From Deferribacter desulfuricans SSM1 (GTDB taxonomy: Bacteria; Chrysiogenota; Deferribacteres; Deferribacterales; Deferribacteraceae): 64,000 bases of DNA. The notes under the pieces are model-generated. The model saw nothing but the letters and a program-made list of their open reading frames with translations. It did not search any database and was not told where the DNA came from. Position 1 is the stretch's first letter. The number at the start of each line of letters is the position of its first letter. This document shows, in pieces, positions 1-64,000 of this stretch. Location: NCBI RefSeq assembly GCF_000010985.1, contig NC_013939.1:711501-775500 (forward strand), written 5' to 3'. The translations under genes and the position numbers were made by a program.

Positions 1-16
1 GGTATACATTATCAAT

Positions 17-2311
17 GTGCATAAAAATAATAATATTAAAAAATTAGAATGCGAAATGCATCAACTGCCTATAATCAAATATAATAAGATGAAAAAAAAC
101 ACAAATAAAAATGAAGAATATATTTTTTTGACCAAATGGAGCGGAGATGAAATAGCTGTTGATATAAATGGAGATGGAAATTTTATAGATTTTGAAAATT
201 GTAAACCAGCTAACGGTCCAATAATATTAAACAGAAAATCCGTAATAATAACTGGAATGGGTTCATGTGCCTTGATTGATTTTGCAGAAAGAGGTTCAGT
301 AACTGTACATAATATGAGTAATTTTTCAATTGAAGATTATATTATTACACAAGGTGGCATTACTGCAAAAACATTCATGCCAGAAGGCGATATACGGGTC
401 GATTTTAATGAAGATGATAGGAATTTTAAAGAAGTTGACTTTTCTATTTCAACACCTACTTGTATAGCGGGTGTACGAGGAACTATCTTTCATGTTTCTC
501 ACCGACATGAAACTAATGCTACAAAGGTTTGTGTTGATAGAGGAAAGGTTGAGGTAACACCCAAGATGTTCTCTGATAAACCAAAAATGGTGAAATCAGG
601 AGAATGTATAACTGTCGACAGTCATTCCTTTGGAACAGTAACTAAGCCAAGTTATTCATTAAACAATAATGGACTCATCGCATATTATCCATTGAATGGA
701 GATACTGAAGACTATTCTGGATATAGGAATCATGGTGTCAACCATGGTGCCATTTTTTCCTCTGGATTTAGTGGAAAAGCTTTAAAATTTAATGGTACTG
801 ATGCATACCTTGAAATACCTAGAAGGATAAAAGATGATTTTACGATAGAGGCTTGGGTAAAATCTGATTCTCAGAGTTTAACAGGAACCCAATGTTATCA
901 AGGCAATGGTCTTATTTGGTCAGATGTAGGTGGCACAAACAATGACTTCATCTTAGCTCTATTAAATAACAAATTTTGTATGTTTACTGGCAATCCGGAC
1001 AAGAGCATTCTAAGTAGTACTACTGTTACAAAAGGCGGTTGGATGCATGTTGCAGTAACCAGAGAAAGAAAGACTGGCAAAGTTAGGATGTATGTGAATG
1101 GTAAAGAAGAAGCTTCTATGTTTGCAGGTAGAAACGCTCTAAATGCCAATCCTCAAATACATATAGGTGGCAACACACTTGATAGAAGGTTTTTTAAGGG
1201 TTTTATTGATGAAGTTCGAATTTATAACTTTGCTCGTACCAGTGAAGAAATCAGTTCGGATTTCAACAAAACAAAATCTTATATACCTACTTCAAATTTA
1301 TCTACTGGCCAATACGTGGTAATTCATCCAGATAATAATATTTCTTTTACTTTTAAAAACAGATATAAGTTTAAAGGTTATGATGACTATATAACCATAT
1401 CAAAAAACAGTATTTCTGATCTCAAAAAAGGGCAGGCACTTTCGATTTCTCTATGGTTTAAAGCTTCTGATTTGAGGGGCGTTAGATATTCTACTGATAA
1501 ATGGGGAGAGGGCTGGAGAACTATTTTGTCTAAAGATAATGGCTATAGTGGCAGTTGTTTTCCTGGGAACCCTTTTTATAAAAATGCTGGTTATATCCTT
1601 CGTATAATTAATGACAAGATACAATTTTCTTTGCGAAACAATAACTATAAAAACAATTATGCTGATCTCTATAGCCCTAACATATATCCAAACAAATGGT
1701 ATAATGTGGTAGTAGCTGTCTCAGCAGTTCCCGGCAATGGATTTGCCAAAATGTATCTAAACGGTAGAGAGGTAGATTCTAAGGTAATATCTAATCCGAC
1801 GGATTATATTGACGGTCGAAATCTATATTTGGGTGCAACTTTTTATGATCGAACATGTTGCAAAAGCCCAAAATATTATGATTATGTGAATGGTTCATCA
1901 GGTATGTCGCAATTTTTCAAAGGTGAAATAGCTAATGTTCAATTGTATGATAGAATACTTTCACCTCAAGAGATTTTAAATTTCTATATGAAGCAAAGAA
2001 ATCTTTTAGATATTTCAAATATACATAAAACTAAAGATATAGGTAATTTGAACAGTGATAAGATTAATAACACAGATATAAATGGTATATGGAAATGGTT
2101 TAATGGAGAAATTGTATGGATTTACAAAAATGGCACATGTCGATCTTCTGAAGGGAACAAAGATGGATGGAGTGTTATTCGATTTAACAGTATACCAACT
2201 TATCGTATAGTTTGGGAAAGTGGTGCAGTTGATTTGCTTGAACTTCATAATGATACCCTTGAGGGCTTTAATCAAGGTGGAACCCATATATGGGGCAAAC
2301 GGATTAAATAG
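17..2311 (+). CDS. FecR-domain / double LamG-domain protein (5' end uncertain)
   Basis: Residues about 95-200 resemble a FecR domain; the motif TPTCIAGVRGTIFHV is the usual FecR signature. Two concanavalin A/LamG-like domains follow (about 222-420 and 440-660), each ending in the typical FxGxIDEVRIYN or FKGEIANVQLYD strand. The last 75 residues (WKWFNGEIVWI ... GGTHIWGKRI) form a separate small beta domain. The role is probably carbohydrate or surface binding, not classical FecR signalling, since no sigma factor or TonB receptor is adjacent. The listed GTG start has no ribosome site and the frame is open to the left edge, so the gene may begin outside the window. No signal peptide is visible, which fits a missing N-terminus. 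Confidence 0.7.
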   Translation: MHKNNNIKKLECEMHQLPIIKYNKMKKNTNKNEEYIFLTKWSGDEIAVDINGDGNFIDFENCKPANGPIILNRKSVIITGMGSCALIDFAERGSVTVHNMSNFSIEDYIITQGGITAKTFMPEGDIRVDFNEDDRNFKEVDFSISTPTCIAGVRGTIFHVSHRHETNATKVCVDRGKVEVTPKMFSDKPKMVKSGECITVDSHSFGTVTKPSYSLNNNGLIAYYPLNGDTEDYSGYRNHGVNHGAIFSSGFSGKALKFNGTDAYLEIPRRIKDDFTIEAWVKSDSQSLTGTQCYQGNGLIWSDVGGTNNDFILALLNNKFCMFTGNPDKSILSSTTVTKGGWMHVAVTRERKTGKVRMYVNGKEEASMFAGRNALNANPQIHIGGNTLDRRFFKGFIDEVRIYNFARTSEEISSDFNKTKSYIPTSNLSTGQYVVIHPDNNISFTFKNRYKFKGYDDYITISKNSISDLKKGQALSISLWFKASDLRGVRYSTDKWGEGWRTILSKDNGYSGSCFPGNPFYKNAGYILRIINDKIQFSLRNNNYKNNYADLYSPNIYPNKWYNVVVAVSAVPGNGFAKMYLNGREVDSKVISNPTDYIDGRNLYLGATFYDRTCCKSPKYYDYVNGSSGMSQFFKGEIANVQLYDRILSPQEILNFYMKQRNLLDISNIHKTKDIGNLNSDKINNTDINGIWKWFNGEIVWIYKNGTCRSSEGNKDGWSVIRFNSIPTYRIVWESGAVDLLELHNDTLEGFNQGGTHIWGKRIK

Positions 2312-2440
2312 TTAAATTTAAGCTTAAAGTTAATTTAATATTTTAATGTTTAAGATTTTACCAGATGTTATTGTTTAATGTATGTTAGTAGAAAAGAGTA
2401 AAAATAAAACATTTGATATTTTTTTAGAGGAGTAATATTT

Positions 2441-3142
2441 ATGCACACTTATATATACAGATTTATTGCTTATATGATGATAAGTTTAGGATTAGGAATT
2501 ATAGTTCTATTTGGTGAAATAAAGTTAAATTATACAATTTCAATAGTGGCTTACACATTATCAAGTTTTTTAATATTATATGGATATTTTTTTCTTAAAA
2601 AGTCTTATTCTAAGAGAAAAGGTATTGGCCTAAATCCAAGATGGCTGGCTAAAATGGGTGATATTATATTTATTATTTCATTAAGTTTTGCAGCATATTC
2701 AGCTTTGGCGTGGGGTATTGATACAATATTTCATACTAAAATATACTTATATGATACAGAGCCTATGGTTTTGCAAGTGGTAGCTATGTTTTGGTTACCA
2801 TCTGCCGCAATTACTGCTTTTTTTATCTCTAACATAGACACACAAAGTATAGAAATCGATAGAAACGGTATTATTATTCAATATCCTGAAGGAGTCAAAG
2901 AGATTAAATGGGAAAATTTAAATAGAATTTGCTTAAAGGATACAAAAACAATTATAGGGGGTGAAGATTGGGCTACCTCAAGACGTATGCAAACAAAACT
3001 GTCATTTATAACTAATGATAATATGATTAATATATTTGAACCTAGTCTAAAAAAGACTAAAAAGCAGATAATTCAATTGTTATACAATTATGCTCCTGAT
3101 AGATTACATGATGATATTACTTTAATTGGAAAAGACTGGTAA
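2441..3142 (+). CDS. Membrane protein, four TM segments plus soluble C-terminal domain
   Basis: A 233-residue protein with four hydrophobic segments (about 8-28, 32-52, 72-95 and 108-130). A basic cytoplasmic stretch lies between the second and third. The soluble tail (about 135-233) contains the strand pattern IEIDRNGIIIQYPEGVKEIKWENL, like bacterial PH-type membrane-associated domains. AGAGGAG lies nine bases before the ATG and fixes the start. I do not recognise a specific family. It may be co-transcribed with the LamG gene upstream, but the 129-base gap leaves this open. Confidence 0.65.
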   Translation: MHTYIYRFIAYMMISLGLGIIVLFGEIKLNYTISIVAYTLSSFLILYGYFFLKKSYSKRKGIGLNPRWLAKMGDIIFIISLSFAAYSALAWGIDTIFHTKIYLYDTEPMVLQVVAMFWLPSAAITAFFISNIDTQSIEIDRNGIIIQYPEGVKEIKWENLNRICLKDTKTIIGGEDWATSRRMQTKLSFITNDNMINIFEPSLKKTKKQIIQLLYNYAPDRLHDDITLIGKDW

Positions 3143-3382
3143 TATGTAAAAAAACAAAGGCCATAAAAGTTAATAATTTGAAAATGTATGATTATTTTGT
3201 GATATTACTCAAAGCAAGATGTTAGCATTATTATAAGTTGAAAATTATCCACTAAAATTTTCTTTTTACATTTGATTTTGAGAAAAATTATGTCTTATTA
3301 ATCAGTAATTTCTTTTTTTCTTGAAAATGTGTTATTATTTTAATAAGTTATTAATGATGATTTATTTAAAAAGGAGGTGGAA

Positions 3383-4807
3383 ATGATAGATAGAGGGATT
3401 TTTAGACAGTATGATATTAGGGGGGTTGTTCCTGATAATTTTAATAAAGAAGTTATAAAACAGATAGCAAATACTTTTGCTTATCAAGTAAAAGAAGAAA
3501 CGGGTAAGGAAAACCCTACTGTTACTGTTGGAAGAGATGTTAGACTATCTTCTGATGAGCTTTTTGAAGGGGTAAAGGAAGGGTTGATAGATGCTGGAGT
3601 AAATGTTGTGGAGCTTGGAAGATGTCCCACTCCAGTTACTTACTTTAGTGCATTTCATTTGAACCCTGATGGGTTTATTATGATTACTGGAAGCCATAAT
3701 CCTCCGGAATACAATGGGATGAAATTTGGTATAGGAAAAACGACGTTTCACTCTGAGAAGATTCAATCTGTTTATGAAAATATTATGAAATATGGTTATA
3801 GGAAATCAGATAAAAAAGGAACTGTGAGCAATTACGATATAGTGAGTGCATACATTGATTGGAATGTTGAGCACTTTAAAGAATTAAAAGAGAAAATAGA
3901 TAATTTAGGTAAAAAAATTAAAGTTGTAATAGATGCTGGTAATGGGGTTGCTTCAAGGGTAGCTCCAGAGATTTTTAAACGTCTGGGTGTTGATACAGTA
4001 GAATTGTATTGTGAAGAGGATGGTAGATTTCCAAACCATCATCCAGATCCTACAGTGGAAGCAAATTTAAAAGATTTGATAGAAACTGTTAAAAAAGAAT
4101 CAGCTGATTTTGGTATAGGGTATGATGGTGATGCGGATAGAATTGGTGTAGTTGATGAAAGTGGAAACATTGTCTGGGGTGATATGCTACTAATTGTTTA
4201 TACAAAAGAGCTGAAGAAATTTTATGAAAAGCCAAAGGTTATTGCTGATGTAAAAGCTTCACAAGTATTTTTTGACTATGCTAAAAAGATAGGTGCAGAG
4301 CCGATAATGTGGAAAACTGGCCATTCTCTCATTAAAAATAAGCTTAAAGAGACAAATGCAGAACTAGCTGGTGAAATGAGCGGACATATCTTTTTTAATG
4401 ATAGATATTTTGGGTATGATGATGCCATTTATTCATCTGTTAGATTTTTAGAGGCTTATGTAAATAATCTTATTGATAAAAAAGTAGAAAAGGTGAGTGA
4501 TTTATTATCTGATGTTCCAAAGGTTTATAATACTCCAGAGATACGTTTTGAATGCCCAGAGGATAAAAAGTTTGAAATCGTTAAAAAGTTAACAGAACTT
4601 TTTAAAGAATATAAAGATAATGGCAAATATAACATAAAGGATATTATTGATATTGATGGCATTAGGGTAATTTTTGAAGATGGATGGGGGCTACTTAGAG
4701 CAAGTAATACTCAACCGGTGCTTGTGATGAGATTTGAAGCTTCAAGTAAAGATAAAATGGCAGAATATCAAAATATTATTGAGAGCGAGCTTAAAAATCT
4801 TATTTAA
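3383..4807 (+). CDS. Phosphomannomutase/phosphoglucomutase (AlgC type)
   Basis: Alpha-D-phosphohexomutase interconverting hexose 1- and 6-phosphates for surface polysaccharide or glycogen precursors. The N-terminal FRQYDIRGVVPDN, the phosphoserine loop TGSHNPPEYNG (Ser about 104), the metal loop DGDADRIG (about 248) and the substrate-binding GEMSGHIFF are all present. C-terminal residues RASNTQPVLVMRFEA match the phosphate-binding loop. At 474 residues it has the normal family length. The upstream GTG at 3377 lies inside the ribosome site AAGGAGG, so ATG 3383 is the start. A strong hairpin terminator follows directly. Substrate preference between mannose and glucose cannot be read from the sequence. 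Confidence 0.93.
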   Translation: MIDRGIFRQYDIRGVVPDNFNKEVIKQIANTFAYQVKEETGKENPTVTVGRDVRLSSDELFEGVKEGLIDAGVNVVELGRCPTPVTYFSAFHLNPDGFIMITGSHNPPEYNGMKFGIGKTTFHSEKIQSVYENIMKYGYRKSDKKGTVSNYDIVSAYIDWNVEHFKELKEKIDNLGKKIKVVIDAGNGVASRVAPEIFKRLGVDTVELYCEEDGRFPNHHPDPTVEANLKDLIETVKKESADFGIGYDGDADRIGVVDESGNIVWGDMLLIVYTKELKKFYEKPKVIADVKASQVFFDYAKKIGAEPIMWKTGHSLIKNKLKETNAELAGEMSGHIFFNDRYFGYDDAIYSSVRFLEAYVNNLIDKKVEKVSDLLSDVPKVYNTPEIRFECPEDKKFEIVKKLTELFKEYKDNGKYNIKDIIDIDGIRVIFEDGWGLLRASNTQPVLVMRFEASSKDKMAEYQNIIESELKNLI

Positions 4808-4814
4808 GAGAAAT

Positions 4815-4840
4815 AGGGGAATTTTCCCCTTTATTTTATT
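4815..4840 (+). terminator. Rho-independent terminator after phosphohexomutase
   Basis: The perfect inverted repeat AGGGGAA/TTCCCCT (4815-4830) is followed by TTATTTTATT. It ends at the base before the recC start codon, so recC lies in the shadow of this terminator. Confidence 0.8.
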
Positions 4841-7800
4841 ATGAAAAACGGACTACATTTATACCTTTCAAATGATTTAAATATACTTTTTGATAAATTA
4901 TATACGAATATTAAATCAGCATCTGTTAAACATTTCTTTGATCGGAGATGGATTGTTGTTCAAACAGATGGGATGGTTAGATGGTTGTCTTTAAAATTTA
5001 CCGAAAGAGAAGGTTTTTTTAGCAATTTTAATTTTCTTTTTCCAAGAAATTTTATATTAGAAATTTTAGAAATATTACAACTTCTTGATAAAGAAAAAGC
5101 ACTTTTAGATAAAAAAGAAATATTTTTGGAAATTCTTAGATACTTACAGAAAAGTGTTCCAAAAGAGCTCTCAGCATATATTGATGATGTTGGTGGTAAA
5201 AAATGTGTCCAACTTGCGTTGAAACTATCTGATATTTTTGACCAGTATATAACTTATAGGTATGAATATCTATTAAATCCTGACAAAATAATGACAAAAT
5301 GGCAGAGAGAACTTTTTAAAAAGGTTGTTGTTTCAAGGCAAAATATTGTTGTTGGTATTCAAAAATTTATAGAAGATAAATTTGATAAAAACCTTCTTGA
5401 AAAAATACCTGATACAATAAATCTTTTTTCCATATCCATTTTACCTCCAATTTATATTAATTTTTTGAAAAATTTGTCACAGTTTAAAAGGGTTAATTTA
5501 TACACTATCAATCCCTCCAAAAGTTATTGGTTTGAAGATTTAGGCGAAAAGGCGAGAGTATATTTTGAAAAGAAATATGGTAGCCTTACTGATTATTTTG
5601 AGGATGGCAATACAATATTATTGAATAATGGTAAGATGTTACAGGAGTTTATTTCTTTATTATATGATATGGAGCCAACACCTATAGAGTATGAAGATTA
5701 TAAAGATTACGATGGTAAAACCGCTCTTAGCACACTTAAACAGAGTATTTTTGAAAATGTTAAAGATGCAGAAATTGTAAATGATGACACAATCCAAGTC
5801 CACTCTTTTCATAGTAAACTGAGAGAGGTAGAAGGTGTTTATAATTATATTTTAAGTGTTCTTGATAAGGATAAGTCAATTTCTTTAGAAGATATTGTAG
5901 TGATGTGCTCTGATATAAATGAATATGCCCCTTTTATTGATGCAGTATTTAAAAACAAGGATATCAAATACAATATCTCTGATAATAGTTATTTAAATGA
6001 TGATGTTGGTATTAAAGGAGTTTTTAAGATTTTGAGCTGTTTGAGGGAAGATTTGAGTGTGGTTGATTTTTTAGATATGATTGAGAATGAAGCTATTAGA
6101 TCAAAATTTGATATCAATCAAAACGAGTTGAATGTAATAAATTATCTGATAAATGAGCTGAATCTAAGGTGGGGGCTTTCTGAAAGTGAAATAAAAAGTT
6201 TTTATGAAAATATATCTTTAAATAATACTTTTGGATATTTTTATAAGAGATTGATGTTGGGGATGATTAGTGGAGAAGATTATATTATTGATAATGTGTT
6301 GCCATACACAAATATTAAACTTTCGCAGGCAGATCTGCTTGGTAAGTTACTTTATATTATTGATAAAATAAAATTTTATTATGAATCTTTTAAAGATAAA
6401 GTATCTTTAGAAAATGCAAAAAAGATTTTGTTTAATATTGTTGATGATTTTATCGGTGAAAATTTTAGCGATTCAGCCTCTTTCCTAAGTTTTTTAAGTG
6501 AGTTAGAAAAGATTGAAAGTGAGGAAATAATAGTTGATTTAGAAGGTTTTTTAGAGATTTTAAGGGTAGTAACAAATGACGTGAAAAATTCTTATAATTT
6601 TATGAGGGGAGGGATAACCTTTTGTGAGCTTGTTCCTCTTAGAAGTATCCCTTTTAAAGTGGTTTGTATGCTTGGGATGACAGATGAGAATTTTCCACGG
6701 AAAGATGTTAAACTTTTTATTAATGAAATGGAAAAAAATAGAAGAAAAGGGGATAGAAATGCAAAACTTTCTGACAGACTGTTGTTTCTTGATACAATAA
6801 TTTCTGCTGAAAAATATCTTTATATAAGCTTTATCGGTAGAGACTTAAAAAAGAATAAGATAATTAACCCTTCACTTCCTGTGGTGGAGCTTGTTGATTT
6901 TATGCATTTAGAAAGGATTGAGCACCCACTGCACTCTTTTAATAGTAAATATTTTGAAAAAAATAGTAAACTTTATAATTATAACGAAGATGATTTTAAA
7001 ATAGCATCTAATAATAATTTGAGTTTTGAAAAAGAGAATATTTTGGTTTTATCTTCAAAACAAGTAGATAATGGAGAAAAAGTAGAAAAGATTGGTCTAA
7101 GTAAACTTACTACTTTTTTGCGCAATCCGTTAAAATATTATTTTAAAGAAAATGGTATTGATTTTGAAGAAGAAACAAGTGTTTTAGAGTCAAAAGAACC
7201 TCTTTATCTTGGGAAATATGATGAATACAATTTAATCTTTAAAATATTAAGAGATTTTAAAGTGATTGATAAGCTTGAATTTAGTGGAGATTTGCCTCAC
7301 GCAAATATTGGAAAAGGGTATTTAGAAAGAATAAAAAGGAGGTTATATTATCTTGATAATTTGTTAAAAGGAGTTTCACCTGAATATTCTCTTAAATTGC
7401 TAAATGACTTAGATATTAATTGTAAAATTAGTGATAAATTTTCACTGGAGGGGAAAATTTATTATCAGATAAATGGCAACCTATTTTTTATGGATTTCTT
7501 TAACAAAGCTAAAGATAAAAGTTATCAGTTAGAATGGGTAGTAAAAACTTTGGTTTCAAATAAAAATAGTTTCTATCTTATTAGGGAAAATGAAATAAAA
7601 TCTGCCGATTTTAACCTCGATTTTAGTTATTTATCTTTTATTGTGGATGTTTTTGAGCGTGGAAAATGCCAACCAATAATATTTGACGATAAGATAGTAG
7701 ATAAAACATATGAAGAATTTTTGAGAAGTCTTGAAAACTCTTTATTTCAAAAGATGTTTAATAACAAAGTAGATAACTATCTGATATATTTTGTTGATAA

Positions 7801-7888
7801 CTTTGAAATCAACAGAAGTTATTTTGAATTTTTAAAAGAGATTAATCAAAAACTGTATAATTTTGAGGTAAATTTTGAAACTATTTGA
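4841..7888 (+). CDS. recC: Exodeoxyribonuclease V subunit gamma (RecC)
   Basis: RecC subunit of the RecBCD helicase-nuclease, which processes double-strand breaks and in known systems recognises Chi. The N-terminus LHLYLSNDLNILFDKL, the RWIVVQTDGMVRWLSL block, the central IQVHSFHSKLREVEGVYNYI and PLRSIPFKVVCMLGMTDENFPR are RecC hallmarks. At 1015 residues it is close to the usual 1000-1150. It is the first gene of recC-recB-recD, overlapping recB by 14 bases. The ATG has no Shine-Dalgarno sequence and follows the upstream terminator immediately, so expression probably depends on read-through or an unseen promoter. Confidence 0.93.
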   Translation: MKNGLHLYLSNDLNILFDKLYTNIKSASVKHFFDRRWIVVQTDGMVRWLSLKFTEREGFFSNFNFLFPRNFILEILEILQLLDKEKALLDKKEIFLEILRYLQKSVPKELSAYIDDVGGKKCVQLALKLSDIFDQYITYRYEYLLNPDKIMTKWQRELFKKVVVSRQNIVVGIQKFIEDKFDKNLLEKIPDTINLFSISILPPIYINFLKNLSQFKRVNLYTINPSKSYWFEDLGEKARVYFEKKYGSLTDYFEDGNTILLNNGKMLQEFISLLYDMEPTPIEYEDYKDYDGKTALSTLKQSIFENVKDAEIVNDDTIQVHSFHSKLREVEGVYNYILSVLDKDKSISLEDIVVMCSDINEYAPFIDAVFKNKDIKYNISDNSYLNDDVGIKGVFKILSCLREDLSVVDFLDMIENEAIRSKFDINQNELNVINYLINELNLRWGLSESEIKSFYENISLNNTFGYFYKRLMLGMISGEDYIIDNVLPYTNIKLSQADLLGKLLYIIDKIKFYYESFKDKVSLENAKKILFNIVDDFIGENFSDSASFLSFLSELEKIESEEIIVDLEGFLEILRVVTNDVKNSYNFMRGGITFCELVPLRSIPFKVVCMLGMTDENFPRKDVKLFINEMEKNRRKGDRNAKLSDRLLFLDTIISAEKYLYISFIGRDLKKNKIINPSLPVVELVDFMHLERIEHPLHSFNSKYFEKNSKLYNYNEDDFKIASNNNLSFEKENILVLSSKQVDNGEKVEKIGLSKLTTFLRNPLKYYFKENGIDFEEETSVLESKEPLYLGKYDEYNLIFKILRDFKVIDKLEFSGDLPHANIGKGYLERIKRRLYYLDNLLKGVSPEYSLKLLNDLDINCKISDKFSLEGKIYYQINGNLFFMDFFNKAKDKSYQLEWVVKTLVSNKNSFYLIRENEIKSADFNLDFSYLSFIVDVFERGKCQPIIFDDKIVDKTYEEFLRSLENSLFQKMFNNKVDNYLIYFVDNFEINRSYFEFLKEINQKLYNFEVNFETI

Positions 7889-10800
7889 TCCATATAAGTT
7901 TGGATTTAACTTAAAAAACAAATATTTAATAGAAGCATCTGCAGGAACAGGTAAGACATACACTATCGCTGTTATCTACTTGCGACTTATTATCGAAAAG
8001 TCGATGCTACCAGAAAATATACTAGTGGTAACATTTACTGTTGATGCTGCAGAAGAGTTAAAAAATAGGATAAGGAAATTTTTAGTAAACGCTTATAGAT
8101 TCATAAACGAAGAAAGTGATGACATAGACTCAAACTTAAAATTATATTTAGAAGGTTTTAAGGGTGATAAAAAAGTTTTGAGCCATTTGAAAATGGCACT
8201 TTTTATGATGGATGAGTCAGCTATTTTTACAATTCATAAGTTTTGTAAAAAGGTTTTAGTTGAAAATCCGTTAGAGACGAAATCACTTTTTAATTATGAG
8301 ATTGAGAGTAGTGACAAAGAGTTGATAGAAGACTCAGTATATCATCTGTTTAGAAAGGTCTTTTATGGGGAAGATCCAAAAATTATAGATTTGTTGTTTA
8401 GGATTTATTCCCCAACAGACTTTGAAAATTTTATAGAAGATTTTTTAAGGTATTCGGATGTGGATTATATTAAAGAATCAAACATTAACTGTGAAGAGTT
8501 GGTTGAAAAGATAGAAAAGTTATATCAATCCATTGATGAGCTTGAGGAAAATGAAGATACAGCAAACAGGTATGTAAAAAGTTTTATTAAAAAAACTAAA
8601 ATCTTTGATTTTGATATATTTCAATATGAGTTTAACAAAAGTGAATCAAAATATTTGGAGTCTATAAAGAAGTTAAGGGATGAAATTGTAACTGATTTTA
8701 AAAATTATATAAAGAATAAAATTATTTCAAATCTCGAAAGCATACAGGAGTTTTTAGATAGTAAGAAACTTAAAAATAACATCATTACTTTTAATGACCT
8801 TGTAAAAAATGTTTATTTGTCGTTGAGAAATAGTGGTGAGCTTGCAAGCAGATATAAAAACCTTCAAGTTTTGTTAATTGATGAGTTTCAGGATACCGAT
8901 TTTTTCCAAATTGAGATTTTTAATAAAATATTTAATGAGAAAACTGTATTTTATATCGGCGATCCTAAGCAATCTATCTATGGTTTTAGAGGGGCTGACC
9001 TAAATGCGTATTTTTATGCCACAAAAAATATCAAAGAAGAGAATAAGTTTGTTTTATCAATCTGTTATAGGTCAACTGATAATTTAATAGAAAACTATAA
9101 TAAGATTTTTTCAAAAGCATCGTTCTTTGGTGATGACAGAATAACGTATCAACAAGTATCGTTTTTTAAAGAAAATAAATTTAAAATAAAATCTTTTGTA
9201 AATAGTGATTTTGAAATTTACCTTCTTGATTGTACAAATAAAAATCAAGTTTTAGATTCACTATTTAACCGGATAAACTATGCCCTTTCTCATGAAAAAA
9301 TAATTGATGGTGATGAAGAAAGGGGGTTAAGACCTGAAGATATTGCAGTTATTGTCCCTACAAATTTTGATGCAGAAAGTGTTAGAGAATATTTGTCCAA
9401 CAGAGGCGTAAAGTCTGTATTAAATACCACAAAAACTGTTTTTGAAACAGATCAAGCATTTGAGCTGATTAAAATTTTAGATGCACTGGAAGATTATAAA
9501 AATCCATCGAAGATTAAAACAGCTTTACTAACACCGGTTTTTGATAAAAGGATTTATGAGATTAATGATGAAATTATTAGAGAATATGCTGAGAAATTTG
9601 CTCTTTATTCTCAATATTTACAAAAGTTAGGTGTTTTACCTGCATTTATTAAGATTTTTTTTGATGAAAATAGTAAGGGAAAAATTTTAAAAAGGGTAAA
9701 TGGTGAAAGAATTTATACAAATTATCTGCATATTTTAGAACTTTTGCAGGAAGAAACCTTAAATGATGTTTATTCTCCAGAAAAGATGAAAAGCTGGATT
9801 ATTAAAAGGAGAAGGGGGGATATAAAAGGGAGTGAAGATTATGAATTGCGTTTAGAATCTGATGAAAATGCTATTCAGATAATAACAATTCATAGAAGTA
9901 AAGGTCTTGAGTTTCCGTTTGTTATCATACCATTTTTTGATTATCCAAAGCAGTTTGATAGGCAGGGAACTTTTTATAAATTTTTCTACAATTTTAATGA
10001 AAATAAGCACTTGTTAGAGTTTATTTATGGAGAGGATAGTATTCTTGAAGACGATATTCAGGAGAAGGCAAGACTATTTTATGTGGCTTTAACAAGAGCA
10101 AAGTGTAAATGTGTAATTTTTGATTATAAAAGGAGAGGGTATAAATACTTGGATACTTTTTTGTATGGTGCAGAGTTAAATGATAAAGTTTCTTTTGACG
10201 ATAAACTACAGAGATTAAAGCATTTTTTGGGTGATAATGCATATATTGATACTTTAGTCCCTTCGACAGATAAAAAAGTATCTTTTAGCAATGAGGATAA
10301 AAAATTAGTTTTTGAAAAATTTTCGGGGGAGTTTAAAAATAGCTATATATTAAGTAGTTATTCTTCAATGATTAAATCTGCAAAAAATTTAGAAAAAGGA
10401 AACGAAATTTTTGAGCTTGAAGAGTTATTAGAGCTTGATGAAAAGGAAGAACACTTTATTGCAGAAAATATATCTTTACCTCCTGGCGCAAAAACTGGCA
10501 ATTATTTGCATAAGATCTTGGAGGATATATCATTTGGATGGAGTAGTGAAAAAATAAAGAATGTTTGCTTTGAGTATGGAAAAAAGCTGGGATTTGATGA
10601 AGCTGCTGGCTTAGAAGCTTATAAAATAATATCTAAGGTTTTAAATAAAAAAATTAAAGCAATTGATAAAAATTTTAGATTTGCAGAGTTAGATGATGAG
10701 AAATGTAGTAAAGAATTTGAGTTTTTTTTGAGATTAAATGATTCTCGTGGATTTTTAGATGAGTTAAAAAGTATTTTTAGTAATAAAGGGTTGTCAGTTT

Positions 10801-11171
10801 TTTCTAAGCGATTGCAAGATATTGATGTAGAAAAAGGTGTTTTGACATTTTTAAGAGGTTTTATTGACCTTGTGTTTGAATATGATAAAAAAGTCTATAT
10901 TGTTGACTGGAAATCTAATTTTTTAGGTTCATCTATTGAAGATTATTCAAGGGAGCGTTTAATTGATGAGATAGCATTGCATCATTATTATTTACAGATG
11001 GTTATTTATCAGATTGCCATTTATGGATTTTTACAAAGTAGTGGATTTAAATATGAAATTGGTGATGTGTTTTACATATTTTTAAGAGGTTTTGAGCCTG
11101 AAAAAGAATGTGGATATTATAAATTTTCTTTAAGCAAACAAGAGTTAAATAAACTATTAGAGTATTTTTGA
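7875..11171 (+). CDS. recB: Exodeoxyribonuclease V subunit beta (RecB)
   Basis: UvrD-family 3'-5' helicase fused to a RecB nuclease. Visible motifs are Walker A ASAGTGKT (21-28), Walker B LIDEFQDTD, GDPKQSIYGFRGAD, ITIHRSKGLEFPFV and LFYVALTRAK. The C-terminal nuclease motif is IDLVFEYDKKVYIVDWKSN, with D about 1011 and K about 1013 in the catalytic positions. Length (1098 residues) is normal. The TTG start is supported by GAGGT six bases upstream and by the overlap with recC. The nuclease appears intact, so the complex should degrade as well as unwind DNA. Confidence 0.95.
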   Translation: MKLFDPYKFGFNLKNKYLIEASAGTGKTYTIAVIYLRLIIEKSMLPENILVVTFTVDAAEELKNRIRKFLVNAYRFINEESDDIDSNLKLYLEGFKGDKKVLSHLKMALFMMDESAIFTIHKFCKKVLVENPLETKSLFNYEIESSDKELIEDSVYHLFRKVFYGEDPKIIDLLFRIYSPTDFENFIEDFLRYSDVDYIKESNINCEELVEKIEKLYQSIDELEENEDTANRYVKSFIKKTKIFDFDIFQYEFNKSESKYLESIKKLRDEIVTDFKNYIKNKIISNLESIQEFLDSKKLKNNIITFNDLVKNVYLSLRNSGELASRYKNLQVLLIDEFQDTDFFQIEIFNKIFNEKTVFYIGDPKQSIYGFRGADLNAYFYATKNIKEENKFVLSICYRSTDNLIENYNKIFSKASFFGDDRITYQQVSFFKENKFKIKSFVNSDFEIYLLDCTNKNQVLDSLFNRINYALSHEKIIDGDEERGLRPEDIAVIVPTNFDAESVREYLSNRGVKSVLNTTKTVFETDQAFELIKILDALEDYKNPSKIKTALLTPVFDKRIYEINDEIIREYAEKFALYSQYLQKLGVLPAFIKIFFDENSKGKILKRVNGERIYTNYLHILELLQEETLNDVYSPEKMKSWIIKRRRGDIKGSEDYELRLESDENAIQIITIHRSKGLEFPFVIIPFFDYPKQFDRQGTFYKFFYNFNENKHLLEFIYGEDSILEDDIQEKARLFYVALTRAKCKCVIFDYKRRGYKYLDTFLYGAELNDKVSFDDKLQRLKHFLGDNAYIDTLVPSTDKKVSFSNEDKKLVFEKFSGEFKNSYILSSYSSMIKSAKNLEKGNEIFELEELLELDEKEEHFIAENISLPPGAKTGNYLHKILEDISFGWSSEKIKNVCFEYGKKLGFDEAAGLEAYKIISKVLNKKIKAIDKNFRFAELDDEKCSKEFEFFLRLNDSRGFLDELKSIFSNKGLSVFSKRLQDIDVEKGVLTFLRGFIDLVFEYDKKVYIVDWKSNFLGSSIEDYSRERLIDEIALHHYYLQMVIYQIAIYGFLQSSGFKYEIGDVFYIFLRGFEPEKECGYYKFSLSKQELNKLLEYF

Positions 11172-12883
11172 TGATGGTATTAGATATTTTACTTAAAAAC
11201 AAAATTATAGGTTATTTTGAGTATGAAGTTGCTAAATGGGTATATGAGAATACAAAAAATCCGCTAATTAAAAATATTTTTTTATTATTAGCATATAGCT
11301 ATGAAAATGGGGATAGTTGTCTTGATTTGAAGTGTATTGAAAACCGTGATTTGTTAGAATTTTTTGAATTAGATGATAAAGGATTAAGCTTTATTTTTCC
11401 AGATAGTGAAAAGATAAAATCAGAAATTGTAAAGTATAACTTTTTGAAAAACTTGGTAGTGGTTTTTGATGATAAACTATTTTTTAAAAGGATTTTTAAT
11501 TATGAAAAATATATTGCAGATAAAATCAGAGAATTATCAGCGAAAAAAAGAGGAATAAAAAAGTTTTTTTATGATGAGAACTTAAATAACTTACAAAATC
11601 TTGCTGTAAGTCTTTCTGTAATAAACAATTTTATGGTAATATCAGGGGGGCCTGGGACTGGTAAGACCACTGTAATCAAAAAGATAATCGAGACAATTTT
11701 AGATAATAATGATAATCATAAAATTGCTATAACAGCACCTACTGGAAAAGCAGTATCAAGGATTTTAGAATCATTAAAAGAGTTCCCTTTTCTTGATAAA
11801 ATTGAGCCTCCTTGTACTATTCATAGACTTCTTGGTGCTAATAGCAGAGAGATGCGTTTTTATTATAACAAAAATAACAGATTACCTTTTGATACTTTAA
11901 TTATCGATGAAGTTTCAATGGTTGATGTGGAAATATTTTATCACGTTTTACAGGCATTAAAGGATGATGCTCGTTTGATATTAATTGGGGATAAAAATCA
12001 ACTCTCTTCGGTTGAGGCTGGAGCAGTACTTGGGGAGATTTGTAGTATAAAAGAGTTTTTTGGGTTAAATACCTTAAATTTTTTTACGAAGAATATAGCA
12101 AATAAATTTGATTTTAATGGTAATGTTGTGGAAAATGATTCTATGCCAATTGTTGACTGTTTAATTGAATTTGACGAAAGTTATAGATTTGGAAAAAATA
12201 GCGGAATAAGCAGATTGGCTGAGTTAATAAAATTTGAGAAATATAATGAATTAGAAGAACTAATTTTTAGTGAAAGAGGTTTTGATGGCCTGTTGTTTTA
12301 TGATTTAAATAAAAATGTGATTGAGAATATCGTTGACGATTTTAAAAAAGAGATAAAAGAGAATTACCTTCAGGCTTTGAACAAAATCAAAATTTTAACT
12401 CCATTTAAAAGAGGGGATTTTGGGACAGAATTTCTAAATTTTTATGTGGATAAAAAATTAAAAAAAAGCTTTGGTGCAACAGATTGGTATACGGGTAGAC
12501 AGCTCATAATAAATAAAAATGATTATTCAAATGGGTTGTATAATGGTGATATGGGTGTGGCAGTGGTAGAGGATAAAAAATATTTGATGTTTTATGATTC
12601 ATTGAATAAAGAGTATTTAAAGTTTCCAGAGTCATTGATAAGTGGTTATGATTTGGGTTTTGCTTTGACAGTGCACAAAAGTCAAGGTTCAGAATTTGAT
12701 AATGTTTATTTTATTTTAGGGAATAAAGACCATCAAATGTTAACAAAAGAGCTGATTTACACTGCAATTACGAGAGCTAAAAAAAGGGTAATTATAATTG
12801 GAGATAAACAGATATTGTTTAATGCTATCAAACGAAAGACTGATAGAAAGTCTGCTATAGGCAAGTTACTTTATGAGTCATAA
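11171..12883 (+). CDS. recD: Exodeoxyribonuclease V subunit alpha (RecD)
   Basis: 5'-3' helicase subunit of RecBCD (SF1B). Walker A GGPGTGKTT is near residue 160, Walker B is LIIDEVSMVD, the motif III region is GDKNQLSSVEAGAVLGEI, and the C-terminal helicase motifs are FALTVHKSQGSEFDNVYF and YTAITRAKKRVII. At 571 residues it is within the RecD range. ATG 11171 overlaps the recB stop as TGATG; a TTG three bases upstream and an ATG three downstream are alternatives. No separate promoter is seen, so it should be translationally coupled to recB. Confidence 0.94.
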   Translation: MMVLDILLKNKIIGYFEYEVAKWVYENTKNPLIKNIFLLLAYSYENGDSCLDLKCIENRDLLEFFELDDKGLSFIFPDSEKIKSEIVKYNFLKNLVVVFDDKLFFKRIFNYEKYIADKIRELSAKKRGIKKFFYDENLNNLQNLAVSLSVINNFMVISGGPGTGKTTVIKKIIETILDNNDNHKIAITAPTGKAVSRILESLKEFPFLDKIEPPCTIHRLLGANSREMRFYYNKNNRLPFDTLIIDEVSMVDVEIFYHVLQALKDDARLILIGDKNQLSSVEAGAVLGEICSIKEFFGLNTLNFFTKNIANKFDFNGNVVENDSMPIVDCLIEFDESYRFGKNSGISRLAELIKFEKYNELEELIFSERGFDGLLFYDLNKNVIENIVDDFKKEIKENYLQALNKIKILTPFKRGDFGTEFLNFYVDKKLKKSFGATDWYTGRQLIINKNDYSNGLYNGDMGVAVVEDKKYLMFYDSLNKEYLKFPESLISGYDLGFALTVHKSQGSEFDNVYFILGNKDHQMLTKELIYTAITRAKKRVIIIGDKQILFNAIKRKTDRKSAIGKLLYES

Positions 12884-12894
12884 ATAAGTTTCAC

Positions 12895-12923
12895 TTGTCA
12901 ATCTTTGTTAAGTTTTGTATTAT
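12895..12923 (+). promoter_or_regulatory. Sigma-70-type promoter for the EAL gene
   Basis: TTGTCA (12895-12900), a 17-base spacer and TATTAT (12918-12923), about 45 bases before the TTG start at 12969. Match and spacing are good, but no transcript data exist. Confidence 0.55.
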
Positions 12924-12968
12924 CTTTAATAACGTAATAAATATACAAAAAAAATAAGGTTAGAAAAT

Positions 12969-14510
12969 TTGGTTAAAGAACTGTTAAGATATTTGCCTGA
13001 GTATAATCCTGAACCGGTTTTGTTGATAAATACAGATGGGAATATTTTATATAAAAATAGAGCTGCAGATAACATCCTAAAAGATAAAGAACTTCCGCCA
13101 TTAGTTGTAGAAGATATAAAAAATAAGAAAAATAAATTTGATTTTGAATTAGAATTATCTAATAAAAAAATTTATAAGTTCTTTTCATATTTTATTGATA
13201 ACCAAAATACTTATTTAGTTTATGGTTTTGATATTACAGAGATAAAAGAAAAAGAGAAACGATTGAATTATCTTGCAAACTATGATCCTATGACAAACTT
13301 ACCAAACAGGAATAAATTATACTACGATATGTTAGAGCACATTGATTACAAATCTGTTATAGTTCTTATTGATATAAAATCTATGAGGCAGATAAACAGT
13401 ATTTATGGTTATGATACAGGGAATAAATATCTAATAGAGCTATCTAAAATTTTAAGGGATATGTTTAAAGAGTTTAGTATTTACCGATTATATGGAAATA
13501 TTTTTGTTGTTTATGATTCGGTTGGTTTGGCTTGTGAAATAAATGAAGATTTGTATTTGAATAAAATATATCAAAGCTTGTCGAGTAAAAGCATAAAGAT
13601 TAATGGTTTTAACTTACCTATTAGTGTTAGATTGGGTTTTTCAAAATGTGAAGATTTAGAGGAAAAAAATAAGGATTATCCAGAGCTACAATTAAAGTTG
13701 GCCGAAACTGCTCTTTTAGAAGCTAAAAAACTAAACAGAGATTATCTATCTTATAGTAAAATTAATAATATTGTAGAACTTTATAAAAATAACTGGGAAT
13801 GGTTAAACAGGATAACTGCACTTATAAAAAATGAGATAGATGGATGTTTAGTTCCATATTTTCAACCCATCGTAAATAATTTTACTGGTGCTGTGGAAAA
13901 ATATGAAGCACTTATGAGAATAAAGATTGGTAAAAAGATTTATACACCAAATTTTTTTATGTCTGTGGCAAATGAATCTGGTTATATCAAGGATTTAACA
14001 AAGATTTTGATAGATGAAGTATTTAAAAGAATGAAAGATAATCATAAAAAAGTTTCGATTAATTTAACACCAATGGATGTGGAAAATGGTATACTAAATT
14101 ATTTGGTTAATAAATGTAAAGAATACAATATTGAAAGTGGTAGAGTCACGATTGAGCTTCTTGAAAATGAAAATTTTTATGAGTTGGAAGATGAAGTTAT
14201 TAAATTTAAGGAAAATGGGTTTTTAATATCTATAGATGATTTTGGAGTAGGATATTCCAATTTTAGTAAGCTGATTTCCATGCCTATAGATTATATAAAG
14301 ATAGACGGTTCTTTGATTAGTAATATAGAATCAGATAGTTCTACTTATGATATTGTTAGACATATCGTTGAAATTTCTAAGACATTAAAGTGCCACCCAA
14401 TAGCAGAGTTTGTTTCAAATCTAACTATATATGAAATTATAAAAAAATTGGGAGTAGAATTTTCTCAAGGGTATTATTTTTCTCCCCCCGTTCCCGACCT
14501 AAAAGTTTAA
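12969..14510 (+). CDS. c-di-GMP phosphodiesterase: PAS-like, degenerate GGDEF, EAL
   Basis: Residues 1-100 look like a divergent PAS sensor (EPVLLINTDGNILYKNRAAD). Residues about 105-275 form a GGDEF fold (NYDPMTNLPNRNKL), but the signature is YGNIF near 175, so cyclase activity is not expected. The EAL domain keeps EALMR (about 313), ENENF, IDDFGVGYSNF (DDFG about 423), YIKIDGS and AEFV, so hydrolysis of c-di-GMP is plausible. No membrane segment is seen. The TTG start has only a distant AAGG. The gene converges on the receiver-GGDEF gene with a single base between the stop codons. Confidence 0.88.
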   Translation: MVKELLRYLPEYNPEPVLLINTDGNILYKNRAADNILKDKELPPLVVEDIKNKKNKFDFELELSNKKIYKFFSYFIDNQNTYLVYGFDITEIKEKEKRLNYLANYDPMTNLPNRNKLYYDMLEHIDYKSVIVLIDIKSMRQINSIYGYDTGNKYLIELSKILRDMFKEFSIYRLYGNIFVVYDSVGLACEINEDLYLNKIYQSLSSKSIKINGFNLPISVRLGFSKCEDLEEKNKDYPELQLKLAETALLEAKKLNRDYLSYSKINNIVELYKNNWEWLNRITALIKNEIDGCLVPYFQPIVNNFTGAVEKYEALMRIKIGKKIYTPNFFMSVANESGYIKDLTKILIDEVFKRMKDNHKKVSINLTPMDVENGILNYLVNKCKEYNIESGRVTIELLENENFYELEDEVIKFKENGFLISIDDFGVGYSNFSKLISMPIDYIKIDGSLISNIESDSSTYDIVRHIVEISKTLKCHPIAEFVSNLTIYEIIKKLGVEFSQGYYFSPPVPDLKV

Positions 14511-14511
14511 G

Positions 14512-15411
14512 TTATTTATTTTCTGCTATAACGGTTTTATTTTTCCCAGTTCTTTTGGCAACATAAAGTGCTTTGTCAGCTTCATTTAGCGCATCTTTTA
14601 TGTTTTTAAATTTTTTTAAAGATGATACACCTAAGCTAACAGTAATTTTAAAGTCTATATCACCAATGTGGAAATTGTGATTTGCAATACTATTTCTAAT
14701 TCTTTCTGCTACAGTGAATGATTCGTTTATATTGAGTTTGGGCAGAATTACTAAAAATTCTTCTCCACCATATCTCCCCACATAGTCATCCTTTCTCAAT
14801 GATTTAGATATAATATTGCTTATTTCTTTTAAAACTTCATCACCTACTAAGTGCCCATATGTATCATTAATTTTTTTAAAATTATCTATATCTATAATAA
14901 TAATACCAATTTCATCATTAGGATTGTTAGAAAGTGATTCTAATTCAGACATAATACTTCGCCTATTTAATACACCGGTTAAAAAATCGTGAATTGCATC
15001 ATTATAAAGTCTAGCGTATGCTTCTTTTAATTTATTTTCTAACTTAATTATTCTTTCAGCACTAAAAAGTCTAATTTTTAATTCTTTGAAACTAAAAGGT
15101 TTTACAATATAATCATCTGCACCATGGTGTAGTGCTTCAAGAGTATCTTCTTTTTCAGATTTACCTGTAACAATTATAATATAAACATAGTTATCTAAAT
15201 TTAACTCTCTAGTTTTTTTACACAATTCTATTCCTGTAAGACCTGGCATTAGCCAGTCTATTAACGCTATCGATATATTATCATTTTTAATTTTCTCTAG
15301 GGCATCTATGCCATTAGAAGCCTCAATAATGTCATAATTTAGTTTTTCTAAAAAAAATCTCATATTTTCTCTCATATCCTTATCATCATCTGCAATAAGA
15401 ATTTTGAACAT
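14512..15411 (-). CDS. Response regulator with GGDEF domain (diguanylate cyclase, PleD-like)
   Basis: CheY-like receiver (1-120) with acidic pocket ADDD, phospho-acceptor Asp52 (LIDWLMPG) and KPFSF, then a short helix and a GGDEF domain. The active site GGEEF (215-219) is intact, and an RxxD inhibitory site (RKDD) lies five residues before it, so product feedback is expected. It should make c-di-GMP when phosphorylated by an unlinked kinase. AGGTG precedes the ATG. The neighbouring convergent EAL gene performs the opposite reaction. Confidence 0.92.
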   Translation of the reverse strand: MFKILIADDDKDMRENMRFFLEKLNYDIIEASNGIDALEKIKNDNISIALIDWLMPGLTGIELCKKTRELNLDNYVYIIIVTGKSEKEDTLEALHHGADDYIVKPFSFKELKIRLFSAERIIKLENKLKEAYARLYNDAIHDFLTGVLNRRSIMSELESLSNNPNDEIGIIIIDIDNFKKINDTYGHLVGDEVLKEISNIISKSLRKDDYVGRYGGEEFLVILPKLNINESFTVAERIRNSIANHNFHIGDIDFKITVSLGVSSLKKFKNIKDALNEADKALYVAKRTGKNKTVIAENK

Positions 15412-15960
15412 GTTTCACCTTTTTTAAATATATTTTAAACTGTTACAAATTAATCTGCTAATAGAATCGTAGTGAGGCAATAAAAGATGCCTAATCAATC
15501 TAATACAATTAATTATCAACATACTAGAATATGGTGGCAACATCCTCTAATTTATGGCTCCTTCCAACAGCTTGCTTTTTGCCAATACATCTAAACACTC
15601 TATGAGGCTGTTGCACAACGGATCATTTTTTTTATATCGCTATAGTTTTGAGATTGCTTCGGCAACTTCCGTTGCCTCAAATTGACCAAAAACACTGTCA
15701 TTGCGAGCGTCAGCGAAGCAATCTGAGGTGCTTAAACAATTATTATTGTGCAACACCCTTTATATAATAAATATTATTGTAGTTTAATCTACTAAGTTTC
15801 TTATCACAATATTTTTTGATTGTCTAACATTTTTGTTTATTTGAATATTCTAATACATTAATGCTAAATGGTTGGTACTGTTAGATAAAATATAAATTCA
15901 TACTGAGTTTGTATAAAATATGTTTAATAAAAAGTTTTGTGTATCAATAGGTTGTCTTGT
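15412..15960. other. 577-base gene-free region before the cytochrome cluster
   Basis: It holds a dispersed inverted-repeat element (15606-15758) and, further right, short oligonucleotides shared with the region before 31300: TCTACTAAGTTT at 15788, TGATTGTCTAA at 15817 and TGTGTATCA at 15938. The last lies 15 bases before a sigma-54 promoter. I see no open reading frame or RNA gene here. Confidence 0.6.
15606..15758. repeat. Dispersed inverted-repeat element, copy 1
   Basis: Outer inverted repeats GTTGCACAA (15610) and TTGTGCAAC (15746) enclose inner repeats AGATTGCTTCG (15651-15661) and CGAAGCAATCT (15714-15724), plus the small hairpin GGCAAC-TTCC-GTTGCC. The same inner repeats recur at 30796, 57793 and 60287. 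No coding capacity; MITE- or REP-like. Confidence 0.8.
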
Positions 15961-15976
15961 TGGCACAAAATTTGCA
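15961..15976 (+). promoter_or_regulatory. Sigma-54 (-24/-12) promoter before the cytochrome cluster
   Basis: TGGCAC-AAAAT-TTGCA fits the consensus TGGCAC-N5-TTGCW at every position. The predicted start site is about 15987, only two bases before the ATG at 15989, so the mRNA would be almost leaderless. The TGTGTATCA copy 15 bases upstream is a candidate activator site. Confidence 0.7.
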
Positions 15977-15988
15977 TAGTAAAGGGGT

Positions 15989-16963
15989 ATGAAAAAGTAT
16001 TACTTTTTTATTTTTTTATTTACATTTGTTCTCGATTTGTTTGCTTATCAAGATGATTATGTAGTTAATAAAAAGGTTTTGTGTTCAGAGTGTCATAAAA
16101 AATCGGAGATATCGAGTTTTTGTTTAGTTAATAAATCTTGTGATATTTGTCACAGTGGTACAAAAAAGAAAAGTGCATTTTTAAGTAATGAGTATTTTAT
16201 AAATTTTATAAAAAAAAAGAGAAATCCTCATAACTCAAATTACTTATGCAATGTATGCCATAATATTTTAAATATTAAAAAAGCTGAAAATGAACTTAAA
16301 TTATGTCTTTCGTGCCATGATGTTAGTTATGTTAATCTCTATGGTCATAGTTTTGGTTTTGTATACAAAGAGAAAAAAGATGTAATAATACCTGATGATT
16401 TTCACTTAAAAGAGGGGAAAGTTGTTTGTTCTACATGTCATGTATTTAAGTGTCAAAATAATTTTAACAACTATAAATTGTTAAAGAAAGGGTATAGCAG
16501 GTTAGAGGATTACTGTTTTAATTGTCATAAAAAAGAATACTTCAAAAAATTTAATCCACATATTCAAATAGATAAAAATGGTAAGTTAATAACAAACACA
16601 TGTACTATATGTCATCTAAAGATACCTGATATACAAACAGCTAAAACAAAAGATGATGTAAAACTTAAAAGTGAAAATATAAATGAGATATGTAATGGTT
16701 GTCATCAAGTTAGTGGTTTACATCCAACAGGGATTAATCATTTAATAAAACCTAATAATGTAATTATTGATAGAATAAATAAATTTCTTTCTAAGGAGAG
16801 TATATATGTACCTTTTGGTAAAGATTATCAAATTTTATGTGTAACTTGTCACTTACCTCATCAATATGAATTAATTCCAGAACAGGCTGCAGGTAAATTT
16901 GAAAGAAGAATGAGATTTAATAAAGGTAAGGATTTATGCATCATGTGTCATAATAAAATTTAA
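15989..16963 (+). CDS. Decaheme c-type cytochrome
   Basis: A signal peptide (MKKYYFFIFLFTFVLDLFA) precedes ten CXXCH motifs: CSECH, CDICH, CNVCH, CLSCH, CSTCH, CFNCH, CTICH, CNGCH, CVTCH and CIMCH. It is a soluble periplasmic protein of 324 residues with no membrane anchor. First gene of the cluster, driven by a sigma-54-type promoter. AAAGGGG lies just before the ATG, but most of it would fall outside the mRNA if the predicted start site is right. The last heme pair with LPHQYELIPEQAAGKFERRMRF resembles cytochrome c3-type domains. Its partner is probably the cytochrome b module downstream. Confidence 0.88.
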   Translation: MKKYYFFIFLFTFVLDLFAYQDDYVVNKKVLCSECHKKSEISSFCLVNKSCDICHSGTKKKSAFLSNEYFINFIKKKRNPHNSNYLCNVCHNILNIKKAENELKLCLSCHDVSYVNLYGHSFGFVYKEKKDVIIPDDFHLKEGKVVCSTCHVFKCQNNFNNYKLLKKGYSRLEDYCFNCHKKEYFKKFNPHIQIDKNGKLITNTCTICHLKIPDIQTAKTKDDVKLKSENINEICNGCHQVSGLHPTGINHLIKPNNVIIDRINKFLSKESIYVPFGKDYQILCVTCHLPHQYELIPEQAAGKFERRMRFNKGKDLCIMCHNKI

Positions 16964-16981
16964 ATTTAGGAGGTTTGTGGG

Positions 16982-18007
16982 ATGCGAAGTATTTTTATTA
17001 TTTTTGTTTTTTTAATAACGACCATTTGTTATGCAGCGGATGATGAAAATTGTTTGCTGTGTCATAAGTACCGTACTTTATCCAGAATTGATAAGGATGG
17101 AAGAACAAGACTGTTTTATGTTAACGATTCATTGTTTCATTCGTCAGTTCACGGAAAAATTAAATGTAAGGAGTGTCATAATCAAATAACGAAAATTCCT
17201 CATGAGGAAAATACTAAAGTTAACTGTCTAAATGAGTGCCATATTATTGAGCCAACGAGTGAAAAAAGATTTTCGCATGAGAAGGTTAAAAAAGCCATAA
17301 TGAATAGTGTTCATAATCCAAGTAATCCTTATGTTAATAATCATGACGAAAAAGATTTTCCAGAATGTGTTGATTGTCATAATAACCCATTATTTAGACC
17401 CATTCAGATTTTTAAAGATATAACAGAAGAAGGGCAAAGCGAAAAAGCGTTAGCGAGATGTAAACTATGTCATAAAGATGATTTTGCAAAATATTTTTAC
17501 AATCATGTTAGCCATAGACTACATACAAGTAAAAACAGTGAAGAAATAGTTAGGATGTGTGAAAGGTGCCATGGTAAAGATGAAATGGCTAAAAAACATA
17601 AACTTAAAAATGCCGTTGCAACCTATAAAGATACTTTTCATGGTAAAGCTGTAATTTTTGGTTTTGAATATGCTCCAACTTGTATAGATTGTCATGTGTC
17701 TCCAAATGAATCTGCCCATTCTGTAAGAAGTTATAAAGATCCAAATAGTTCAATTGCAGATAAAAACAGATGGAAAACATGCGCACAGAAAACTTGTCAC
17801 CCAAATGCAACTCCAGGGATGGGTGAAGTAAGAATGCATGTTGTTATAGATAAAAACTTATATAAACCTGAATATTATACAGCGCTTGGTTTTACCTGTT
17901 TGACTTTAGGTGCCTATTTACCTTTAGCTTTGATGATAGTTTTAGAATTATTTAGAGATATTTTTCCAAATTTTAGCCTTAGAAGAAGGAAAGGAGGTCG
18001 TAAATGA
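16982..18007 (+). CDS. Membrane-anchored octaheme c-type cytochrome
   Basis: Signal peptide, then eight heme motifs: six CXXCH (CLLCH, CKECH, CVDCH, CKLCH, CERCH, CIDCH), one CX3CH (CLNECH) and one CX4CH (CAQKTCH). A single C-terminal membrane helix (about 300-325) ends in RRRKGGRK, so the hemes face the periplasm. GGAGG lies eight bases before the ATG. It overlaps the cytochrome b gene by four bases (ATGA). Together with the next two genes it looks like a quinol-oxidising module that passes electrons to soluble cytochromes. The unusual heme motifs may not all carry heme. Confidence 0.85.
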   Translation: MRSIFIIFVFLITTICYAADDENCLLCHKYRTLSRIDKDGRTRLFYVNDSLFHSSVHGKIKCKECHNQITKIPHEENTKVNCLNECHIIEPTSEKRFSHEKVKKAIMNSVHNPSNPYVNNHDEKDFPECVDCHNNPLFRPIQIFKDITEEGQSEKALARCKLCHKDDFAKYFYNHVSHRLHTSKNSEEIVRMCERCHGKDEMAKKHKLKNAVATYKDTFHGKAVIFGFEYAPTCIDCHVSPNESAHSVRSYKDPNSSIADKNRWKTCAQKTCHPNATPGMGEVRMHVVIDKNLYKPEYYTALGFTCLTLGAYLPLALMIVLELFRDIFPNFSLRRRKGGRK

Positions 18008-18900
18008 TAAAGAAATACCCTTTGATTAAAATAATAAATGGGAAAAAATATTATTTAAAATTATTGCCTGCCCAAAGAATTCAACATTTTATTTTAATGA
18101 CGACATTTATACTTTTAATTTTAACGGGATTTCCTCTGAAGTTTTATTATTATCCATGGGCAAAAACAATAATTAAAGCTTTTGGAGGCTTAGAAGTTAC
18201 AACAGTAATACATAGAATATGTGGAAGTACAATGGTGGCATTATTTTTCTATCATTGGTACTATCTTTTTAAAAACTTATATATCTATTATATAAAGCCT
18301 AGCATAAAAACTCATACTTTTTCTATTAAAGGGATGTTAAAGTTTATTTATTTTTCACCTATGTTTCCACGCCTAAAAGATATCAAAGATTTTATAGATT
18401 TTCTTAAGTATGTTTTCTTTATTTCAGACGAAAAGCCTAGACATGAAAGGTTTCATTGGAGAGAAAAGTTTGATTATTGGGCAGTATTTTGGGGTATTCC
18501 AGTTTTAGGTTTAACAGGTTTAATGCTATGGTTTGAAGCTGATGCAACTAAATATGTACCTGGATGGGTATTGAATATTAGCTTTATTGCTCATTCTGAT
18601 GAAGCACTCCTTGCAGCAGCAGTTATATTAGTCTGGCATATGTATAATGCACATGTAAATTATGATAAGTTTCCAATGTCTCCATTGTTTTTAACTGGTT
18701 ATTTGCCTGAAGAGATTATGAAACATGAGTATTATTTAGAGTGGCAAAGAATTAATAAGTTGGTCGAAAATAATCCTGAGTTAGTTTTGGATATGGATGC
18801 TTATAAACTTGTGAAGGAAAAGGAGTTAGAAGAGCAGTATAAAAATTATATGAATTATATGGAAAGTACTGAATATTCGAATGTGGATAAGGAGGTTTAG
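18004..18900 (+). CDS. Membrane cytochrome b (b561/FdhI-like quinol oxidase subunit)
   Basis: Four membrane helices (about 26-48, 66-92, 158-178 and 187-213) carry histidines suited to two b hemes: His28, one in IHRICG, one in YHWYY, one in AHSDEALL, and WHMYNAH. This is the pattern of NarI/FdhI/b561-like subunits that exchange electrons with menaquinone. A charged C-terminal tail of about 70 residues is cytoplasmic. It is translationally coupled to the octaheme gene (ATGA overlap) and abuts the triheme gene. The quinone specificity is inferred only. Confidence 0.82.
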   Translation: MIKKYPLIKIINGKKYYLKLLPAQRIQHFILMTTFILLILTGFPLKFYYYPWAKTIIKAFGGLEVTTVIHRICGSTMVALFFYHWYYLFKNLYIYYIKPSIKTHTFSIKGMLKFIYFSPMFPRLKDIKDFIDFLKYVFFISDEKPRHERFHWREKFDYWAVFWGIPVLGLTGLMLWFEADATKYVPGWVLNISFIAHSDEALLAAAVILVWHMYNAHVNYDKFPMSPLFLTGYLPEEIMKHEYYLEWQRINKLVENNPELVLDMDAYKLVKEKELEEQYKNYMNYMESTEYSNVDKEV

Positions 18901-19716
18901 ATGAGGCATCAGTTAACCTTTTTAAAAAAAATATATGCCATTATTGGAATTATCTTTATTATTTATAGTTCATACCTTGTAGTAAAGCTTACAATGCATA
19001 TATGGCATAAAGTTGACTATGGTAAGGAGAATAAAAGTAAGCAGGAAGAACTATTTAAAGAAATGTTAACTGAAGAAAAAAAGGTAACCTATGATCTTGG
19101 GTATAAGGTAATTAAAGAAGAAGAATTAGAGAAACATTTTCATCATGTTGGTGATAGTGTGATTCATGATGAAATTAATTTATGTATTAAATGTCATGGA
19201 GATATCCCTCACGATAAAAATAAAGCAGTAAGAGCTTTTTTAAATATGCATAGTGATTTTTTGGCTTGTGAGACTTGTCATATAAGAATTAAGAAAGAAA
19301 AAAAGTTTGTTTGGTATGATAAAATAAATGGAGAAGTGAAAGAAAGTATAGAGATTTCAAAGTATTTGAGTAATTCCAAAATGAAGTTAATTCCTATGGT
19401 TCTTGAGAGAGGGGTATTCATAAGACCTGATTCTTCTGAATTGAGAAAATTTGTTGAGGAGTTTAGAAAAGTAGTAAATAAATTACCACCTGCTAAAAAA
19501 AGCCAAGGTTTAAAACTTATTCATAAATACACAGATAAGAATCCAGTTAGATGTGATGAATGCCATGCCCTAACTATTGATTTGAGTTATCTGCCTTTGT
19601 TAGAAATTGGTTATAAAAGGGAGAGAGTATTACAGATATTAAGTAATGAAGTTGTTGGAATGGTAAATAAATATAAAGAATTTTATATTCCAAAGTTTTT
19701 AGAGCCACAAAAGTAA
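18901..19716 (+). CDS. Membrane-anchored triheme c-type cytochrome
   Basis: One N-terminal uncleaved helix (KKIYAIIGIIFIIYSSYLVVKL) anchors a periplasmic domain with three CXXCH motifs (CIKCH, CETCH, CDECH). Histidine-rich segments such as EKHFHHVGDSVIHDE may supply distal ligands. GGAGG eight bases before the ATG lies in the end of the cytochrome b gene. It is probably the third subunit of the inner-membrane electron-transfer module. I do not recognise a named family; NapC/NrfH proteins differ in heme number and spacing. Confidence 0.82.
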   Translation: MRHQLTFLKKIYAIIGIIFIIYSSYLVVKLTMHIWHKVDYGKENKSKQEELFKEMLTEEKKVTYDLGYKVIKEEELEKHFHHVGDSVIHDEINLCIKCHGDIPHDKNKAVRAFLNMHSDFLACETCHIRIKKEKKFVWYDKINGEVKESIEISKYLSNSKMKLIPMVLERGVFIRPDSSELRKFVEEFRKVVNKLPPAKKSQGLKLIHKYTDKNPVRCDECHALTIDLSYLPLLEIGYKRERVLQILSNEVVGMVNKYKEFYIPKFLEPQK

Positions 19717-19731
19717 GTTAGCGGAGAAAAA

Positions 19732-20586
19732 ATGAAAAATTTTTATTATATTTTATTATTGTTGATTATAGTTTCAAGAATATATGCTTATGAGTTAATT
19801 AATGTTGATGAAATTTATAGTTATCAATTTGCAGCTGGAGAGGTTCCAGCTGCAGCTGTTTTTATCAAAGATAGTTTATTTGTTTTAGAAGCGAAGAAGG
19901 GGGAAATATTCAAAATTAATATTAAAAAAGGGGAGGTTAATAGAAAATTTAAATTAGAGGATTCAGTAGGAGCTGTTGGTATAACTTATTTTGATAATAA
20001 GTTTTTTGTACCAATACCAAATAAAAATAAGATTTGCGTTTATAATAAAAATTTTAAAAAGATGTATGAAATTAAAGTTAAGGATCCTACAGATATCGAA
20101 TTTTATAAAAATACATACATTGTTGTTAGTAATGATGGACATAAAATCCTTAGATTTAATTCTAAAACTTTAGACTTTATTGATGAAGTAGGCGTTATGG
20201 GGTTTTATGAGAGAGAATTTAGATACCCTTTTGATTTATTAATTGATAAAAATGGAGATATTTATGTTTCTGAGGTTATAAACACAAGAGTTCAAGTATT
20301 AAATAATAAATTTAAATTTGTTAAATATATAGGTAAGTGGGGGGTCAGTAGTGGACGTTTTTATAGACCAAAAGGGATAGCTTTTTACAAAAACTATTTG
20401 TTAGTAGCTGATGGATTTTTAGGTGTCATTCAGTTATTTGATAAAAAGACAGGGGATCTAAAATATTTATTAGGTAAAAAAGGGCAATTAATTAAGTTCA
20501 AATCTCCTGTGAGAATAAGAATCTATAAAGATTATTTAAGTGTTATTGATTATTTTACCAAAAAACTTTACGTTTTTAGGTTTTAA
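19732..20586 (+). CDS. Secreted NHL-repeat beta-propeller protein
   Basis: A signal peptide (MKNFYYILLLLIIVSRIYA) is followed by about six propeller blades. Typical strands are FRYPFDLLIDKNGDIYVSEVINTRVQVLN and GRFYRPKGIAFYKNYLLVADGFLGVIQLFD, the NHL pattern. It has no heme motif or lipobox, so it should be soluble in the periplasm or exported. GGAG precedes the ATG, and the 28-heme gene starts three bases after its stop. Similar propellers are encoded twice more in this cluster. Their likely role is as a scaffold or docking surface for cytochromes. Confidence 0.83.
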   Translation: MKNFYYILLLLIIVSRIYAYELINVDEIYSYQFAAGEVPAAAVFIKDSLFVLEAKKGEIFKINIKKGEVNRKFKLEDSVGAVGITYFDNKFFVPIPNKNKICVYNKNFKKMYEIKVKDPTDIEFYKNTYIVVSNDGHKILRFNSKTLDFIDEVGVMGFYEREFRYPFDLLIDKNGDIYVSEVINTRVQVLNNKFKFVKYIGKWGVSSGRFYRPKGIAFYKNYLLVADGFLGVIQLFDKKTGDLKYLLGKKGQLIKFKSPVRIRIYKDYLSVIDYFTKKLYVFRF

Positions 20587-20588
20587 AA

Positions 20589-23546
20589 ATGAGCAAGAGA
20601 AATATCTTTGTTTTAATGTTATTTTTAAATTTAATTCTATTCAGTTTAAAAGTTTATTCTGCACCTACGGGGCAGGAACCTGCTAAAGAATGCGCACTTT
20701 GTCATTATAGCTGGATGGATGAATTTATGTTTCAACATAAAGGAACTGATATAGTTAAATTTCCTGAAAAAAGAGTAGTAGCTGAAGAGATAATGTGTTT
20801 TTCCTGTCACGATGGGACAGTTGTAGATAGTAGAATTCGAGTTTGGGCTGAGGATAAACATAAAGTTGGTGTCAAGCCGTCAAAAAATGTTATAGTTCCA
20901 AAAAAGTTACCACTTAAAGATGGAAAGATTGTTTGTGCTACATGTCATAGTGCTCATGGTACAGGTGAACCTGAGAAAGAAGGTATCTCAAGAAGTATAT
21001 TTTTAAGAATGCGAAATGAAAATTCTGAGTTATGCAAATCATGCCATACAAATAAATTTGGTAAAAATAATCACCCTGATGCGAAAGTAGATTATTTGAT
21101 AAATGAAGAATTTTTTAGAGCAGGAGGTGTATTAGGTAGAGAAAATAATGTGATATGTGAAAGTTGTCACACTCCTCACGGACCTAAAGAAAAAAAGCTA
21201 CTGTTGGGTAAATATGTTAATTCTGAATTGTGTTCCTATTGCCATACCGATAAATTAGAAAAAGGGAAGTATTACAAAAAAGGGGTGTTAACTCATCCAG
21301 TAAATATCATTTTTAAAGATAAAGTAAAAAGAATAGAAGTTGAACGAAATGGGGGGATTTTTGTTGAAGATAAAATTGTCTGCCTTACATGTCACAATAC
21401 CCATAAAGGTGTAAATAAATCTTTGTTGATTATAAATAATAAAAATGATGAGTTATGTTTTAAATGTCATAATGAAAAAAAAGCGATTTATTTTACCAAA
21501 CATAATATGAAAAAATTAAAAAGTTTTATGAGTAAATTTAAAAAATCACCTTATGAACATGGTGTTTGTTCTGCATGTCATGATCCTCATGGATGGGCAT
21601 TGGATTTACCCAAAACGGATGATGATTTGTTGAGTAAAGCTTGTTTTTCATGTCATTTAGACAAAAGAATTGTGAAAGGTAAAGTAATTAATAAAAATAA
21701 ATACAATCATCCTGTATTTATTGAAAGTAAATATAAAACAGATTTACCATTATTTGAAAAAGAGAATAAATATTTTAGCGAAATATTAAATGACAATAAT
21801 AATCGTAATAACATAACCTGTGCTACATGTCATAATTCACATATAAAAAGTAAAAACTTTTTAAGAAAAGAAGTCAAAGACGGTAAGTTATGTCTAAGTT
21901 GTCATAATAGGAAAAAAGCAATTGTTGGTTCTGCTCATGGTAAAGATAAATTAAATTGCGTTTCTTGTCACAAGATACACAACTCTGATAATAAAAATCT
22001 TTTAATTAACTCATTAGAGAATGTTTGTTATGATTGTCATAGTAAAGGAAAAATAGCAAAGGAAAAATTGGTAGGTGAACATTCTCATCCAGTAAATATA
22101 ATCCCTTCAAACAAAATAACAACTAGTAATGGTAAGTTTATAGAAGGGAAAATAATGTGTGTTAGTTGTCATGATCCCCATAATCCTGGCAAATTAGGTA
22201 AGTTTTTAATAAACAACCCAAAAAATACTGATATTTTATGTTTGAATTGTCATAAAGATAAAGATAACATTTTGATTACAAAACATGCAAAAATTAAAAA
22301 AAATAATGAGTTATTTGTTTGTACTGAATGCCATATTCCTCATAATGCTAAAAGCAAAAAATATCTTTTCAAAGAGATAATTAAAACAGAGAATGATTAT
22401 TGTTTAATATGTCATAATAAAGATGGTATAGCACATAAGAAAGTGGTAAAATTAATGCATCCTATTGGAAAAGTGAATGATTCTGAAAAATATAATTTAA
22501 AGGAATTGAGTTGTATCTCATGCCATGATGCACATAATAAAAATAGTGGTTATAAAGAAAATTATTTTCTTAAAGCTTATGATAGCAATATTTGTTTTAA
22601 TTGTCATAAAGATAAAACTACCTTTACAAATTCTAAACACAATGTGAGTAAAAAGAGTGGTAATTTATTTAAAAAGTTTAATGAAAACAGTTGTGAATTT
22701 TGCCATGATATACATTTTCAAAAAAATGATTATTTAAAAACTAGTGACAATAACGATAGATGTGTAGAGTGCCATAAATTAAGATCTATTGTTGGAGATA
22801 AGGTCATATACAATAGCCATCCATTTGTGTTAGCTCAAAATATAAATTACAATAAATATAAGCTTCTTGATGGGAAAATAGTGTGCTCTACGTGTCACGA
22901 TCCTCATTTAGATAATAATTTTATGCTTTCAAAGAATATAGGTTCTACAGATGAGCTTTGTACAGGTTGTCATAAAAATAAAAAAGATGTTACTTTTTCT
23001 GAACATAATTTAAAAAATATATTACATATAAAATTGAATTCGGTGTGCAAAGAGTGTCATAAACCACACAATTATCCAAAAAGCAATAATTTATTATGGC
23101 CATATAATAAATATAATGACGAAAATTTCATAGAAGACTTATGTTTATACTGTCATAACAGTAAGGGGTTGGCAAATAAAAAAACTGTAAATTATTATGG
23201 CCATCCAAAAATAGTAATTACTTACAATGAGTTGATAGCTAAAGGGATAAAATTATTTGATAATCAAGGGAATAAAAATATTAAGGGCATTATTACTTGT
23301 TCAACTTGTCATGATGCTCATGTTTGGAGTGAAAAGGAAAACTTTAAAAAAATATATAGTAATGTAGAGGGTAATTCGTTGAATAGTTTTTTAATGTATT
23401 CCGAAGTGATTAAATTGTGCAATACGTGCCATGGAGCAGAAGGTTTGACAAGATATAAGTATTACCATACTGAAAAATACAGAAAAAAAAGTCAAAGAAA
23501 ACTCTTGAAACCTAAAAATATATTAGATATTCTTATAGGTAATTAG
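20589..23546 (+). CDS. 28-heme c-type cytochrome
   Basis: A signal peptide (MSKRNIFVLMLFLNLILFSLKVYS) precedes 28 CXXCH motifs spread over 985 residues. No atypical motif is needed to reach that count. The motifs come in pairs of the form CxxCHxPH-(x15-30)-LCxxCH, with HP(V/I) segments between pairs, the doubled-CXXCH architecture of cytochrome c3-like wires. There is no membrane anchor; the C-terminus is very basic. It is probably a long periplasmic or outer-surface electron wire. SD is weak (AGG inside the NHL gene), consistent with coupled translation. Such proteins occur in metal- and mineral-respiring bacteria. Confidence 0.9.
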   Translation: MSKRNIFVLMLFLNLILFSLKVYSAPTGQEPAKECALCHYSWMDEFMFQHKGTDIVKFPEKRVVAEEIMCFSCHDGTVVDSRIRVWAEDKHKVGVKPSKNVIVPKKLPLKDGKIVCATCHSAHGTGEPEKEGISRSIFLRMRNENSELCKSCHTNKFGKNNHPDAKVDYLINEEFFRAGGVLGRENNVICESCHTPHGPKEKKLLLGKYVNSELCSYCHTDKLEKGKYYKKGVLTHPVNIIFKDKVKRIEVERNGGIFVEDKIVCLTCHNTHKGVNKSLLIINNKNDELCFKCHNEKKAIYFTKHNMKKLKSFMSKFKKSPYEHGVCSACHDPHGWALDLPKTDDDLLSKACFSCHLDKRIVKGKVINKNKYNHPVFIESKYKTDLPLFEKENKYFSEILNDNNNRNNITCATCHNSHIKSKNFLRKEVKDGKLCLSCHNRKKAIVGSAHGKDKLNCVSCHKIHNSDNKNLLINSLENVCYDCHSKGKIAKEKLVGEHSHPVNIIPSNKITTSNGKFIEGKIMCVSCHDPHNPGKLGKFLINNPKNTDILCLNCHKDKDNILITKHAKIKKNNELFVCTECHIPHNAKSKKYLFKEIIKTENDYCLICHNKDGIAHKKVVKLMHPIGKVNDSEKYNLKELSCISCHDAHNKNSGYKENYFLKAYDSNICFNCHKDKTTFTNSKHNVSKKSGNLFKKFNENSCEFCHDIHFQKNDYLKTSDNNDRCVECHKLRSIVGDKVIYNSHPFVLAQNINYNKYKLLDGKIVCSTCHDPHLDNNFMLSKNIGSTDELCTGCHKNKKDVTFSEHNLKNILHIKLNSVCKECHKPHNYPKSNNLLWPYNKYNDENFIEDLCLYCHNSKGLANKKTVNYYGHPKIVITYNELIAKGIKLFDNQGNKNIKGIITCSTCHDAHVWSEKENFKKIYSNVEGNSLNSFLMYSEVIKLCNTCHGAEGLTRYKYYHTEKYRKKSQRKLLKPKNILDILIGN

Positions 23547-23601
23547 ATTTGATTTTATTTGATTTTATTTGATTTGGTATGGAATTTGCTTATTTGATTT
23601 A
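23547..23601 (+). promoter_or_regulatory. Sigma-54 promoter candidate flanked by a 10-base tandem repeat
   Basis: TGGTAT-GGAAT-TTGCT (23575-23590) keeps the invariant GG and GC at the correct 10-base separation. Three copies of ATTTGATTTT end at the -24 element (23547-23575) and a fourth copy (ATTTGATTTA) follows at 23592. A transcript would start near 23601, before the GGAGG and ATG of the next gene. Confidence 0.5.
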
Positions 23602-23621
23602 TAAAGTATTGGAGGTTGATA

Positions 23622-24926
23622 ATGAAAAAATTTTTTATTTTCTTTATTATATTGTTATCCCCACTAATTTTATATGCTTTTAATTGTACAACCTCAAAAT
23701 GTCATAATGATATTAAAAAACTTGAGTTTGCTCATGGACCTGTAGCTGCAGAGCAGTGTACTGTATGTCATGTTGCTAGTAATATAGAAATTAAAAAACA
23801 TATTGATAGACCAAAGAGTTTTATAGATTTCAAATCTCCTACAGGAGATGATCCTGTGTGTATTATGTGCCATGATAATAAAATGAACGGCAAGTATGTG
23901 CATGCTCCAGTAAATACTGGTGATTGTACAGCTTGTCATAACCCACATGGAGGTACTAATAAATATTTTATAAAGAGTAAAAATGAGTCCAAGACATGCT
24001 TTGAATGCCACGAAAATAATAAAACTGTGAAAAAATACTTACATGGTCCAGTAGCAGCAGGTGAGTGTTCCTCTTGCCACGATCCGCACTCTTCTGATTA
24101 TAAATTTCAATTAAAAGCTGACAAGGATAAGTTATGTTTTATGTGTCATAGTGATAAAAAAGAAGGTTTTAAGAAAGTTGTGGTTCACCAACCTGTTAAG
24201 GATGGTTGTACTAAATGCCATGATCCGCACAATTCTGATACAAAGTTCCATTTAAGGGCAAAATCAGAAAAAGAGTTATGCTTGAGTTGTCATAAAAAAG
24301 ACAAAAATTTATTTCATTTAATTAATAATGCAAAATATAAACATAAACCGGTTAGTGATGGAAATTGTGGTGATTGTCATAATCCTCATTCTTCTGATTT
24401 TGGTAAATTACTATTGAGTGATACTAAAAATATTTGTTTTGATTGTCATGATGATATCGGAGAGAAAGTAAAGAATTCTAAATATGTGCATGGACCTGTT
24501 AAAACAGATGGTTGTACTGCTTGTCATGATGTCCATGGTGCGAAATTTCCTTTTATCTTAAAAATGGCTTTTCCTAAAAAGTTTTATAACCCTTATAAAA
24601 AAGGTTTGTATGATTTGTGCTTTAATTGTCATAATGAACAAATTCTACAGTTTGCATCAACAACAAAGTATACTGGTTTTAGAAATGGAGATAAAAATCT
24701 TCATTATTTACATGTTAGGATTAAAGGTAAGGGAAGAAGTTGTAAAGCCTGTCACGAAGTTCATGCTTCCAATCAGCCAAAGCATGTTAGGAAATCTGTA
24801 CCGTTTGGATCTGGAGGTTGGGAGCTTCCTATTAATTTTACAAAGACTAAAACTGGTGGCAGTTGTGTCGTAGGTTGTCATAAACCAAAGAGTTATGACA
24901 GAGTTCATCCTGTAAAAAATAATTAA
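23622..24926 (+). CDS. Pentadecaheme c-type cytochrome (doubled-CXXCH type)
   Basis: A signal peptide (MKKFFIFFIILLSPLILYA) is followed by 13 CXXCH motifs, one CX4CH (CTTSKCH) at the N-terminus and one CX3CH (CVVGCH) at the C-terminus. A repeated unit of about 40-45 residues, HGPV(A/K)xGxCxxCHDPHxSD...LCFxCH, makes up the chain. This is the doubled-CXXCH family. ATG 23622 follows GGAGG by six bases; a TTG six bases earlier is too close to that site. No anchor is seen. It may have its own sigma-54 promoter. Confidence 0.88.
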   Translation: MKKFFIFFIILLSPLILYAFNCTTSKCHNDIKKLEFAHGPVAAEQCTVCHVASNIEIKKHIDRPKSFIDFKSPTGDDPVCIMCHDNKMNGKYVHAPVNTGDCTACHNPHGGTNKYFIKSKNESKTCFECHENNKTVKKYLHGPVAAGECSSCHDPHSSDYKFQLKADKDKLCFMCHSDKKEGFKKVVVHQPVKDGCTKCHDPHNSDTKFHLRAKSEKELCLSCHKKDKNLFHLINNAKYKHKPVSDGNCGDCHNPHSSDFGKLLLSDTKNICFDCHDDIGEKVKNSKYVHGPVKTDGCTACHDVHGAKFPFILKMAFPKKFYNPYKKGLYDLCFNCHNEQILQFASTTKYTGFRNGDKNLHYLHVRIKGKGRSCKACHEVHASNQPKHVRKSVPFGSGGWELPINFTKTKTGGSCVVGCHKPKSYDRVHPVKNN

Positions 24927-24938
24927 AGGGGATGAGTT

Positions 24939-25880
24939 ATGAGAATTGCAAATTTAATAATAATATTTTTCATTTTTACAAATGTATGTTTTTCTTTCCC
25001 CCTAAAAAACATAAAAAAGGGAGATGTGTTTGATTTTAGTAAGTTTACATCGCAAGAATCGAATTTTGCTAACTCACTTAAAGATAAAAAAATAAAAATG
25101 GTTTTATTGTGGAGGAGTGATAAACAATTGAGTGTTAAAATAGCTAAAAATTTTAAAAAGATTTGTAGCACTAAAAATATATATTGCTACTCAATGGATA
25201 TAAAACAGATAAAAAAAGATGAATTACTTAAATTAATTGGCGATTTGTCCAAAAACTTTTATGTAACCTTATATAATGGTGATATCATTGAGGATTTAGG
25301 AATATACACTTTACCTGTAACAATATTTTTAGATAAAAATAATAAAGTAATTGATGCTATTGGATATGAAGGCCAATATTATGTTAAGATAAATAGATAT
25401 TTAGACTATTTGACAGGTAAAATAAGTAAAGATGAATATGAAAAATATAGTAATACATCAGTTGTTGATCGAAGAAGAAGCATATTACCAGAAATAAATT
25501 TTATAAAAAGATTGATTCGCGATAGTCAGAAAGATGATGCGATAAAAAGGCTTAGTTCTCTAAAATTGGATAATTTAACTAATTTTGAAAAAGTTAAACT
25601 GTCAGAAGTTTATATATTATTACAAAGATATAAAGATGCTGTTAAATTATTAGAGCCTATATCTGATAAATTTATTGATGCTAAATTTTATTTAAGTTTG
25701 GCTTACTATAACATAGGTGAATATGAAAAATCATTAAACTTATTGAAAAATATAGAGAAAATTTATCCTAACAAAAGGAGACTTTATTTTTTACTTGGAA
25801 AAGTTTATAAATCTAAAGGTGATTTTAAAAAAGGGTGTGAATACTTTGAAAAGTCTTGTGAACAAAATCTTATTAATTAG
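24939..25880 (+). CDS. Secreted thioredoxin-fold / TPR protein lacking CXXC
   Basis: Signal peptide (MRIANLIIIFFIFTNVCFS), then a TlpA-like thioredoxin fold (about 30-155: KMVLLWRSDKQLSVKIAKNF, LGIYTLPVTIFLDKNNKVIDAIGYEG). The place of the CXXC is taken by RSDK, so it cannot be a thiol oxidoreductase of the usual kind. Residues 185-313 are TPR-like helices (AKFYLSLAYYNIGEYEKSLNLL). AAGGGGATGAG precedes the ATG. Its place between two cytochrome genes suggests a chaperone or assembly factor for apocytochromes. Confidence 0.78.
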   Translation: MRIANLIIIFFIFTNVCFSFPLKNIKKGDVFDFSKFTSQESNFANSLKDKKIKMVLLWRSDKQLSVKIAKNFKKICSTKNIYCYSMDIKQIKKDELLKLIGDLSKNFYVTLYNGDIIEDLGIYTLPVTIFLDKNNKVIDAIGYEGQYYVKINRYLDYLTGKISKDEYEKYSNTSVVDRRRSILPEINFIKRLIRDSQKDDAIKRLSSLKLDNLTNFEKVKLSEVYILLQRYKDAVKLLEPISDKFIDAKFYLSLAYYNIGEYEKSLNLLKNIEKIYPNKRRLYFLLGKVYKSKGDFKKGCEYFEKSCEQNLIN

Positions 25881-26778
25881 CTTTTTTATATTTGTTTATA
25901 GCTTAGCTTATTCTAATGATATAGTTATTGTTTATCCTTTTGATAATATGATTGTAAATGATTCTCAAATACATATTATTGGTTATGTTAGCCAAAAAGA
26001 TAAAGTAGAAATTATAAGTAATAAGAATTTAATAGATATTAAAAATTTTCAGAAACTAAAAACAAAAGACGGACTTAAATATGTTTTTATGACAAAGGTT
26101 AATGTAGATAAAGGGATTAATGAAATTAATGTAAAATATAAACAAAATAATATAAGTTTGACAGTTAAATATTTGACTTCAGCCGAATTATATAGAGACA
26201 AAATTAAGAGAAAAACGTATTTTCATTTGGATGAAAATAAAAGTTTATGTGTTAGCTGTCATAATTTTAAAAAGATAAAAGACTGTCAGGTTTGTCATTC
26301 AGATAAAATGAACTATACATATGTACATGGTCCTGCAGCAGCATGGCAATGTTTTCAGTGCCATGATAAAAATAATTATTTTGCTCCAAAACAACCAATA
26401 TCTAGCATCTGTTTGCAATGTCATGAGGAGTTTAGGAATAATATGTTTAATGCGCCATATGCTCATGGTCCAACAGTAGCTGGATATTGTAATATTTGTC
26501 ATGATTCACACGGTTCAAATAGGAAATATTTATTAAATGATAAGATCAATAATTTGTGTATTAATTGCCATTCAGAAAAAAAGTCAGGAGTTCATGTTTT
26601 AGCTAATTTTACTTCTTCAGCTCATCCTACAAGTGGTAAGAAGATTCCTGGAACAAAAGAGGAAATTAGTTGTGTTTCTTGTCATAATCCACACTATGGA
26701 GAATCTAAACAGCTATTTCAAAATGGTGTTAAAGATTTTATGATACTTTGTACCAGTTGTCATAAAGATAAACTATAG
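25846..26778 (+). CDS. Octaheme c-type cytochrome with N-terminal Ig-like domain
   Basis: After a signal peptide (KILLISFFIFVYSLAYS) comes a beta-sandwich-like domain (IVIVYPFDNMIVNDSQIHI ... GINEINVKY). Eight CXXCH motifs follow (CVSCH, CQVCH, CFQCH, CLQCH, CNICH, CINCH, CVSCH, CTSCH). The blocks YVHGPAAAWQCFQCH and YAHGPTVAGYCNICH relate it to the 15-heme protein. The start is uncertain: I prefer TTG 25846, preceded by AAGGGTG, which gives MKSLVNK before the signal core. GTG 25837 or 25858 is possible, and ATG 25795 would overlap the previous gene by 86 bases. The preferred start overlaps it by 35. Confidence 0.8.
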   Translation: MKSLVNKILLISFFIFVYSLAYSNDIVIVYPFDNMIVNDSQIHIIGYVSQKDKVEIISNKNLIDIKNFQKLKTKDGLKYVFMTKVNVDKGINEINVKYKQNNISLTVKYLTSAELYRDKIKRKTYFHLDENKSLCVSCHNFKKIKDCQVCHSDKMNYTYVHGPAAAWQCFQCHDKNNYFAPKQPISSICLQCHEEFRNNMFNAPYAHGPTVAGYCNICHDSHGSNRKYLLNDKINNLCINCHSEKKSGVHVLANFTSSAHPTSGKKIPGTKEEISCVSCHNPHYGESKQLFQNGVKDFMILCTSCHKDKL

Positions 26779-26791
26779 TATGGGGGGTTGC

Positions 26792-27892
26792 ATGAAACTT
26801 TTTAGGATATTTTTGACTATTTTAATAGGTATTTTTATTTTTGGTTGCTCAACTAAACAGCCAGTATTTAAAATAGATCAGTATGTTTGGCCAAAAGAAT
26901 CAGCAAATCCTAAATTTAAAGCTGTAAGAGTTATAGCAAATTCAGAAGAGTTTCCTGGAAAAGCATCGAGTAAAAACAGATTATTACAGGAATTGGTTGG
27001 TGATATTAATGTAAAATGGGTAGATTATAGAGCTATAAGAATTGCAACTGATGGTAGAGGCAAAGTTTATATAGCAGCACCAATTGCATTTAAAATACAG
27101 ATAATTGATTTTATACAGAAAGAGATTAGGGATATAAGGTTTGGCTCTATTATGCCTTGTGCCATAGATGTTACTAAAGATGGTAGGATATTTATTGGTA
27201 ATAGATCTGGTGGAAATGTTATGGAAATCACAGAAGATAAAAAGGTTTTATGGTCATATGGAAGAAAAGTTAATGATAAAGACTTCGAGAAGTTAAAAGC
27301 TGAAAAAAAATTCGATGTTGATGGACTATATAAAGATATTTCAGATGTTTTGGTTTATAAAAATAAATTGTATGTAGCTGATCAAATTTTTGGAAGAATT
27401 GATATTTTAACTCTAGATGGTAAATTCATTAAAAGCATAAAAAAGGTTCCAGCACCTACAGCCATAGCTATAGATCCACAGACTGAAGATATTTATGCAG
27501 TATCCAAATTTATTGGGAAAGTATTTATTTATGATAAAGACGGTAATTTTAAGGGGGAGTTATTAGAACCGGGAGATAATATTTGGGCACTGAACTTTCC
27601 AAACGGAATAGACTTTGATTCTGAAGGGCATATTTATATTGTGGATATTGCTTCAAATGGATTTAAAGTATATGATAAAAAAGGAACTTTTTTATATTAT
27701 ATGGGAGCACAAAAACCTTCTGTTTATTTAGGTGGATTTAATAACCCTAAAGATTTGGTAATTGATGATAAGGATAGAATTTATGTATTAGATGCTCCAA
27801 ATAAAAGGGTTGTTATTTTTCAATATTTAGGAGAGTTATATAAAAAAGGTAGGAGAAATATGACAGTTGATGAGCCTATGTTGAGGTGGTAA
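26792..27892 (+). CDS. NHL-repeat beta-propeller lipoprotein
   Basis: A lipobox (IFIFGC) ends a lipoprotein signal, predicting attachment to a membrane. Propeller blades include IRIATDGRGKVYIAAPIAFKI, CAIDVTKDGRIFIGNRS and FPNGIDFDSEGHIYIVDI. The segment after the lipobox, DQYVWPKESANPKFKAVRVI, resembles FDKLFWPDMVNPKIALVDI in the lipoprotein at 36444, so the two are paralogues. ATG 26792 follows GGGGGG by four bases; the ATG at 26780 overlaps that site and is unlikely. It probably serves as an outer-membrane docking partner for the cytochromes. Confidence 0.84.
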   Translation: MKLFRIFLTILIGIFIFGCSTKQPVFKIDQYVWPKESANPKFKAVRVIANSEEFPGKASSKNRLLQELVGDINVKWVDYRAIRIATDGRGKVYIAAPIAFKIQIIDFIQKEIRDIRFGSIMPCAIDVTKDGRIFIGNRSGGNVMEITEDKKVLWSYGRKVNDKDFEKLKAEKKFDVDGLYKDISDVLVYKNKLYVADQIFGRIDILTLDGKFIKSIKKVPAPTAIAIDPQTEDIYAVSKFIGKVFIYDKDGNFKGELLEPGDNIWALNFPNGIDFDSEGHIYIVDIASNGFKVYDKKGTFLYYMGAQKPSVYLGGFNNPKDLVIDDKDRIYVLDAPNKRVVIFQYLGELYKKGRRNMTVDEPMLRW

Positions 27893-27893
27893 T

Positions 27894-29270
27894 TTGAAAA
27901 TTATACCTAAAGAAAAATTTGAAAATATAAAACAAAAATTTTTTAATTTATCATTAACTCAAAAATTTTTAATATCTTCTGTTGCTGTTATATTTCTAGT
28001 TTTGGTTTTATTAAATTTGTTTATATATTTAGATTTTAAGAATTTTTTTATCTCTGTAGAGAGAAAAAATTTTGAGAAAAGGTTTAAAAAATCACTAATA
28101 TCAGCAACCTCTTATTATGTTTTTAGAAATGACTGGGACAATAGTTTAGATTTTAGTCCCATATTTAATATATTAAATAATGAACCAAATTTAATAGAGG
28201 CGATTATTTATTCATCAGATGGAAAAAGACTTGCAGTGATGAAAGAAAGAAAAATACTAAATTTAGAAAACAAAAGTGAAGGATTACTAAAAGCATTAAA
28301 AGGGGAAATCAGTTATGAAATTAAAAAAGCTGGAGAATCAGAGAGTTTTAATTATTTACATATTGTAGATAAAGAGAATGTGATTCAAGAAATATATTAT
28401 CCGGTTATTTTTGATGGTAAGGTTAAAGGAGTTGTTGAAATTTATAAAGATGTTACTGAAGTATTTAATAATATTAGAACTGTGAGATTTAGGGCAACTG
28501 TTTTCTCGATCTTTGGTTTTATTTTATATATTATATTGATTTTTTTTATTGTTAAAAAAATTGAGAATAAAGAAAAGCAGCTCAAAGACAAAGTGGCACA
28601 TTATGAGAAACTTTCGATACTTGGTCAGTTTGCTTCTAAAATGGCTCATGAAATTGGTACACCAATGCATGTAATAATGGGTAACGTAGAACTTATTTTA
28701 GATGAATGTGAAGAAAATAATTTTGTTAAAAAGCGTGGAGAAAATATTGCAAGGCAAATAAATAAAATACAAAATATAATTAGAAATTATTTATATGTTT
28801 CAAAAAAACCTGTTCCAGTTTATGAGCCTGTTAATCTTAAAGAATTAGTTTCTGATATTGTTGAGGATATGTCATTTACTATTTCAGATAATATAGAATT
28901 AAGAACAAATGTTGATGAAGTCACCATATTTACTGATAAAGGCTTTGTAGAACAAATATTGTATAATTTTGTTAAAAATTCGGCTGATAGCATTGGTGAA
29001 AATAAAGGGTTTATTGAGATTAAAAGTGTTATAGATGGTGAATATATAAAATTATTGGTAGTTGATAATGGTAAAGGGATAGATGAAAAGATAAAGGAAA
29101 AAATATTTAACCCTTTTTTTTCAACAAAAAAAACTGGAAAGGGCACGGGCTTAGGGCTTGCTGTTTGTAAGGAGCTGGTAGAATCGTTAGGCGGTCAAAT
29201 ATTTTGTGAATCTAAAGATGGGGAAACTATTTTTGGTATAGAGTTGCATTTAAAGGTGAAAAATGCTTAA
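27894..29270 (+). CDS. Membrane sensor histidine kinase
   Basis: TM1 (about 25-47) and TM2 (202-221) bracket a periplasmic sensor domain of about 150 residues. The H-box KMAHEIGTPMHVI has His252. The N-box is QILYNFVKNSADSIG, the G1 box VVDNGKGID and the G2 box GKGTGLGLAV, all intact. The TTG start has GAGGTGG five bases upstream and begins one base after the preceding stop. Its stop overlaps the response regulator start, so the pair is coupled. The signal is unknown; a periplasmic cue linked to electron acceptors is a natural guess from location. Confidence 0.93.
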   Translation: MKIIPKEKFENIKQKFFNLSLTQKFLISSVAVIFLVLVLLNLFIYLDFKNFFISVERKNFEKRFKKSLISATSYYVFRNDWDNSLDFSPIFNILNNEPNLIEAIIYSSDGKRLAVMKERKILNLENKSEGLLKALKGEISYEIKKAGESESFNYLHIVDKENVIQEIYYPVIFDGKVKGVVEIYKDVTEVFNNIRTVRFRATVFSIFGFILYIILIFFIVKKIENKEKQLKDKVAHYEKLSILGQFASKMAHEIGTPMHVIMGNVELILDECEENNFVKKRGENIARQINKIQNIIRNYLYVSKKPVPVYEPVNLKELVSDIVEDMSFTISDNIELRTNVDEVTIFTDKGFVEQILYNFVKNSADSIGENKGFIEIKSVIDGEYIKLLVVDNGKGIDEKIKEKIFNPFFSTKKTGKGTGLGLAVCKELVESLGGQIFCESKDGETIFGIELHLKVKNA

Positions 29271-30555
29271 AATATTGGTTGTTGATGATGATAAAAATTC
29301 TCGTGATATAATAAAACTTTCATTAGAAAACAGTTACGAAGTTGATGTTGCTTTGAATGGTGTGCATGCTTTAGAACTTATAAGAAGTAAAAGTTATGAT
29401 GTTGTAATATGTGATTATGTAATGAACGAAATAGATGGTATAGAAGTTCTAAAAAAACTTAGAAAAATTGGTAGTAATGCTGTATTTATTTTGATAACTG
29501 CTTTTGGCTCAAGTGACATTGCAATTAAAGCTATACAGGAGGGTGCTTATGAATACTTGAGTAAGCCTTTTAAAATGAGTAAATTGAAACAAATTATACA
29601 AAATGTTGAAAAGGGGTTAAATGAAAGCAAAACATTTAATGAAACAAATAAACTTGAGAATGATTTTGATGATCAAGTTATTGCAGAGTCGTCCGTCTTT
29701 TTAGAGACATTGAAAGATATGGCACGAGTTGCTATTTCAGATGTTCCAGTTTTAATTACTGGGGAGAGCGGAGTTGGTAAAGAGATTGTTGCTAAATCTA
29801 TTCACAGATACAGTAAAAGGAGTAAATATCCTTTTGTAGCTGTTAACTGTAATGCAATTCCTGGTTCTTTATTGGAATCAGAGCTTTTTGGTTATGAAAA
29901 AGGTGCTTTTACTGGTGCTGATAAAGGGAAACCTGGTTATTTTGAGCAAGCTCAAAAAGGGACACTTTTTTTGGATGAGATAGGAGATTTAGAGTTTGAT
30001 TTACAGGTTAAATTATTAAGAGTCTTGCAAGAGCAAAGCATTAGAAGAGTTGGTGGAATAAAGGATATAAAGCTTGATGTTAGGTTTATATTTGCAACCA
30101 ATGTTGATTTGGATAAAAAAGTTCAAGAGGGTAAGTTTAGAGCAGATCTTTATTATAGATTAAAGGTTGCTGAAATTAGAGTACCTCCTCTGAGAGAGAG
30201 GAAAGAGGATATCATACCTTTAGCAAACTATTTTATAAGAAAGTATAATACATTTAATCGAGAAATAAAATTGAGCAATAAAGCTGAGAAACTTTTATTG
30301 AGATATGATTTCCCTGGTAACGTTAGAGAGTTAGAAAATATAATTAGGGCAAGCTTAATTAAGGCAAGATATACAGGTATTATTTTAGATGAGGATCTAA
30401 ATATTAAAGAAGAATTTGTGAAAGATACTATAACAAAAGAAGATATTTTGCAGGTATTGGAAAAAACAAGAAATAATCGTAAAAAAGCTGCAGAATTATT
30501 GGGAGTTAGTAGAGCAACGTTTTATAGATTGTTAAGAAGATATAATATAGATTAG
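29263..30555 (+). CDS. NtrC-family sigma-54-dependent response regulator
   Basis: The receiver (1-120) has Asp51 (VVICDYVMNEIDG). The AAA+ domain has Walker A GESGVGKE (about 167), the sigma-54 contact loop GAFTGA (about 214) and GNVRELENII. The C-terminal Fis-type helix-turn-helix is NRKKAAELLGVSRATFYRLLRRY. It is a complete activator, overlaps the kinase gene by eight bases, and sits beside three -24/-12 promoter candidates. It should activate the surrounding cytochrome genes when phosphorylated. AAGGTG precedes the ATG. Confidence 0.95.
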   Translation: MLKILVVDDDKNSRDIIKLSLENSYEVDVALNGVHALELIRSKSYDVVICDYVMNEIDGIEVLKKLRKIGSNAVFILITAFGSSDIAIKAIQEGAYEYLSKPFKMSKLKQIIQNVEKGLNESKTFNETNKLENDFDDQVIAESSVFLETLKDMARVAISDVPVLITGESGVGKEIVAKSIHRYSKRSKYPFVAVNCNAIPGSLLESELFGYEKGAFTGADKGKPGYFEQAQKGTLFLDEIGDLEFDLQVKLLRVLQEQSIRRVGGIKDIKLDVRFIFATNVDLDKKVQEGKFRADLYYRLKVAEIRVPPLRERKEDIIPLANYFIRKYNTFNREIKLSNKAEKLLLRYDFPGNVRELENIIRASLIKARYTGIILDEDLNIKEEFVKDTITKEDILQVLEKTRNNRKKAAELLGVSRATFYRLLRRYNID

Positions 30556-30588
30556 AGTAGTGATTTATTATATATGATTGTCTAAGGT

Positions 30589-31073
30589 ATGTCTCATTTT
30601 AAAATTATAATGTCTCACTTTTATTAAAATATGTGTATAGATGTATCAAATGTGTATCATATAAATGACTAAATGTATCATAGCTCAATAGCTTGATATT
30701 TATGAGATAAGAAGGCCTTGCCTAGTTATAGCTGTTTTATGTCTCCAGATTAATTTACTGGAGGGTGTTGCACAATATCAATTGCTTAGCACCTCAGATT
30801 GCTTCGCTAACGCTCTCAAAGACGGCATTTTTGGGTCATTGCGAGGAGCAAATGCGACGAAGCAATCTGTGGTGCTTAAGTAAAACCTCCTTGATATTTA
30901 TACAAAGTTGCCGAAGTGGGATGGGTAATTTGAGCTGCAATACTCTTAATTATTTATATTAAAGTTAATCAACTTTTTTTTTAAATAAGTTCGATTTGTA
31001 TATGTCTCAAAAAGAGTTGAATGTGTTTCAATATCTACTAAGTTTGTAGCAATAATGTATCAAATGTGTATCA
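30589..31073 (+). promoter_or_regulatory. Array of ATGTNTCA direct repeats, candidate activator sites
   Basis: Copies lie at 30589 and 30610 (ATGTCTCA), 30641 (ATGTATCA), 30652 (GTGTATCA), 30673 (ATGTATCA), 31002 (ATGTCTCA), 31023 (GTGTTTCA), 31055 (ATGTATCA) and 31066 (GTGTATCA). The 19-mer ATGTATCAAATGTGTATCA occurs exactly at 30641 and 31055. Position, 175-660 bases before a -24/-12 promoter, suits an NtrC-type enhancer. Confidence 0.55.
30766..30880. repeat. Dispersed inverted-repeat element, copy 2
   Basis: Begins with GTTGCACAAT (30767). Arms AGCACCTCAGATTGCTTCG (ending 30806) and CGAAGCAATCTGTGGTGCT (from 30858) pair with two mismatches over 19 bases. It splits the ATGTNTCA array in two, which suggests insertion into an existing regulatory region. 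Confidence 0.8.
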
Positions 31074-31248
31074 CAGTGTGTTTGTATTATATTTTTAATA
31101 GTTATGTTTAACTTTGGTGACGAAAAAAAGTAAATTTATCAAGTAATTATAAAACTATAATTTTTATGTTCTATATCAAACTGATGAAGATTTATAATAA
31201 AAAACAATAATCTTTCGTATTCTTTTATTAATAAAAGAGAATTTATTA

Positions 31249-31264
31249 TGGCATAGTTTGTGCT
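31249..31264 (+). promoter_or_regulatory. Sigma-54 (-24/-12) promoter before the tetraheme gene
   Basis: TGGCAT-AGTTT-GTGCT has the invariant GG and GC at the right spacing. The predicted start is near 31275, giving a 25-base leader that contains the strong site GGAGGT before ATG 31300. Confidence 0.62.
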
Positions 31265-31299
31265 ATATATGAATTAGTATTTTATAAGGAGGTAATATT

Positions 31300-31905
31300 A
31301 TGAAAAAATTAATTTTATTGGCTACGTTAATTTTATTGCCAACCTTTGTTTTTGCAGGGGTTGCAGGTAGTGCACATGACTTTTCACAAAACAGTGCATC
31401 AAGTTTGTATGGTGGAACAGCTTGTGGCGGTTGTCACAAACCACACAATGCAGGCACACTAATTCCTTTATGGAATGATAGTAATACTTTTGATGGTCAG
31501 TACACAGCTTATTCTTCACCAACTGATTCTCTTAACGCTACCCCAAACAGTACTTTAGGAAGTGTTTCTAAAGCGTGTATGGCATGTCATGATGGTATGA
31601 TTAATGATACTGTTAATGGTGGTACAGCAATAACCGCATTAAAAGCAACAGTAACAGTTGGTTTGGATATTGATTATCAAAATGATGCTCAAGGTCAACA
31701 CCCTGTTTCTATCCAGTATGTAGATAATGGAACTGCTACATCTTTAAAACCATTAGCAAATGTGAAAGCTGCAGGTTTTAAGTTTTATGGAACGAGTGGC
31801 GATATTTTAGAATGTGGCACTTGTCATGATCCTCATGCTGGTGGGTCTCCTGATTTCTTAAGGGCTGATAAAGCGCAATTATGTCAAACTTGCCACAACA
31901 ATTAA
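31300..31905 (+). CDS. Tetraheme c-type cytochrome, OmcE-like (possible filament subunit)
   Basis: Signal peptide (MKKLILLATLILLPTFVFA), then four CXXCH motifs (CGGCH, CMACH, CGTCH, CQTCH). The mature protein has exactly eight histidines: four in the heme motifs and four others (AHDF, CHKPH, GQHP, CHDPH) as possible distal ligands for bis-His hemes. The layout AHDF...CxxCHKPHNA...PLWN...CxxCHDG...HPVS...ECGTCHDPH...FLR...LCxTCH is the tetraheme pattern I associate with OmcE. It has its own sigma-54 promoter, a strong ribosome site and a 3' hairpin, suggesting high expression. Filament formation is an inference. Confidence 0.85.
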   Translation: MKKLILLATLILLPTFVFAGVAGSAHDFSQNSASSLYGGTACGGCHKPHNAGTLIPLWNDSNTFDGQYTAYSSPTDSLNATPNSTLGSVSKACMACHDGMINDTVNGGTAITALKATVTVGLDIDYQNDAQGQHPVSIQYVDNGTATSLKPLANVKAAGFKFYGTSGDILECGTCHDPHAGGSPDFLRADKAQLCQTCHNN

Positions 31906-31906
31906 G

Positions 31907-31958
31907 AAAGCTTTTATACTTGGGGAAGGTGAATACCTTCCCTATTTATAAAAGCTTT
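31907..31958 (+). terminator. Nested intercistronic hairpin (attenuator or mRNA stabiliser)
   Basis: The 12-base perfect outer stem AAAGCTTTTATA/TATAAAAGCTTT encloses a perfect inner stem GGGAAGGT/ACCTTCCC with a GAAT loop. No T tract follows, so partial termination or 3' protection of the upstream message is more likely than full termination. Confidence 0.65.
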
Positions 31959-31976
31959 GTTGATAGAGAGGGGGCT

Positions 31977-32660
31977 ATGAAAATTACTGATAGATTTTAT
32001 TTAGCTTTAGTTATGTTACTTCTTTTTTCATCATTTCTTTATGCATCAAGTTGTTCTACCTATAACTGTCATGTTATTAAACTAAATGGAGAATTTGTTA
32101 AAAATGGTCCTCATACATTTTATAGGTCTGATGGTGTAGATATTTCTCCTTGTGCTCCATGCCACAAACCACATAATGCAGGTAGCAAAATACCACTATG
32201 GAATGATACTAATCAGTATGATGACGGTAGCCCTTATAAAGCTTATTCAAGTCCAACAGGAACATTGGATAATTTACAAGATACAAATATAAGTTCACCA
32301 TCTGAAGCTTGTATGGGTTGTCATGATGGGATGTCAGAAAGCACTGGTTTTACTGGTGGATATTTCGAAACCTATAGCATGGGTGTTTTAACAATTGATT
32401 ATTCTAAGTCTAATCATCCCATTGGTGTTGTATATGATTATACAAAGGATAGTGGGTTAAATAATAATGTTGCTAACGGCTGGGTAAATGGTACAAATGG
32501 GAAATTTAAGTTAATAAATAACAAAGTTGAATGTTTAACATGTCATGACCCTCATAAAGGTGCAATTGGATATAGTTTTACAGATCGTAGAGATATAGAA
32601 AAATTATTGAGAACAACGGATGTGAAAACATTTTGTAGTGAATGTCATACTAATAAATAG
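31977..32660 (+). CDS. Pentaheme c-type cytochrome, homologous to the tetraheme protein upstream
   Basis: The signal peptide (YLALVMLLLFSSFLYASS) leads to CSTYNCH (a CX4CH motif) and four CXXCH (CAPCH, CMGCH, CLTCH, CSECH). Blocks CHKPHNAGSKIPLWNDTNQY, CMGCHDG, NHPIGVVYDYT and ECLTCHDPHKG align one-to-one with the 31300 protein, so this is a paralogue with an extra N-terminal heme. ATG 31977 follows GAGGGGG; an open frame starting at 31881 overlaps the previous gene and is not used. It could be a filament-capping or linking subunit. Confidence 0.82.
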   Translation: MKITDRFYLALVMLLLFSSFLYASSCSTYNCHVIKLNGEFVKNGPHTFYRSDGVDISPCAPCHKPHNAGSKIPLWNDTNQYDDGSPYKAYSSPTGTLDNLQDTNISSPSEACMGCHDGMSESTGFTGGYFETYSMGVLTIDYSKSNHPIGVVYDYTKDSGLNNNVANGWVNGTNGKFKLINNKVECLTCHDPHKGAIGYSFTDRRDIEKLLRTTDVKTFCSECHTNK

Positions 32661-32698
32661 TTTGATTAAAGAAAGAATAAAAAATATCATGGAAAGAA

Positions 32699-33211
32699 AT
32701 GAAGAAATTTTACATACTAATTTTATTGATTTTATTAATTATTATTCAAGTTGTGGATGCCAGAAATAATTCTCATAAATTTTTATACCTTGATGGTAAT
32801 GCCTATTGCTCATATTGTCATAAATTGAGAAAATCTTATAATATCAATCCATTATGGGGTGCAAATAAAATTTTTAATTATATCTCACCGATTATTAATT
32901 TAAATGTTTCAAAAAAAAACAGTTTCAAAGTAATAGATACATTTGATAATATCTCAATTGTTTGTATATCATGCCATTCAGATTATATTGAGCATTCATC
33001 AAGTTTTCACCCAGTAGGTCTAAGTGTTAAGAGTACAAAAAGACATTTAAAAAAAATGAAAATTTATAATAAAAAAATTGATAACAAGTTGCCATTATAT
33101 GGTAATAATGATTTAATGGCCTGTTCCACATGTCATGACCCGCATACAAAAGAGGTTAAGCTACTTAGAGATTTACCAGAAAAATTATGTGTTGATTGTC
33201 ATGAAAGGTGA
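32699..33211 (+). CDS. Small tetraheme c-type cytochrome of the same family
   Basis: A signal peptide (ILILLILLIIIQVVDA) precedes four CXXCH motifs (CSYCH, CISCH, CSTCH, CVDCH) in 170 residues. NSHKFLY...CSYCHK...NPLWG...CISCH...HPVGLSV...ACSTCHDPH...LLRD...LCVDCHE keeps the heme order of the 31300 family in a shortened, diverged form. GGAAAG precedes the ATG. It overlaps the barrel gene's alternative GTG start by four bases and may be the periplasmic feeder to that barrel. Confidence 0.8.
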   Translation: MKKFYILILLILLIIIQVVDARNNSHKFLYLDGNAYCSYCHKLRKSYNINPLWGANKIFNYISPIINLNVSKKNSFKVIDTFDNISIVCISCHSDYIEHSSSFHPVGLSVKSTKRHLKKMKIYNKKIDNKLPLYGNNDLMACSTCHDPHTKEVKLLRDLPEKLCVDCHER

Positions 33212-33213
33212 TT

Positions 33214-35592
33214 ATGATATATAAGATAGTTATTTTATTAACATCATTTATTTTATTCATTAATGTTCAATTTGTTTTTGCTGGTTATATTTATTTAAAT
33301 ACTGGATTAGAAACATTATTTAAGTCGTACTCAAAAAGTGAAGATAATGAATCTAAGCTCTATGAAGGTGGTCAAATAGATAGGTTATTTTTAACAACTA
33401 AATATAAGAGGGAGTTTTTAAGAGGAAGATTAGGAGATTTAAAATTTGATTTAAATTTAGATAAATATCATATGAATTATTTTTATAATGAAAAGCCAAG
33501 TTTTAGCGTACCATTTAGCAATAATAATGGTGATAATACAGATAAATATAACAAGTCTATAAATGGAAGATTAAATCTAAAATTTCCTAAAAAACAAACT
33601 GAGATTACGTTAGAGTATTCAGAAGATAAATTATTTAAAACTGATAGCGATGTATATTTTAACTCTTTAAGTAAGATTAAGACTGATATCCAAGAATTAG
33701 ATGGAGTGGTAAAATCTTTAGATGATTATGATAAAAACAAAATGCAAAATTACTATTTTTATAAATATGGGACAATTAATTTGATGGCTAATTATACAGA
33801 ATATAAGTATTACAAAGGGTTAGAAAGTGATACCAATTATTTAAAAATAGATACTATTAAAAAAGCAGGGGTTGATATAAAAAATAAGGTTGGTTTTAAT
33901 TTTGAACAGGAAATAAAAAAGTTTAATTTAGGGGATGATGACTCTGATAAAAAAACATATCTTTTTGGTTTAGTTGATGCTTTTGGTTTTCCCACACTTC
34001 TTAAATTTGGTGATTTAAAATTTGATGGTTATGCTAAACATATAGATGAAAATTTTGAAGGCAGTAATTTTAATAGTAAGTTTTATCAATTAAGTACTAC
34101 TTATGAAAAAAATCAATATACTTTGTTTTTATCATATAATTATGAATATAATGAAGATAAATATGTGAACGATATTGACAAATATAATGTTGGCACTATT
34201 GGTTTGGACTATGATTCGAAGGATTTGACATATTATACCGAAATAAAATATAAAAAAGGTGTAATAACTTCTAATAATTTGGATAATAACTCTTATTCTT
34301 TTAATAATTTCTTAGCTATCATAAGTTCTGGTTTAAATGGATCAGGAAGTGTCATTATAAAAAATAGTGGCACTTCTTCGGTAGTAATAGATTTGAGTGG
34401 TTTAATTGTTGATGGAAATAATAATTTTAACAATGTGTTGATTTTACCATCAGATCAGTTAGTTATCAGTTATTCTGAATATATTAAAGGTAATGCTGTT
34501 ATTTTATCTGGTGATGGTGATGATTTAACTGTCTATATCACAAGAGATACGGGTTATAAATATAGGAAAAATGAATACAATATTAAAAGTGGATATTATT
34601 TAAAATACTTTGAAACATTTAAATCGAGACTTGATATTGATTATTATTTTTCTAATTATGATGTGATTTATAATCCTAATAATAGATATATAAATGAGGA
34701 TGAAAATCGTTTTAACTTATTAAAATTATTTGAAATAAGACCCTATAATTTAATATTTGATAAACAGTTTGAATACAAACATTTAAATGAAAATCAGGAC
34801 AAGAGTACAAACTGGGGTGTTATTTCAAAAGATGGCTATTTTTCACTTAATAAAAAGTTTTATCTAATTAGTAAATACAATAAATATAATTATGATAAGT
34901 CAAATGATAAAGAGTATTACAGCTTTACCTTAAATTTGGATTTAAGGGGCTCAGATTATAATATCAGTTTTTATCCTGAGAAAGAATATGAAAAAGAGTT
35001 TGGGGTTTATAAAAAGTATACAACAACATACGATTTAAAAGTAAGATACAAAAAGCACAACTTATCTACCTATTATAGCAAAGAAGAGAAAAAATATAAC
35101 AATTTATCAACATATTCAGAAAAAGAGAAAAGAGTTTATTATATCTACAGTGGGGAAAATATATTATTTGATGTTAAATACAATGAGAATATATATGAAT
35201 ATAAGTTACAATTATTTAATGCAAATTTAAAGTTGGTTAAATACAGAAGTTTTCCTGTAGTGAGACCATATGCTATTTTTGAGATAGGTTTTGAGAGAGA
35301 AAGGGATAATGCAATAGGAGAGTATGAAAAAGATGATTATGTTATTGTTAAATTAACTTATACGCCCACTGATAGACTTAGAGCAATATTTTCTTTTGAA
35401 AAGCAGATAGACAGGAATATGGATAAAGGGTATGATTATGAGTGTGGTGTTAATTATCAAACTAGAGTATTTAAGTTAGCTTTAGGCTATAGAAAAAATA
35501 TTACCGAAATTGATGAGAAAAGGAGAGTTGAACATGAGGTTTATTTTGAATTGCGCAAAAATTTTGATTTTTATTATGGTACTGGTTCATAG
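33214..35592 (+). CDS. Outer-membrane beta-barrel (porin-cytochrome conduit type)
   Basis: A signal peptide (MIYKIVILLTSFILFINVQFVFA) is followed by about 770 residues of alternating polar/hydrophobic strands rich in Tyr, Lys, Asp and Asn, for example YTLFLSYNYEYNEDKYVNDI. The size would suit 20 or more strands. There is no heme motif and no TonB plug. Next to cytochromes, a parvulin and NHL lipoproteins, it is best read as the pore of a porin-cytochrome conduit or export channel. ATG 33214 has AAAGG six bases upstream; GTG 33208 is an alternative. The end overlaps the isomerase gene by 59 bases. Confidence 0.75.
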   Translation: MIYKIVILLTSFILFINVQFVFAGYIYLNTGLETLFKSYSKSEDNESKLYEGGQIDRLFLTTKYKREFLRGRLGDLKFDLNLDKYHMNYFYNEKPSFSVPFSNNNGDNTDKYNKSINGRLNLKFPKKQTEITLEYSEDKLFKTDSDVYFNSLSKIKTDIQELDGVVKSLDDYDKNKMQNYYFYKYGTINLMANYTEYKYYKGLESDTNYLKIDTIKKAGVDIKNKVGFNFEQEIKKFNLGDDDSDKKTYLFGLVDAFGFPTLLKFGDLKFDGYAKHIDENFEGSNFNSKFYQLSTTYEKNQYTLFLSYNYEYNEDKYVNDIDKYNVGTIGLDYDSKDLTYYTEIKYKKGVITSNNLDNNSYSFNNFLAIISSGLNGSGSVIIKNSGTSSVVIDLSGLIVDGNNNFNNVLILPSDQLVISYSEYIKGNAVILSGDGDDLTVYITRDTGYKYRKNEYNIKSGYYLKYFETFKSRLDIDYYFSNYDVIYNPNNRYINEDENRFNLLKLFEIRPYNLIFDKQFEYKHLNENQDKSTNWGVISKDGYFSLNKKFYLISKYNKYNYDKSNDKEYYSFTLNLDLRGSDYNISFYPEKEYEKEFGVYKKYTTTYDLKVRYKKHNLSTYYSKEEKKYNNLSTYSEKEKRVYYIYSGENILFDVKYNENIYEYKLQLFNANLKLVKYRSFPVVRPYAIFEIGFERERDNAIGEYEKDDYVIVKLTYTPTDRLRAIFSFEKQIDRNMDKGYDYECGVNYQTRVFKLALGYRKNITEIDEKRRVEHEVYFELRKNFDFYYGTGS

Positions 35593-36487
35593 TAATTTAC
35601 TATTTGCTGAGGATAAGGTTGTTGCAAAAGTTAATGAACAAGACATTCATCTTTTCGAAGTAAAATCTTTTTTGAATAAAGTAGTACCAATAGGACGTTT
35701 TCATACACAATCACTAAATAAAAAAGAGTACTGGGAAAAAGCTTTAAATACTGCAATTGATAGTAGAGCTATTGTTATATTTATAAAAAACAACAATCCT
35801 GAAATATATAATGGATTAAAAAATAAAGTGAATGAGATTATTAAAGTCATTAAAAAAAGATTTAAAAGTAATAATGAATACGCAAAAGCATTAAAAGAAA
35901 ATGGTATAACAGAAAAAATTTTATATGAAACATATATGGATTTGAATGTTAAAGATATCATTAAAGAAAAGATATTTAGTGAAAAGATAGAACCTAAAGT
36001 TTTGAAGGAATATTATAAAAATAATCAGCAAATGTTTTCTACAGGTGAATCTTATGTGGTGAAAAATTGTTTAATTAAAGCTGATGCAAGAGAGCTAAAA
36101 GCAAAAGAGATGGAAGAGAAAAAAAAGGAAGCAGAAAATTTACTGAAAATGCTAAAAGAAGAAGATGAAAAAGCATGGCAAAAGTGTGATAAAGGTATTT
36201 ATCCAGAACAAGATACAGTTTACAAATTTAGCAAGAATTATCCAATAAAAGAAATTTTTAAACTGAAAAAAGGTGATTTTGGAGGACCTTATAGAAACAT
36301 TTATGGATATTTAATTGTGAAAGTCATTGATATTAAACCATCCGAAGTTCTTCCATTTGATGAGATAAAAAATGAAATTGAAAGATTGATGAAATTAAAA
36401 AAATTTAAAGATTATTATAAAAATCTTTTAAAGAGAGCAAAAGATGAAGCAAATATTAAAATTCTTGATAATAATTTTAGTAATTAG
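35534..36487 (+). CDS. Periplasmic parvulin-type peptidyl-prolyl isomerase/chaperone
   Basis: The signal peptide (RFILNCAKILIFIMVLVHSNLLFA) leads into the SurA/PrsA N-terminal chaperone start VVAKVNEQDIHLFEVKSFLN. A helical region follows and then a rotamase domain (about 165-285) with VVKNCLIKADARE, IFKLKKGDFGGPYRNIYGYLIVKV. ATG 35534 follows AGGAGA by seven bases; an upstream ATG at 35510 has no site. It probably helps fold or export the neighbouring barrel or cytochromes. It overlaps both neighbours, implying coupled translation. Confidence 0.85.
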   Translation: MRFILNCAKILIFIMVLVHSNLLFAEDKVVAKVNEQDIHLFEVKSFLNKVVPIGRFHTQSLNKKEYWEKALNTAIDSRAIVIFIKNNNPEIYNGLKNKVNEIIKVIKKRFKSNNEYAKALKENGITEKILYETYMDLNVKDIIKEKIFSEKIEPKVLKEYYKNNQQMFSTGESYVVKNCLIKADARELKAKEMEEKKKEAENLLKMLKEEDEKAWQKCDKGIYPEQDTVYKFSKNYPIKEIFKLKKGDFGGPYRNIYGYLIVKVIDIKPSEVLPFDEIKNEIERLMKLKKFKDYYKNLLKRAKDEANIKILDNNFSN

Positions 36488-37412
36488 TGGATGCTCAACA
36501 CATAATAAAAACTTAGTTCAGTTTGATAAGCTTTTTTGGCCTGATATGGTTAATCCAAAAATTGCCTTGGTAGATATTATTAATATGCAAAAGATTAGAG
36601 AAAATTATAGTTTTTTTAGAAAATTCTTTGGGTTAGAACATGAAATCCAACCTTTATATAGACCTTTTGCTGTTGCTGCAAATGATGAGTATGTTGCTGT
36701 TAGTGATATAATGTTTGGAGTAATTTATTTAATTAATAAAAATAATTTTAAACTGAGGATAATAAAAAGTATAAATAATAAAAGATTTAAATCCATAGTT
36801 GATTTAGATTTTGCTGACAATGACTTGTATATGGTAGATTCTGAAAATAATATTATTATCAAGTATAATGTGATAGATGAAGCCAGTAAGGTAATTGATG
36901 TTCAACTTGAAAAACCTGTATCAATAAAAGTAGATATTAAAAATCATTTGATATTTTTAGCTGATACTAAACGTAATAAAATAATAGTTACAGATTTAGG
37001 TGGAAATATAATAAAGGAGTTTGATAAATATTTTAATTTCCCTCTTGATGTTGACATTATTCCTGAAGAAAAAATTTTATTTGTTTTAGATTCAATGAAT
37101 TTTAGGGTGTTGAAACTAGATTATGATGGCAATTTGATTGGTGAGTTTGGTGAGATTGGTAATAGACCCGGTAATTTTTCAAAACCTAAAGGGTTGTGTA
37201 TTGATAAGTTTCATAGAGTTTATATTACTGATGCAGACTTTGATAATTTTCAGATCTTTGATGAGAAAGGTAACCTCCTTTATTTTATTGGACAAAATGG
37301 TTCGGATGAAGTGTCTTTTTATATGCCCGCAAGAGTTTATTGTTATAAAGATGAAATTTATGTGTCAGATCTTTTTAATTCAAGGGTAAAAGTTTTTAAG
37401 TCTTTTAGATGA
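36444..37412 (+). CDS. NHL-repeat beta-propeller lipoprotein
   Basis: The lipobox LVISGC is followed by propeller blades such as FNFPLDVDIIPEEKILFVLDS and FSKPKGLCIDKFHRVYITDA. It is a paralogue of the lipoprotein at 26792, sharing a (L/V)FWPxxxNPK segment after the lipid anchor. The start lies 44 bases inside the isomerase gene with only a modest GAGAG site, so coupling is likely. It presumably sits on the outer membrane with the barrel. Confidence 0.85.
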   Translation: MKQILKFLIIILVISGCSTHNKNLVQFDKLFWPDMVNPKIALVDIINMQKIRENYSFFRKFFGLEHEIQPLYRPFAVAANDEYVAVSDIMFGVIYLINKNNFKLRIIKSINNKRFKSIVDLDFADNDLYMVDSENNIIIKYNVIDEASKVIDVQLEKPVSIKVDIKNHLIFLADTKRNKIIVTDLGGNIIKEFDKYFNFPLDVDIIPEEKILFVLDSMNFRVLKLDYDGNLIGEFGEIGNRPGNFSKPKGLCIDKFHRVYITDADFDNFQIFDEKGNLLYFIGQNGSDEVSFYMPARVYCYKDEIYVSDLFNSRVKVFKSFR

Positions 37413-37441
37413 TTTTTTGGTAGCGAGACGGAGGTGCGTTT

Positions 37442-38971
37442 ATGAAAATTAGATTATTTTTATCTTTGTTTATCATAATCGGTTTTAGTGTTATTATTTA
37501 TGCTGGTGTTGCCAATACAAAACATAATTTGTCAAAATCAGGGCCTGGTCCCATAAAATCAAGCGAAGAAGATAGAGTTTGTGTATTTTGTCATACACCA
37601 CATAACGCACTTCCTTACGCTCCACTTTGGAATAGGGAACTAAGTAATGCTTTATATCAAACATATACTTCTGTAACCATGAATGCACAGCCTGGACAGC
37701 CAACTGGCAATTCAAAACTTTGTTTATCTTGTCATGATGGTACTATCGCTTTAAATGCTATATATGCATCTTCAACTCCGATTGCTAATGATCTAAATTT
37801 TACTTTAACAGGAGATTCAAATCTTGGGACAGATCTTAGAGATGATCATCCTATATCTTTTGTGTATGATGATAATTTAGCAAATCAGGACAGGCAATTA
37901 AAATCACCTTCTACACTTCCTTCTTTTATCAAATTGCAAAACGGTAGAGTAGAATGTACAACATGTCATGATCCTCATACTGAAACTGTTTATTTCTTAA
38001 GAACTGGGGATAAGCAACTATTATGTACAAGTTGTCATGATAAAAAGTTGGAGGGAACTGTAACTTTGAGTTTTTCATCTTCTATTCATAATCAAGTAAT
38101 AAGTAGTGCCCCAATTTCTGCAGATTACCCATGTGGAGATTGTCATAAGCCTCATAATGCAAAAGATGTGGTTAATGGTGATTCGACAACACAGCTTTTA
38201 AAAGGGAGAGAAGAGAACCTATGTTTTATATGTCATGGGAGCTCACAAGGTATAGGCCCTCTTTCTCAAAATAATATTGATATAGAGAATTTAATGAGCA
38301 GTAATGATGGATTTTATGATACTTATAGTGGGACTCGTAGATGGGTAAACAGATCTCATGATGTAACTGATGCACAACAAAGTAGTAGTGGAGCTCATAT
38401 AGAGTGTATAAATTGTCACGGAGTACATGGTGTAAGAAGAGATGATTTAAATACTACAAATGTTATAGAATCGCTTGTGGATCCTGATAATCCATCCCAA
38501 CCATTTACTTGGGGGCAACCAACAAACTATAGTGGATCTGATAAATATTGGTTGAAAGTATACAAAATAGATCACTTTTGTTTAAAATGTCATGATGGAA
38601 GTTTTCCTACCTTTTCTGATAGACCGGATTTAAATGTATTAGAGCCTTCCAATAATAATGGTTATATAAGAAATATCGCTTCAGGTTTTTATAATTCTGT
38701 ACATGGTAAAAAGAGAATCCCTTGTATTATTTGTCATGATCCTCATGGTGGCAATCCATTTTTGATATCAAATAGAGTAAGATGGACAAATGCTCCTTTT
38801 GATACCAAAAATGCTTCAAGGTCAAACTTTGATAGTGGAGACATTTATGTACCTATCCCAGTTAAATTCGAGTTATGTAGAAAATCTTGTCATAATGGAG
38901 ACAAACAGAGCCACCAAACAGGTAAAACAAACTGTCAATCGTGTCACTATCATGGTGGAGGAAAACTATAA
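37442..38971 (+). CDS. Undecaheme c-type cytochrome with N-terminal OmcE-like tetraheme module
   Basis: Signal peptide (LFLSLFIIIGFSVIIYA), then ten CXXCH and one CX3CH (CRKSCH). Residues about 20-205 repeat the tetraheme layout of the 31300 protein: KHNLS, CVFCHTPHNA, PLWN, CLSCHDGT, HPISFVYD, ECTTCHDPH, FLRTG, CTSCH. A seven-heme extension follows (CGDCHKPHNA, CFICHG, CINCHG, CLKCHDG, CIICHDPHGG and so on). CGGAGGT precedes the ATG. It is the last gene of the cluster. It could join a filament to the barrel or act as terminal reductase. Confidence 0.86.
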   Translation: MKIRLFLSLFIIIGFSVIIYAGVANTKHNLSKSGPGPIKSSEEDRVCVFCHTPHNALPYAPLWNRELSNALYQTYTSVTMNAQPGQPTGNSKLCLSCHDGTIALNAIYASSTPIANDLNFTLTGDSNLGTDLRDDHPISFVYDDNLANQDRQLKSPSTLPSFIKLQNGRVECTTCHDPHTETVYFLRTGDKQLLCTSCHDKKLEGTVTLSFSSSIHNQVISSAPISADYPCGDCHKPHNAKDVVNGDSTTQLLKGREENLCFICHGSSQGIGPLSQNNIDIENLMSSNDGFYDTYSGTRRWVNRSHDVTDAQQSSSGAHIECINCHGVHGVRRDDLNTTNVIESLVDPDNPSQPFTWGQPTNYSGSDKYWLKVYKIDHFCLKCHDGSFPTFSDRPDLNVLEPSNNNGYIRNIASGFYNSVHGKKRIPCIICHDPHGGNPFLISNRVRWTNAPFDTKNASRSNFDSGDIYVPIPVKFELCRKSCHNGDKQSHQTGKTNCQSCHYHGGGKL

Positions 38972-39013
38972 TTCTGAACGTTGAAAATAGTCCAACTTCA
39001 TAACAATTATAAC

Positions 39014-39048
39014 TGTTAAAGGAAGTACTTTAAATTATTACTTTAACA
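39014..39048. terminator. Hairpin between convergent genes
   Basis: TGTTAAAG (39014) pairs with CTTTAACA (39041) over a 19-base loop. The loop is long and the arm AT-rich, so this is a weak candidate for ending the cytochrome cluster and the convergent lipoprotein gene. Confidence 0.3.
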
Positions 39049-39049
39049 A

Positions 39050-40072
39050 TCATTTATTATTGGTGAATAAAATGGTTATTCGTTTTAATGCTTTATTAAC
39101 CATGGGGTCTGGTTTTAAAAGTAAGTGGTCAGCTTTTTGATAATATGTTTTTGCTTCTAAATAATTTTGGTAGACTTCTTTACAAACTCCTAAATTATAT
39201 AAAAGAGATACTGATTGAGGGTTAATTTGGTACGCTTGTTCCCACAGTTCACACGCTCTATCCATTCTGTTGTTAGAAGCAAATTCTAAGCCAGCTCTAA
39301 AATATTTTTTTGCATTTTTATCTTTTATGTCATCATCATTATCTTTTAATTCTATAGTTAAGATTACTTTATACGGAAGTATATCTCTTCTAATGTCTTC
39401 TAAAACTTTATTTTGTGCTATTGTTAATAGTTCTGCGCTGGATTTAACAGGGTAGCCAGAATCTGGGCATGCTGCAGATTTAGCTGTTTCTGTATAATCA
39501 GAAGAGTAAATAATTGTTCCCGTTTCAACTTCTATAATTTTTGTTGTTGCAGAAAAAGTTGCAGTTCTTTTTATACAGTTTACGTAATAATATTTCCATT
39601 TTAGGCATTTTGAAACAGGTATGTTACCCAAAGGGGTTTTTAATTTGCTTTCTTTTGACTTTATACACTCACTTCTTTGTTCTTTAAACAATATATCTTC
39701 AACTTTTGAAATATTGATAGTACCAGTTAAAATTGCTGATGCTCCAATGAGTTTGGCGAAATTAATGACATCTTTTTTATTTACTAATCCACTATTTGAA
39801 AATTTCAATTCTTCGATAATTTTATTTATTTCTGATCTTTCTACGAGTTTGTAATATTCATTTCCATTTTGTAATAGTGTATTAGATATCATGGATTCGA
39901 TTTTATTTGAAAAGATTTTTCCATCTTTGCCTTCAAATGGGAGTACAGCGATACTTTTTAGAGAAAGTAGATTATAGTATTTTGGTTTTAAAGTAACATT
40001 GACTTTTATTTGTGGAGATGTGCAACTAATAATTGAGATAAATAAAAAAATATAAAAAATTACAAATTTCAT
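39050..40072 (-). CDS. CsgG-family lipoprotein with TPR tail
   Basis: The lipobox ISIISC suggests a lipoprotein. Residues about 35-225 follow the CsgG/LpoB pattern: KSIAVLPFEGKDG, a GNEYYKLVERSEINKIIEE block, KLIGASAILTGTI and TTKIIEVETGTIIYSSDY. The last 90 residues form TPR-like helices (LWEQAYQINPQSVSLLYNLGVC). A role in outer-membrane assembly or secretion is likely. There is no Shine-Dalgarno, but a promoter positioned for a leaderless mRNA is present. Convergent to the cytochrome cluster, so regulation is separate. Confidence 0.8.
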   Translation of the reverse strand: MKFVIFYIFLFISIISCTSPQIKVNVTLKPKYYNLLSLKSIAVLPFEGKDGKIFSNKIESMISNTLLQNGNEYYKLVERSEINKIIEELKFSNSGLVNKKDVINFAKLIGASAILTGTINISKVEDILFKEQRSECIKSKESKLKTPLGNIPVSKCLKWKYYYVNCIKRTATFSATTKIIEVETGTIIYSSDYTETAKSAACPDSGYPVKSSAELLTIAQNKVLEDIRRDILPYKVILTIELKDNDDDIKDKNAKKYFRAGLEFASNNRMDRACELWEQAYQINPQSVSLLYNLGVCKEVYQNYLEAKTYYQKADHLLLKPDPMVNKALKRITILFTNNK

Positions 40073-40078
40073 GTGGAT

Positions 40079-40107
40079 AAAATATATTAAAATAAGTTTT
40101 TTGACAA
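40079..40107 (-). promoter_or_regulatory. Promoter predicting a leaderless mRNA for the CsgG-like gene
   Basis: On the minus strand TTGTCA (40107-40102), a 17-base spacer and TATTTT (40084-40079) place the start site at the ATG (A at 40072). No ribosome site is present. Confidence 0.5.
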
Positions 40108-40169
40108 GTTTCTAAAAGTTGATCAATGTTAAAAATAATTGTTAATTCAGCATAACATCTTTTATTTTC

Positions 40170-40198
40170 TTGACAAAAGGTTGTTTGTGAACTAATAT
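40170..40198 (+). promoter_or_regulatory. Strong sigma-70-type promoter
   Basis: TTGACA (40170-40175), a 17-base spacer and TAATAT (40193-40198), 25 bases before the ATG at 40224. It should drive the SCP2-like, alcohol dehydrogenase and aldehyde oxidoreductase genes. Confidence 0.75.
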
Positions 40199-40223
40199 TT
40201 AATTAAAATATAAAGGTGTTTTA

Positions 40224-40697
40224 ATGGTTCTCTTATTAAAAATTCTATTTTTCTTTTTTGGAAGGTCACTATCTTTTTTATCAAACCGTGATAACAATAT
40301 AAAAAATGAGATATTATATCTGCCTGATGGTTTTAAAATTGTCGTAAAAGTATTTGGATTGGATAATCCAGTTTTATGTTTTAAAAAAAATGATAATAAA
40401 CTTTGTTATTCGTTAACTTGCGATATAGATGATGCTGATTTGATAATAGAATTTAAGTCATTAAAAAGTGCATTAAAGATTTTCCTTGGTTTGAAAGGGC
40501 TTGAGGTTGGTTTTGCTGAAAAAAGGATGACACTAAAAGGGATGATAGCTGATGGACTGATGTTTACTAGAATTTCTATGATTGTTCAAAGGTATCTTTT
40601 CCCTGCCTTTATTTGTAAAAGAATTATGAAGAAGCTTCCAGAGATAAATAACTTGTTAAGAATTAAGCTGTATTTGTACGGAATTGTTAGAGGGTAA
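40224..40697 (+). CDS. SCP2-like small protein
   Basis: A 157-residue protein with an N-terminal hydrophobic stretch (VLLLKILFFFFG). The middle, DADLIIEFKSLKSALKIFLGLKGLEVGFAEKRMTLKG, resembles the sterol-carrier-protein-2 fold, which binds lipids or hydrophobic ligands. AAAGGTG precedes the ATG. It is first in an operon with an Fe-alcohol dehydrogenase and an aldehyde:ferredoxin oxidoreductase, so it may present a hydrophobic substrate. The family assignment rests on pattern only. Confidence 0.6.
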   Translation: MVLLLKILFFFFGRSLSFLSNRDNNIKNEILYLPDGFKIVVKVFGLDNPVLCFKKNDNKLCYSLTCDIDDADLIIEFKSLKSALKIFLGLKGLEVGFAEKRMTLKGMIADGLMFTRISMIVQRYLFPAFICKRIMKKLPEINNLLRIKLYLYGIVRG

Positions 40698-40701
40698 AAT
40701 T

Positions 40702-41859
40702 ATGAAAACTTCACTTTTTGAGTTTTTTGTTCCAACAAAAATTTTAGCTGGAGAAGACTCCTTATCAAATCTTTTCTATGAGCTTTCACTTTTAAATAGC
40801 AAAAAGCCTATTATTGTAACGGATAAAGGTATTGTAAATGCTGGCTTGTTAAAATATGTAGAACAGCCTTTGAGAGAAGCTGGTATCGAATATATAATTT
40901 TTGATGAAGTTCCTCCTGATTCATCATTGAAGATTGTTAAAAATATTTATGAGATATATAAACAGTCAAGTTGTGATTCGATAATTGCCGTGGGTGGTGG
41001 ATCTGTAATCGATTCAGCAAAGGGTGCAAACATTTTGATAGCCTACAATTCAGAAGATTTAGCAGATATTGCAGGAGCAGATAGGATTGATAGAAAGCTA
41101 AAACCTTTAATTGTTATCCCAACTACAAGTGGGACTGGTTCTGAAGTTACATCTGTTGCAGTAATAGCTGATGAAGAAAATGGTTTGAAACTACCCTTCG
41201 CATCACAGTTTCTCATACCTGATGTGACTGTACTTGATGCCAGAATGACTTTATCCCTACCACCGATTATGACTGCAGCTACTGCTATGGATGCTTTGAC
41301 ACATGCTTTGGAAGCGTATCTTTCTTTACAGAAAAACCCAATTTCGGATTCTTTCTCTTTGACAGCTATCAAATTAATTTTTCAAAACTTATATAAAGTA
41401 ATAGATGACCCTAAAAACAGAGAATATAGATTAAATATGATGATTGCCTCTACATGTGCAGGGGTAGCTTTTTCAAATGCTATGGTTGGTATAGTTCATG
41501 CTATTGGGCATACCTTGGGAGGGATGTACAAAATACCACATGGTGTTGCTATGGGGATTTTGCTTCCTGCTGGTCTTGAGTTTTATTATGATACGAGAAA
41601 AGCAGAGTTTGAAGAAATAATAAAGCTATTAAATAATTTTTTAGAAGAAAAAGTGAAAGATTTGATAGAATATGTCAGAAATGTTCTAACAAGACTTAAT
41701 GCTTTGACTAATTTACCAATAAAATTGAGCGATGTTGGTGTTAGAAAAAGTGATTTTGATAATATTGCAAAGATGTCTTTAAATGACGGTTCCATTGTTT
41801 TTACACCAAAGTATGCAGGTATTGATGATATTATAAAAATTTTAGAGGTGTCTTACTGA
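40702..41859 (+). CDS. Iron-containing alcohol dehydrogenase
   Basis: Group III metal-dependent alcohol dehydrogenase. The NAD(P) loop is GGGSVIDSAKGANI, followed by TTSGTGSEVTSVAVI. The metal site is DALTHALEAY and HAIGHTLGGMYKIPHG, with the Asp and three His in their usual places. ATG 40702 follows GAGGG by seven bases; a TTG 18 bases upstream is less likely. The stop overlaps the next start (TGATG). With the next gene it can interconvert alcohol, aldehyde and acid. Confidence 0.92.
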   Translation: MKTSLFEFFVPTKILAGEDSLSNLFYELSLLNSKKPIIVTDKGIVNAGLLKYVEQPLREAGIEYIIFDEVPPDSSLKIVKNIYEIYKQSSCDSIIAVGGGSVIDSAKGANILIAYNSEDLADIAGADRIDRKLKPLIVIPTTSGTGSEVTSVAVIADEENGLKLPFASQFLIPDVTVLDARMTLSLPPIMTAATAMDALTHALEAYLSLQKNPISDSFSLTAIKLIFQNLYKVIDDPKNREYRLNMMIASTCAGVAFSNAMVGIVHAIGHTLGGMYKIPHGVAMGILLPAGLEFYYDTRKAEFEEIIKLLNNFLEEKVKDLIEYVRNVLTRLNALTNLPIKLSDVGVRKSDFDNIAKMSLNDGSIVFTPKYAGIDDIIKILEVSY

Positions 41860-43709
41860 TGAATGTTATTGAAGGTTATAGCGATAAGATACTGTTTGTT
41901 GATTTATCGAAAAAGAATTATGATGTTTTGAAGCTAAATATAGAGGATTTAAAAAAATATTTAGGTGGCAAAGGATTAGGAATTAAGCTTTTGTATGATC
42001 TTTTTGATGAGAAGATTACCCCATTTTCCCCTGAGAATCCTATTATTATTGTTCCAGGTGTTTTGATGGGGACAAATGCTCCATGTAGTGGTAGATTTCA
42101 TGCTGTTACAATATCCCCTTTAACAAATATTGTGGGGACATCTTCCTGTGGTGGACCTTTTGGAATGGAGCTTAGGAAAAATGGTTATGAAGCTTTGGTG
42201 ATAAAGGGGGTTGCAAAAGAGCCTACTTTTCTTGTGATAGGATCTGATAGTGTAGAGTTTTATTCGGCTAACGAGATTTGGGGTAAGGATACAAGAGAAA
42301 CACAATATTATTTTGAAAATTATGGTGTTGCATCATTAGCTATTGGGCCTGCAGGTGAAAACTTAGTGAGATATGCAAATGTGATTTCTGGTCATAGATT
42401 TTTGGGTAGATGTGGATTTGGAGCAGTTTTTGGCTCTAAAAATTTGAAAGGTGTAGTTGTCAAAAAAGGTATATATAAAATTTTACCAAAAAATGAAGAA
42501 ATGTTTGATAAAATAAGGAAAAAAGGGCTTAATTATATCAATAGAAACAATTTTACAGCAAGCCTTTACAGAAATTATGGTACAGCCTCAAATGTAAATT
42601 TTACAAATTCTAAAGGTGCGATGCCTGCCTACAACTTCCAAGATGGGGCTGATCCCAAATCTTTTAATCTTGCTGGAGAAAATATGGCAAAATTGTTTAA
42701 TACAAAACATCATACCTGTAAGCCTTGCTCAATATTATGTGGTCATAAAGGGGTTGTGGATGGCAAAGAGCTTTCTGTGCCTGAGTATGAAACTGTGACA
42801 CTTTTGGGTAGCAACCTTGGTATATTTGACTCAGCTATTGTTGCAAAATGGAATGATATTTGTGGCAGAATGGGGATGGATACGATTTCCACTGGTGGTG
42901 TTTTGGCATGGGCAATGGAGGCAGGTGAAAAAGGGATTTTTAGCTCAAATTTGAAATTTGGTAAAGGTGATGGGATTGAAGAAGTTTTGTTGGATATAGC
43001 TCATCGTAGAGGGGTTGGTGATGATTTAGCCGAAGGGGTTAAAAGGTTAAGTGAAAAATATGGTGGAAAAGAGTTTGCAATACATGTAAAAGGGTTGGAA
43101 ATATCTGGGTATGACCCAAGAGCTGCTTTCGGACAAGCATTATCATTTGCAACTGCAAATAGGGGAGGTTGTCATCTATCAGCATATCCTATTGGGCTGG
43201 AAGTGATTTTTGATTTACTAAATCCCTATTCTGAAAAAGGGAAAGTGGAATTTACTGTATTTTTTGAAAATCTTTTTAATTGTATTAATTCGCTACAAGT
43301 TTGCCTCTTTACTGCTTTTGCCTACCTTTTAGAATCACCTTTAACTAAATATACCCCTGATTTTTTACTTAGATTTTTTATGAATAATTTATCGAAAATC
43401 GCTGTGTTACTAATCGATTATTCTTTGTATTATGAGTTGTGGGTTTCTGTAACTGGGTTGAATATCTCCAAAAAGGAGTTTTTAAAGGCTGGCGAAAGGA
43501 TACATTTATTGGAGAGGTATTTAAATAATAGGCTAGGTGTGACTAAAAAGGATGATATTTTACCAGCAAGATTACTTTATGAGCCAAGAAAATCTGACAA
43601 AGAAAACAGACTGCCACCATTAGATAAAATGCTTAAAAGATATTACAAAGCCCGTGGTTATGATGAAAATGGAGTAGTTAGCAAATCCAAACTGAAAGAT
43701 ATTTTATAA
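41859..43709 (+). CDS. Aldehyde:ferredoxin oxidoreductase family protein
   Basis: A tungstopterin enzyme oxidising aldehydes to acids with ferredoxin, or the reverse. Family blocks are GGKGLGIKLLYDL, GVLMGTNAPCSGRFHAVTISP, CGGPFGMELRKNGYEALVIKG and the cluster ligands CKPCSILCG. The C-terminal tail YYKARGYDENGV is also typical. At 616 residues it has normal length. It is coupled to the alcohol dehydrogenase. No molybdopterin genes are nearby. The subfamily and substrate cannot be told from the sequence. Confidence 0.92.
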   Translation: MNVIEGYSDKILFVDLSKKNYDVLKLNIEDLKKYLGGKGLGIKLLYDLFDEKITPFSPENPIIIVPGVLMGTNAPCSGRFHAVTISPLTNIVGTSSCGGPFGMELRKNGYEALVIKGVAKEPTFLVIGSDSVEFYSANEIWGKDTRETQYYFENYGVASLAIGPAGENLVRYANVISGHRFLGRCGFGAVFGSKNLKGVVVKKGIYKILPKNEEMFDKIRKKGLNYINRNNFTASLYRNYGTASNVNFTNSKGAMPAYNFQDGADPKSFNLAGENMAKLFNTKHHTCKPCSILCGHKGVVDGKELSVPEYETVTLLGSNLGIFDSAIVAKWNDICGRMGMDTISTGGVLAWAMEAGEKGIFSSNLKFGKGDGIEEVLLDIAHRRGVGDDLAEGVKRLSEKYGGKEFAIHVKGLEISGYDPRAAFGQALSFATANRGGCHLSAYPIGLEVIFDLLNPYSEKGKVEFTVFFENLFNCINSLQVCLFTAFAYLLESPLTKYTPDFLLRFFMNNLSKIAVLLIDYSLYYELWVSVTGLNISKKEFLKAGERIHLLERYLNNRLGVTKKDDILPARLLYEPRKSDKENRLPPLDKMLKRYYKARGYDENGVVSKSKLKDIL

Positions 43710-44789
43710 TTATTTTGCTGTGCTTGTTAGGATGTTGTAGTAAAGATTTGCGGCGGTGATGACTTCTTTGAAACTTACAAATTCGTCCTTTGTATGTGCC
43801 ACTGATAAATCACCTGGGCCTAAAATAATCGGTTTTATACCTGATTGCCAAAAAATAGGTGCATCTGAATCACTTTTGAAATCGGAAGGATTGAACTCTA
43901 ATTTCATTTTCTCATAAATGTTTTTAAGCAATTTTGGCATAGAAGCTTTGTTTGAAAGCTCATAACCGTGATGAATTGTTTCTAGTGAAAGTTTTATCTC
44001 TTCAGAATCAAATTTTGAAAAGATTAAATCCTCTATTTCAAATACGAGTGAGCCGATAGCATACTTTATCGGGATGTGAAGATCCAAATAGGCTTCACAT
44101 CTATTTGGGCTTGCAAAACCTGATTGTGAACTACTAAAATCCCTTATATTGTATAAAATATCCCCTTTATGCCCAAGATAATCTAAAATCATATTTATAG
44201 CATCCATCATAATCTTAACAGCATTTTTATCAGGTTTAGAAACAGCTGCATGTAATTTTTGGCCATAAGTTACAAGGGAAATTTCCACATAGCCATAGTG
44301 CCCAAAACAAGGGAGCAAATTTGTAGGCTCCCCTATGATAGCCCAGTCAAATGGATAAGCTCTACAAAGCTCAAAAGCTCCATCACCTGATTCTTCTTCA
44401 CCTACTACCAGAGCGAGTGAACATGGAAAATCTTTCTTCACTTTTTCTTTAAAAGTCAAAAAAGCTTCAATCATCGCAGCGCAGCCACTTTTCATATCTG
44501 CTGTACCAAGCCCATAAATTTCATCACCAACAATATCTGCTTCGTAGTTTTCATAGTCAAATGCAGGCACCGTATCAATATGCCCTACAAAAACAATTTC
44601 ACTTTCGTCACTTTGGGGTAAAATTATTAGATTACCTCTTGATTCTTCCACTTCTTGATATTCAAAATCTATTTTGTATTTTTTAAAATAATTTTTTAAA
44701 TAAGAAATTATCTCTTCTTCCTTACCTGATGGGCTGTAGATATTTACCATATCTAAAAAAAGTTCTTTAAGTCTTTTTTCATTAATCAT
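43710..44789 (-). CDS. M20-family metallopeptidase (ArgE/DapE-like deacylase)
   Basis: Zinc hydrolase of the M20 family: VFVGHIDTVP, GLGTADMKSGCAAMI, VVGEEESGDGA and GEPTNLLPC are the metal and catalytic blocks. SDSDAPIFW...GPGDLSVAHTKDEF ends the catalytic domain. At 359 residues it fits ArgE, DapE or LysK types. AAAGGA precedes the ATG, which overlaps the end of the GNAT gene by four bases. Acetylase and deacylase in one operon suggest turnover of an N-acylated amino acid. It abuts the convergent oxidoreductase gene with no base between stops. Confidence 0.88.
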   Translation of the reverse strand: MINEKRLKELFLDMVNIYSPSGKEEEIISYLKNYFKKYKIDFEYQEVEESRGNLIILPQSDESEIVFVGHIDTVPAFDYENYEADIVGDEIYGLGTADMKSGCAAMIEAFLTFKEKVKKDFPCSLALVVGEEESGDGAFELCRAYPFDWAIIGEPTNLLPCFGHYGYVEISLVTYGQKLHAAVSKPDKNAVKIMMDAINMILDYLGHKGDILYNIRDFSSSQSGFASPNRCEAYLDLHIPIKYAIGSLVFEIEDLIFSKFDSEEIKLSLETIHHGYELSNKASMPKLLKNIYEKMKLEFNPSDFKSDSDAPIFWQSGIKPIILGPGDLSVAHTKDEFVSFKEVITAANLYYNILTSTAK

Positions 44790-45247
44790 TTTTTATCCTT
44801 TAAATTTAGTGTTAAATAAATCTGTTCTTTGGGTGATGAAAACCCTTTGTTTCTAAAAAAGTTTAAGGCTTTTTCATTACTTTTTTCTACATCGACGATT
44901 ACAGTTTCCACATCGTTTTTTTTCATGTGTTCTAAGAATTTGTCAAAAAGGATTGATGCTATCCCCTGTTTTTCGTACTGTTTATCAATACAGAGCCAAA
45001 CTAAATATCCATATCTTATAGATGCCTTATGAATAATATAAGATAATATAAAACCTGCTATTTCATTTTTTTCATCTACCGCTACAAAACAACTCTCTTT
45101 ATCATTTACAAAAAACTCAACTACCTCATTTTCATCCCAAACTCTATGTAGGTTTGGGTATTTATTTAATGTGAATACTTTCTCTCCAAGTCTATAAATT
45201 TTTGGTAAATCATCAATCGTCATATTCCTGATTTTTATTTCACTCAT
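44786..45247 (-). CDS. GNAT-family N-acetyltransferase
   Basis: A 153-residue single GNAT domain: IKIRNMTIDDLPKIYRLGEKVF at the start, acetyl-CoA-binding CIDKQYEKQGIASILFDKFLEH, and VEKSNEKALNFFRNKGF. GAGG precedes the ATG. It is coupled to the M20 deacylase downstream. The substrate is unknown; RimI-like protein acetylation or amino acid acetylation are both possible. Confidence 0.87.
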   Translation of the reverse strand: MSEIKIRNMTIDDLPKIYRLGEKVFTLNKYPNLHRVWDENEVVEFFVNDKESCFVAVDEKNEIAGFILSYIIHKASIRYGYLVWLCIDKQYEKQGIASILFDKFLEHMKKNDVETVIVDVEKSNEKALNFFRNKGFSSPKEQIYLTLNLKDKK

Positions 45248-45429
45248 TTTAACCTCTATATACTCCTCTTTTATTATTATAAAGGTTTGTGATAAAAAGA
45301 CAACAAAGTATTTAATTTGTAAATTTTTTTTAAAGATATTTGATTATACTTTTAAAAAATATACATTGCCATTAACATATATTTGATTATGATTAAAATT
45401 TATTAAAGTCTATAAAAATAGTTTTTAGC

Positions 45430-45458
45430 TTGATAATTTTGAAACAGGATTTTATTAA
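45430..45458 (+). promoter_or_regulatory. Promoter predicting a leaderless mRNA for the GntR-like gene
   Basis: TTGATA (45430-45435), a 17-base spacer and TATTAA (45453-45458) place transcription start at the ATG at 45465. No close ribosome site exists. Confidence 0.5.
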
Positions 45459-45464
45459 TAAAAC

Positions 45465-46370
45465 ATGTTAGAAAACTACACTAAATCAGCAATAGTTAAA
45501 TTAAAGCTATTAGAAATATTCTTTTTTGGTGTTGAAAACCAGTTTTATCAGCTTCAGTGGATAGCTAATGAGTTAGATGTCAATATTAATACTGTAAAAA
45601 GCGTTTTTTCTGAATTGAAATCAAAGGGTTATTTTGTTGCTGTAAAAGGGAAGGGGTTTTGTATCAACAAAGAGTTTTTATACAAAAGAAAAAATTTATT
45701 ACTTTATCAAGGGGAATTATCAAAGGTTATAAACAAAATAATAAATAGTGGTTTAAATAGTGATGAAGTGTTTTTCTGTTTCAATCATGCTCTATTAGAA
45801 CAAGATTCTGGGGATATCTATTATGTTGATGAAGAGTATTATAATTTGTTTGTAGGTAGAAGAGAATTAGAAGAGCAGTTGCAAAGAGAGGTAATCCCAC
45901 TTTTATTGCCTGATGCTGTGAATAGGCTAAAAGAATGTAGTTTTGATAATTGTATAATAATTACAACTTATTACTGTTTAAAAAGATTGGAAGAGGTTAA
46001 TAATTGTAATGCAAAAATCTTCCCTTTGAAAATTACTCCACCAATAGATACTTTGATAAATTTTGATAAGGTAAGTACGAGTGATATAATTTTAGTGATA
46101 ACAATTAATGATGAGATGAAGAGGAGATTTGAAAGATCTTACAGTTCTTTAATGAGAAAATTCAATGCGTTAATATTTGTTTCTATTGAAGAAAAAACAA
46201 AAATTCAAAATTTAATTAAAGATGCTAAATATGTACTCACTTTGAAACAGATCTACGATACGAATAAGAACCTTTTTAATAAGGTAAAAAATTTAGTTGT
46301 TTATTCAAGATTTCACGATGAAGAAGGCATAAAAATGCTCAAAGATGTAATTGAGAGTAGGAGGTTTTGA
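45465..46370 (+). CDS. GntR-like transcriptional regulator
   Basis: Residues 1-70 form a winged helix of GntR type (LQWIANELDVNINTVKSVFSELKSKGYFVAVKGKGFCI). The remaining 230 residues are an effector domain I cannot assign, with a Rossmann-like feel (SFDNCIIITTYYCLKRL, TSDIILVITINDEMKRRF). Its stop overlaps the hyuA start, so it likely senses the substrate of the operon it heads. The ATG has no Shine-Dalgarno sequence. Confidence 0.72.
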   Translation: MLENYTKSAIVKLKLLEIFFFGVENQFYQLQWIANELDVNINTVKSVFSELKSKGYFVAVKGKGFCINKEFLYKRKNLLLYQGELSKVINKIINSGLNSDEVFFCFNHALLEQDSGDIYYVDEEYYNLFVGRRELEEQLQREVIPLLLPDAVNRLKECSFDNCIIITTYYCLKRLEEVNNCNAKIFPLKITPPIDTLINFDKVSTSDIILVITINDEMKRRFERSYSSLMRKFNALIFVSIEEKTKIQNLIKDAKYVLTLKQIYDTNKNLFNKVKNLVVYSRFHDEEGIKMLKDVIESRRF

Positions 46371-48337
46371 TGATTATTGTAGGCGTTGATACAGGTGGTA
46401 CTTTTACAGATTTTATTTATAAAAAAGATGGGAAATGGGGGGTATATAAATTACTATCTACTCCACATAACCCTGCTGAAGCTGTTTTAAAGGGGCTTGA
46501 TTATATTCTTGAGGGTAAACCTGGGAATATTACACATGGCTCTACAGTTGCTACAAACGCAATTTTAGAAAAGAAGGGTGCAAATACTGCATTGATAACA
46601 AATAAAGGTTTTGAAGATGTGATAGATATAGGCAGACAAAATAGGAAAAAGCTTTATGACTTATACTATCAAAAAAATAAGCCACTTGTGTCATCGACTA
46701 TGAGATTTGGTTTGGACTGCAGGGTTAATTCAAATGGTGAAGTTCTGAAAGAGGTGGATTTATTACAGCTTGAAGAGATTGCTGAAAAACTAAAGATTGC
46801 GGAAGCAGAATCTGTGGCTGTATGCTTTTTATTTTCATTTTTGAATAGAAAACATGAAAAGATTGTAGGAGATTATCTTAGAGAAAAAGGTTTTCATTGT
46901 TGCCTATCATCAGAGATTTTACCTGAGTTTAGAGAGTATGAAAGGTTATCAACTACAGTAATAAATGCTTATGTATCACCTAAAATGGATAGATATATAA
47001 GTCATATAAAAGATAATTTAACTGAGGGGAGCAAGCTCAGAATAATGCAGTCAAATGGAGGGGTAATTTCTGCAGAAGTGGCAATGAGTGAATCTGTTAG
47101 GACTATTCTTTCTGGTCCTGCTGGTGGAGCTGTTGGGGCATTTGAAATAGGGAAAATGGCAGGTTTTGACAAACTAATTACATTTGATATGGGTGGAACC
47201 TCTACAGATGTGGCACTTATTAATGGAGAGTTGCCTTTAACAGTAGAATCTGAAATAGATGGATTCCCTGTAAAAGTTCCTATGATAGATATCCATACGG
47301 TTGGTGCAGGTGGTGGCTCAATTGCTTATAAAGATGATGGTGGTGCTCTGAGAGTGGGGCCGATAAGCGCAGGTGCTGATCCTGGACCTATTTGCTATGG
47401 TAAAGGGGAGCAGATTACAGTTACAGATGCAAACCTTTATCTTGGAAGACTTATCCCTGACCACTTTCTTGGTGGAGCGATGAAACTTGATAGAGAAAAG
47501 CTAAACTTTTATTTTGACAAGCTATCCAAAGAGTTTGGTTTGACCACAGTGGAGCTTGCAGAAGGGGTTTTAGAAGTTGCCAATACAAATATGGAAAGAG
47601 CGATTAGGGTAATTTCTGTAGAGAGAGGGTATAACCCATCAGATTTTACACTTTTCTCCTTTGGTGGTGCAGGAGGGATGCATGCTGCATTTTTAGCTAA
47701 ACTACTTCATATCCCAAGAGTATTTGTTCCTAGAAATCCAGGTATTTTATCTGCAATAGGGATGATTTTATCAGACATAATAAAGGATTATTCAAAGACA
47801 GTGATGTTGAAAGAAGCATTAAGCTTTAATGAATTGAAAACATATTTTGCAGATTTAAAAGAGCAAGGGATAAATGACCTGTTGAATGAGGGGGTAGAGC
47901 GAGAAAATATATCATTAGAGTTGTATTTGGATATGAGGTATTTAGGGCAATCTTATGAGATTATCGTTCCATTTACGGAAGATTATGTAAATACTTTTCA
48001 TGAATATCATAAGAGATTGTATGGGTATGCAAATTATGAAAAACCGATTGAAATAGTAAATTTAAGACTTAGAGCAAGAGGTAAAATGGAAAAACCGAAA
48101 TTTGAAAAGAAAGCTACTAAAGTAGCAGATATTGATAAAAATGCCATATTAAGTGAAACTGATGTTATTTTTGGTGGTAAAACTGTTAAGTCTAAAGTCA
48201 TTGATAGGGATTTACTTTTGTATGGTAATAAATTCGATGGGCCAGCTATAGTTATCGAATATTCTTCAACAATAGTAATACCACCTGAGGCAACAGTTGA
48301 GGTGGATGCTTTTGAAAACTTGATAATTCATGTTTGA
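46370..48337 (+). CDS. Hydantoinase/oxoprolinase subunit A
   Basis: An ATP-dependent amidohydrolase subunit related to HyuA, the N-terminal half of 5-oxoprolinase, and acetone carboxylase. The phosphate-binding loops DTGGTFTDFIY and FDMGGTSTDVAL, plus HGSTVATNAILEKKG and GPAGGAVGAFEIG, are clear. At 655 residues it is normal. ATG 46370 follows GGAGG by five bases and overlaps the regulator stop (TGATG). Subunit B follows nine bases after its stop. With gamma-glutamyl enzymes nearby, 5-oxoproline is the favoured substrate, but hydantoins remain possible. Confidence 0.9.
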   Translation: MIIVGVDTGGTFTDFIYKKDGKWGVYKLLSTPHNPAEAVLKGLDYILEGKPGNITHGSTVATNAILEKKGANTALITNKGFEDVIDIGRQNRKKLYDLYYQKNKPLVSSTMRFGLDCRVNSNGEVLKEVDLLQLEEIAEKLKIAEAESVAVCFLFSFLNRKHEKIVGDYLREKGFHCCLSSEILPEFREYERLSTTVINAYVSPKMDRYISHIKDNLTEGSKLRIMQSNGGVISAEVAMSESVRTILSGPAGGAVGAFEIGKMAGFDKLITFDMGGTSTDVALINGELPLTVESEIDGFPVKVPMIDIHTVGAGGGSIAYKDDGGALRVGPISAGADPGPICYGKGEQITVTDANLYLGRLIPDHFLGGAMKLDREKLNFYFDKLSKEFGLTTVELAEGVLEVANTNMERAIRVISVERGYNPSDFTLFSFGGAGGMHAAFLAKLLHIPRVFVPRNPGILSAIGMILSDIIKDYSKTVMLKEALSFNELKTYFADLKEQGINDLLNEGVERENISLELYLDMRYLGQSYEIIVPFTEDYVNTFHEYHKRLYGYANYEKPIEIVNLRLRARGKMEKPKFEKKATKVADIDKNAILSETDVIFGGKTVKSKVIDRDLLLYGNKFDGPAIVIEYSSTIVIPPEATVEVDAFENLIIHV

Positions 48338-48346
48338 GGTGAGGTT

Positions 48347-49912
48347 ATGAAATTAAATCCTATATTATTAGAAGTTTTTAAAAATAGATTTATTTCAATA
48401 TCAGAGGAGATGGGAGTTACATTAAATAGAACAGCTTTTTCACCAAATATAAAAGAGAGAAGAGACTTCTCATGTGCACTATTTGATGAAAATGGTGATA
48501 TGATTGCTCAGGCTGCACATATCCCAGTTCATCTTGGCTCTATGCCTATGAGTGTGAAATCAGCTATAGAAAATGTAAATTTGAAAGATGGCGACATGGT
48601 TATTTTAAATGACCCTTATAAAGGTGGCACTCATTTGCCAGATGTAACAATAGTTGCACCAGTTTTTTTAGGAGAAGATAAACCTCAATTTTTTGTTGCA
48701 AATAGGGCTCATCATGCTGATATCGGTGGTATGACTGCAGGCTCAATGCCACTATCTACCTCAATTTTTCAAGAAGGTTTAATTATACCACCTCTTAAAA
48801 TTGTTGAGAAAGGTGAGGTGGTTGAGCCTTTGATGAAATTTCTTCTAAATAATGTGAGAACCCCTTATGAAAGAGAGGGGGATTTTACAGCACAAATTAT
48901 GGCTAATATAACCGGTATAAAAAGGATTGAAGAGTTAGTTAATAGTTATGGGCTTCAAATGGTAAAGGAGTACGCAAAAGGGATGATGGATTATTCAGAA
49001 AAGATATTAAAAAATAGAATAAAAATTATCCCCGATGGAGTTTATAAGTTTGAAGATTTTATGGATGATGATGGTATTGAAAAAGAGAAAATTAAAATTG
49101 CAGTTAAGCTGATTGTAGATAATGACAAAGTGGTAGTGGATTTTACAGAAAGTGATGACCAGGTAAAAGGTAGCATCAATGCTGTTTATTCAATTACTTT
49201 GTCTGCAGTTTTGTATGTATTTAGGTCTTTGATAAAGGATGATATCCCCACAAATGCAGGGCTTTTAAGACCGATAAAGCTAAAAACTCGTAAAGGTAGC
49301 ATAGTCGATGCAAAATTTCCTGCCAGTGTCGCTGGCGGTAATGTGGAAACTTCTCAAAGAATTGTTGATGTGCTGTTGGGAGCATTATCAAGAGCGTTAC
49401 CAAATGAAATACCTGCAGCAAGCCAAGGGACTATGAATAATATTACAATTGGTGGGATTGATGAGAAAAGTGGCCAACCATTTACTTATTACGAAACCAT
49501 TGGTGGTGGTATGGGAGCAAGCAGTTTTGCAAATGGAGAATCTGCAGTGCATTCTCATATGACAAATACTTTAAATACACCGATTGAAGCTCTGGAATTT
49601 ACATATCCTATGATGGTTGAAGAGTATAGTATTAGAAAAAACTCTGGAGGACAGGGTAAGTATAGAGGTGGTGATGGGATTATAAGGCAGATCAGGTTGT
49701 TAAATGATGCCGAAGTGACGATGCTTACAGAGAGAAGAATTTTTAGCCCATACGGTTTAAATGGAGGAGAGCCTGGAAAGTGTGGTGCAAACATTGTTAT
49801 TTCTAATGGTGAAAAAAGAGAAATTCCAGGCAAATTTAATATAAACCTGAAAAAAGGTGATATAATTAGGATAGAAACGCCAGGTGGTGGCGGCTTTGGT
49901 AAAAGTAAATAG
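48347..49912 (+). CDS. Hydantoinase/oxoprolinase subunit B
   Basis: The HyuB-family partner of the previous gene. Blocks are EEMGVTLNRTAFSPNIKERRD, HIPVHLGSMP, DMVILNDPYKGGTHLPDV, NRAHHADIGGMTAGSMP and the C-terminal GGGMGAS and ETPGGGGFG. At 521 residues it is full length. GAGGTGAGG precedes the ATG. A hairpin separates it from the TRAP binding-protein gene. Confidence 0.9.
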   Translation: MKLNPILLEVFKNRFISISEEMGVTLNRTAFSPNIKERRDFSCALFDENGDMIAQAAHIPVHLGSMPMSVKSAIENVNLKDGDMVILNDPYKGGTHLPDVTIVAPVFLGEDKPQFFVANRAHHADIGGMTAGSMPLSTSIFQEGLIIPPLKIVEKGEVVEPLMKFLLNNVRTPYEREGDFTAQIMANITGIKRIEELVNSYGLQMVKEYAKGMMDYSEKILKNRIKIIPDGVYKFEDFMDDDGIEKEKIKIAVKLIVDNDKVVVDFTESDDQVKGSINAVYSITLSAVLYVFRSLIKDDIPTNAGLLRPIKLKTRKGSIVDAKFPASVAGGNVETSQRIVDVLLGALSRALPNEIPAASQGTMNNITIGGIDEKSGQPFTYYETIGGGMGASSFANGESAVHSHMTNTLNTPIEALEFTYPMMVEEYSIRKNSGGQGKYRGGDGIIRQIRLLNDAEVTMLTERRIFSPYGLNGGEPGKCGANIVISNGEKREIPGKFNINLKKGDIIRIETPGGGGFGKSK

Positions 49913-49919
49913 GGAATTA

Positions 49920-49937
49920 GTGGGTGGATGAGCCCAC
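49920..49937 (+). terminator. Small intercistronic hairpin before dctP
   Basis: GTGGG (49920) pairs with CCCAC (49933), followed by AAAAAAT instead of a T tract. It is likely an mRNA processing or stability element, since the binding protein is usually needed in excess. Confidence 0.4.
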
Positions 49938-49961
49938 AAAAAATAGAGAAGGGAGTTTACT

Positions 49962-50939
49962 ATGGGAGTAAGAAAACTTTTAGTGTCAATTTTAGCATTT
50001 TTATCTTTGTCAGTTTTTGCTTTTGCTCAAAACTTTACACTTAATCTTAATGCTATTTATGGCCCAACTAGCTTTCACACTCAGGGTGCAATGAAATTTG
50101 CAAAACTGGTGGAAAAGTATACCAATGGTTCTGTAAAAATAGTTGTTCATCCAGGTGGAAGTTTGGGATTTAAGGGCCCAGAGCTTTTAAAAGCAGTTAA
50201 GGACGCACAAGTGCCTATGTCTGATATTCTGATGGGTGTTGTTGCAGGTAGTGAACATGTTTTTGGAATTAGTTCATTACCAAGACTTGTTTCAAACTTT
50301 AAAGAAGCAAGAGCTTTATATGAAGACTGTAAGCCGCTTTATGAGAAAGCAGCATTGAAATGGAATCAAAAGTTTTTGTATGCTGCGCCATGGCCACCAA
50401 GTGGTTTGGTTACAAAAAAGGAAATAAAAAGTGTTGCTGATTTAAAAGGGCTTAAAACAAGGACTTACGATAAGAACGGTGCAAAGTTTTTGAGAGAGCT
50501 TGGTGGGTCCCCTGTATCAATGCCATGGGGAGAGGTTTACTCATCTCTAAGAACTGGTGTAATTGATTCAGTGTTAACTTCCACTGAATCTGCAAAAAAT
50601 GGTAAATTCTGGGAAGTATTGAAATATTTTACAAATATTTATTATGCTTTCCCTCTCAATATGGTAACAATCAATTTGGATTATTGGAAAGCTTTATCAA
50701 AAGAGCAGCAGAAAGCTATGCTTAAAGCTGCAAAAGAGATAGAAGAAATGCAGTGGAAAAACTCAAAAGATAGATATTTTTCTGCAGCAAAAGTTTTAGA
50801 AGAGCATGGAATGATTATAAACAATCCAACACCTGAGCTTGAAAAAGCTATGGATAAAGCAGCTAAGAAAATTATTGATGAGTTTATGAGTAAAGCAAAA
50901 TCTAAAGAAAGAGCTGTTTTGGAGAAATATATTAAATGA
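49962..50939 (+). CDS. TRAP transporter substrate-binding protein (DctP family)
   Basis: A signal peptide (LLVSILAFLSLSVFAFA) precedes a TRAP-type binding protein: GSLGFKGPELLKAVKDAQVPMSDI, LKGLKTRTYDKNGAKFLRELGGSPVSMPWGEVYSSLRTGVIDSV. The latter contains the conserved arginine that contacts a substrate carboxylate in this family. GGGAG precedes the ATG. The gene is followed by the two membrane subunits with four-base overlaps. The ligand is probably an organic acid used by the hydantoinase-like enzyme. Confidence 0.92.
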   Translation: MGVRKLLVSILAFLSLSVFAFAQNFTLNLNAIYGPTSFHTQGAMKFAKLVEKYTNGSVKIVVHPGGSLGFKGPELLKAVKDAQVPMSDILMGVVAGSEHVFGISSLPRLVSNFKEARALYEDCKPLYEKAALKWNQKFLYAAPWPPSGLVTKKEIKSVADLKGLKTRTYDKNGAKFLRELGGSPVSMPWGEVYSSLRTGVIDSVLTSTESAKNGKFWEVLKYFTNIYYAFPLNMVTINLDYWKALSKEQQKAMLKAAKEIEEMQWKNSKDRYFSAAKVLEEHGMIINNPTPELEKAMDKAAKKIIDEFMSKAKSKERAVLEKYIK

Positions 50940-51427
50940 AGAAAGTTCTAAAAATAATAGATACGGCATCGAATATCGGTGCCGTATTCTCTGCCATATT
51001 TATGATTTTGATAGTATTACTTATTGTTATAGAAATATTTTTGCGTGCAATATTTAATAAATCTACATTAATTACTGATGAATACAGTGCTTATATGTTT
51101 GTTTTTGTTGTAATGTTAGGGTTGTCTTATACTTTCAAAGAAAAGGGGCATATTAAAATTACAATTATAACTTCAAGATTAAAGAAAAAAACACAACGAT
51201 ATCTCGAAATTGTTATCTTATTTATAGCTTTAGCTATTTTAATATTTTCGTTATATTATTCTTTTAAGATGGTTTATGATACTTACTCTTTAGATATGAG
51301 GGCTGATACAATTGCAGAAACACCGTTATATTTACCTCAAATTGCCTTACCTTTGGGCTATTTTATATTTATTTTACAGGTAATTGCAGAGATAATAAAA
51401 AAATTCAAGTATGAGGAAGATGAATGA
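50936..51427 (+). CDS. TRAP transporter small permease (DctQ family)
   Basis: Four membrane helices in 163 residues (about 16-38, 50-66, 88-110 and 130-152). DEYSAYMFVFVVMLGLSYTFKEKGHI is the usual DctQ block. It overlaps dctP and dctM by four bases each (ATGA), so all three are coupled. Confidence 0.9.
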   Translation: MKKVLKIIDTASNIGAVFSAIFMILIVLLIVIEIFLRAIFNKSTLITDEYSAYMFVFVVMLGLSYTFKEKGHIKITIITSRLKKKTQRYLEIVILFIALAILIFSLYYSFKMVYDTYSLDMRADTIAETPLYLPQIALPLGYFIFILQVIAEIIKKFKYEEDE

Positions 51428-52758
51428 TTTCTGATCCATTATTGTTGTCGATTGTTATGTTTGGTATTATGTTTTTATTTTTATTGAGTGGTTTGTGGAT
51501 AGGGTTTTCTTTGTTTGCTGCTGCAATTTCAGGTATGCTTTTATACAAATTTAATTTACCTCCTACAATTTCTATTTGGAGTAAAATTGGGGATTTGATA
51601 GCCAATTCTGTTTGGAACAGTTTAGATTCTTGGTCTTTAACTGCATTACCCCTTTTTATTTTGATGGGTGAAATCCTTTATAGAACAGCTATTTCAACAA
51701 AATTATTAAATGGGCTTTTACCTTGGCTTACTAAAGTACCAGGAAAATTGCTTCACATAAATGTTTTTGCTTGTTCACTTTTTGCTGCGGTATCTGGATC
51801 TAGTGCTGCTACTACTGCAACAGTTGGTCAAATAACATTACATGAATTGACAAAAAGAGGTTATGATAAAAGATTAGCTTTAGGATCGCTTGCAGGAGCT
51901 GGTACACTCGGTTTTTTAATACCACCAAGTTTGATTATGATTATTTATGGTGTCTTGTCTGATACTTCTATAGGGAAGCTTTTTATAGGTGGTATTTTGC
52001 CAGGGCTGTTACTTGCAGGGATGTATTCTACCTATATTATAATAGTTACACTTATCAAACCTAATGTTGTTCCAAAAGATGATGAAAAATACTCCTTTAA
52101 AGACAAGTTAATGCAATCTAAGGAGATTTTACCTGTAATATTTTTGATATTTATAGTATTGGGAGGTATTTATTTAGGTTTTACAACCCCAACAGAAGCT
52201 GCTGCAATAGGTGTAATAGGGTCTTATTTACTTGCCATTTTGTTTAAAAATTTAACATGGGAAAATTTTAAAACATCCCTTTTAAATGCAGTAAAAACTA
52301 CATGTATGATCTCTTTTATAATTATGGGTGCTGCTTTTCTTTCTCAAGTGGTGGGTTTTGTAGGCATAGCAAGGGCATTAAGTGAATATATTGCAAGTCT
52401 TAATCTATCCCCCTATGTGTTAATATTTGTTGTGGGATTGATGTATATATTTCTCGGTATGATATTGGATGGGATCTCTATGGTAGTCATGACTTTACCG
52501 ATTGTTTTACCTATAGTAACTATGGCTGGGTTTGACCCTTTATGGTTTGGTATATTTTTAGTTTTTATGGTGGAATTAGCTCAAATTACACCTCCTGTGG
52601 GTTTTAGTCTTTTTGTAATACAGGGGATTTCAGGTGAGGATATTTCTACTATTTTAAGAGCTACTTTTCCATTTTTTATGATAATGATTCTTATGGTTAT
52701 ACTTATAACTATGTTTCCTCAGATAGTTGAATATTTACCTAATCATATGATTAGGTAA
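51424..52758 (+). CDS. TRAP transporter large permease (DctM family)
   Basis: A 444-residue permease with about twelve hydrophobic segments. Family blocks are ALPLFILMGEIL, ASVSG-like FAAVSGSSAATTATVG, GTLGFLIPPSLIMIIYG, FTTPTEAAAIGV, GMILDGISMVVMTLPIVLPI and ITPPVGFSLFVIQGI. GAGGAAGATG precedes the ATG. The last codons lie in a 24-base perfect palindrome at the convergent boundary with the gamma-glutamyltransferase gene. Confidence 0.93.
   Translation: MISDPLLLSIVMFGIMFLFLLSGLWIGFSLFAAAISGMLLYKFNLPPTISIWSKIGDLIANSVWNSLDSWSLTALPLFILMGEILYRTAISTKLLNGLLPWLTKVPGKLLHINVFACSLFAAVSGSSAATTATVGQITLHELTKRGYDKRLALGSLAGAGTLGFLIPPSLIMIIYGVLSDTSIGKLFIGGILPGLLLAGMYSTYIIIVTLIKPNVVPKDDEKYSFKDKLMQSKEILPVIFLIFIVLGGIYLGFTTPTEAAAIGVIGSYLLAILFKNLTWENFKTSLLNAVKTTCMISFIIMGAAFLSQVVGFVGIARALSEYIASLNLSPYVLIFVVGLMYIFLGMILDGISMVVMTLPIVLPIVTMAGFDPLWFGIFLVFMVELAQITPPVGFSLFVIQGISGEDISTILRATFPFFMIMILMVILITMFPQIVEYLPNHMIR
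52735..52758. terminator. 24-base perfect palindrome at the dctM stop
   Basis: A perfect dyad centred at 52746/52747 (arms TTACCTAATCAT and ATGATTAGGTAA) encodes the last eight codons including the stop of dctM and lies four bases beyond the end of the convergent gene. It probably forms a shared hairpin, although no T tract follows. Confidence 0.5.
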
Positions 52759-52761
52759 GTT

Positions 52762-54282
52762 TCATGATGAATGTTTTATTACTTTGTGATGACCATTCCT
52801 TCTTGTATCAGAAGCAGCAAAGTCTTTGCCTGCAGCGTGAACTCCGCCGAAATACATATTAAACTCATCAAATTTTACTGTATCATACTGCTCTTCAACC
52901 TCTTTTATAAATTCTCTTGGAAAACCTTGCTCATAATAAACTATATTGTTTTCAAAATGGATTCTTGGTGAATTTATACTTTTATCCAGCGATAATTTTT
53001 TTATTATAAAGTTGTAAATAGTATTTAAAATAGCGCTTCTAATTCTATTACTTCCTGCACTGCCAAGTGCTAAATAAAATTCTCCATTTTTTGTAATTAT
53101 CGTGGGGCTCATCATGGAAAATAACCTTTTATTTTTTGGCCAGTTGAAAAAGCCGAAAAAGTTTAAATCTTCTTCTCCTAGCATATTGTTCATCATAAAA
53201 CCAGTGTTTGAGATAACAACACCACAGCCTTCACCATTACTTGTGGTGCAGCTTACAGCATTGTGATCTTTGTCAACAATACTAAAATGTGTTGTATTCC
53301 CTAAGTCCTTTTTACTATACAAATATCTGTTAATAAAATCTATATACTTTTCTTTTGAAATATTTATAAATAGATCCAAATTTTCTTCTTTGAAAAAAGA
53401 ATTTCTATACAGAGATGTTTCTTTGATTACTTCTACTAAATCTGAAAGGGAATTTTTAGAAATATGATTATACTTTTCTAAAAACTTAAATGAAAAATAT
53501 AATAACATCCCTCCTATTGATGATTTAAAAGGAAGATGTAGCTCATAGCCATCTAAACTTATGGTTAAAGGAGTGTTATGCTCAACAGAATAATTCATTA
53601 AATCAGATTTTTGCAACAAGCCCCCATTTTTATTGTAAATCGATTCTATTTGATCAGCTATTTCCCCGTTATAAAAAACATCTACCCCTTTTTTGATAAG
53701 TGTTTTAAGGAAATTTGCATATTCAAAGTTTTTAAAAAAGGTTTTATCATTTAGTAATGTTCCATTTATGACAAATTGCTTTTTACTTTCCTCGGTTGCT
53801 AAAAAAATAGGGGCTAATAGGTCATTTATCACATAAGAGATAAAAGGGCTTATATAAAACCCTTGTTCAGCAAGTTTTATGGGGTATTCAAGACAATCTG
53901 ATAAAGGTAAACACCCCTTTTCTTGATGAACTGTCAAAATACCAGCAAGATTTCCAGGAACAGCTGTGGAAGCATAACCTACATGAAAGGTTTGCACAGC
54001 AGATTTAAAATCAACATTTACTGGGTAAAAGTTTTTCTCTTTTGTATTTTTTGATGGAACATTTACGAAAAAATCATAATATTTGACATCTTTTGTTTTT
54101 GCGTCAAAATATGTGAGGTAGCCTCCACCAGCAGGGCTTGTGAGGGGTAATTCTGCTAAACAAGCTGTAAAAAAAGATGATACTGCCGCATCAAAGGCAT
54201 TCCCACCTTTTTCTAAAGTATTTATTGCAGATTGCATTGTGTGATAATCACCAGCAGAAACGGCACAAAAAAATCTTTTCAT
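52762..54282 (-). CDS. Gamma-glutamyltransferase family protein, no signal peptide
   Basis: Ntn-hydrolase that cleaves or transfers gamma-glutamyl groups. The catalytic threonine block NTTHFSIVDKDHNAVSCT (Thr about 330) and TSPAGGGYLTYFD are present. The C-terminal small-subunit blocks GFMMNNMLGEED and MSPTIITKNGEFYLALGSAG follow. At 506 residues it is near family size. Unlike classical periplasmic GGT it lacks a signal peptide, so it should act in the cytoplasm. The start overlaps the upstream glutamate-cysteine-ligase-family gene by four bases. Confidence 0.88.
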   Translation of the reverse strand: MKRFFCAVSAGDYHTMQSAINTLEKGGNAFDAAVSSFFTACLAELPLTSPAGGGYLTYFDAKTKDVKYYDFFVNVPSKNTKEKNFYPVNVDFKSAVQTFHVGYASTAVPGNLAGILTVHQEKGCLPLSDCLEYPIKLAEQGFYISPFISYVINDLLAPIFLATEESKKQFVINGTLLNDKTFFKNFEYANFLKTLIKKGVDVFYNGEIADQIESIYNKNGGLLQKSDLMNYSVEHNTPLTISLDGYELHLPFKSSIGGMLLYFSFKFLEKYNHISKNSLSDLVEVIKETSLYRNSFFKEENLDLFINISKEKYIDFINRYLYSKKDLGNTTHFSIVDKDHNAVSCTTSNGEGCGVVISNTGFMMNNMLGEEDLNFFGFFNWPKNKRLFSMMSPTIITKNGEFYLALGSAGSNRIRSAILNTIYNFIIKKLSLDKSINSPRIHFENNIVYYEQGFPREFIKEVEEQYDTVKFDEFNMYFGGVHAAGKDFAASDTRRNGHHKVIKHSS

Positions 54283-55346
54283 ATCTCACCTAATTTGCAC
54301 AGATTTAAAAGGTTATTAAACTTATTGTAATTTTCTAACAATTTGTATGAAATACTATTATTTTCTGCATAATCATTAATAAGTTGTAAATACTTGTTAT
54401 TAATAGTATCACTATATTTTTCAATAAGAGTTTTGATTAAGGTGTTTATTTTTACTTTTTTATCTTCCAAAATGAAACTGCCATCTAATGAGTATCTTAT
54501 AGCATTCCATTTGTTTTGCTTTAAGATTGGATAAAATAATTTTTCACACTTTTTATTGTAAAAATTTTTGGCAATAAGATAATAGAGTGCAGTTATTGCA
54601 ATTATTCGATTAACATCATTTGTACTATCACATATTCTAAGCTCAACAGTCCCATAATCAGGTCTTATTCTCACATCCCACCATAAATCGTTATATTTTT
54701 CTATGAAACTGTGATTGTATAAAAGTTTTGTTGAATAGATGAAGTCCTCATAATTTTCTAAGTACTCTGGAACACCACCTCTGGGTAAGTTTTCAAAAAT
54801 GAGACTTCTATAAGAGTGTAATCCAGTGTTTTTGCCTTCAAAAAATGGCGATGAGGTAGAAAGTGCCAGCATTAAGGGCATATATTTTAAAGTATGGTTG
54901 TGGACATTCACAGCTGCTGCCTCATCAGGTAGTCCAATATGTATATGCATACCAAATATCAAAAATCTATCTAATACCATCTGTAATTCGTTTTTTAATT
55001 TTTCATATCTTTTATCAGGTGTAGGTTTTGCATCTGTGATTTTTGCAAAAGGGTGAGTCCCAAGACCTATAATTTTTGCATCATGCTTTTTTGCTACAGT
55101 TTTGAGTTTTTGAAAAACGTTATCAAAAAATGGGGCAATTTCATCAAGACTCTTAAAAACAGGTGAGACTATTTCTATAATTGATTGGAAGTATTCTTTT
55201 TTAATATATTGCCTATCTTCTTGTGGAAGTTCTGCTAATATTTTGTCTCTGACTCTTTTGAGATTATAGGTTGTAGAATCAACAATGAAAAGTTCTAATT
55301 CTATCCCGATGTTTAAACTTGAACATTTCTTAAAACTAAAGTCCAT
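54279..55346 (-). CDS. Glutamate-cysteine ligase family 2 (GCS2/YbdK-like) protein
   Basis: ATP-dependent gamma-glutamyl ligase fold: NIGIELELFIVDSTTYNLKRV, HIHIGLPDEAAAVNVHN, GLHSYRSLIFENLPRGGVPEY and WWDVRIRPDYGTVELRICDS. At 355 residues it fits the carboxylate-amine ligase group. It is coupled to the gamma-glutamyltransferase gene. The substrate may be cysteine or another amine. There is no ribosome site, but a promoter predicting a leaderless mRNA lies just upstream. Alternatively it is co-transcribed from the LysE-type gene 33 bases before it. Confidence 0.86.
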   Translation of the reverse strand: MDFSFKKCSSLNIGIELELFIVDSTTYNLKRVRDKILAELPQEDRQYIKKEYFQSIIEIVSPVFKSLDEIAPFFDNVFQKLKTVAKKHDAKIIGLGTHPFAKITDAKPTPDKRYEKLKNELQMVLDRFLIFGMHIHIGLPDEAAAVNVHNHTLKYMPLMLALSTSSPFFEGKNTGLHSYRSLIFENLPRGGVPEYLENYEDFIYSTKLLYNHSFIEKYNDLWWDVRIRPDYGTVELRICDSTNDVNRIIAITALYYLIAKNFYNKKCEKLFYPILKQNKWNAIRYSLDGSFILEDKKVKINTLIKTLIEKYSDTINNKYLQLINDYAENNSISYKLLENYNKFNNLLNLCKLGEI

Positions 55347-55351
55347 ACCAA

Positions 55352-55379
55352 ATTATAACAATTTTAAATAAAAATTCAA
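55352..55379 (-). promoter_or_regulatory. Promoter predicting a leaderless mRNA for the GCS2-like gene
   Basis: On the minus strand TTGAAT (55379-55374), a 16-base spacer and TATAAT (55357-55352) place the start at the ATG (A at 55346). The -35 box abuts the stop of the exporter gene. Confidence 0.55.
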
Positions 55380-55994
55380 TCACATAAAATAAATTTTAGC
55401 TGCAATAAACAGCATCAAGATACCTATCGAAAATTCTATTATTTTCCAGATTTTTGGTTTTGTAAGTATGGGTGCCAAAAGTTTGGAGCCGTATCCAAGA
55501 GAATAGAAAAATATAAAAGATGCTAATGAAGCACCAATACCAAAAATATATTTATATTTTCCATATTGAGCAGAAATTGATCCTAACAATAATACAGTGT
55601 CTAAATAAACATGTGGGTTTAAAAAGGTAAAAGCCAATGTCATAAAAACAGTTTTTTTAAAGGTTTGATTTTTATAATTATTTAAAGAAAGTGCTTCATT
55701 TTTGGCAATTGCAGAATATAGATTCATAAATCCATAAAAAGAAATAAAAATTACCCCAAAATATTTAGTAAAGGTTATTAATACAGGGTGTTTATCAATC
55801 AAAAATCCTATGCTAGAAATTCCTGTAAATATAAGTAAAGCATCTGACACGGCGCATATAAAACAGATTAGAAATATATGATTTTTTAGTAAACCATTTT
55901 TTATTAAAAAGGCGTTTTGTGCCCCAATTGCCATAATCAACGAAAATCCTAAACTAAATCCATCAATCAGGGCAGTTGAAAAAACAAATGACAT
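55380..55994 (-). CDS. LysE/ArgO-family amino acid exporter
   Basis: Six membrane helices in 204 residues. GFSLGFSLIMAIGAQNAFLIKNGL is the LysE signature, and FTFLNPHVYLDTVLLLGSI contains the conserved NPHVYLDT motif of ArgO-type exporters. It exports basic or other amino acids and may relieve build-up from peptide breakdown. There is no Shine-Dalgarno. A TATAAA six bases before the ATG again hints at a leaderless mRNA, although its -35 box is poor. It is divergent from the hybrid-cluster gene. Confidence 0.9.
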   Translation of the reverse strand: MSFVFSTALIDGFSLGFSLIMAIGAQNAFLIKNGLLKNHIFLICFICAVSDALLIFTGISSIGFLIDKHPVLITFTKYFGVIFISFYGFMNLYSAIAKNEALSLNNYKNQTFKKTVFMTLAFTFLNPHVYLDTVLLLGSISAQYGKYKYIFGIGASLASFIFFYSLGYGSKLLAPILTKPKIWKIIEFSIGILMLFIAAKIYFM

Positions 55995-56044
55995 ATCTAT
56001 TTTATATTATAGAAATTATTCTTTTTCTATAAAAAGTTATTTTT

Positions 56045-56058
56045 TTGACTGTAATCAA
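56045..56058 (+). promoter_or_regulatory. FNR/HcpR-type operator before the hybrid-cluster gene
   Basis: TTGAC-TGTA-ATCAA is one base from a perfect FNR-family dyad (TTGAC/T-N4-A/GTCAA). A TATAAT lies at 56071. FNR-family regulators such as HcpR control hcp genes under nitrosative stress in many anaerobes. It lies between divergent genes. Confidence 0.5.
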
Positions 56059-56117
56059 AGATTTTTATGTTATAATAAATATATTAGCAATCAAGAACAC
56101 TAAATGGAGGTGGTTAT

Positions 56118-57749
56118 ATGTTTTGTTATCAGTGTAGTGAAGCTTTAAAGCAACAAGGTTGTACAGTAAAAGGTGTATGTGGTAAAAATGATGAAGTTGC
56201 TACTTTGCAAGATCTTCTCATTTATGCAACTAAAGGGATAGGTTATCTTCTCAATGAAGGTAAAAAGAAAGGGATCAAAGATGAAGAAGCATCTTTGTTT
56301 GTTTTAGAGGCTCTTTTTGCAACAGTGACAAATGTAAACTTTGACCCACAAAGGTTTGTGGATTATGTAAATCGTGCACTTGAAATCAGAGATAATTTAT
56401 TAGAAAAAGTTAAGCCTGAAGGTGCACTGCCTGATGCAGTAACCTTTAAAGTAAACGGCAAAGATGATATGCTTGCAAAAGGAACAGCGGTTGGTGTGCT
56501 TGCTGAGGCAAATGAGGATATCAGGTCATTGAAAGAATTACTTGTTTATGGTCTAAAAGGGATTGCTGCTTATGCTGATCATGCTTATGTGTTGCAGCAT
56601 AAAAGTGATGAAATCTTTGACTTTGTAAATTTTGCATTAAGTGAGACACTTAGAAAAGATATTACAGTTGATGAGCTTGTTAATCTTGTGATGGAGGCAG
56701 GTAATACTGCAGTTAAGACAATGGAACTTCTTGATAAAGCAAATACTTCAAGATACGGCAACCCAGAGATTACTCAGGTTTACACTGGATTATATGAAGG
56801 GCCAGGTATCCTTGTGAGTGGTCATGACCTTCTTGACTTAGAAGAGCTTTTAAAACAGACAGAAGGTACAGGTGTAAATGTCTATACTCATGGTGAGATG
56901 CTTCCAGCTCATGCATATCCAGAGTTGAAAAAGTATAAACATTTAAAGGGTAATTTTGGTACTGCTTGGTATAACCAAATTCATGAATTTCCAGAATTTA
57001 ATGGCCCAATTTTGTTTACTACTAACTGTATTGTGCCACCAAAAGATTCTTACTTTGATAGACTTTTTACAACAGGTTTAGTTGGATGGCCTGGTGTACC
57101 TCATATACCAAATAGAGTTGATGGAAAACCAAAAGATTTTACACCTGTAATCGAAAAAGCAAAAGCAATGGGTGGATTAACCCCTAAAGAGGGCAAATAC
57201 ATAACTATAGGTTTTGCTCATGAGCAGGTTATGCAGGTAGCTGATAAAGTTATTGAAGCTGTTAAATCTGGTAAAATTAAAAGATTTATCGTAATGGCTG
57301 GTTGTGATGGTAGATTAAAAGCTCGCGAATATTATACTGAAGTTGCTAAAAAATTACCAAAGGATACTGTTATTTTGACTGCAGGTTGTGCTAAGTATAG
57401 ATACAATATGCTTGATCTTGGGGATATTGATGGAATCCCTAGAATTCTTGATGCTGGCCAGTGTAACGACAGCTACTCTTTAGCTTATATTGCTCTCAAA
57501 TTGAAAGAGGCTTTTGGGCTAAATGATATTAATGAGTTGCCAATATCTTATGATATTGCATGGTATGAGCAAAAAGCTGTTGCAGTGTTGCTTGCTCTTC
57601 TCGCACTTGGTGTAAAAGGGATAAGGCTTGGGCCAGTTTTGCCAGCTTTTCTTTCACCAAATGTAGCAAAAGTGCTTGTTGAAAACTTTGACATCAAACC
57701 TATCGGTGATCCAGATACTGATATTGAGTTGATGTTACAAGGTAAGTAA
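56118..57749 (+). CDS. hcp: Hybrid-cluster protein / hydroxylamine reductase
   Basis: Reduces hydroxylamine or nitric oxide and protects against nitrosative stress in the cytoplasm. The N-terminal FeS ligands CxxC-x8-C-x5-C ([19 protein letters not shown]) are clear. Hybrid-cluster ligands are in [31 protein letters not shown] and [10 protein letters not shown]. At 543 residues it is full length. GGAGGTGG precedes the ATG. It is divergent from the exporter gene, with a candidate FNR/HcpR operator between. Confidence 0.96.
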
Positions 57750-57884
57750 TTGAAATGTTGTGTAACAGGCTAATGTATTGATAATAATTATGAGATTGCT
57801 TCGGCAACTTTTGTTGCCTCGCAATGACCGGAAATTGCCGTCATTGCGAGCTTTAGCGAAGCAATCTGAGAATTTAAATTATAT
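57750..57884. repeat. Dispersed inverted-repeat element, copy 3
   Basis: AGATTGCTTCG (57793-57803) and CGAAGCAATCT (57857-57867) form the inner inverted repeat, and GTTGTGTAAC at 57757 matches the outer end of copy 1. The internal GGCAAC-(T5)-GTTGCC hairpin is also shared. It lies between hcp and the terminator. Confidence 0.8.
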
Positions 57885-57917
57885 AGTGCCAGATATTCTT
57901 CTGGCACTACTCTTTTA
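57885..57917 (+). terminator. Terminator between convergent genes
   Basis: Nine-base perfect stem AGTGCCAGA/TCTGGCACT (57885-57908), then ACTCTTTTATC. It ends hcp and overlaps the last codon of the convergent epimerase gene. Confidence 0.75.
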
Positions 57918-59295
57918 TCTCAAATCCAAGTACATGTTTTAATGCATTGTCAATATTTGGATATTTAAACTCAAATCCAGAATTAATCAGTTTTTCAGGA
58001 TAAACCCTTGTGCTTGAAAAAAGTATCTCTTCAGCTTTTTCTTTTAGAATAAGTTTGATAATTTTTTCTGGGACTTTTAAGTTTATTTTTGGATTGAGTA
58101 GTGTTTTTAGCTGTATAATTAACTGATTCATTTTAATAGGATTTGGGGAGACTATATTTATCGGACCAGAAAGATTTTCATTTGCTATAATATGTATAAT
58201 GGAATAAGCAATGTCATCTGGCGAAATCCAACTTAACCATACATCATCTTTGCTAAAGATAGGTGAAATTTTAAATCTGAATACATCTAAGAAGTTTTTA
58301 AGAGCACCACCAGTAGGAGTCAGAGTCACGCCTATTCTTAAAATCGCTGTTCTAACCCCTTTTTTCATGGCGGGTTCTGTAGCTTCTTCCCATTTTTTGC
58401 AAACAATGGGTAGAAAACCTGAACCACTTTCACTGTTTTCTGTTAAAGTTTCGTCTCCTCTATTACCATAAAATCCGATTGCTGATGCAGAAATGAATAA
58501 CTCTGGAGGATTTTTCATCTTCGAAATTTTTTCTGCTAAAAATTTTGTTGTTTCAACTCTGCTCTCAATAATTCTCTTTTTTTTCTCTTCAGTCCATTTC
58601 CCTTCTAAAATTGGTTCACCAGCAAGATGTATGACTATATCAGCACAGTTTAAACAACTACTCAGGTAGTGATTATTCAGATCCCATAAAATGGAGTTTT
58701 TGTCTTTTTTATCACGTCTAATTCTAACCACATTGTGACCAAGGGATGATAAATAGTTAAATAGGTAGTTTCCCAATACACCTGAGCTTCCAGTAATAAC
58801 GATATTTTTTTTGGTTATTTTGTATTTTTCTTCTATATCAAGGTCGTTTTCAATAACCTGATACCTATAATTTAGCATTTTATCTAAATCTGCTAAAATA
58901 TACTTTTTAAAAGGTTTAGAAAATGGTTCAAAAGGCAGACTAAATCTTATTTCATCAATAAGCTCTGTTTTATTCTCATCTATTTTGTTAAATTTGTGAA
59001 AATGTATAAATTCCTTAAATGGGCCTTTGATCTGTTTATCGGTAAAGTATTCGTATCCCTTGTAATCAATATGTTTTGATATCCATTTTAATTTAAAAAG
59101 GAATTCTTTTATTTGTAATTCTGTAATTGAGTCAGTTGCAATCCCCTCTTGTTTTAATACAAAAATATTTTTATAAGGGGGGATTAGTCTATTTAAAATG
59201 CCTGGTCGTGTAAAATAACTAAAAACTTTTTTAATATTATAATTTATTATATATCTTTTTACAAATAAATTCATGTTAGTAACGTAATATAACAT
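57907..59295 (-). CDS. SRPBCC-domain / TIGR01777-family epimerase fusion
   Basis: Residues about 8-150 look like an SRPBCC (START/polyketide cyclase) domain (VKRYIINYNIKKVFSYFTRPGILNRLIPP). Then follows an SDR-type NAD(P) domain (VITGSSGVLGNYLFNYLSSLGHNVVRI, IVIHLAGEPI, ISASAIGFYG) and the C-terminal DUF1731-like block VPEKIIKLILKEKAEEILFSS. The fusion is known in several phyla; its reaction is unknown. Met1 and Met8 both lack a ribosome site. The promoter is shared through a palindrome with the divergent MBL gene. Confidence 0.85.
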   Translation of the reverse strand: MLYYVTNMNLFVKRYIINYNIKKVFSYFTRPGILNRLIPPYKNIFVLKQEGIATDSITELQIKEFLFKLKWISKHIDYKGYEYFTDKQIKGPFKEFIHFHKFNKIDENKTELIDEIRFSLPFEPFSKPFKKYILADLDKMLNYRYQVIENDLDIEEKYKITKKNIVITGSSGVLGNYLFNYLSSLGHNVVRIRRDKKDKNSILWDLNNHYLSSCLNCADIVIHLAGEPILEGKWTEEKKKRIIESRVETTKFLAEKISKMKNPPELFISASAIGFYGNRGDETLTENSESGSGFLPIVCKKWEEATEPAMKKGVRTAILRIGVTLTPTGGALKNFLDVFRFKISPIFSKDDVWLSWISPDDIAYSIIHIIANENLSGPINIVSPNPIKMNQLIIQLKTLLNPKINLKVPEKIIKLILKEKAEEILFSSTRVYPEKLINSGFEFKYPNIDNALKHVLGFEIKE

Positions 59296-59338
59296 TTTAT
59301 TTAGTCAATTGTTATTTACATTTACTGACTAAAATATT

Positions 59339-59360
59339 ATTATAGACATATGTCTATAAT
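59339..59360. promoter_or_regulatory. 22-base perfect palindrome with divergent -10 boxes
   Basis: A perfect dyad centred at 59349/59350 with core TAGACATATGTCTA. Its two ends read TATAAT outward on each strand, so one bound repressor could cover both divergent -10 boxes (genes starting at 59295 and 59377). A second dyad, TTTAGTCA/TGACTAAA, lies at 59300-59333. Size and symmetry suit a MarR- or TetR-type dimer. Confidence 0.6.
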
Positions 59361-59376
59361 GTGATGGGAGGATGTT

Positions 59377-60246
59377 ATGAGTAAGGTTGATAAGCTAAAA
59401 ATAACTTGTATCTCTGAAACAAGCTGGTTTGATACTGACAAACTTCTGGAAGATATTAAAAAACATGGCGGGATGGACACCGACCAGTATATTATCGACT
59501 GGGATAATAAAAATAGTGGTGGGTATAGTGCTTTAATAGAATACGAAAAGGATAATGAAAAGAAATATTTACTTTTTGATGTGGGATGGAATGAAAAGTA
59601 TATGGATTACTGTTTTGCCAGGGAAGGTGTAGACAAATTATTAAAGGATGGTCTTCTAAATGATGTTTTCATTAGTCACGAGCATATGGATCATTATTGG
59701 GGGTTAAGAAGCGTAACTAAAATTAGAAATGATTTTAATCTTTATATTCCAAAAGGTTTTTCAGAAAAAGGATATAAATTGTTAGAAGAAGCTGGATTTA
59801 AAGGGAATTTAATTGAAGTAGGTGATGATAATCAATTTGATGAAGTGTATTCATTGATTTTTGAGCTGGATATAATACTTAATGTGAAAAATGAGCAGGT
59901 ATTGGCTTTTGATGTAAAGGATAAAGGGGTTGTTACTGTTACTGGTTGTTGTCATCCTGGTGTAAACAATATGCTTGATAAGGTATCTAAAACTGTGGGA
60001 GATAACCTTTATGGCCTTTATGGTGGACTTCATATTTCACTTTTAGAAGATTGGAATGATGATAAAAAAAATGAAATTGAAAGGTTAAAAAGTAAAGGGT
60101 TAAAGAAAGTTGCTGCAAACCATTGCACAGGAAAAATAGCTGTAGAAGCGATGATAGAGGCTGGAATACCTGTGGTAAGAGGTAGTGCTAAATTTGGTTC
60201 TATGAGTGATTTATATGTTGGGAACGGGGATTTCGTAGAGTTTTAA
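59377..60246 (+). CDS. MBL-fold metallohydrolase (COG1237-like)
   Basis: The metallo-beta-lactamase motif HEHMDHYWGLRS (HxHxDH) is followed by TGCCHPG, GGLHISLLEDW and ANHCTGKIAVEAM. This is the arrangement of the dihydropteroate-related MBL group, annotated elsewhere as beta-ribofuranosylaminobenzene-phosphate-linked synthases. GGGAGG precedes the ATG. The substrate is unknown. Expression is probably controlled by the upstream palindrome. Confidence 0.85.
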   Translation: MSKVDKLKITCISETSWFDTDKLLEDIKKHGGMDTDQYIIDWDNKNSGGYSALIEYEKDNEKKYLLFDVGWNEKYMDYCFAREGVDKLLKDGLLNDVFISHEHMDHYWGLRSVTKIRNDFNLYIPKGFSEKGYKLLEEAGFKGNLIEVGDDNQFDEVYSLIFELDIILNVKNEQVLAFDVKDKGVVTVTGCCHPGVNNMLDKVSKTVGDNLYGLYGGLHISLLEDWNDDKKNEIERLKSKGLKKVAANHCTGKIAVEAMIEAGIPVVRGSAKFGSMSDLYVGNGDFVEF

Positions 60247-60500
60247 TAGAAATATGATATTGCTCATTAATCGCTACTTAAATCCCAGATTGCTTCCCCC
60301 GCCATTGAGCCTCACATATTTAAAATTAAAAATGTAAGTTCTGTGCACATAAAAAGTTTTAAGCTTAAAATTTACTACAAAATGGCGGGGTCGCAATGAC
60401 CAATTTCCTAGTCATTGAGAGGAACAAAAGCGACGGAGCAATCTGATGTTTATGGTAATTTTCAGCAAGTTAGTCTGTTGTACAACTTCCTAATAAAATT
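60247..60500. repeat. Dispersed inverted-repeat element, copy 4 (degenerate and expanded)
   Basis: Outer pieces AGATTGCTTC (60287) and GAGCAATCT (60436) match the other copies. A perfect inner pair CCCCGCCATT (60297)/AATGGCGGGG (60381) flanks 74 bases with no counterpart in them. GTTGTACAAC at 60477 resembles the outer end. No coding sequence is seen in this 331-base gap. Confidence 0.65.
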
Positions 60501-60503
60501 AAT

Positions 60504-60532
60504 AGAGCACCTAATAATTTGGGTGCTCTTTT
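60504..60532 (+). terminator. Rho-independent terminator
   Basis: AGAGCACC (60504) pairs with GGTGCTCT (60522), followed by TTTAAT. It lies downstream of the MBL gene and the repeat and insulates the PHP gene promoter. Confidence 0.75.
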
Positions 60533-60541
60533 AATAAACAG

Positions 60542-60569
60542 TTGATTTATTTGTAAAAAAAGATATAAA
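60542..60569 (+). promoter_or_regulatory. Promoter predicting a leaderless mRNA for the PHP gene
   Basis: TTGATT (60542-60547), a 16-base spacer and TATAAA (60564-60569) put the start site at about 60576, two bases before the ATG at 60578. No ribosome site is present. Confidence 0.55.
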
Positions 60570-60577
60570 TTTTCTTC

Positions 60578-61240
60578 ATGTTTTATGCAGACCTTCACAC
60601 TCATACTACTTTTAGTGATGGAGTTTTGATACCTGCCGAATCTGCAAGAAGAGCTAAAACGGTAGGGTATTCAGGTATTGCTATTACTGACCATGCTGAT
60701 TCTTCAAATTTCCAACTTATAATATCTAATTTATTGAAGTTTAAAGAAGAATTTAATAGCTTTAGTGAAGATTTTAAGGTTATTATAGGTGTAGAATTAA
60801 CGCATGTTTTACCATCTCAAATAGAAAAACTAACATTCTTATCTAGAAAAGAGGGAGCTGATATCGTTGTAGTCCATGGAGAAACTATTGTGGAGCCGGT
60901 AGAAGAGGGTACAAATGCTGCTGCCATTGATGCATGTGTTGATGTACTGGCGCATCCAGGACTAATTTCAGATGAGCTTGTAAAAAAAGCAAAAGATAAC
61001 AATGTGTATTTAGAAATTACTACGAGGAAAGGGCATTCTTTGACAAATGCACATGTGGCACGATTGGCTCTGAAATATGGGACAAATTTGGTAATAAACA
61101 ATGATTTTCATGCACCAGGTGATTATTTTTCACTAAAAATGATTGAAAACTGTTTGAAAGGTGCTGGACTTGATGAAGAGCATATAAAAACTGTTTTTGA
61201 AAATAACAAAAAATTGTTTATGAATAAATTGGAGGGTTAA
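60578..61240 (+). CDS. PHP-domain phosphoesterase-like protein
   Basis: N-terminal DLHTHTTFSDG and AITDHAD, then DVLAHPGLI and a late NNDFHAPGD, are the metal-binding histidines and aspartates of the PHP fold. At 220 residues it is a stand-alone phosphoesterase, similar to YcdX or histidinol-phosphatase types; the substrate is unknown. It heads the operon with the next three genes, with no gap before the anchored protein. The mRNA is probably leaderless. Confidence 0.87.
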   Translation: MFYADLHTHTTFSDGVLIPAESARRAKTVGYSGIAITDHADSSNFQLIISNLLKFKEEFNSFSEDFKVIIGVELTHVLPSQIEKLTFLSRKEGADIVVVHGETIVEPVEEGTNAAAIDACVDVLAHPGLISDELVKKAKDNNVYLEITTRKGHSLTNAHVARLALKYGTNLVINNDFHAPGDYFSLKMIENCLKGAGLDEEHIKTVFENNKKLFMNKLEG

Positions 61241-61825
61241 ATGAGCAAAAAAAAGCAAGTTGTTATGGAAGAAGTGCCAATTGATAAAGTGGAAAATTTT
61301 GTAGAGAAAAATTTTAAGCAGATTTTGATTGGTGTAGCAATAGTTATACTTTTGGTTTTAGGTGGTTACGGATTAAAATCTTATATGGCAAAAAGTTATG
61401 CTAATAAAATAAATGAGCTTGGACATTTAGAATTAGTTTTGAAGTCAGGCAAAATTGATAAAAATAGTGTAGATTTGTTCCTTGAAAAAGGGGAAAAGGT
61501 ATCTGATGTGAAAAATTATGTTGTTTTAAAGGCTATGCAGCTTTATGCAGTGCTTGGTGATCATAATAAAGTTAAAGAGGTAAGTGGTGATCTTACAGAT
61601 AAAAATCTGGAGCTTGGCGAAAGTCTTATGAGTGATTTGGGTATTAAACAGGTAGATTATAAAAAGTATTTCGCAGATTCTTATTTAACACCTATATGGT
61701 ATTATAGAGCAATATTATCAGCTAAAGATAAAAATGAAGCTGAGAAGTATATTACTGAATTTAAAACAAAATTTCCTGACAGCAGATTGTTAGAATTAAT
61801 TGAAAACTGGGAGCTTGGTTCATGA
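61241..61825 (+). CDS. Single-pass membrane protein with TPR-like periplasmic region
   Basis: A cytoplasmic N-terminal stretch (about 30 residues) leads into one membrane helix (QILIGVAIVILLVLGGYGL). About 150 helical residues follow, resembling YfgM/TolR-associated TPR proteins (LYAVLGDHNKVKEVSG, NEAEKYITEFKTKFPDSRLLELIENW). GGAGGG precedes the ATG, which follows the PHP stop directly. The stop overlaps iorA (ATGA). No clear role in the pathway downstream; it may be a chaperone. Confidence 0.7.
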   Translation: MSKKKQVVMEEVPIDKVENFVEKNFKQILIGVAIVILLVLGGYGLKSYMAKSYANKINELGHLELVLKSGKIDKNSVDLFLEKGEKVSDVKNYVVLKAMQLYAVLGDHNKVKEVSGDLTDKNLELGESLMSDLGIKQVDYKKYFADSYLTPIWYYRAILSAKDKNEAEKYITEFKTKFPDSRLLELIENWELGS

Positions 61826-63558
61826 AAAAGGTTTTGAGTGGAAATGAAGCGTTTGCAAGAGGAGCTTTTGAGGCTGGAGTAAAAGTAGTTAGTTCGTATC
61901 CTGGTACACCAAGTACAGAGATAACAGAAAATGTTAAATTTTATGATGAAATTTATTCCGAATGGGCACCTAATGAAAAGGTGGCTTTTGAAGTTGCACT
62001 TGGTGCAAGCCTTGCTGGTAAAAGGGCGATGACTTGTATGAAGCATGTGGGTTTAAATGTTGCTGCTGATCCTTTGATGACGGCAAGTTATACCGGTGTA
62101 AATGGTGGGCTTGCTGTTGTTGTAGCTGATGACCCAAACATGTATAGCTCACAAAATGAGCAAGATAGTAGAAATTATGCAAGATTTGCAAAAGTTCCTA
62201 TGCTTGAGCCTTCAGATTCTCAAGAAGCAAAAGATTTTTTGATAAAAGCCTATGAGATTTCTGAAAAATTTTGCACACCTGTTTTGGTTAGAAGCTGTAC
62301 AAGATTGTCTCACAGTAAAACAGTTGTTGCGCTTGGGGAAAGAGGGGAAGAAGTTGATTTTGGGCTAGAAAATAATATTCCAAAATGGGTGATGGTGCCT
62401 GCCAACGCAAGAAACAGGCGCAAATTTGTAGAAGAAAGACTTGTAAAACTCGCAGAGTTTTCCAAAAGTTCTGATTTAAACAGAGTAGAGATAAATTCAC
62501 CTAAAATTGGTATTATTTGTTCAGGTGTAGTTTATCAGTATGTAAAGGAAGCGATGCCTGATGCTTCTATTTTAAAGCTTGGTATGGTTTACCCTATAAG
62601 TTTTGATATGGTTAGAGAGTTTGCATCAAAAGTAGAAAAACTTTATGTTGTGGAAGAGTTAGATAGATTTTTAGAGACAGAGATAAAAGCGCAAGGGATC
62701 AAAGTAGAAAATTTAAATAGAGATGTATGTGGAGAGCTCTCTGTTGATAAAGTTAAAGAGCTATTTGGAATAAAAGAAGATATAAATGTTGAAAAACTTG
62801 AATTGCCAAATAGACCACCAAATATGTGCCCAGGATGTTCGCACAGAGGGATGTTTTATGCAATTAGCAGATTAAAACTTTTTGCTGTTGGTGATATTGG
62901 CTGTTATACTCTCGGTTTACTGCCACCTCTTAGTGCAATAAACAGCACTGTTTGTATGGGTGCTAGCGTATCTATGACTCATGGTATTGATAAGGCTTCA
63001 GATGGGAAGTTGGCGAAAAAGGCTGTTGCAGTAATTGGAGATTCTACATTTTTACATACAGGCGTAAACGGTTTGATGAATATTGTTTACAATAAAGGTT
63101 TTTCAACAGTAATTATTCTGGATAACAGGATTACTGGTATGACAGGTCATCAACCAAACCCTGCTACTGGTATTACTATCAAAGGTGAACCTGCGCCAAA
63201 AATAGATTTTGAAATATTAGCAAGAGCAATAGGTGTAAAGCATGTATATACAGTGGATCCTTTTGATATAAACCAGTGCTTAGAAGTATTAAAAAGAGAA
63301 GTGGAAAGAGAAGAGCCAAGCGTAATTATTACAAACAGACCATGTATTTTTGCAGATAGGACAGTTATTTCAAGCCCTTATTTTGTTGATACAGAAAAAT
63401 GTACGGGTTGTAAGGCCTGCACAAGAATAGGGTGTCCTGCTATATTGTGGGATGACAATGAAAAACAGGCTTTTATTGATGAGACTTTATGTACTGGATG
63501 TGGATTATGCCCAAGGGTATGTAGATTTGATGCTATTCATCAAAGAGGTGAGAAATGA
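61822..63558 (+). CDS. iorA: Indolepyruvate:ferredoxin oxidoreductase, alpha subunit
   Basis: Thiamine-diphosphate enzyme that decarboxylates aryl pyruvates to acyl-CoA with ferredoxin. The N-terminal domain is GNEAFARGAFEAGVKVVSSYPGTPSTEI. The ThDP region is CPGCSHRG, GDIGCYTLGLLPPL and IGDSTFLHTGVNGLMNI. Two 4Fe-4S motifs end the protein (CTGCKACTRIGCP and CTGCGLCPRVCRF). At 578 residues it is slightly short but complete. GGGAG precedes the ATG, and the start and stop overlap both neighbours. Confidence 0.95.
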   Translation: MKKVLSGNEAFARGAFEAGVKVVSSYPGTPSTEITENVKFYDEIYSEWAPNEKVAFEVALGASLAGKRAMTCMKHVGLNVAADPLMTASYTGVNGGLAVVVADDPNMYSSQNEQDSRNYARFAKVPMLEPSDSQEAKDFLIKAYEISEKFCTPVLVRSCTRLSHSKTVVALGERGEEVDFGLENNIPKWVMVPANARNRRKFVEERLVKLAEFSKSSDLNRVEINSPKIGIICSGVVYQYVKEAMPDASILKLGMVYPISFDMVREFASKVEKLYVVEELDRFLETEIKAQGIKVENLNRDVCGELSVDKVKELFGIKEDINVEKLELPNRPPNMCPGCSHRGMFYAISRLKLFAVGDIGCYTLGLLPPLSAINSTVCMGASVSMTHGIDKASDGKLAKKAVAVIGDSTFLHTGVNGLMNIVYNKGFSTVIILDNRITGMTGHQPNPATGITIKGEPAPKIDFEILARAIGVKHVYTVDPFDINQCLEVLKREVEREEPSVIITNRPCIFADRTVISSPYFVDTEKCTGCKACTRIGCPAILWDDNEKQAFIDETLCTGCGLCPRVCRFDAIHQRGEK

Positions 63559-64000
63559 AAGTTGATATTTTGATGGTTGGTGTTGGTGGACAGGGTATTG
63601 TTCTTGCAAGTGATATTGTATGTGATGTTGCACTTCTTGAAGGGTATGACGTAAAAAAGAGTGAGATACATGGGATGGCTCAAAGAGGGGGTAGTGTAGT
63701 ATCTCATGTGAGAATAGCTGATAAAGTTTATTCCCCTGTTATCCCTTTTGGTCAGGCTGATATTATCGTATCTTTTGAATATATGGAGTTTTTAAGGTAT
63801 TTAGAATATAAAAATGAAGATACAAAATTATTATTAAATACTAATAAAATCTATCCACCTTCAGTGGCTATGGCAGAGGCTGATTATCCTGAAGATACAG
63901 TTGAAAATTACAAAACAAAATTTGCCATTTTAGTGGAAAAAGATGGTTTAAAACTTGCTGAAAAAGCAGGAAATGTGAAAGCAGTGAGCACAGTTATGCT
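63555..64000 (+). CDS. iorB: Indolepyruvate:ferredoxin oxidoreductase, beta subunit (cut by window end)
   Basis: The frame opens MKVDILMVGVGGQGIVLASD, the typical start of the pyruvate-ferredoxin-oxidoreductase gamma-like domain, and continues with SEIHGMAQRGGSVVSHVRI. ATG 63555 overlaps the iorA stop (ATGA), with AGAGGTG upstream. About 148 codons are seen before the sequence ends; the usual length is about 190-200. Confidence 0.92.
   Translation, partial: MKVDILMVGVGGQGIVLASDIVCDVALLEGYDVKKSEIHGMAQRGGSVVSHVRIADKVYSPVIPFGQADIIVSFEYMEFLRYLEYKNEDTKLLLNTNKIYPPSVAMAEADYPEDTVENYKTKFAILVEKDGLKLAEKAGNVKAVSTVM

What the first reader, a model, noticed from the sequence alone, without database searches (positions are those of the whole stretch)
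31300..38971. Four homologous tetraheme modules beside barrel, parvulin and NHL genes: possible cytochrome filament system
The genes at 31300, 31977 and 32699 and the N-terminus of the 37442 protein share the order H, CxxCHxPHNA, PLW, CxxCHDG, HP(V/I), CxTCHDPH, (F/L)LR, CxxCH. The first has exactly eight histidines for four hemes. In Geobacter, filament-forming cytochromes (OmcE, OmcS) are found near isomerase and NHL genes. The 4-heme gene also has its own promoter and 3' hairpin, suggesting a high-copy subunit, with diverged copies as cap, linker or base.
Basis: partly seen in the sequence, partly recalled or inferred. Interest (0 to 1): 0.85.

Follow-up and report, generated by a model that had tools for sequence, protein, structure and literature searches.

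The report
OmcE-type cytochrome nanowire gene cluster
A hot-vent bacterium carries a complete, conserved set of genes whose key protein belongs to the same family as a heme-filled surface filament of Geobacter, which makes it the best available candidate for how this poorly understood bacterial phylum passes electrons to solids outside the cell.

Summary
Gene 31300 encodes a 201-aa tetraheme cytochrome with exactly eight histidines. It is a full-length homologue of the filament protein OmcE (PDB 7tfs; E 2e-14 single, 1.4e-62 as family profile). Gene 31977 is a five-heme paralogue. Gene 32699 is a degenerate paralogue that has lost one ligand histidine, PHNA and CHDG. Gene 37442 is an 11-heme protein whose N-terminal 200 aa are an OmcE module.

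It has been called a "remnant" metal-reduction system. It is not decayed: order, heme counts and ligands are conserved in other genera, with dN/dS 0.07-0.26.

The composition (tetraheme, PPIase, barrel, NHL proteins, undecaheme) matches the Uet cluster described in Tenderiales. Across about ten phyla the same neighbourhood recurs, and the modules fused in 11-12-heme proteins form one group, so the fusion looks ancient. OmcE1 has its own sigma54-type promoter site in seven of seven genomes and a strong 3' hairpin.

Polymerisation itself was not tested: AlphaFold models were unusable. Most likely this is an OmcE-type nanowire subunit beside an MtrAB-like conduit; the 11-heme protein may be the filament's adaptor.

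The parts
15989..16963 (+). 10-heme cytochrome c, first gene of the 19-gene cluster
   Evidence: ORF with 10 CxxCH, orthologues at the same place in other genomes; sigma54-like site TGGCACAAAATTTGCA at 15961, not found upstream of the G010, G012 and G008 orthologues
16982..18007 (+). 6-heme (or more) cytochrome with a C-terminal membrane segment, part of a putative inner-membrane quinol:cytochrome module
   Evidence: ORF and heme count; 64-77% identity in other genera; function inferred
18004..18900 (+). cytochrome b561 / formate-dehydrogenase-gamma-like membrane protein
   Evidence: Pfam Ni_hydr_CYTB E 7e-11; TIGR01583 E 4e-9, below cut-off
18901..19716 (+). triheme membrane-anchored cytochrome
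   Evidence: 3 CxxCH
19732..20586 (+). NHL-like beta-propeller 1 (by synteny and similarity; no Pfam hit)
   Evidence: no family; orthologues
20589..23546 (+). 28-heme cytochrome
   Evidence: 28 CxxCH, conserved as 28 in four genomes
23622..24926 (+). 13-heme MtrA/DmsE-like cytochrome, candidate in-barrel conduit
   Evidence: MtrA chain 6r2q_A E 1e-13; TIGR03508 E 6e-40, below its cut-off; sigma54-like site upstream in 4 of 4 genomes tested
24939..25880 (+). TPR protein
   Evidence: Pfam TPR
25843..26778 (+). 8-heme cytochrome
   Evidence: 8 CxxCH
26792..27892 (+). NHL beta-propeller lipoprotein 2
   Evidence: Pfam NHL E 2e-12; lipobox-like FIFGC in the sequence
27894..29270 (+). sensor histidine kinase
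   Evidence: Pfam HisKA + HATPase_c
29263..30555 (+). NtrC-family sigma54-activating response regulator
   Evidence: Pfam Response_reg + Sigma54_activat E 1e-69 + HTH_8
31249..31264 (+). sigma54-type (-24/-12) promoter-like site TGGCATAGTTTGTGCT for the OmcE1 gene
   Evidence: GG-N10-GC site of score 9-11 of 12 at -51 to -77 of the OmcE1 start codon in 7 of 7 genomes; G011, G012 and G013 are close relatives
31300..31905 (+). OmcE1: OmcE-family tetraheme cytochrome, predicted filament subunit (UetA-like)
   Evidence: 7tfs_A E 2e-14; profile 1.4e-62 to 7tfs and 5.1e-51 to 9yuq; 8 ligand His invariant
31907..31964 (+). strong RNA hairpin between OmcE1 and OmcE2
   Evidence: -35.1 kcal/mol, z -7.3; hairpin of different sequence at the same place in the other six genomes
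31977..32660 (+). OmcE2: five-heme OmcE paralogue with an extra N-terminal CX4CH
32699..33211 (+). OmcE3: degenerate four-heme OmcE paralogue that has lost the H49-equivalent ligand
33208..35592 (+). predicted outer-membrane beta-barrel, 792-794 aa
   Evidence: no family hit; signal peptide, excess of amphipathic strands z 2.6, same slot as barrel-like ORFs in other phyla; profile homology to those not detected
35534..36487 (+). periplasmic PPIC-type (parvulin/SurA-like) prolyl isomerase
   Evidence: Pfam Rotamase_2 E 1e-20
36444..37412 (+). NHL beta-propeller lipoprotein 3
   Evidence: Pfam NHL E 4e-11; lipobox-like VISGC in the sequence
37442..38971 (+). 11-heme cytochrome (UetJ-like): N-terminal OmcE module (residues 1-~200) fused to a 7-heme C-terminal part
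   Evidence: 10 CxxCH + 1 CX3CH; family profile matches 7tfs over profile positions 6-207, E 6.6e-51; ancient fused group

Best explanation
This is an extracellular-electron-transfer gene cluster of the Uet composition. Its main product (31300, OmcE1) is most likely an OmcE-type tetraheme subunit that is secreted, loses its signal peptide and polymerises head-to-tail into an insulated heme nanowire. Electrons would pass from quinol through the cytochrome b/c module (16982-19716) and the periplasmic multiheme proteins, including the 28-heme one, to an MtrA-like cytochrome (23622) inside the beta-barrel (33208), then to the filament. The 11-heme protein, whose N-terminus is itself an OmcE module, would join the filament to the conduit or cap it. 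The PPIC isomerase and the NHL lipoproteins would be folding and assembly factors. The cluster's own kinase and NtrC-type regulator would switch on OmcE1 and the MtrA-like gene from sigma54 promoters, and the hairpin would let OmcE1 be made in excess over the genes behind it. Shown here: family membership, ligand conservation, operon conservation, promoter-like sites and hairpin. Inferred: polymerisation, electron path, roles of barrel, isomerase, NHL and 11-heme proteins, regulation.
For: OmcE 7tfs matched over the full length (2e-14; 1.4e-62); a second solved member, 9yuq (218 aa, same 8 His and 4 CxxCH), is deposited as 16 identical chains. All eight ligand His invariant, wherever covered, in 116 free or fused modules from about ten phyla, including the N-terminal His about 7 residues from the predicted mature N-terminus. 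19-gene order and heme counts kept in other genera, dN/dS 0.07-0.26. NHL genes make up 89 of 294 non-heme ORFs within 1.5 kb of a module gene versus 2 of 233 beyond 5 kb. Barrel-like ORF and 11-12-heme fusion recur. Geobacter-type OmcE itself sits with two NHL genes, a 10-heme relative of the 23622 gene and a barrel-like ORF (L060). Sigma54-type site in 7 of 7 genomes and positional hairpin; NtrC-type regulator next to it. MtrA-like 23622.
Against: No direct evidence of polymerisation; identity to OmcE is about 34%; interface residues could not be checked; AlphaFold models had pLDDT 45 and 42. The Deferribacterota barrel shows no profile homology to the barrel-like ORFs of other phyla. D. desulfuricans is reported not to reduce Fe(III) (PMC6896113), so the acceptor is unknown. 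In G014 an insertion sequence truncates OmcE1 before heme 4, so the gene is dispensable there. Even for Geobacter the physiological role of cytochrome filaments is disputed (PMC11077965).
Confidence: 0.65

Rival explanations
1. Uet/porin-cytochrome conduit without a filament: OmcE1 is a monomeric or short-oligomer surface tetraheme that passes electrons between the conduit and the extracellular substrate.
For: The Uet literature calls UetA only an extracellular tetraheme cytochrome (PMC10734462). All ligands could in principle be internal. Many clusters hold only one single-module gene beside a 12-heme fusion.
Against: The OmcE filament is itself in this family (7tfs), a second member is solved as 16 chains, and the separate promoter and hairpin suggest excess production.
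Confidence: 0.22
2. Remnant of a metal-reduction system, as published: genes kept by inertia and no longer functional in D. desulfuricans.
For: Stated in the genome literature because the species does not reduce Fe(III) (PMC6896113, PMC13186404). IS insertion in the OmcE1 gene of G014.
Against: All 19 ORFs intact with all heme motifs; dN/dS 0.07-0.26 (synonymous sites near saturation); order and heme counts kept across other genera; regulatory sites conserved.
Confidence: 0.08
3. Electron uptake rather than export: as proposed for cathode-oxidising Tenderiales, the cluster brings electrons in from minerals or partner cells. This differs from the best explanation in direction, and is compatible with a filament.
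For: Same composition as the Uet cluster proposed for extracellular electron uptake (PMC12575090); relatives in gammaproteobacterial tubeworm endosymbionts.
Against: Deferribacter species respire external acceptors such as S0, and some Fe(III) (PMC6896113, PMC13186404). Sequence cannot give direction.
Confidence: 0.12

Closest known systems
OmcE filament of Geobacter sulfurreducens (PDB 7TFS)
   Same: Full-length tetraheme homologue, same eight ligand histidines and motif order; NHL and barrel-like neighbours and a relative of the MtrA-like gene in Geobacter contig L060.
   Different: About 34% identity; loops shorter; no glycosyltransferase genes adjacent here as seen beside L060 (naming from their N-terminal sequence only); two extra local paralogues and an 11-heme OmcE-module fusion in the same operon.
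Uet (undecaheme electron transfer) cluster uetABCDEFGHIJ of Tenderiales and Gallionella
   Same: Tetraheme, PPIase, beta-barrel, NHL proteins and an undecaheme protein, all present here; a TPR protein is also in the cluster.
   Different: The three periplasmic trihemes are replaced by a five-heme and a four-heme OmcE paralogue; the barrel is not detectably homologous to barrel-like ORFs of other clusters; an upstream quinol module, a 28-heme and an MtrA-like protein are added; gene order differs from the alphabetical Uet order. Tenderia sequences themselves were not compared.
MtrAB / PCC3-type porin-cytochrome conduits
   Same: MtrA/DmsE-like 13-heme protein (6r2q_A E 1e-13), a barrel, a very large cytochrome (28 hemes; the periplasmic PCC3 protein has 21-27).
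   Different: No MtrC-like decaheme on the outside was recognised; an OmcE-type subunit may take its place; the barrel has no detectable sequence similarity to solved MtrB.
PDB 9YUQ, 'Putative multiheme cytochrome c' (16 identical chains)
   Same: Same family (profile E 5e-51), 4 CxxCH and 8 His.

Membership tests
OmcE filament family | Sequence homology over the whole tetraheme domain | tested here: met
   7tfs E 2e-14 / 1.4e-62
OmcE filament family | Four CxxCH and four distal His in the same order | tested here: met
OmcE filament family | A heme (heme 2 in OmcE, PMC12203936) ligated by a His of the neighbouring subunit | not testable with these tools
   Ligand His all present, including the N-terminal one; which one acts in trans is not decided; AlphaFold models unusable
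OmcE filament family | Forms micrometre-long extracellular filaments | not testable with these tools
   needs cryo-EM
OmcE filament family | NHL and barrel-like genes beside the subunit gene | tested here: met
Uet cluster | Undecaheme cytochrome (UetJ) | tested here: met
   37442 has 11 heme motifs; most relatives have 12; homology to the Tenderia protein itself not tested
Uet cluster | Extracellular tetraheme (UetA), PPIase (UetB), beta-barrel (UetC), NHL proteins (UetH, UetI) | tested here: met
   composition met; barrel by position and strand pattern only; no direct sequence comparison with Tenderia
Uet cluster | Periplasmic triheme cytochromes (UetD, UetE, UetG) | tested here: not met
   no free triheme c7-type genes between tetraheme and barrel here; 5-heme and 4-heme OmcE paralogues in that place; gammaproteobacterial locus L068 does have the triheme TIGR04257
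MtrCAB-type conduit | MtrA/DmsE-family decaheme | tested here: inconclusive
   23622 matches MtrA and TIGR03508 at 137 bits, below the 192-bit cut-off
MtrCAB-type conduit | MtrB barrel homology | tested here: not met
   no hit
OmcS or OmcZ filaments | Hexaheme OmcS or octaheme OmcZ sequence | tested here: not met
   OmcS 6ef8 only E 4e-5 with the profile, partial; OmcZ not hit

The most novel reading that the evidence does not exclude
Uet-type clusters throughout bacteria are OmcE-nanowire assembly systems: the free tetraheme is the polymerising subunit, and the 11-12-heme protein, carrying an anciently fused OmcE module with all eight ligands intact, docks into the polymer by the same histidine exchange and is the dedicated end-piece (base or tip) that wires the filament to the outer-membrane conduit. 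In Deferribacterota, OmcE2 with its extra N-terminal heme is a second, opposite end-piece.
Probability: 0.35. Interest if true: 0.82.

Novelty: new variant of a known kind. Interest (0 to 1): 0.6.

Why it matters
How Deferribacterota move electrons to solids is described as unresolved, and pilin or omcB genes have been proposed instead (PMC6896113, PMC13186404). Recognising an intact OmcE-type subunit in the 'remnant' cluster gives a concrete, testable candidate in thermophiles, where filaments may be stable enough for structural work. More widely, it joins two literatures, OmcE filaments and Uet conduits, by homology and shared gene neighbourhood, and it predicts how a cytochrome nanowire is anchored and ended, which as far as I know is an open question.

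Tried and rejected
AlphaFold2 of OmcE1 (30-row alignment) gave pLDDT 45 and of the 11-heme protein (33 rows) pLDDT 42: too poor for a fold search, so none was run. Profile-profile comparison of the Deferribacterota barrel with barrel-like ORFs of other phyla: no homology, so 'barrel' rests on signal peptide, C-terminal aromatic pattern, amphipathic strands and synteny. Viral contigs: no relatives. Intrinsic terminator after OmcE1: rejected, no T-tract. Rfam: nothing. OmcS/OmcZ identity: rejected. Chance CxxCH similarity as explanation for the paralogy: rejected for 31977 and 37442; 32699 matches only weakly. Remnant explanation: disfavoured. Wang 2022 (OmcE structure), Baquero 2023 and Eddie 2022 (Uet) are not held, so prior listing of this homologue there cannot be excluded.
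Full report
WHAT WAS CHECKED. The window is G000:C1:711501-775500 of a 2,542,933-base genome in two contigs, the chromosome being 2,234,389 bases. These sizes are, by my own knowledge, those of Deferribacter desulfuricans SSM1, and the gene order fits the published DEFDS_0741-0760 cluster. The finding's four modules exist at the stated places. The first has 8 His and 4 CxxCH. In its own genome it hits 31977 (E 1e-26), the N-terminus of 37442 (2e-24) and weakly 32699 (3e-4); the remaining multiheme genes match only short CxxCH segments.

FAMILY. Against all PDB sequences, 31300 matches OmcE (7tfs_A) over its whole length at 2e-14. A profile of 30 relatives matches 7tfs at 1.4e-62 and a second entry, 9yuq (16 identical chains, 'putative multiheme cytochrome c'), at 5e-51; the next PDB sequence is at 2e-6. 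In an alignment of 133 modules, all four CxxCH motifs and all four distal His are invariant wherever the segment is covered in the 61 free modules and 55 fused modules; only OmcE3 has lost one ligand (H49). [quoted passage not shown] The histidine about seven residues from the predicted mature N-terminus is invariant in the free and fused modules and is my candidate donor, by analogy and position only.

THE CLUSTER. Nineteen genes, 15989-38971, all on the + strand, are conserved in order and heme count (10, 6, 3, 28, 13, 8, 4, 4+1, 4, 10+1) in a second species of the genus and in further families of the order, with small departures (11 hemes in the first gene of G014; the Calditerrivibrio MAG is split over two contigs and shorter; G013 is seen only in part). 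Seven of 51 genomes of the phylum carry an OmcE1 homologue. Pairwise dN/dS with the congener is 0.07-0.26, with synonymous sites close to saturation (one gene saturated and not estimated). That argues against the published 'remnant' reading (PMC6896113, PMC13186404). The cluster holds a cytochrome b561-type protein with multiheme partners, an MtrA/DmsE-like 13-heme protein (MtrA chain 6r2q_A, E 1e-13), a 28-heme protein, a histidine kinase and an NtrC-type sigma54 activator, a PPIC isomerase, NHL lipoproteins and a 792-aa protein with no family hit but a barrel-like pattern.

REGULATION. A -24/-12 (sigma54) type site with the GG-N10-GC core lies 51-77 bases before the OmcE1 start codon in all seven genomes, three of which are near relatives. 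Another precedes the MtrA-like gene in four of four genomes tested, and one precedes the first gene in D. desulfuricans, though not in G010, G012 or G008. Such sites of score 9 or more occur 9 times on the + strand of the 64-kb window, about 0.03 per 200 bases. Between OmcE1 and OmcE2 stands a hairpin of -35 kcal/mol (z -7.3). The other six genomes have strong hairpins of different sequence at the same place. It lacks a T-tract, so processing, stabilisation or attenuation is more likely than plain termination. This fits a subunit made in excess, but expression was not measured.

WIDER DISTRIBUTION. A scan of 84,980 species genomes found 359 relatives, of which 80 loci were kept, from Thermodesulfobacteriota, Myxococcota, Nitrospirota, Pseudomonadota (including tubeworm endosymbionts), Planctomycetota, Verrucomicrobiota, Acidobacteriota and others. 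Within 1.5 kb of a module gene, 89 of 294 non-heme ORFs are NHL proteins, against 2 of 233 beyond 5 kb (p 4e-23, ORFs treated as independent). A recurrent order is tetraheme - NHL - small cytochrome(s) - barrel-like ORF - NHL - 11/12-heme protein. Geobacter-type OmcE (44-52% identical to 7tfs) sits with a 10-heme relative of the MtrA-like gene, an 8-heme protein, two NHL proteins and a 769-aa barrel-like ORF (L060). The N-terminal ~200 aa of the 11/12-heme proteins are an OmcE module. In a maximum-likelihood tree the fused modules, including those of Deferribacterota, fall in one starred group of 55 rows (SH-aLRT 96) that also holds four free modules, one of them on a very long branch. OmcE1, OmcE2 and OmcE3 of Deferribacterota group together at 90, below the star threshold (quick method, unrooted). 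So the 11-heme partner is an ancient co-occurring relative, and OmcE2 and OmcE3 look like local duplicates.

WHAT IT IS. The composition is that of the Uet cluster (tetraheme UetA, PPIase UetB, barrel UetC, trihemes UetDEG, NHL UetHI, undecaheme UetJ; PMC10734462), proposed for electron uptake in Tenderiales (PMC12575090). Here the trihemes are replaced by OmcE paralogues. Searches of the held library found no paper that connects Uet with the OmcE filament (and the papers read after it); the key structural papers are not held, so novelty of this link is provisional.

MECHANISM, SHOWN AND INFERRED. Shown: homology, ligands, synteny, purifying selection, promoter-like sites and hairpin. Inferred: secretion by the Sec route, polymerisation with histidine exchange, electron path quinol -> periplasmic cytochromes -> MtrA-like protein in the barrel -> filament, assembly roles for isomerase and NHL proteins, and an end-piece role for the 11-heme protein. 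The end-piece idea rests on layout: its C-terminal seven hemes continue from the module's last heme, so it could join a chain only at one end; OmcE2 is altered at the opposite, N-terminal side.

LIMITS. Structure models failed; barrel homology across phyla was not detected; D. desulfuricans is reported not to reduce Fe(III), so the natural acceptor (elemental sulfur is one possibility) is unknown; and the function of cytochrome filaments is debated even in Geobacter (PMC11077965). In G014 an insertion element cuts OmcE1 before its fourth heme, a natural knock-out worth using as a comparison.

Noticed in passing
L030:15890-17440 (G014): A transposase-bearing insertion element interrupts the OmcE1 gene before its fourth heme motif; the lost 3' end stands beyond the element. 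The 2,526,590-bp chromosome is, from memory, that of Flexistipes sinusarabici: a natural knock-out.
   Followed up: partly
window 15961, 23575, 31249: Three sigma54-type promoter-like sites precede three gene starts of the cluster that itself encodes an NtrC-type regulator; similar sites precede the 11-heme gene in G010, G012 and, further upstream, G008.
   Followed up: yes
PDB 9yuq: A solved 16-chain 'putative multiheme cytochrome c' belongs to the OmcE family; no paper found in the held library.
   Followed up: partly
L039:10001-13617: A Lamellibrachia tubeworm endosymbiont carries two similar copies of the tetraheme plus triheme pair in one Uet-like cluster.
   Followed up: no
L060:14405-17619: Genes that look like glycosyltransferases (by N-terminal sequence only) follow the omcE-NHL-barrel genes in a Geobacter contig; OmcE filaments are reported as glycosylated.
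   Followed up: no
L081: A 12-heme OmcE-module protein lies on a contig labelled Bifidobacterium breve, probably a misbinned or mislabelled metagenome record.
   Followed up: no
window 20589-23546: A 28-heme cytochrome, conserved as 28 hemes in four genomes, resembling the very large periplasmic cytochromes of PCC3 clusters.
   Followed up: partly
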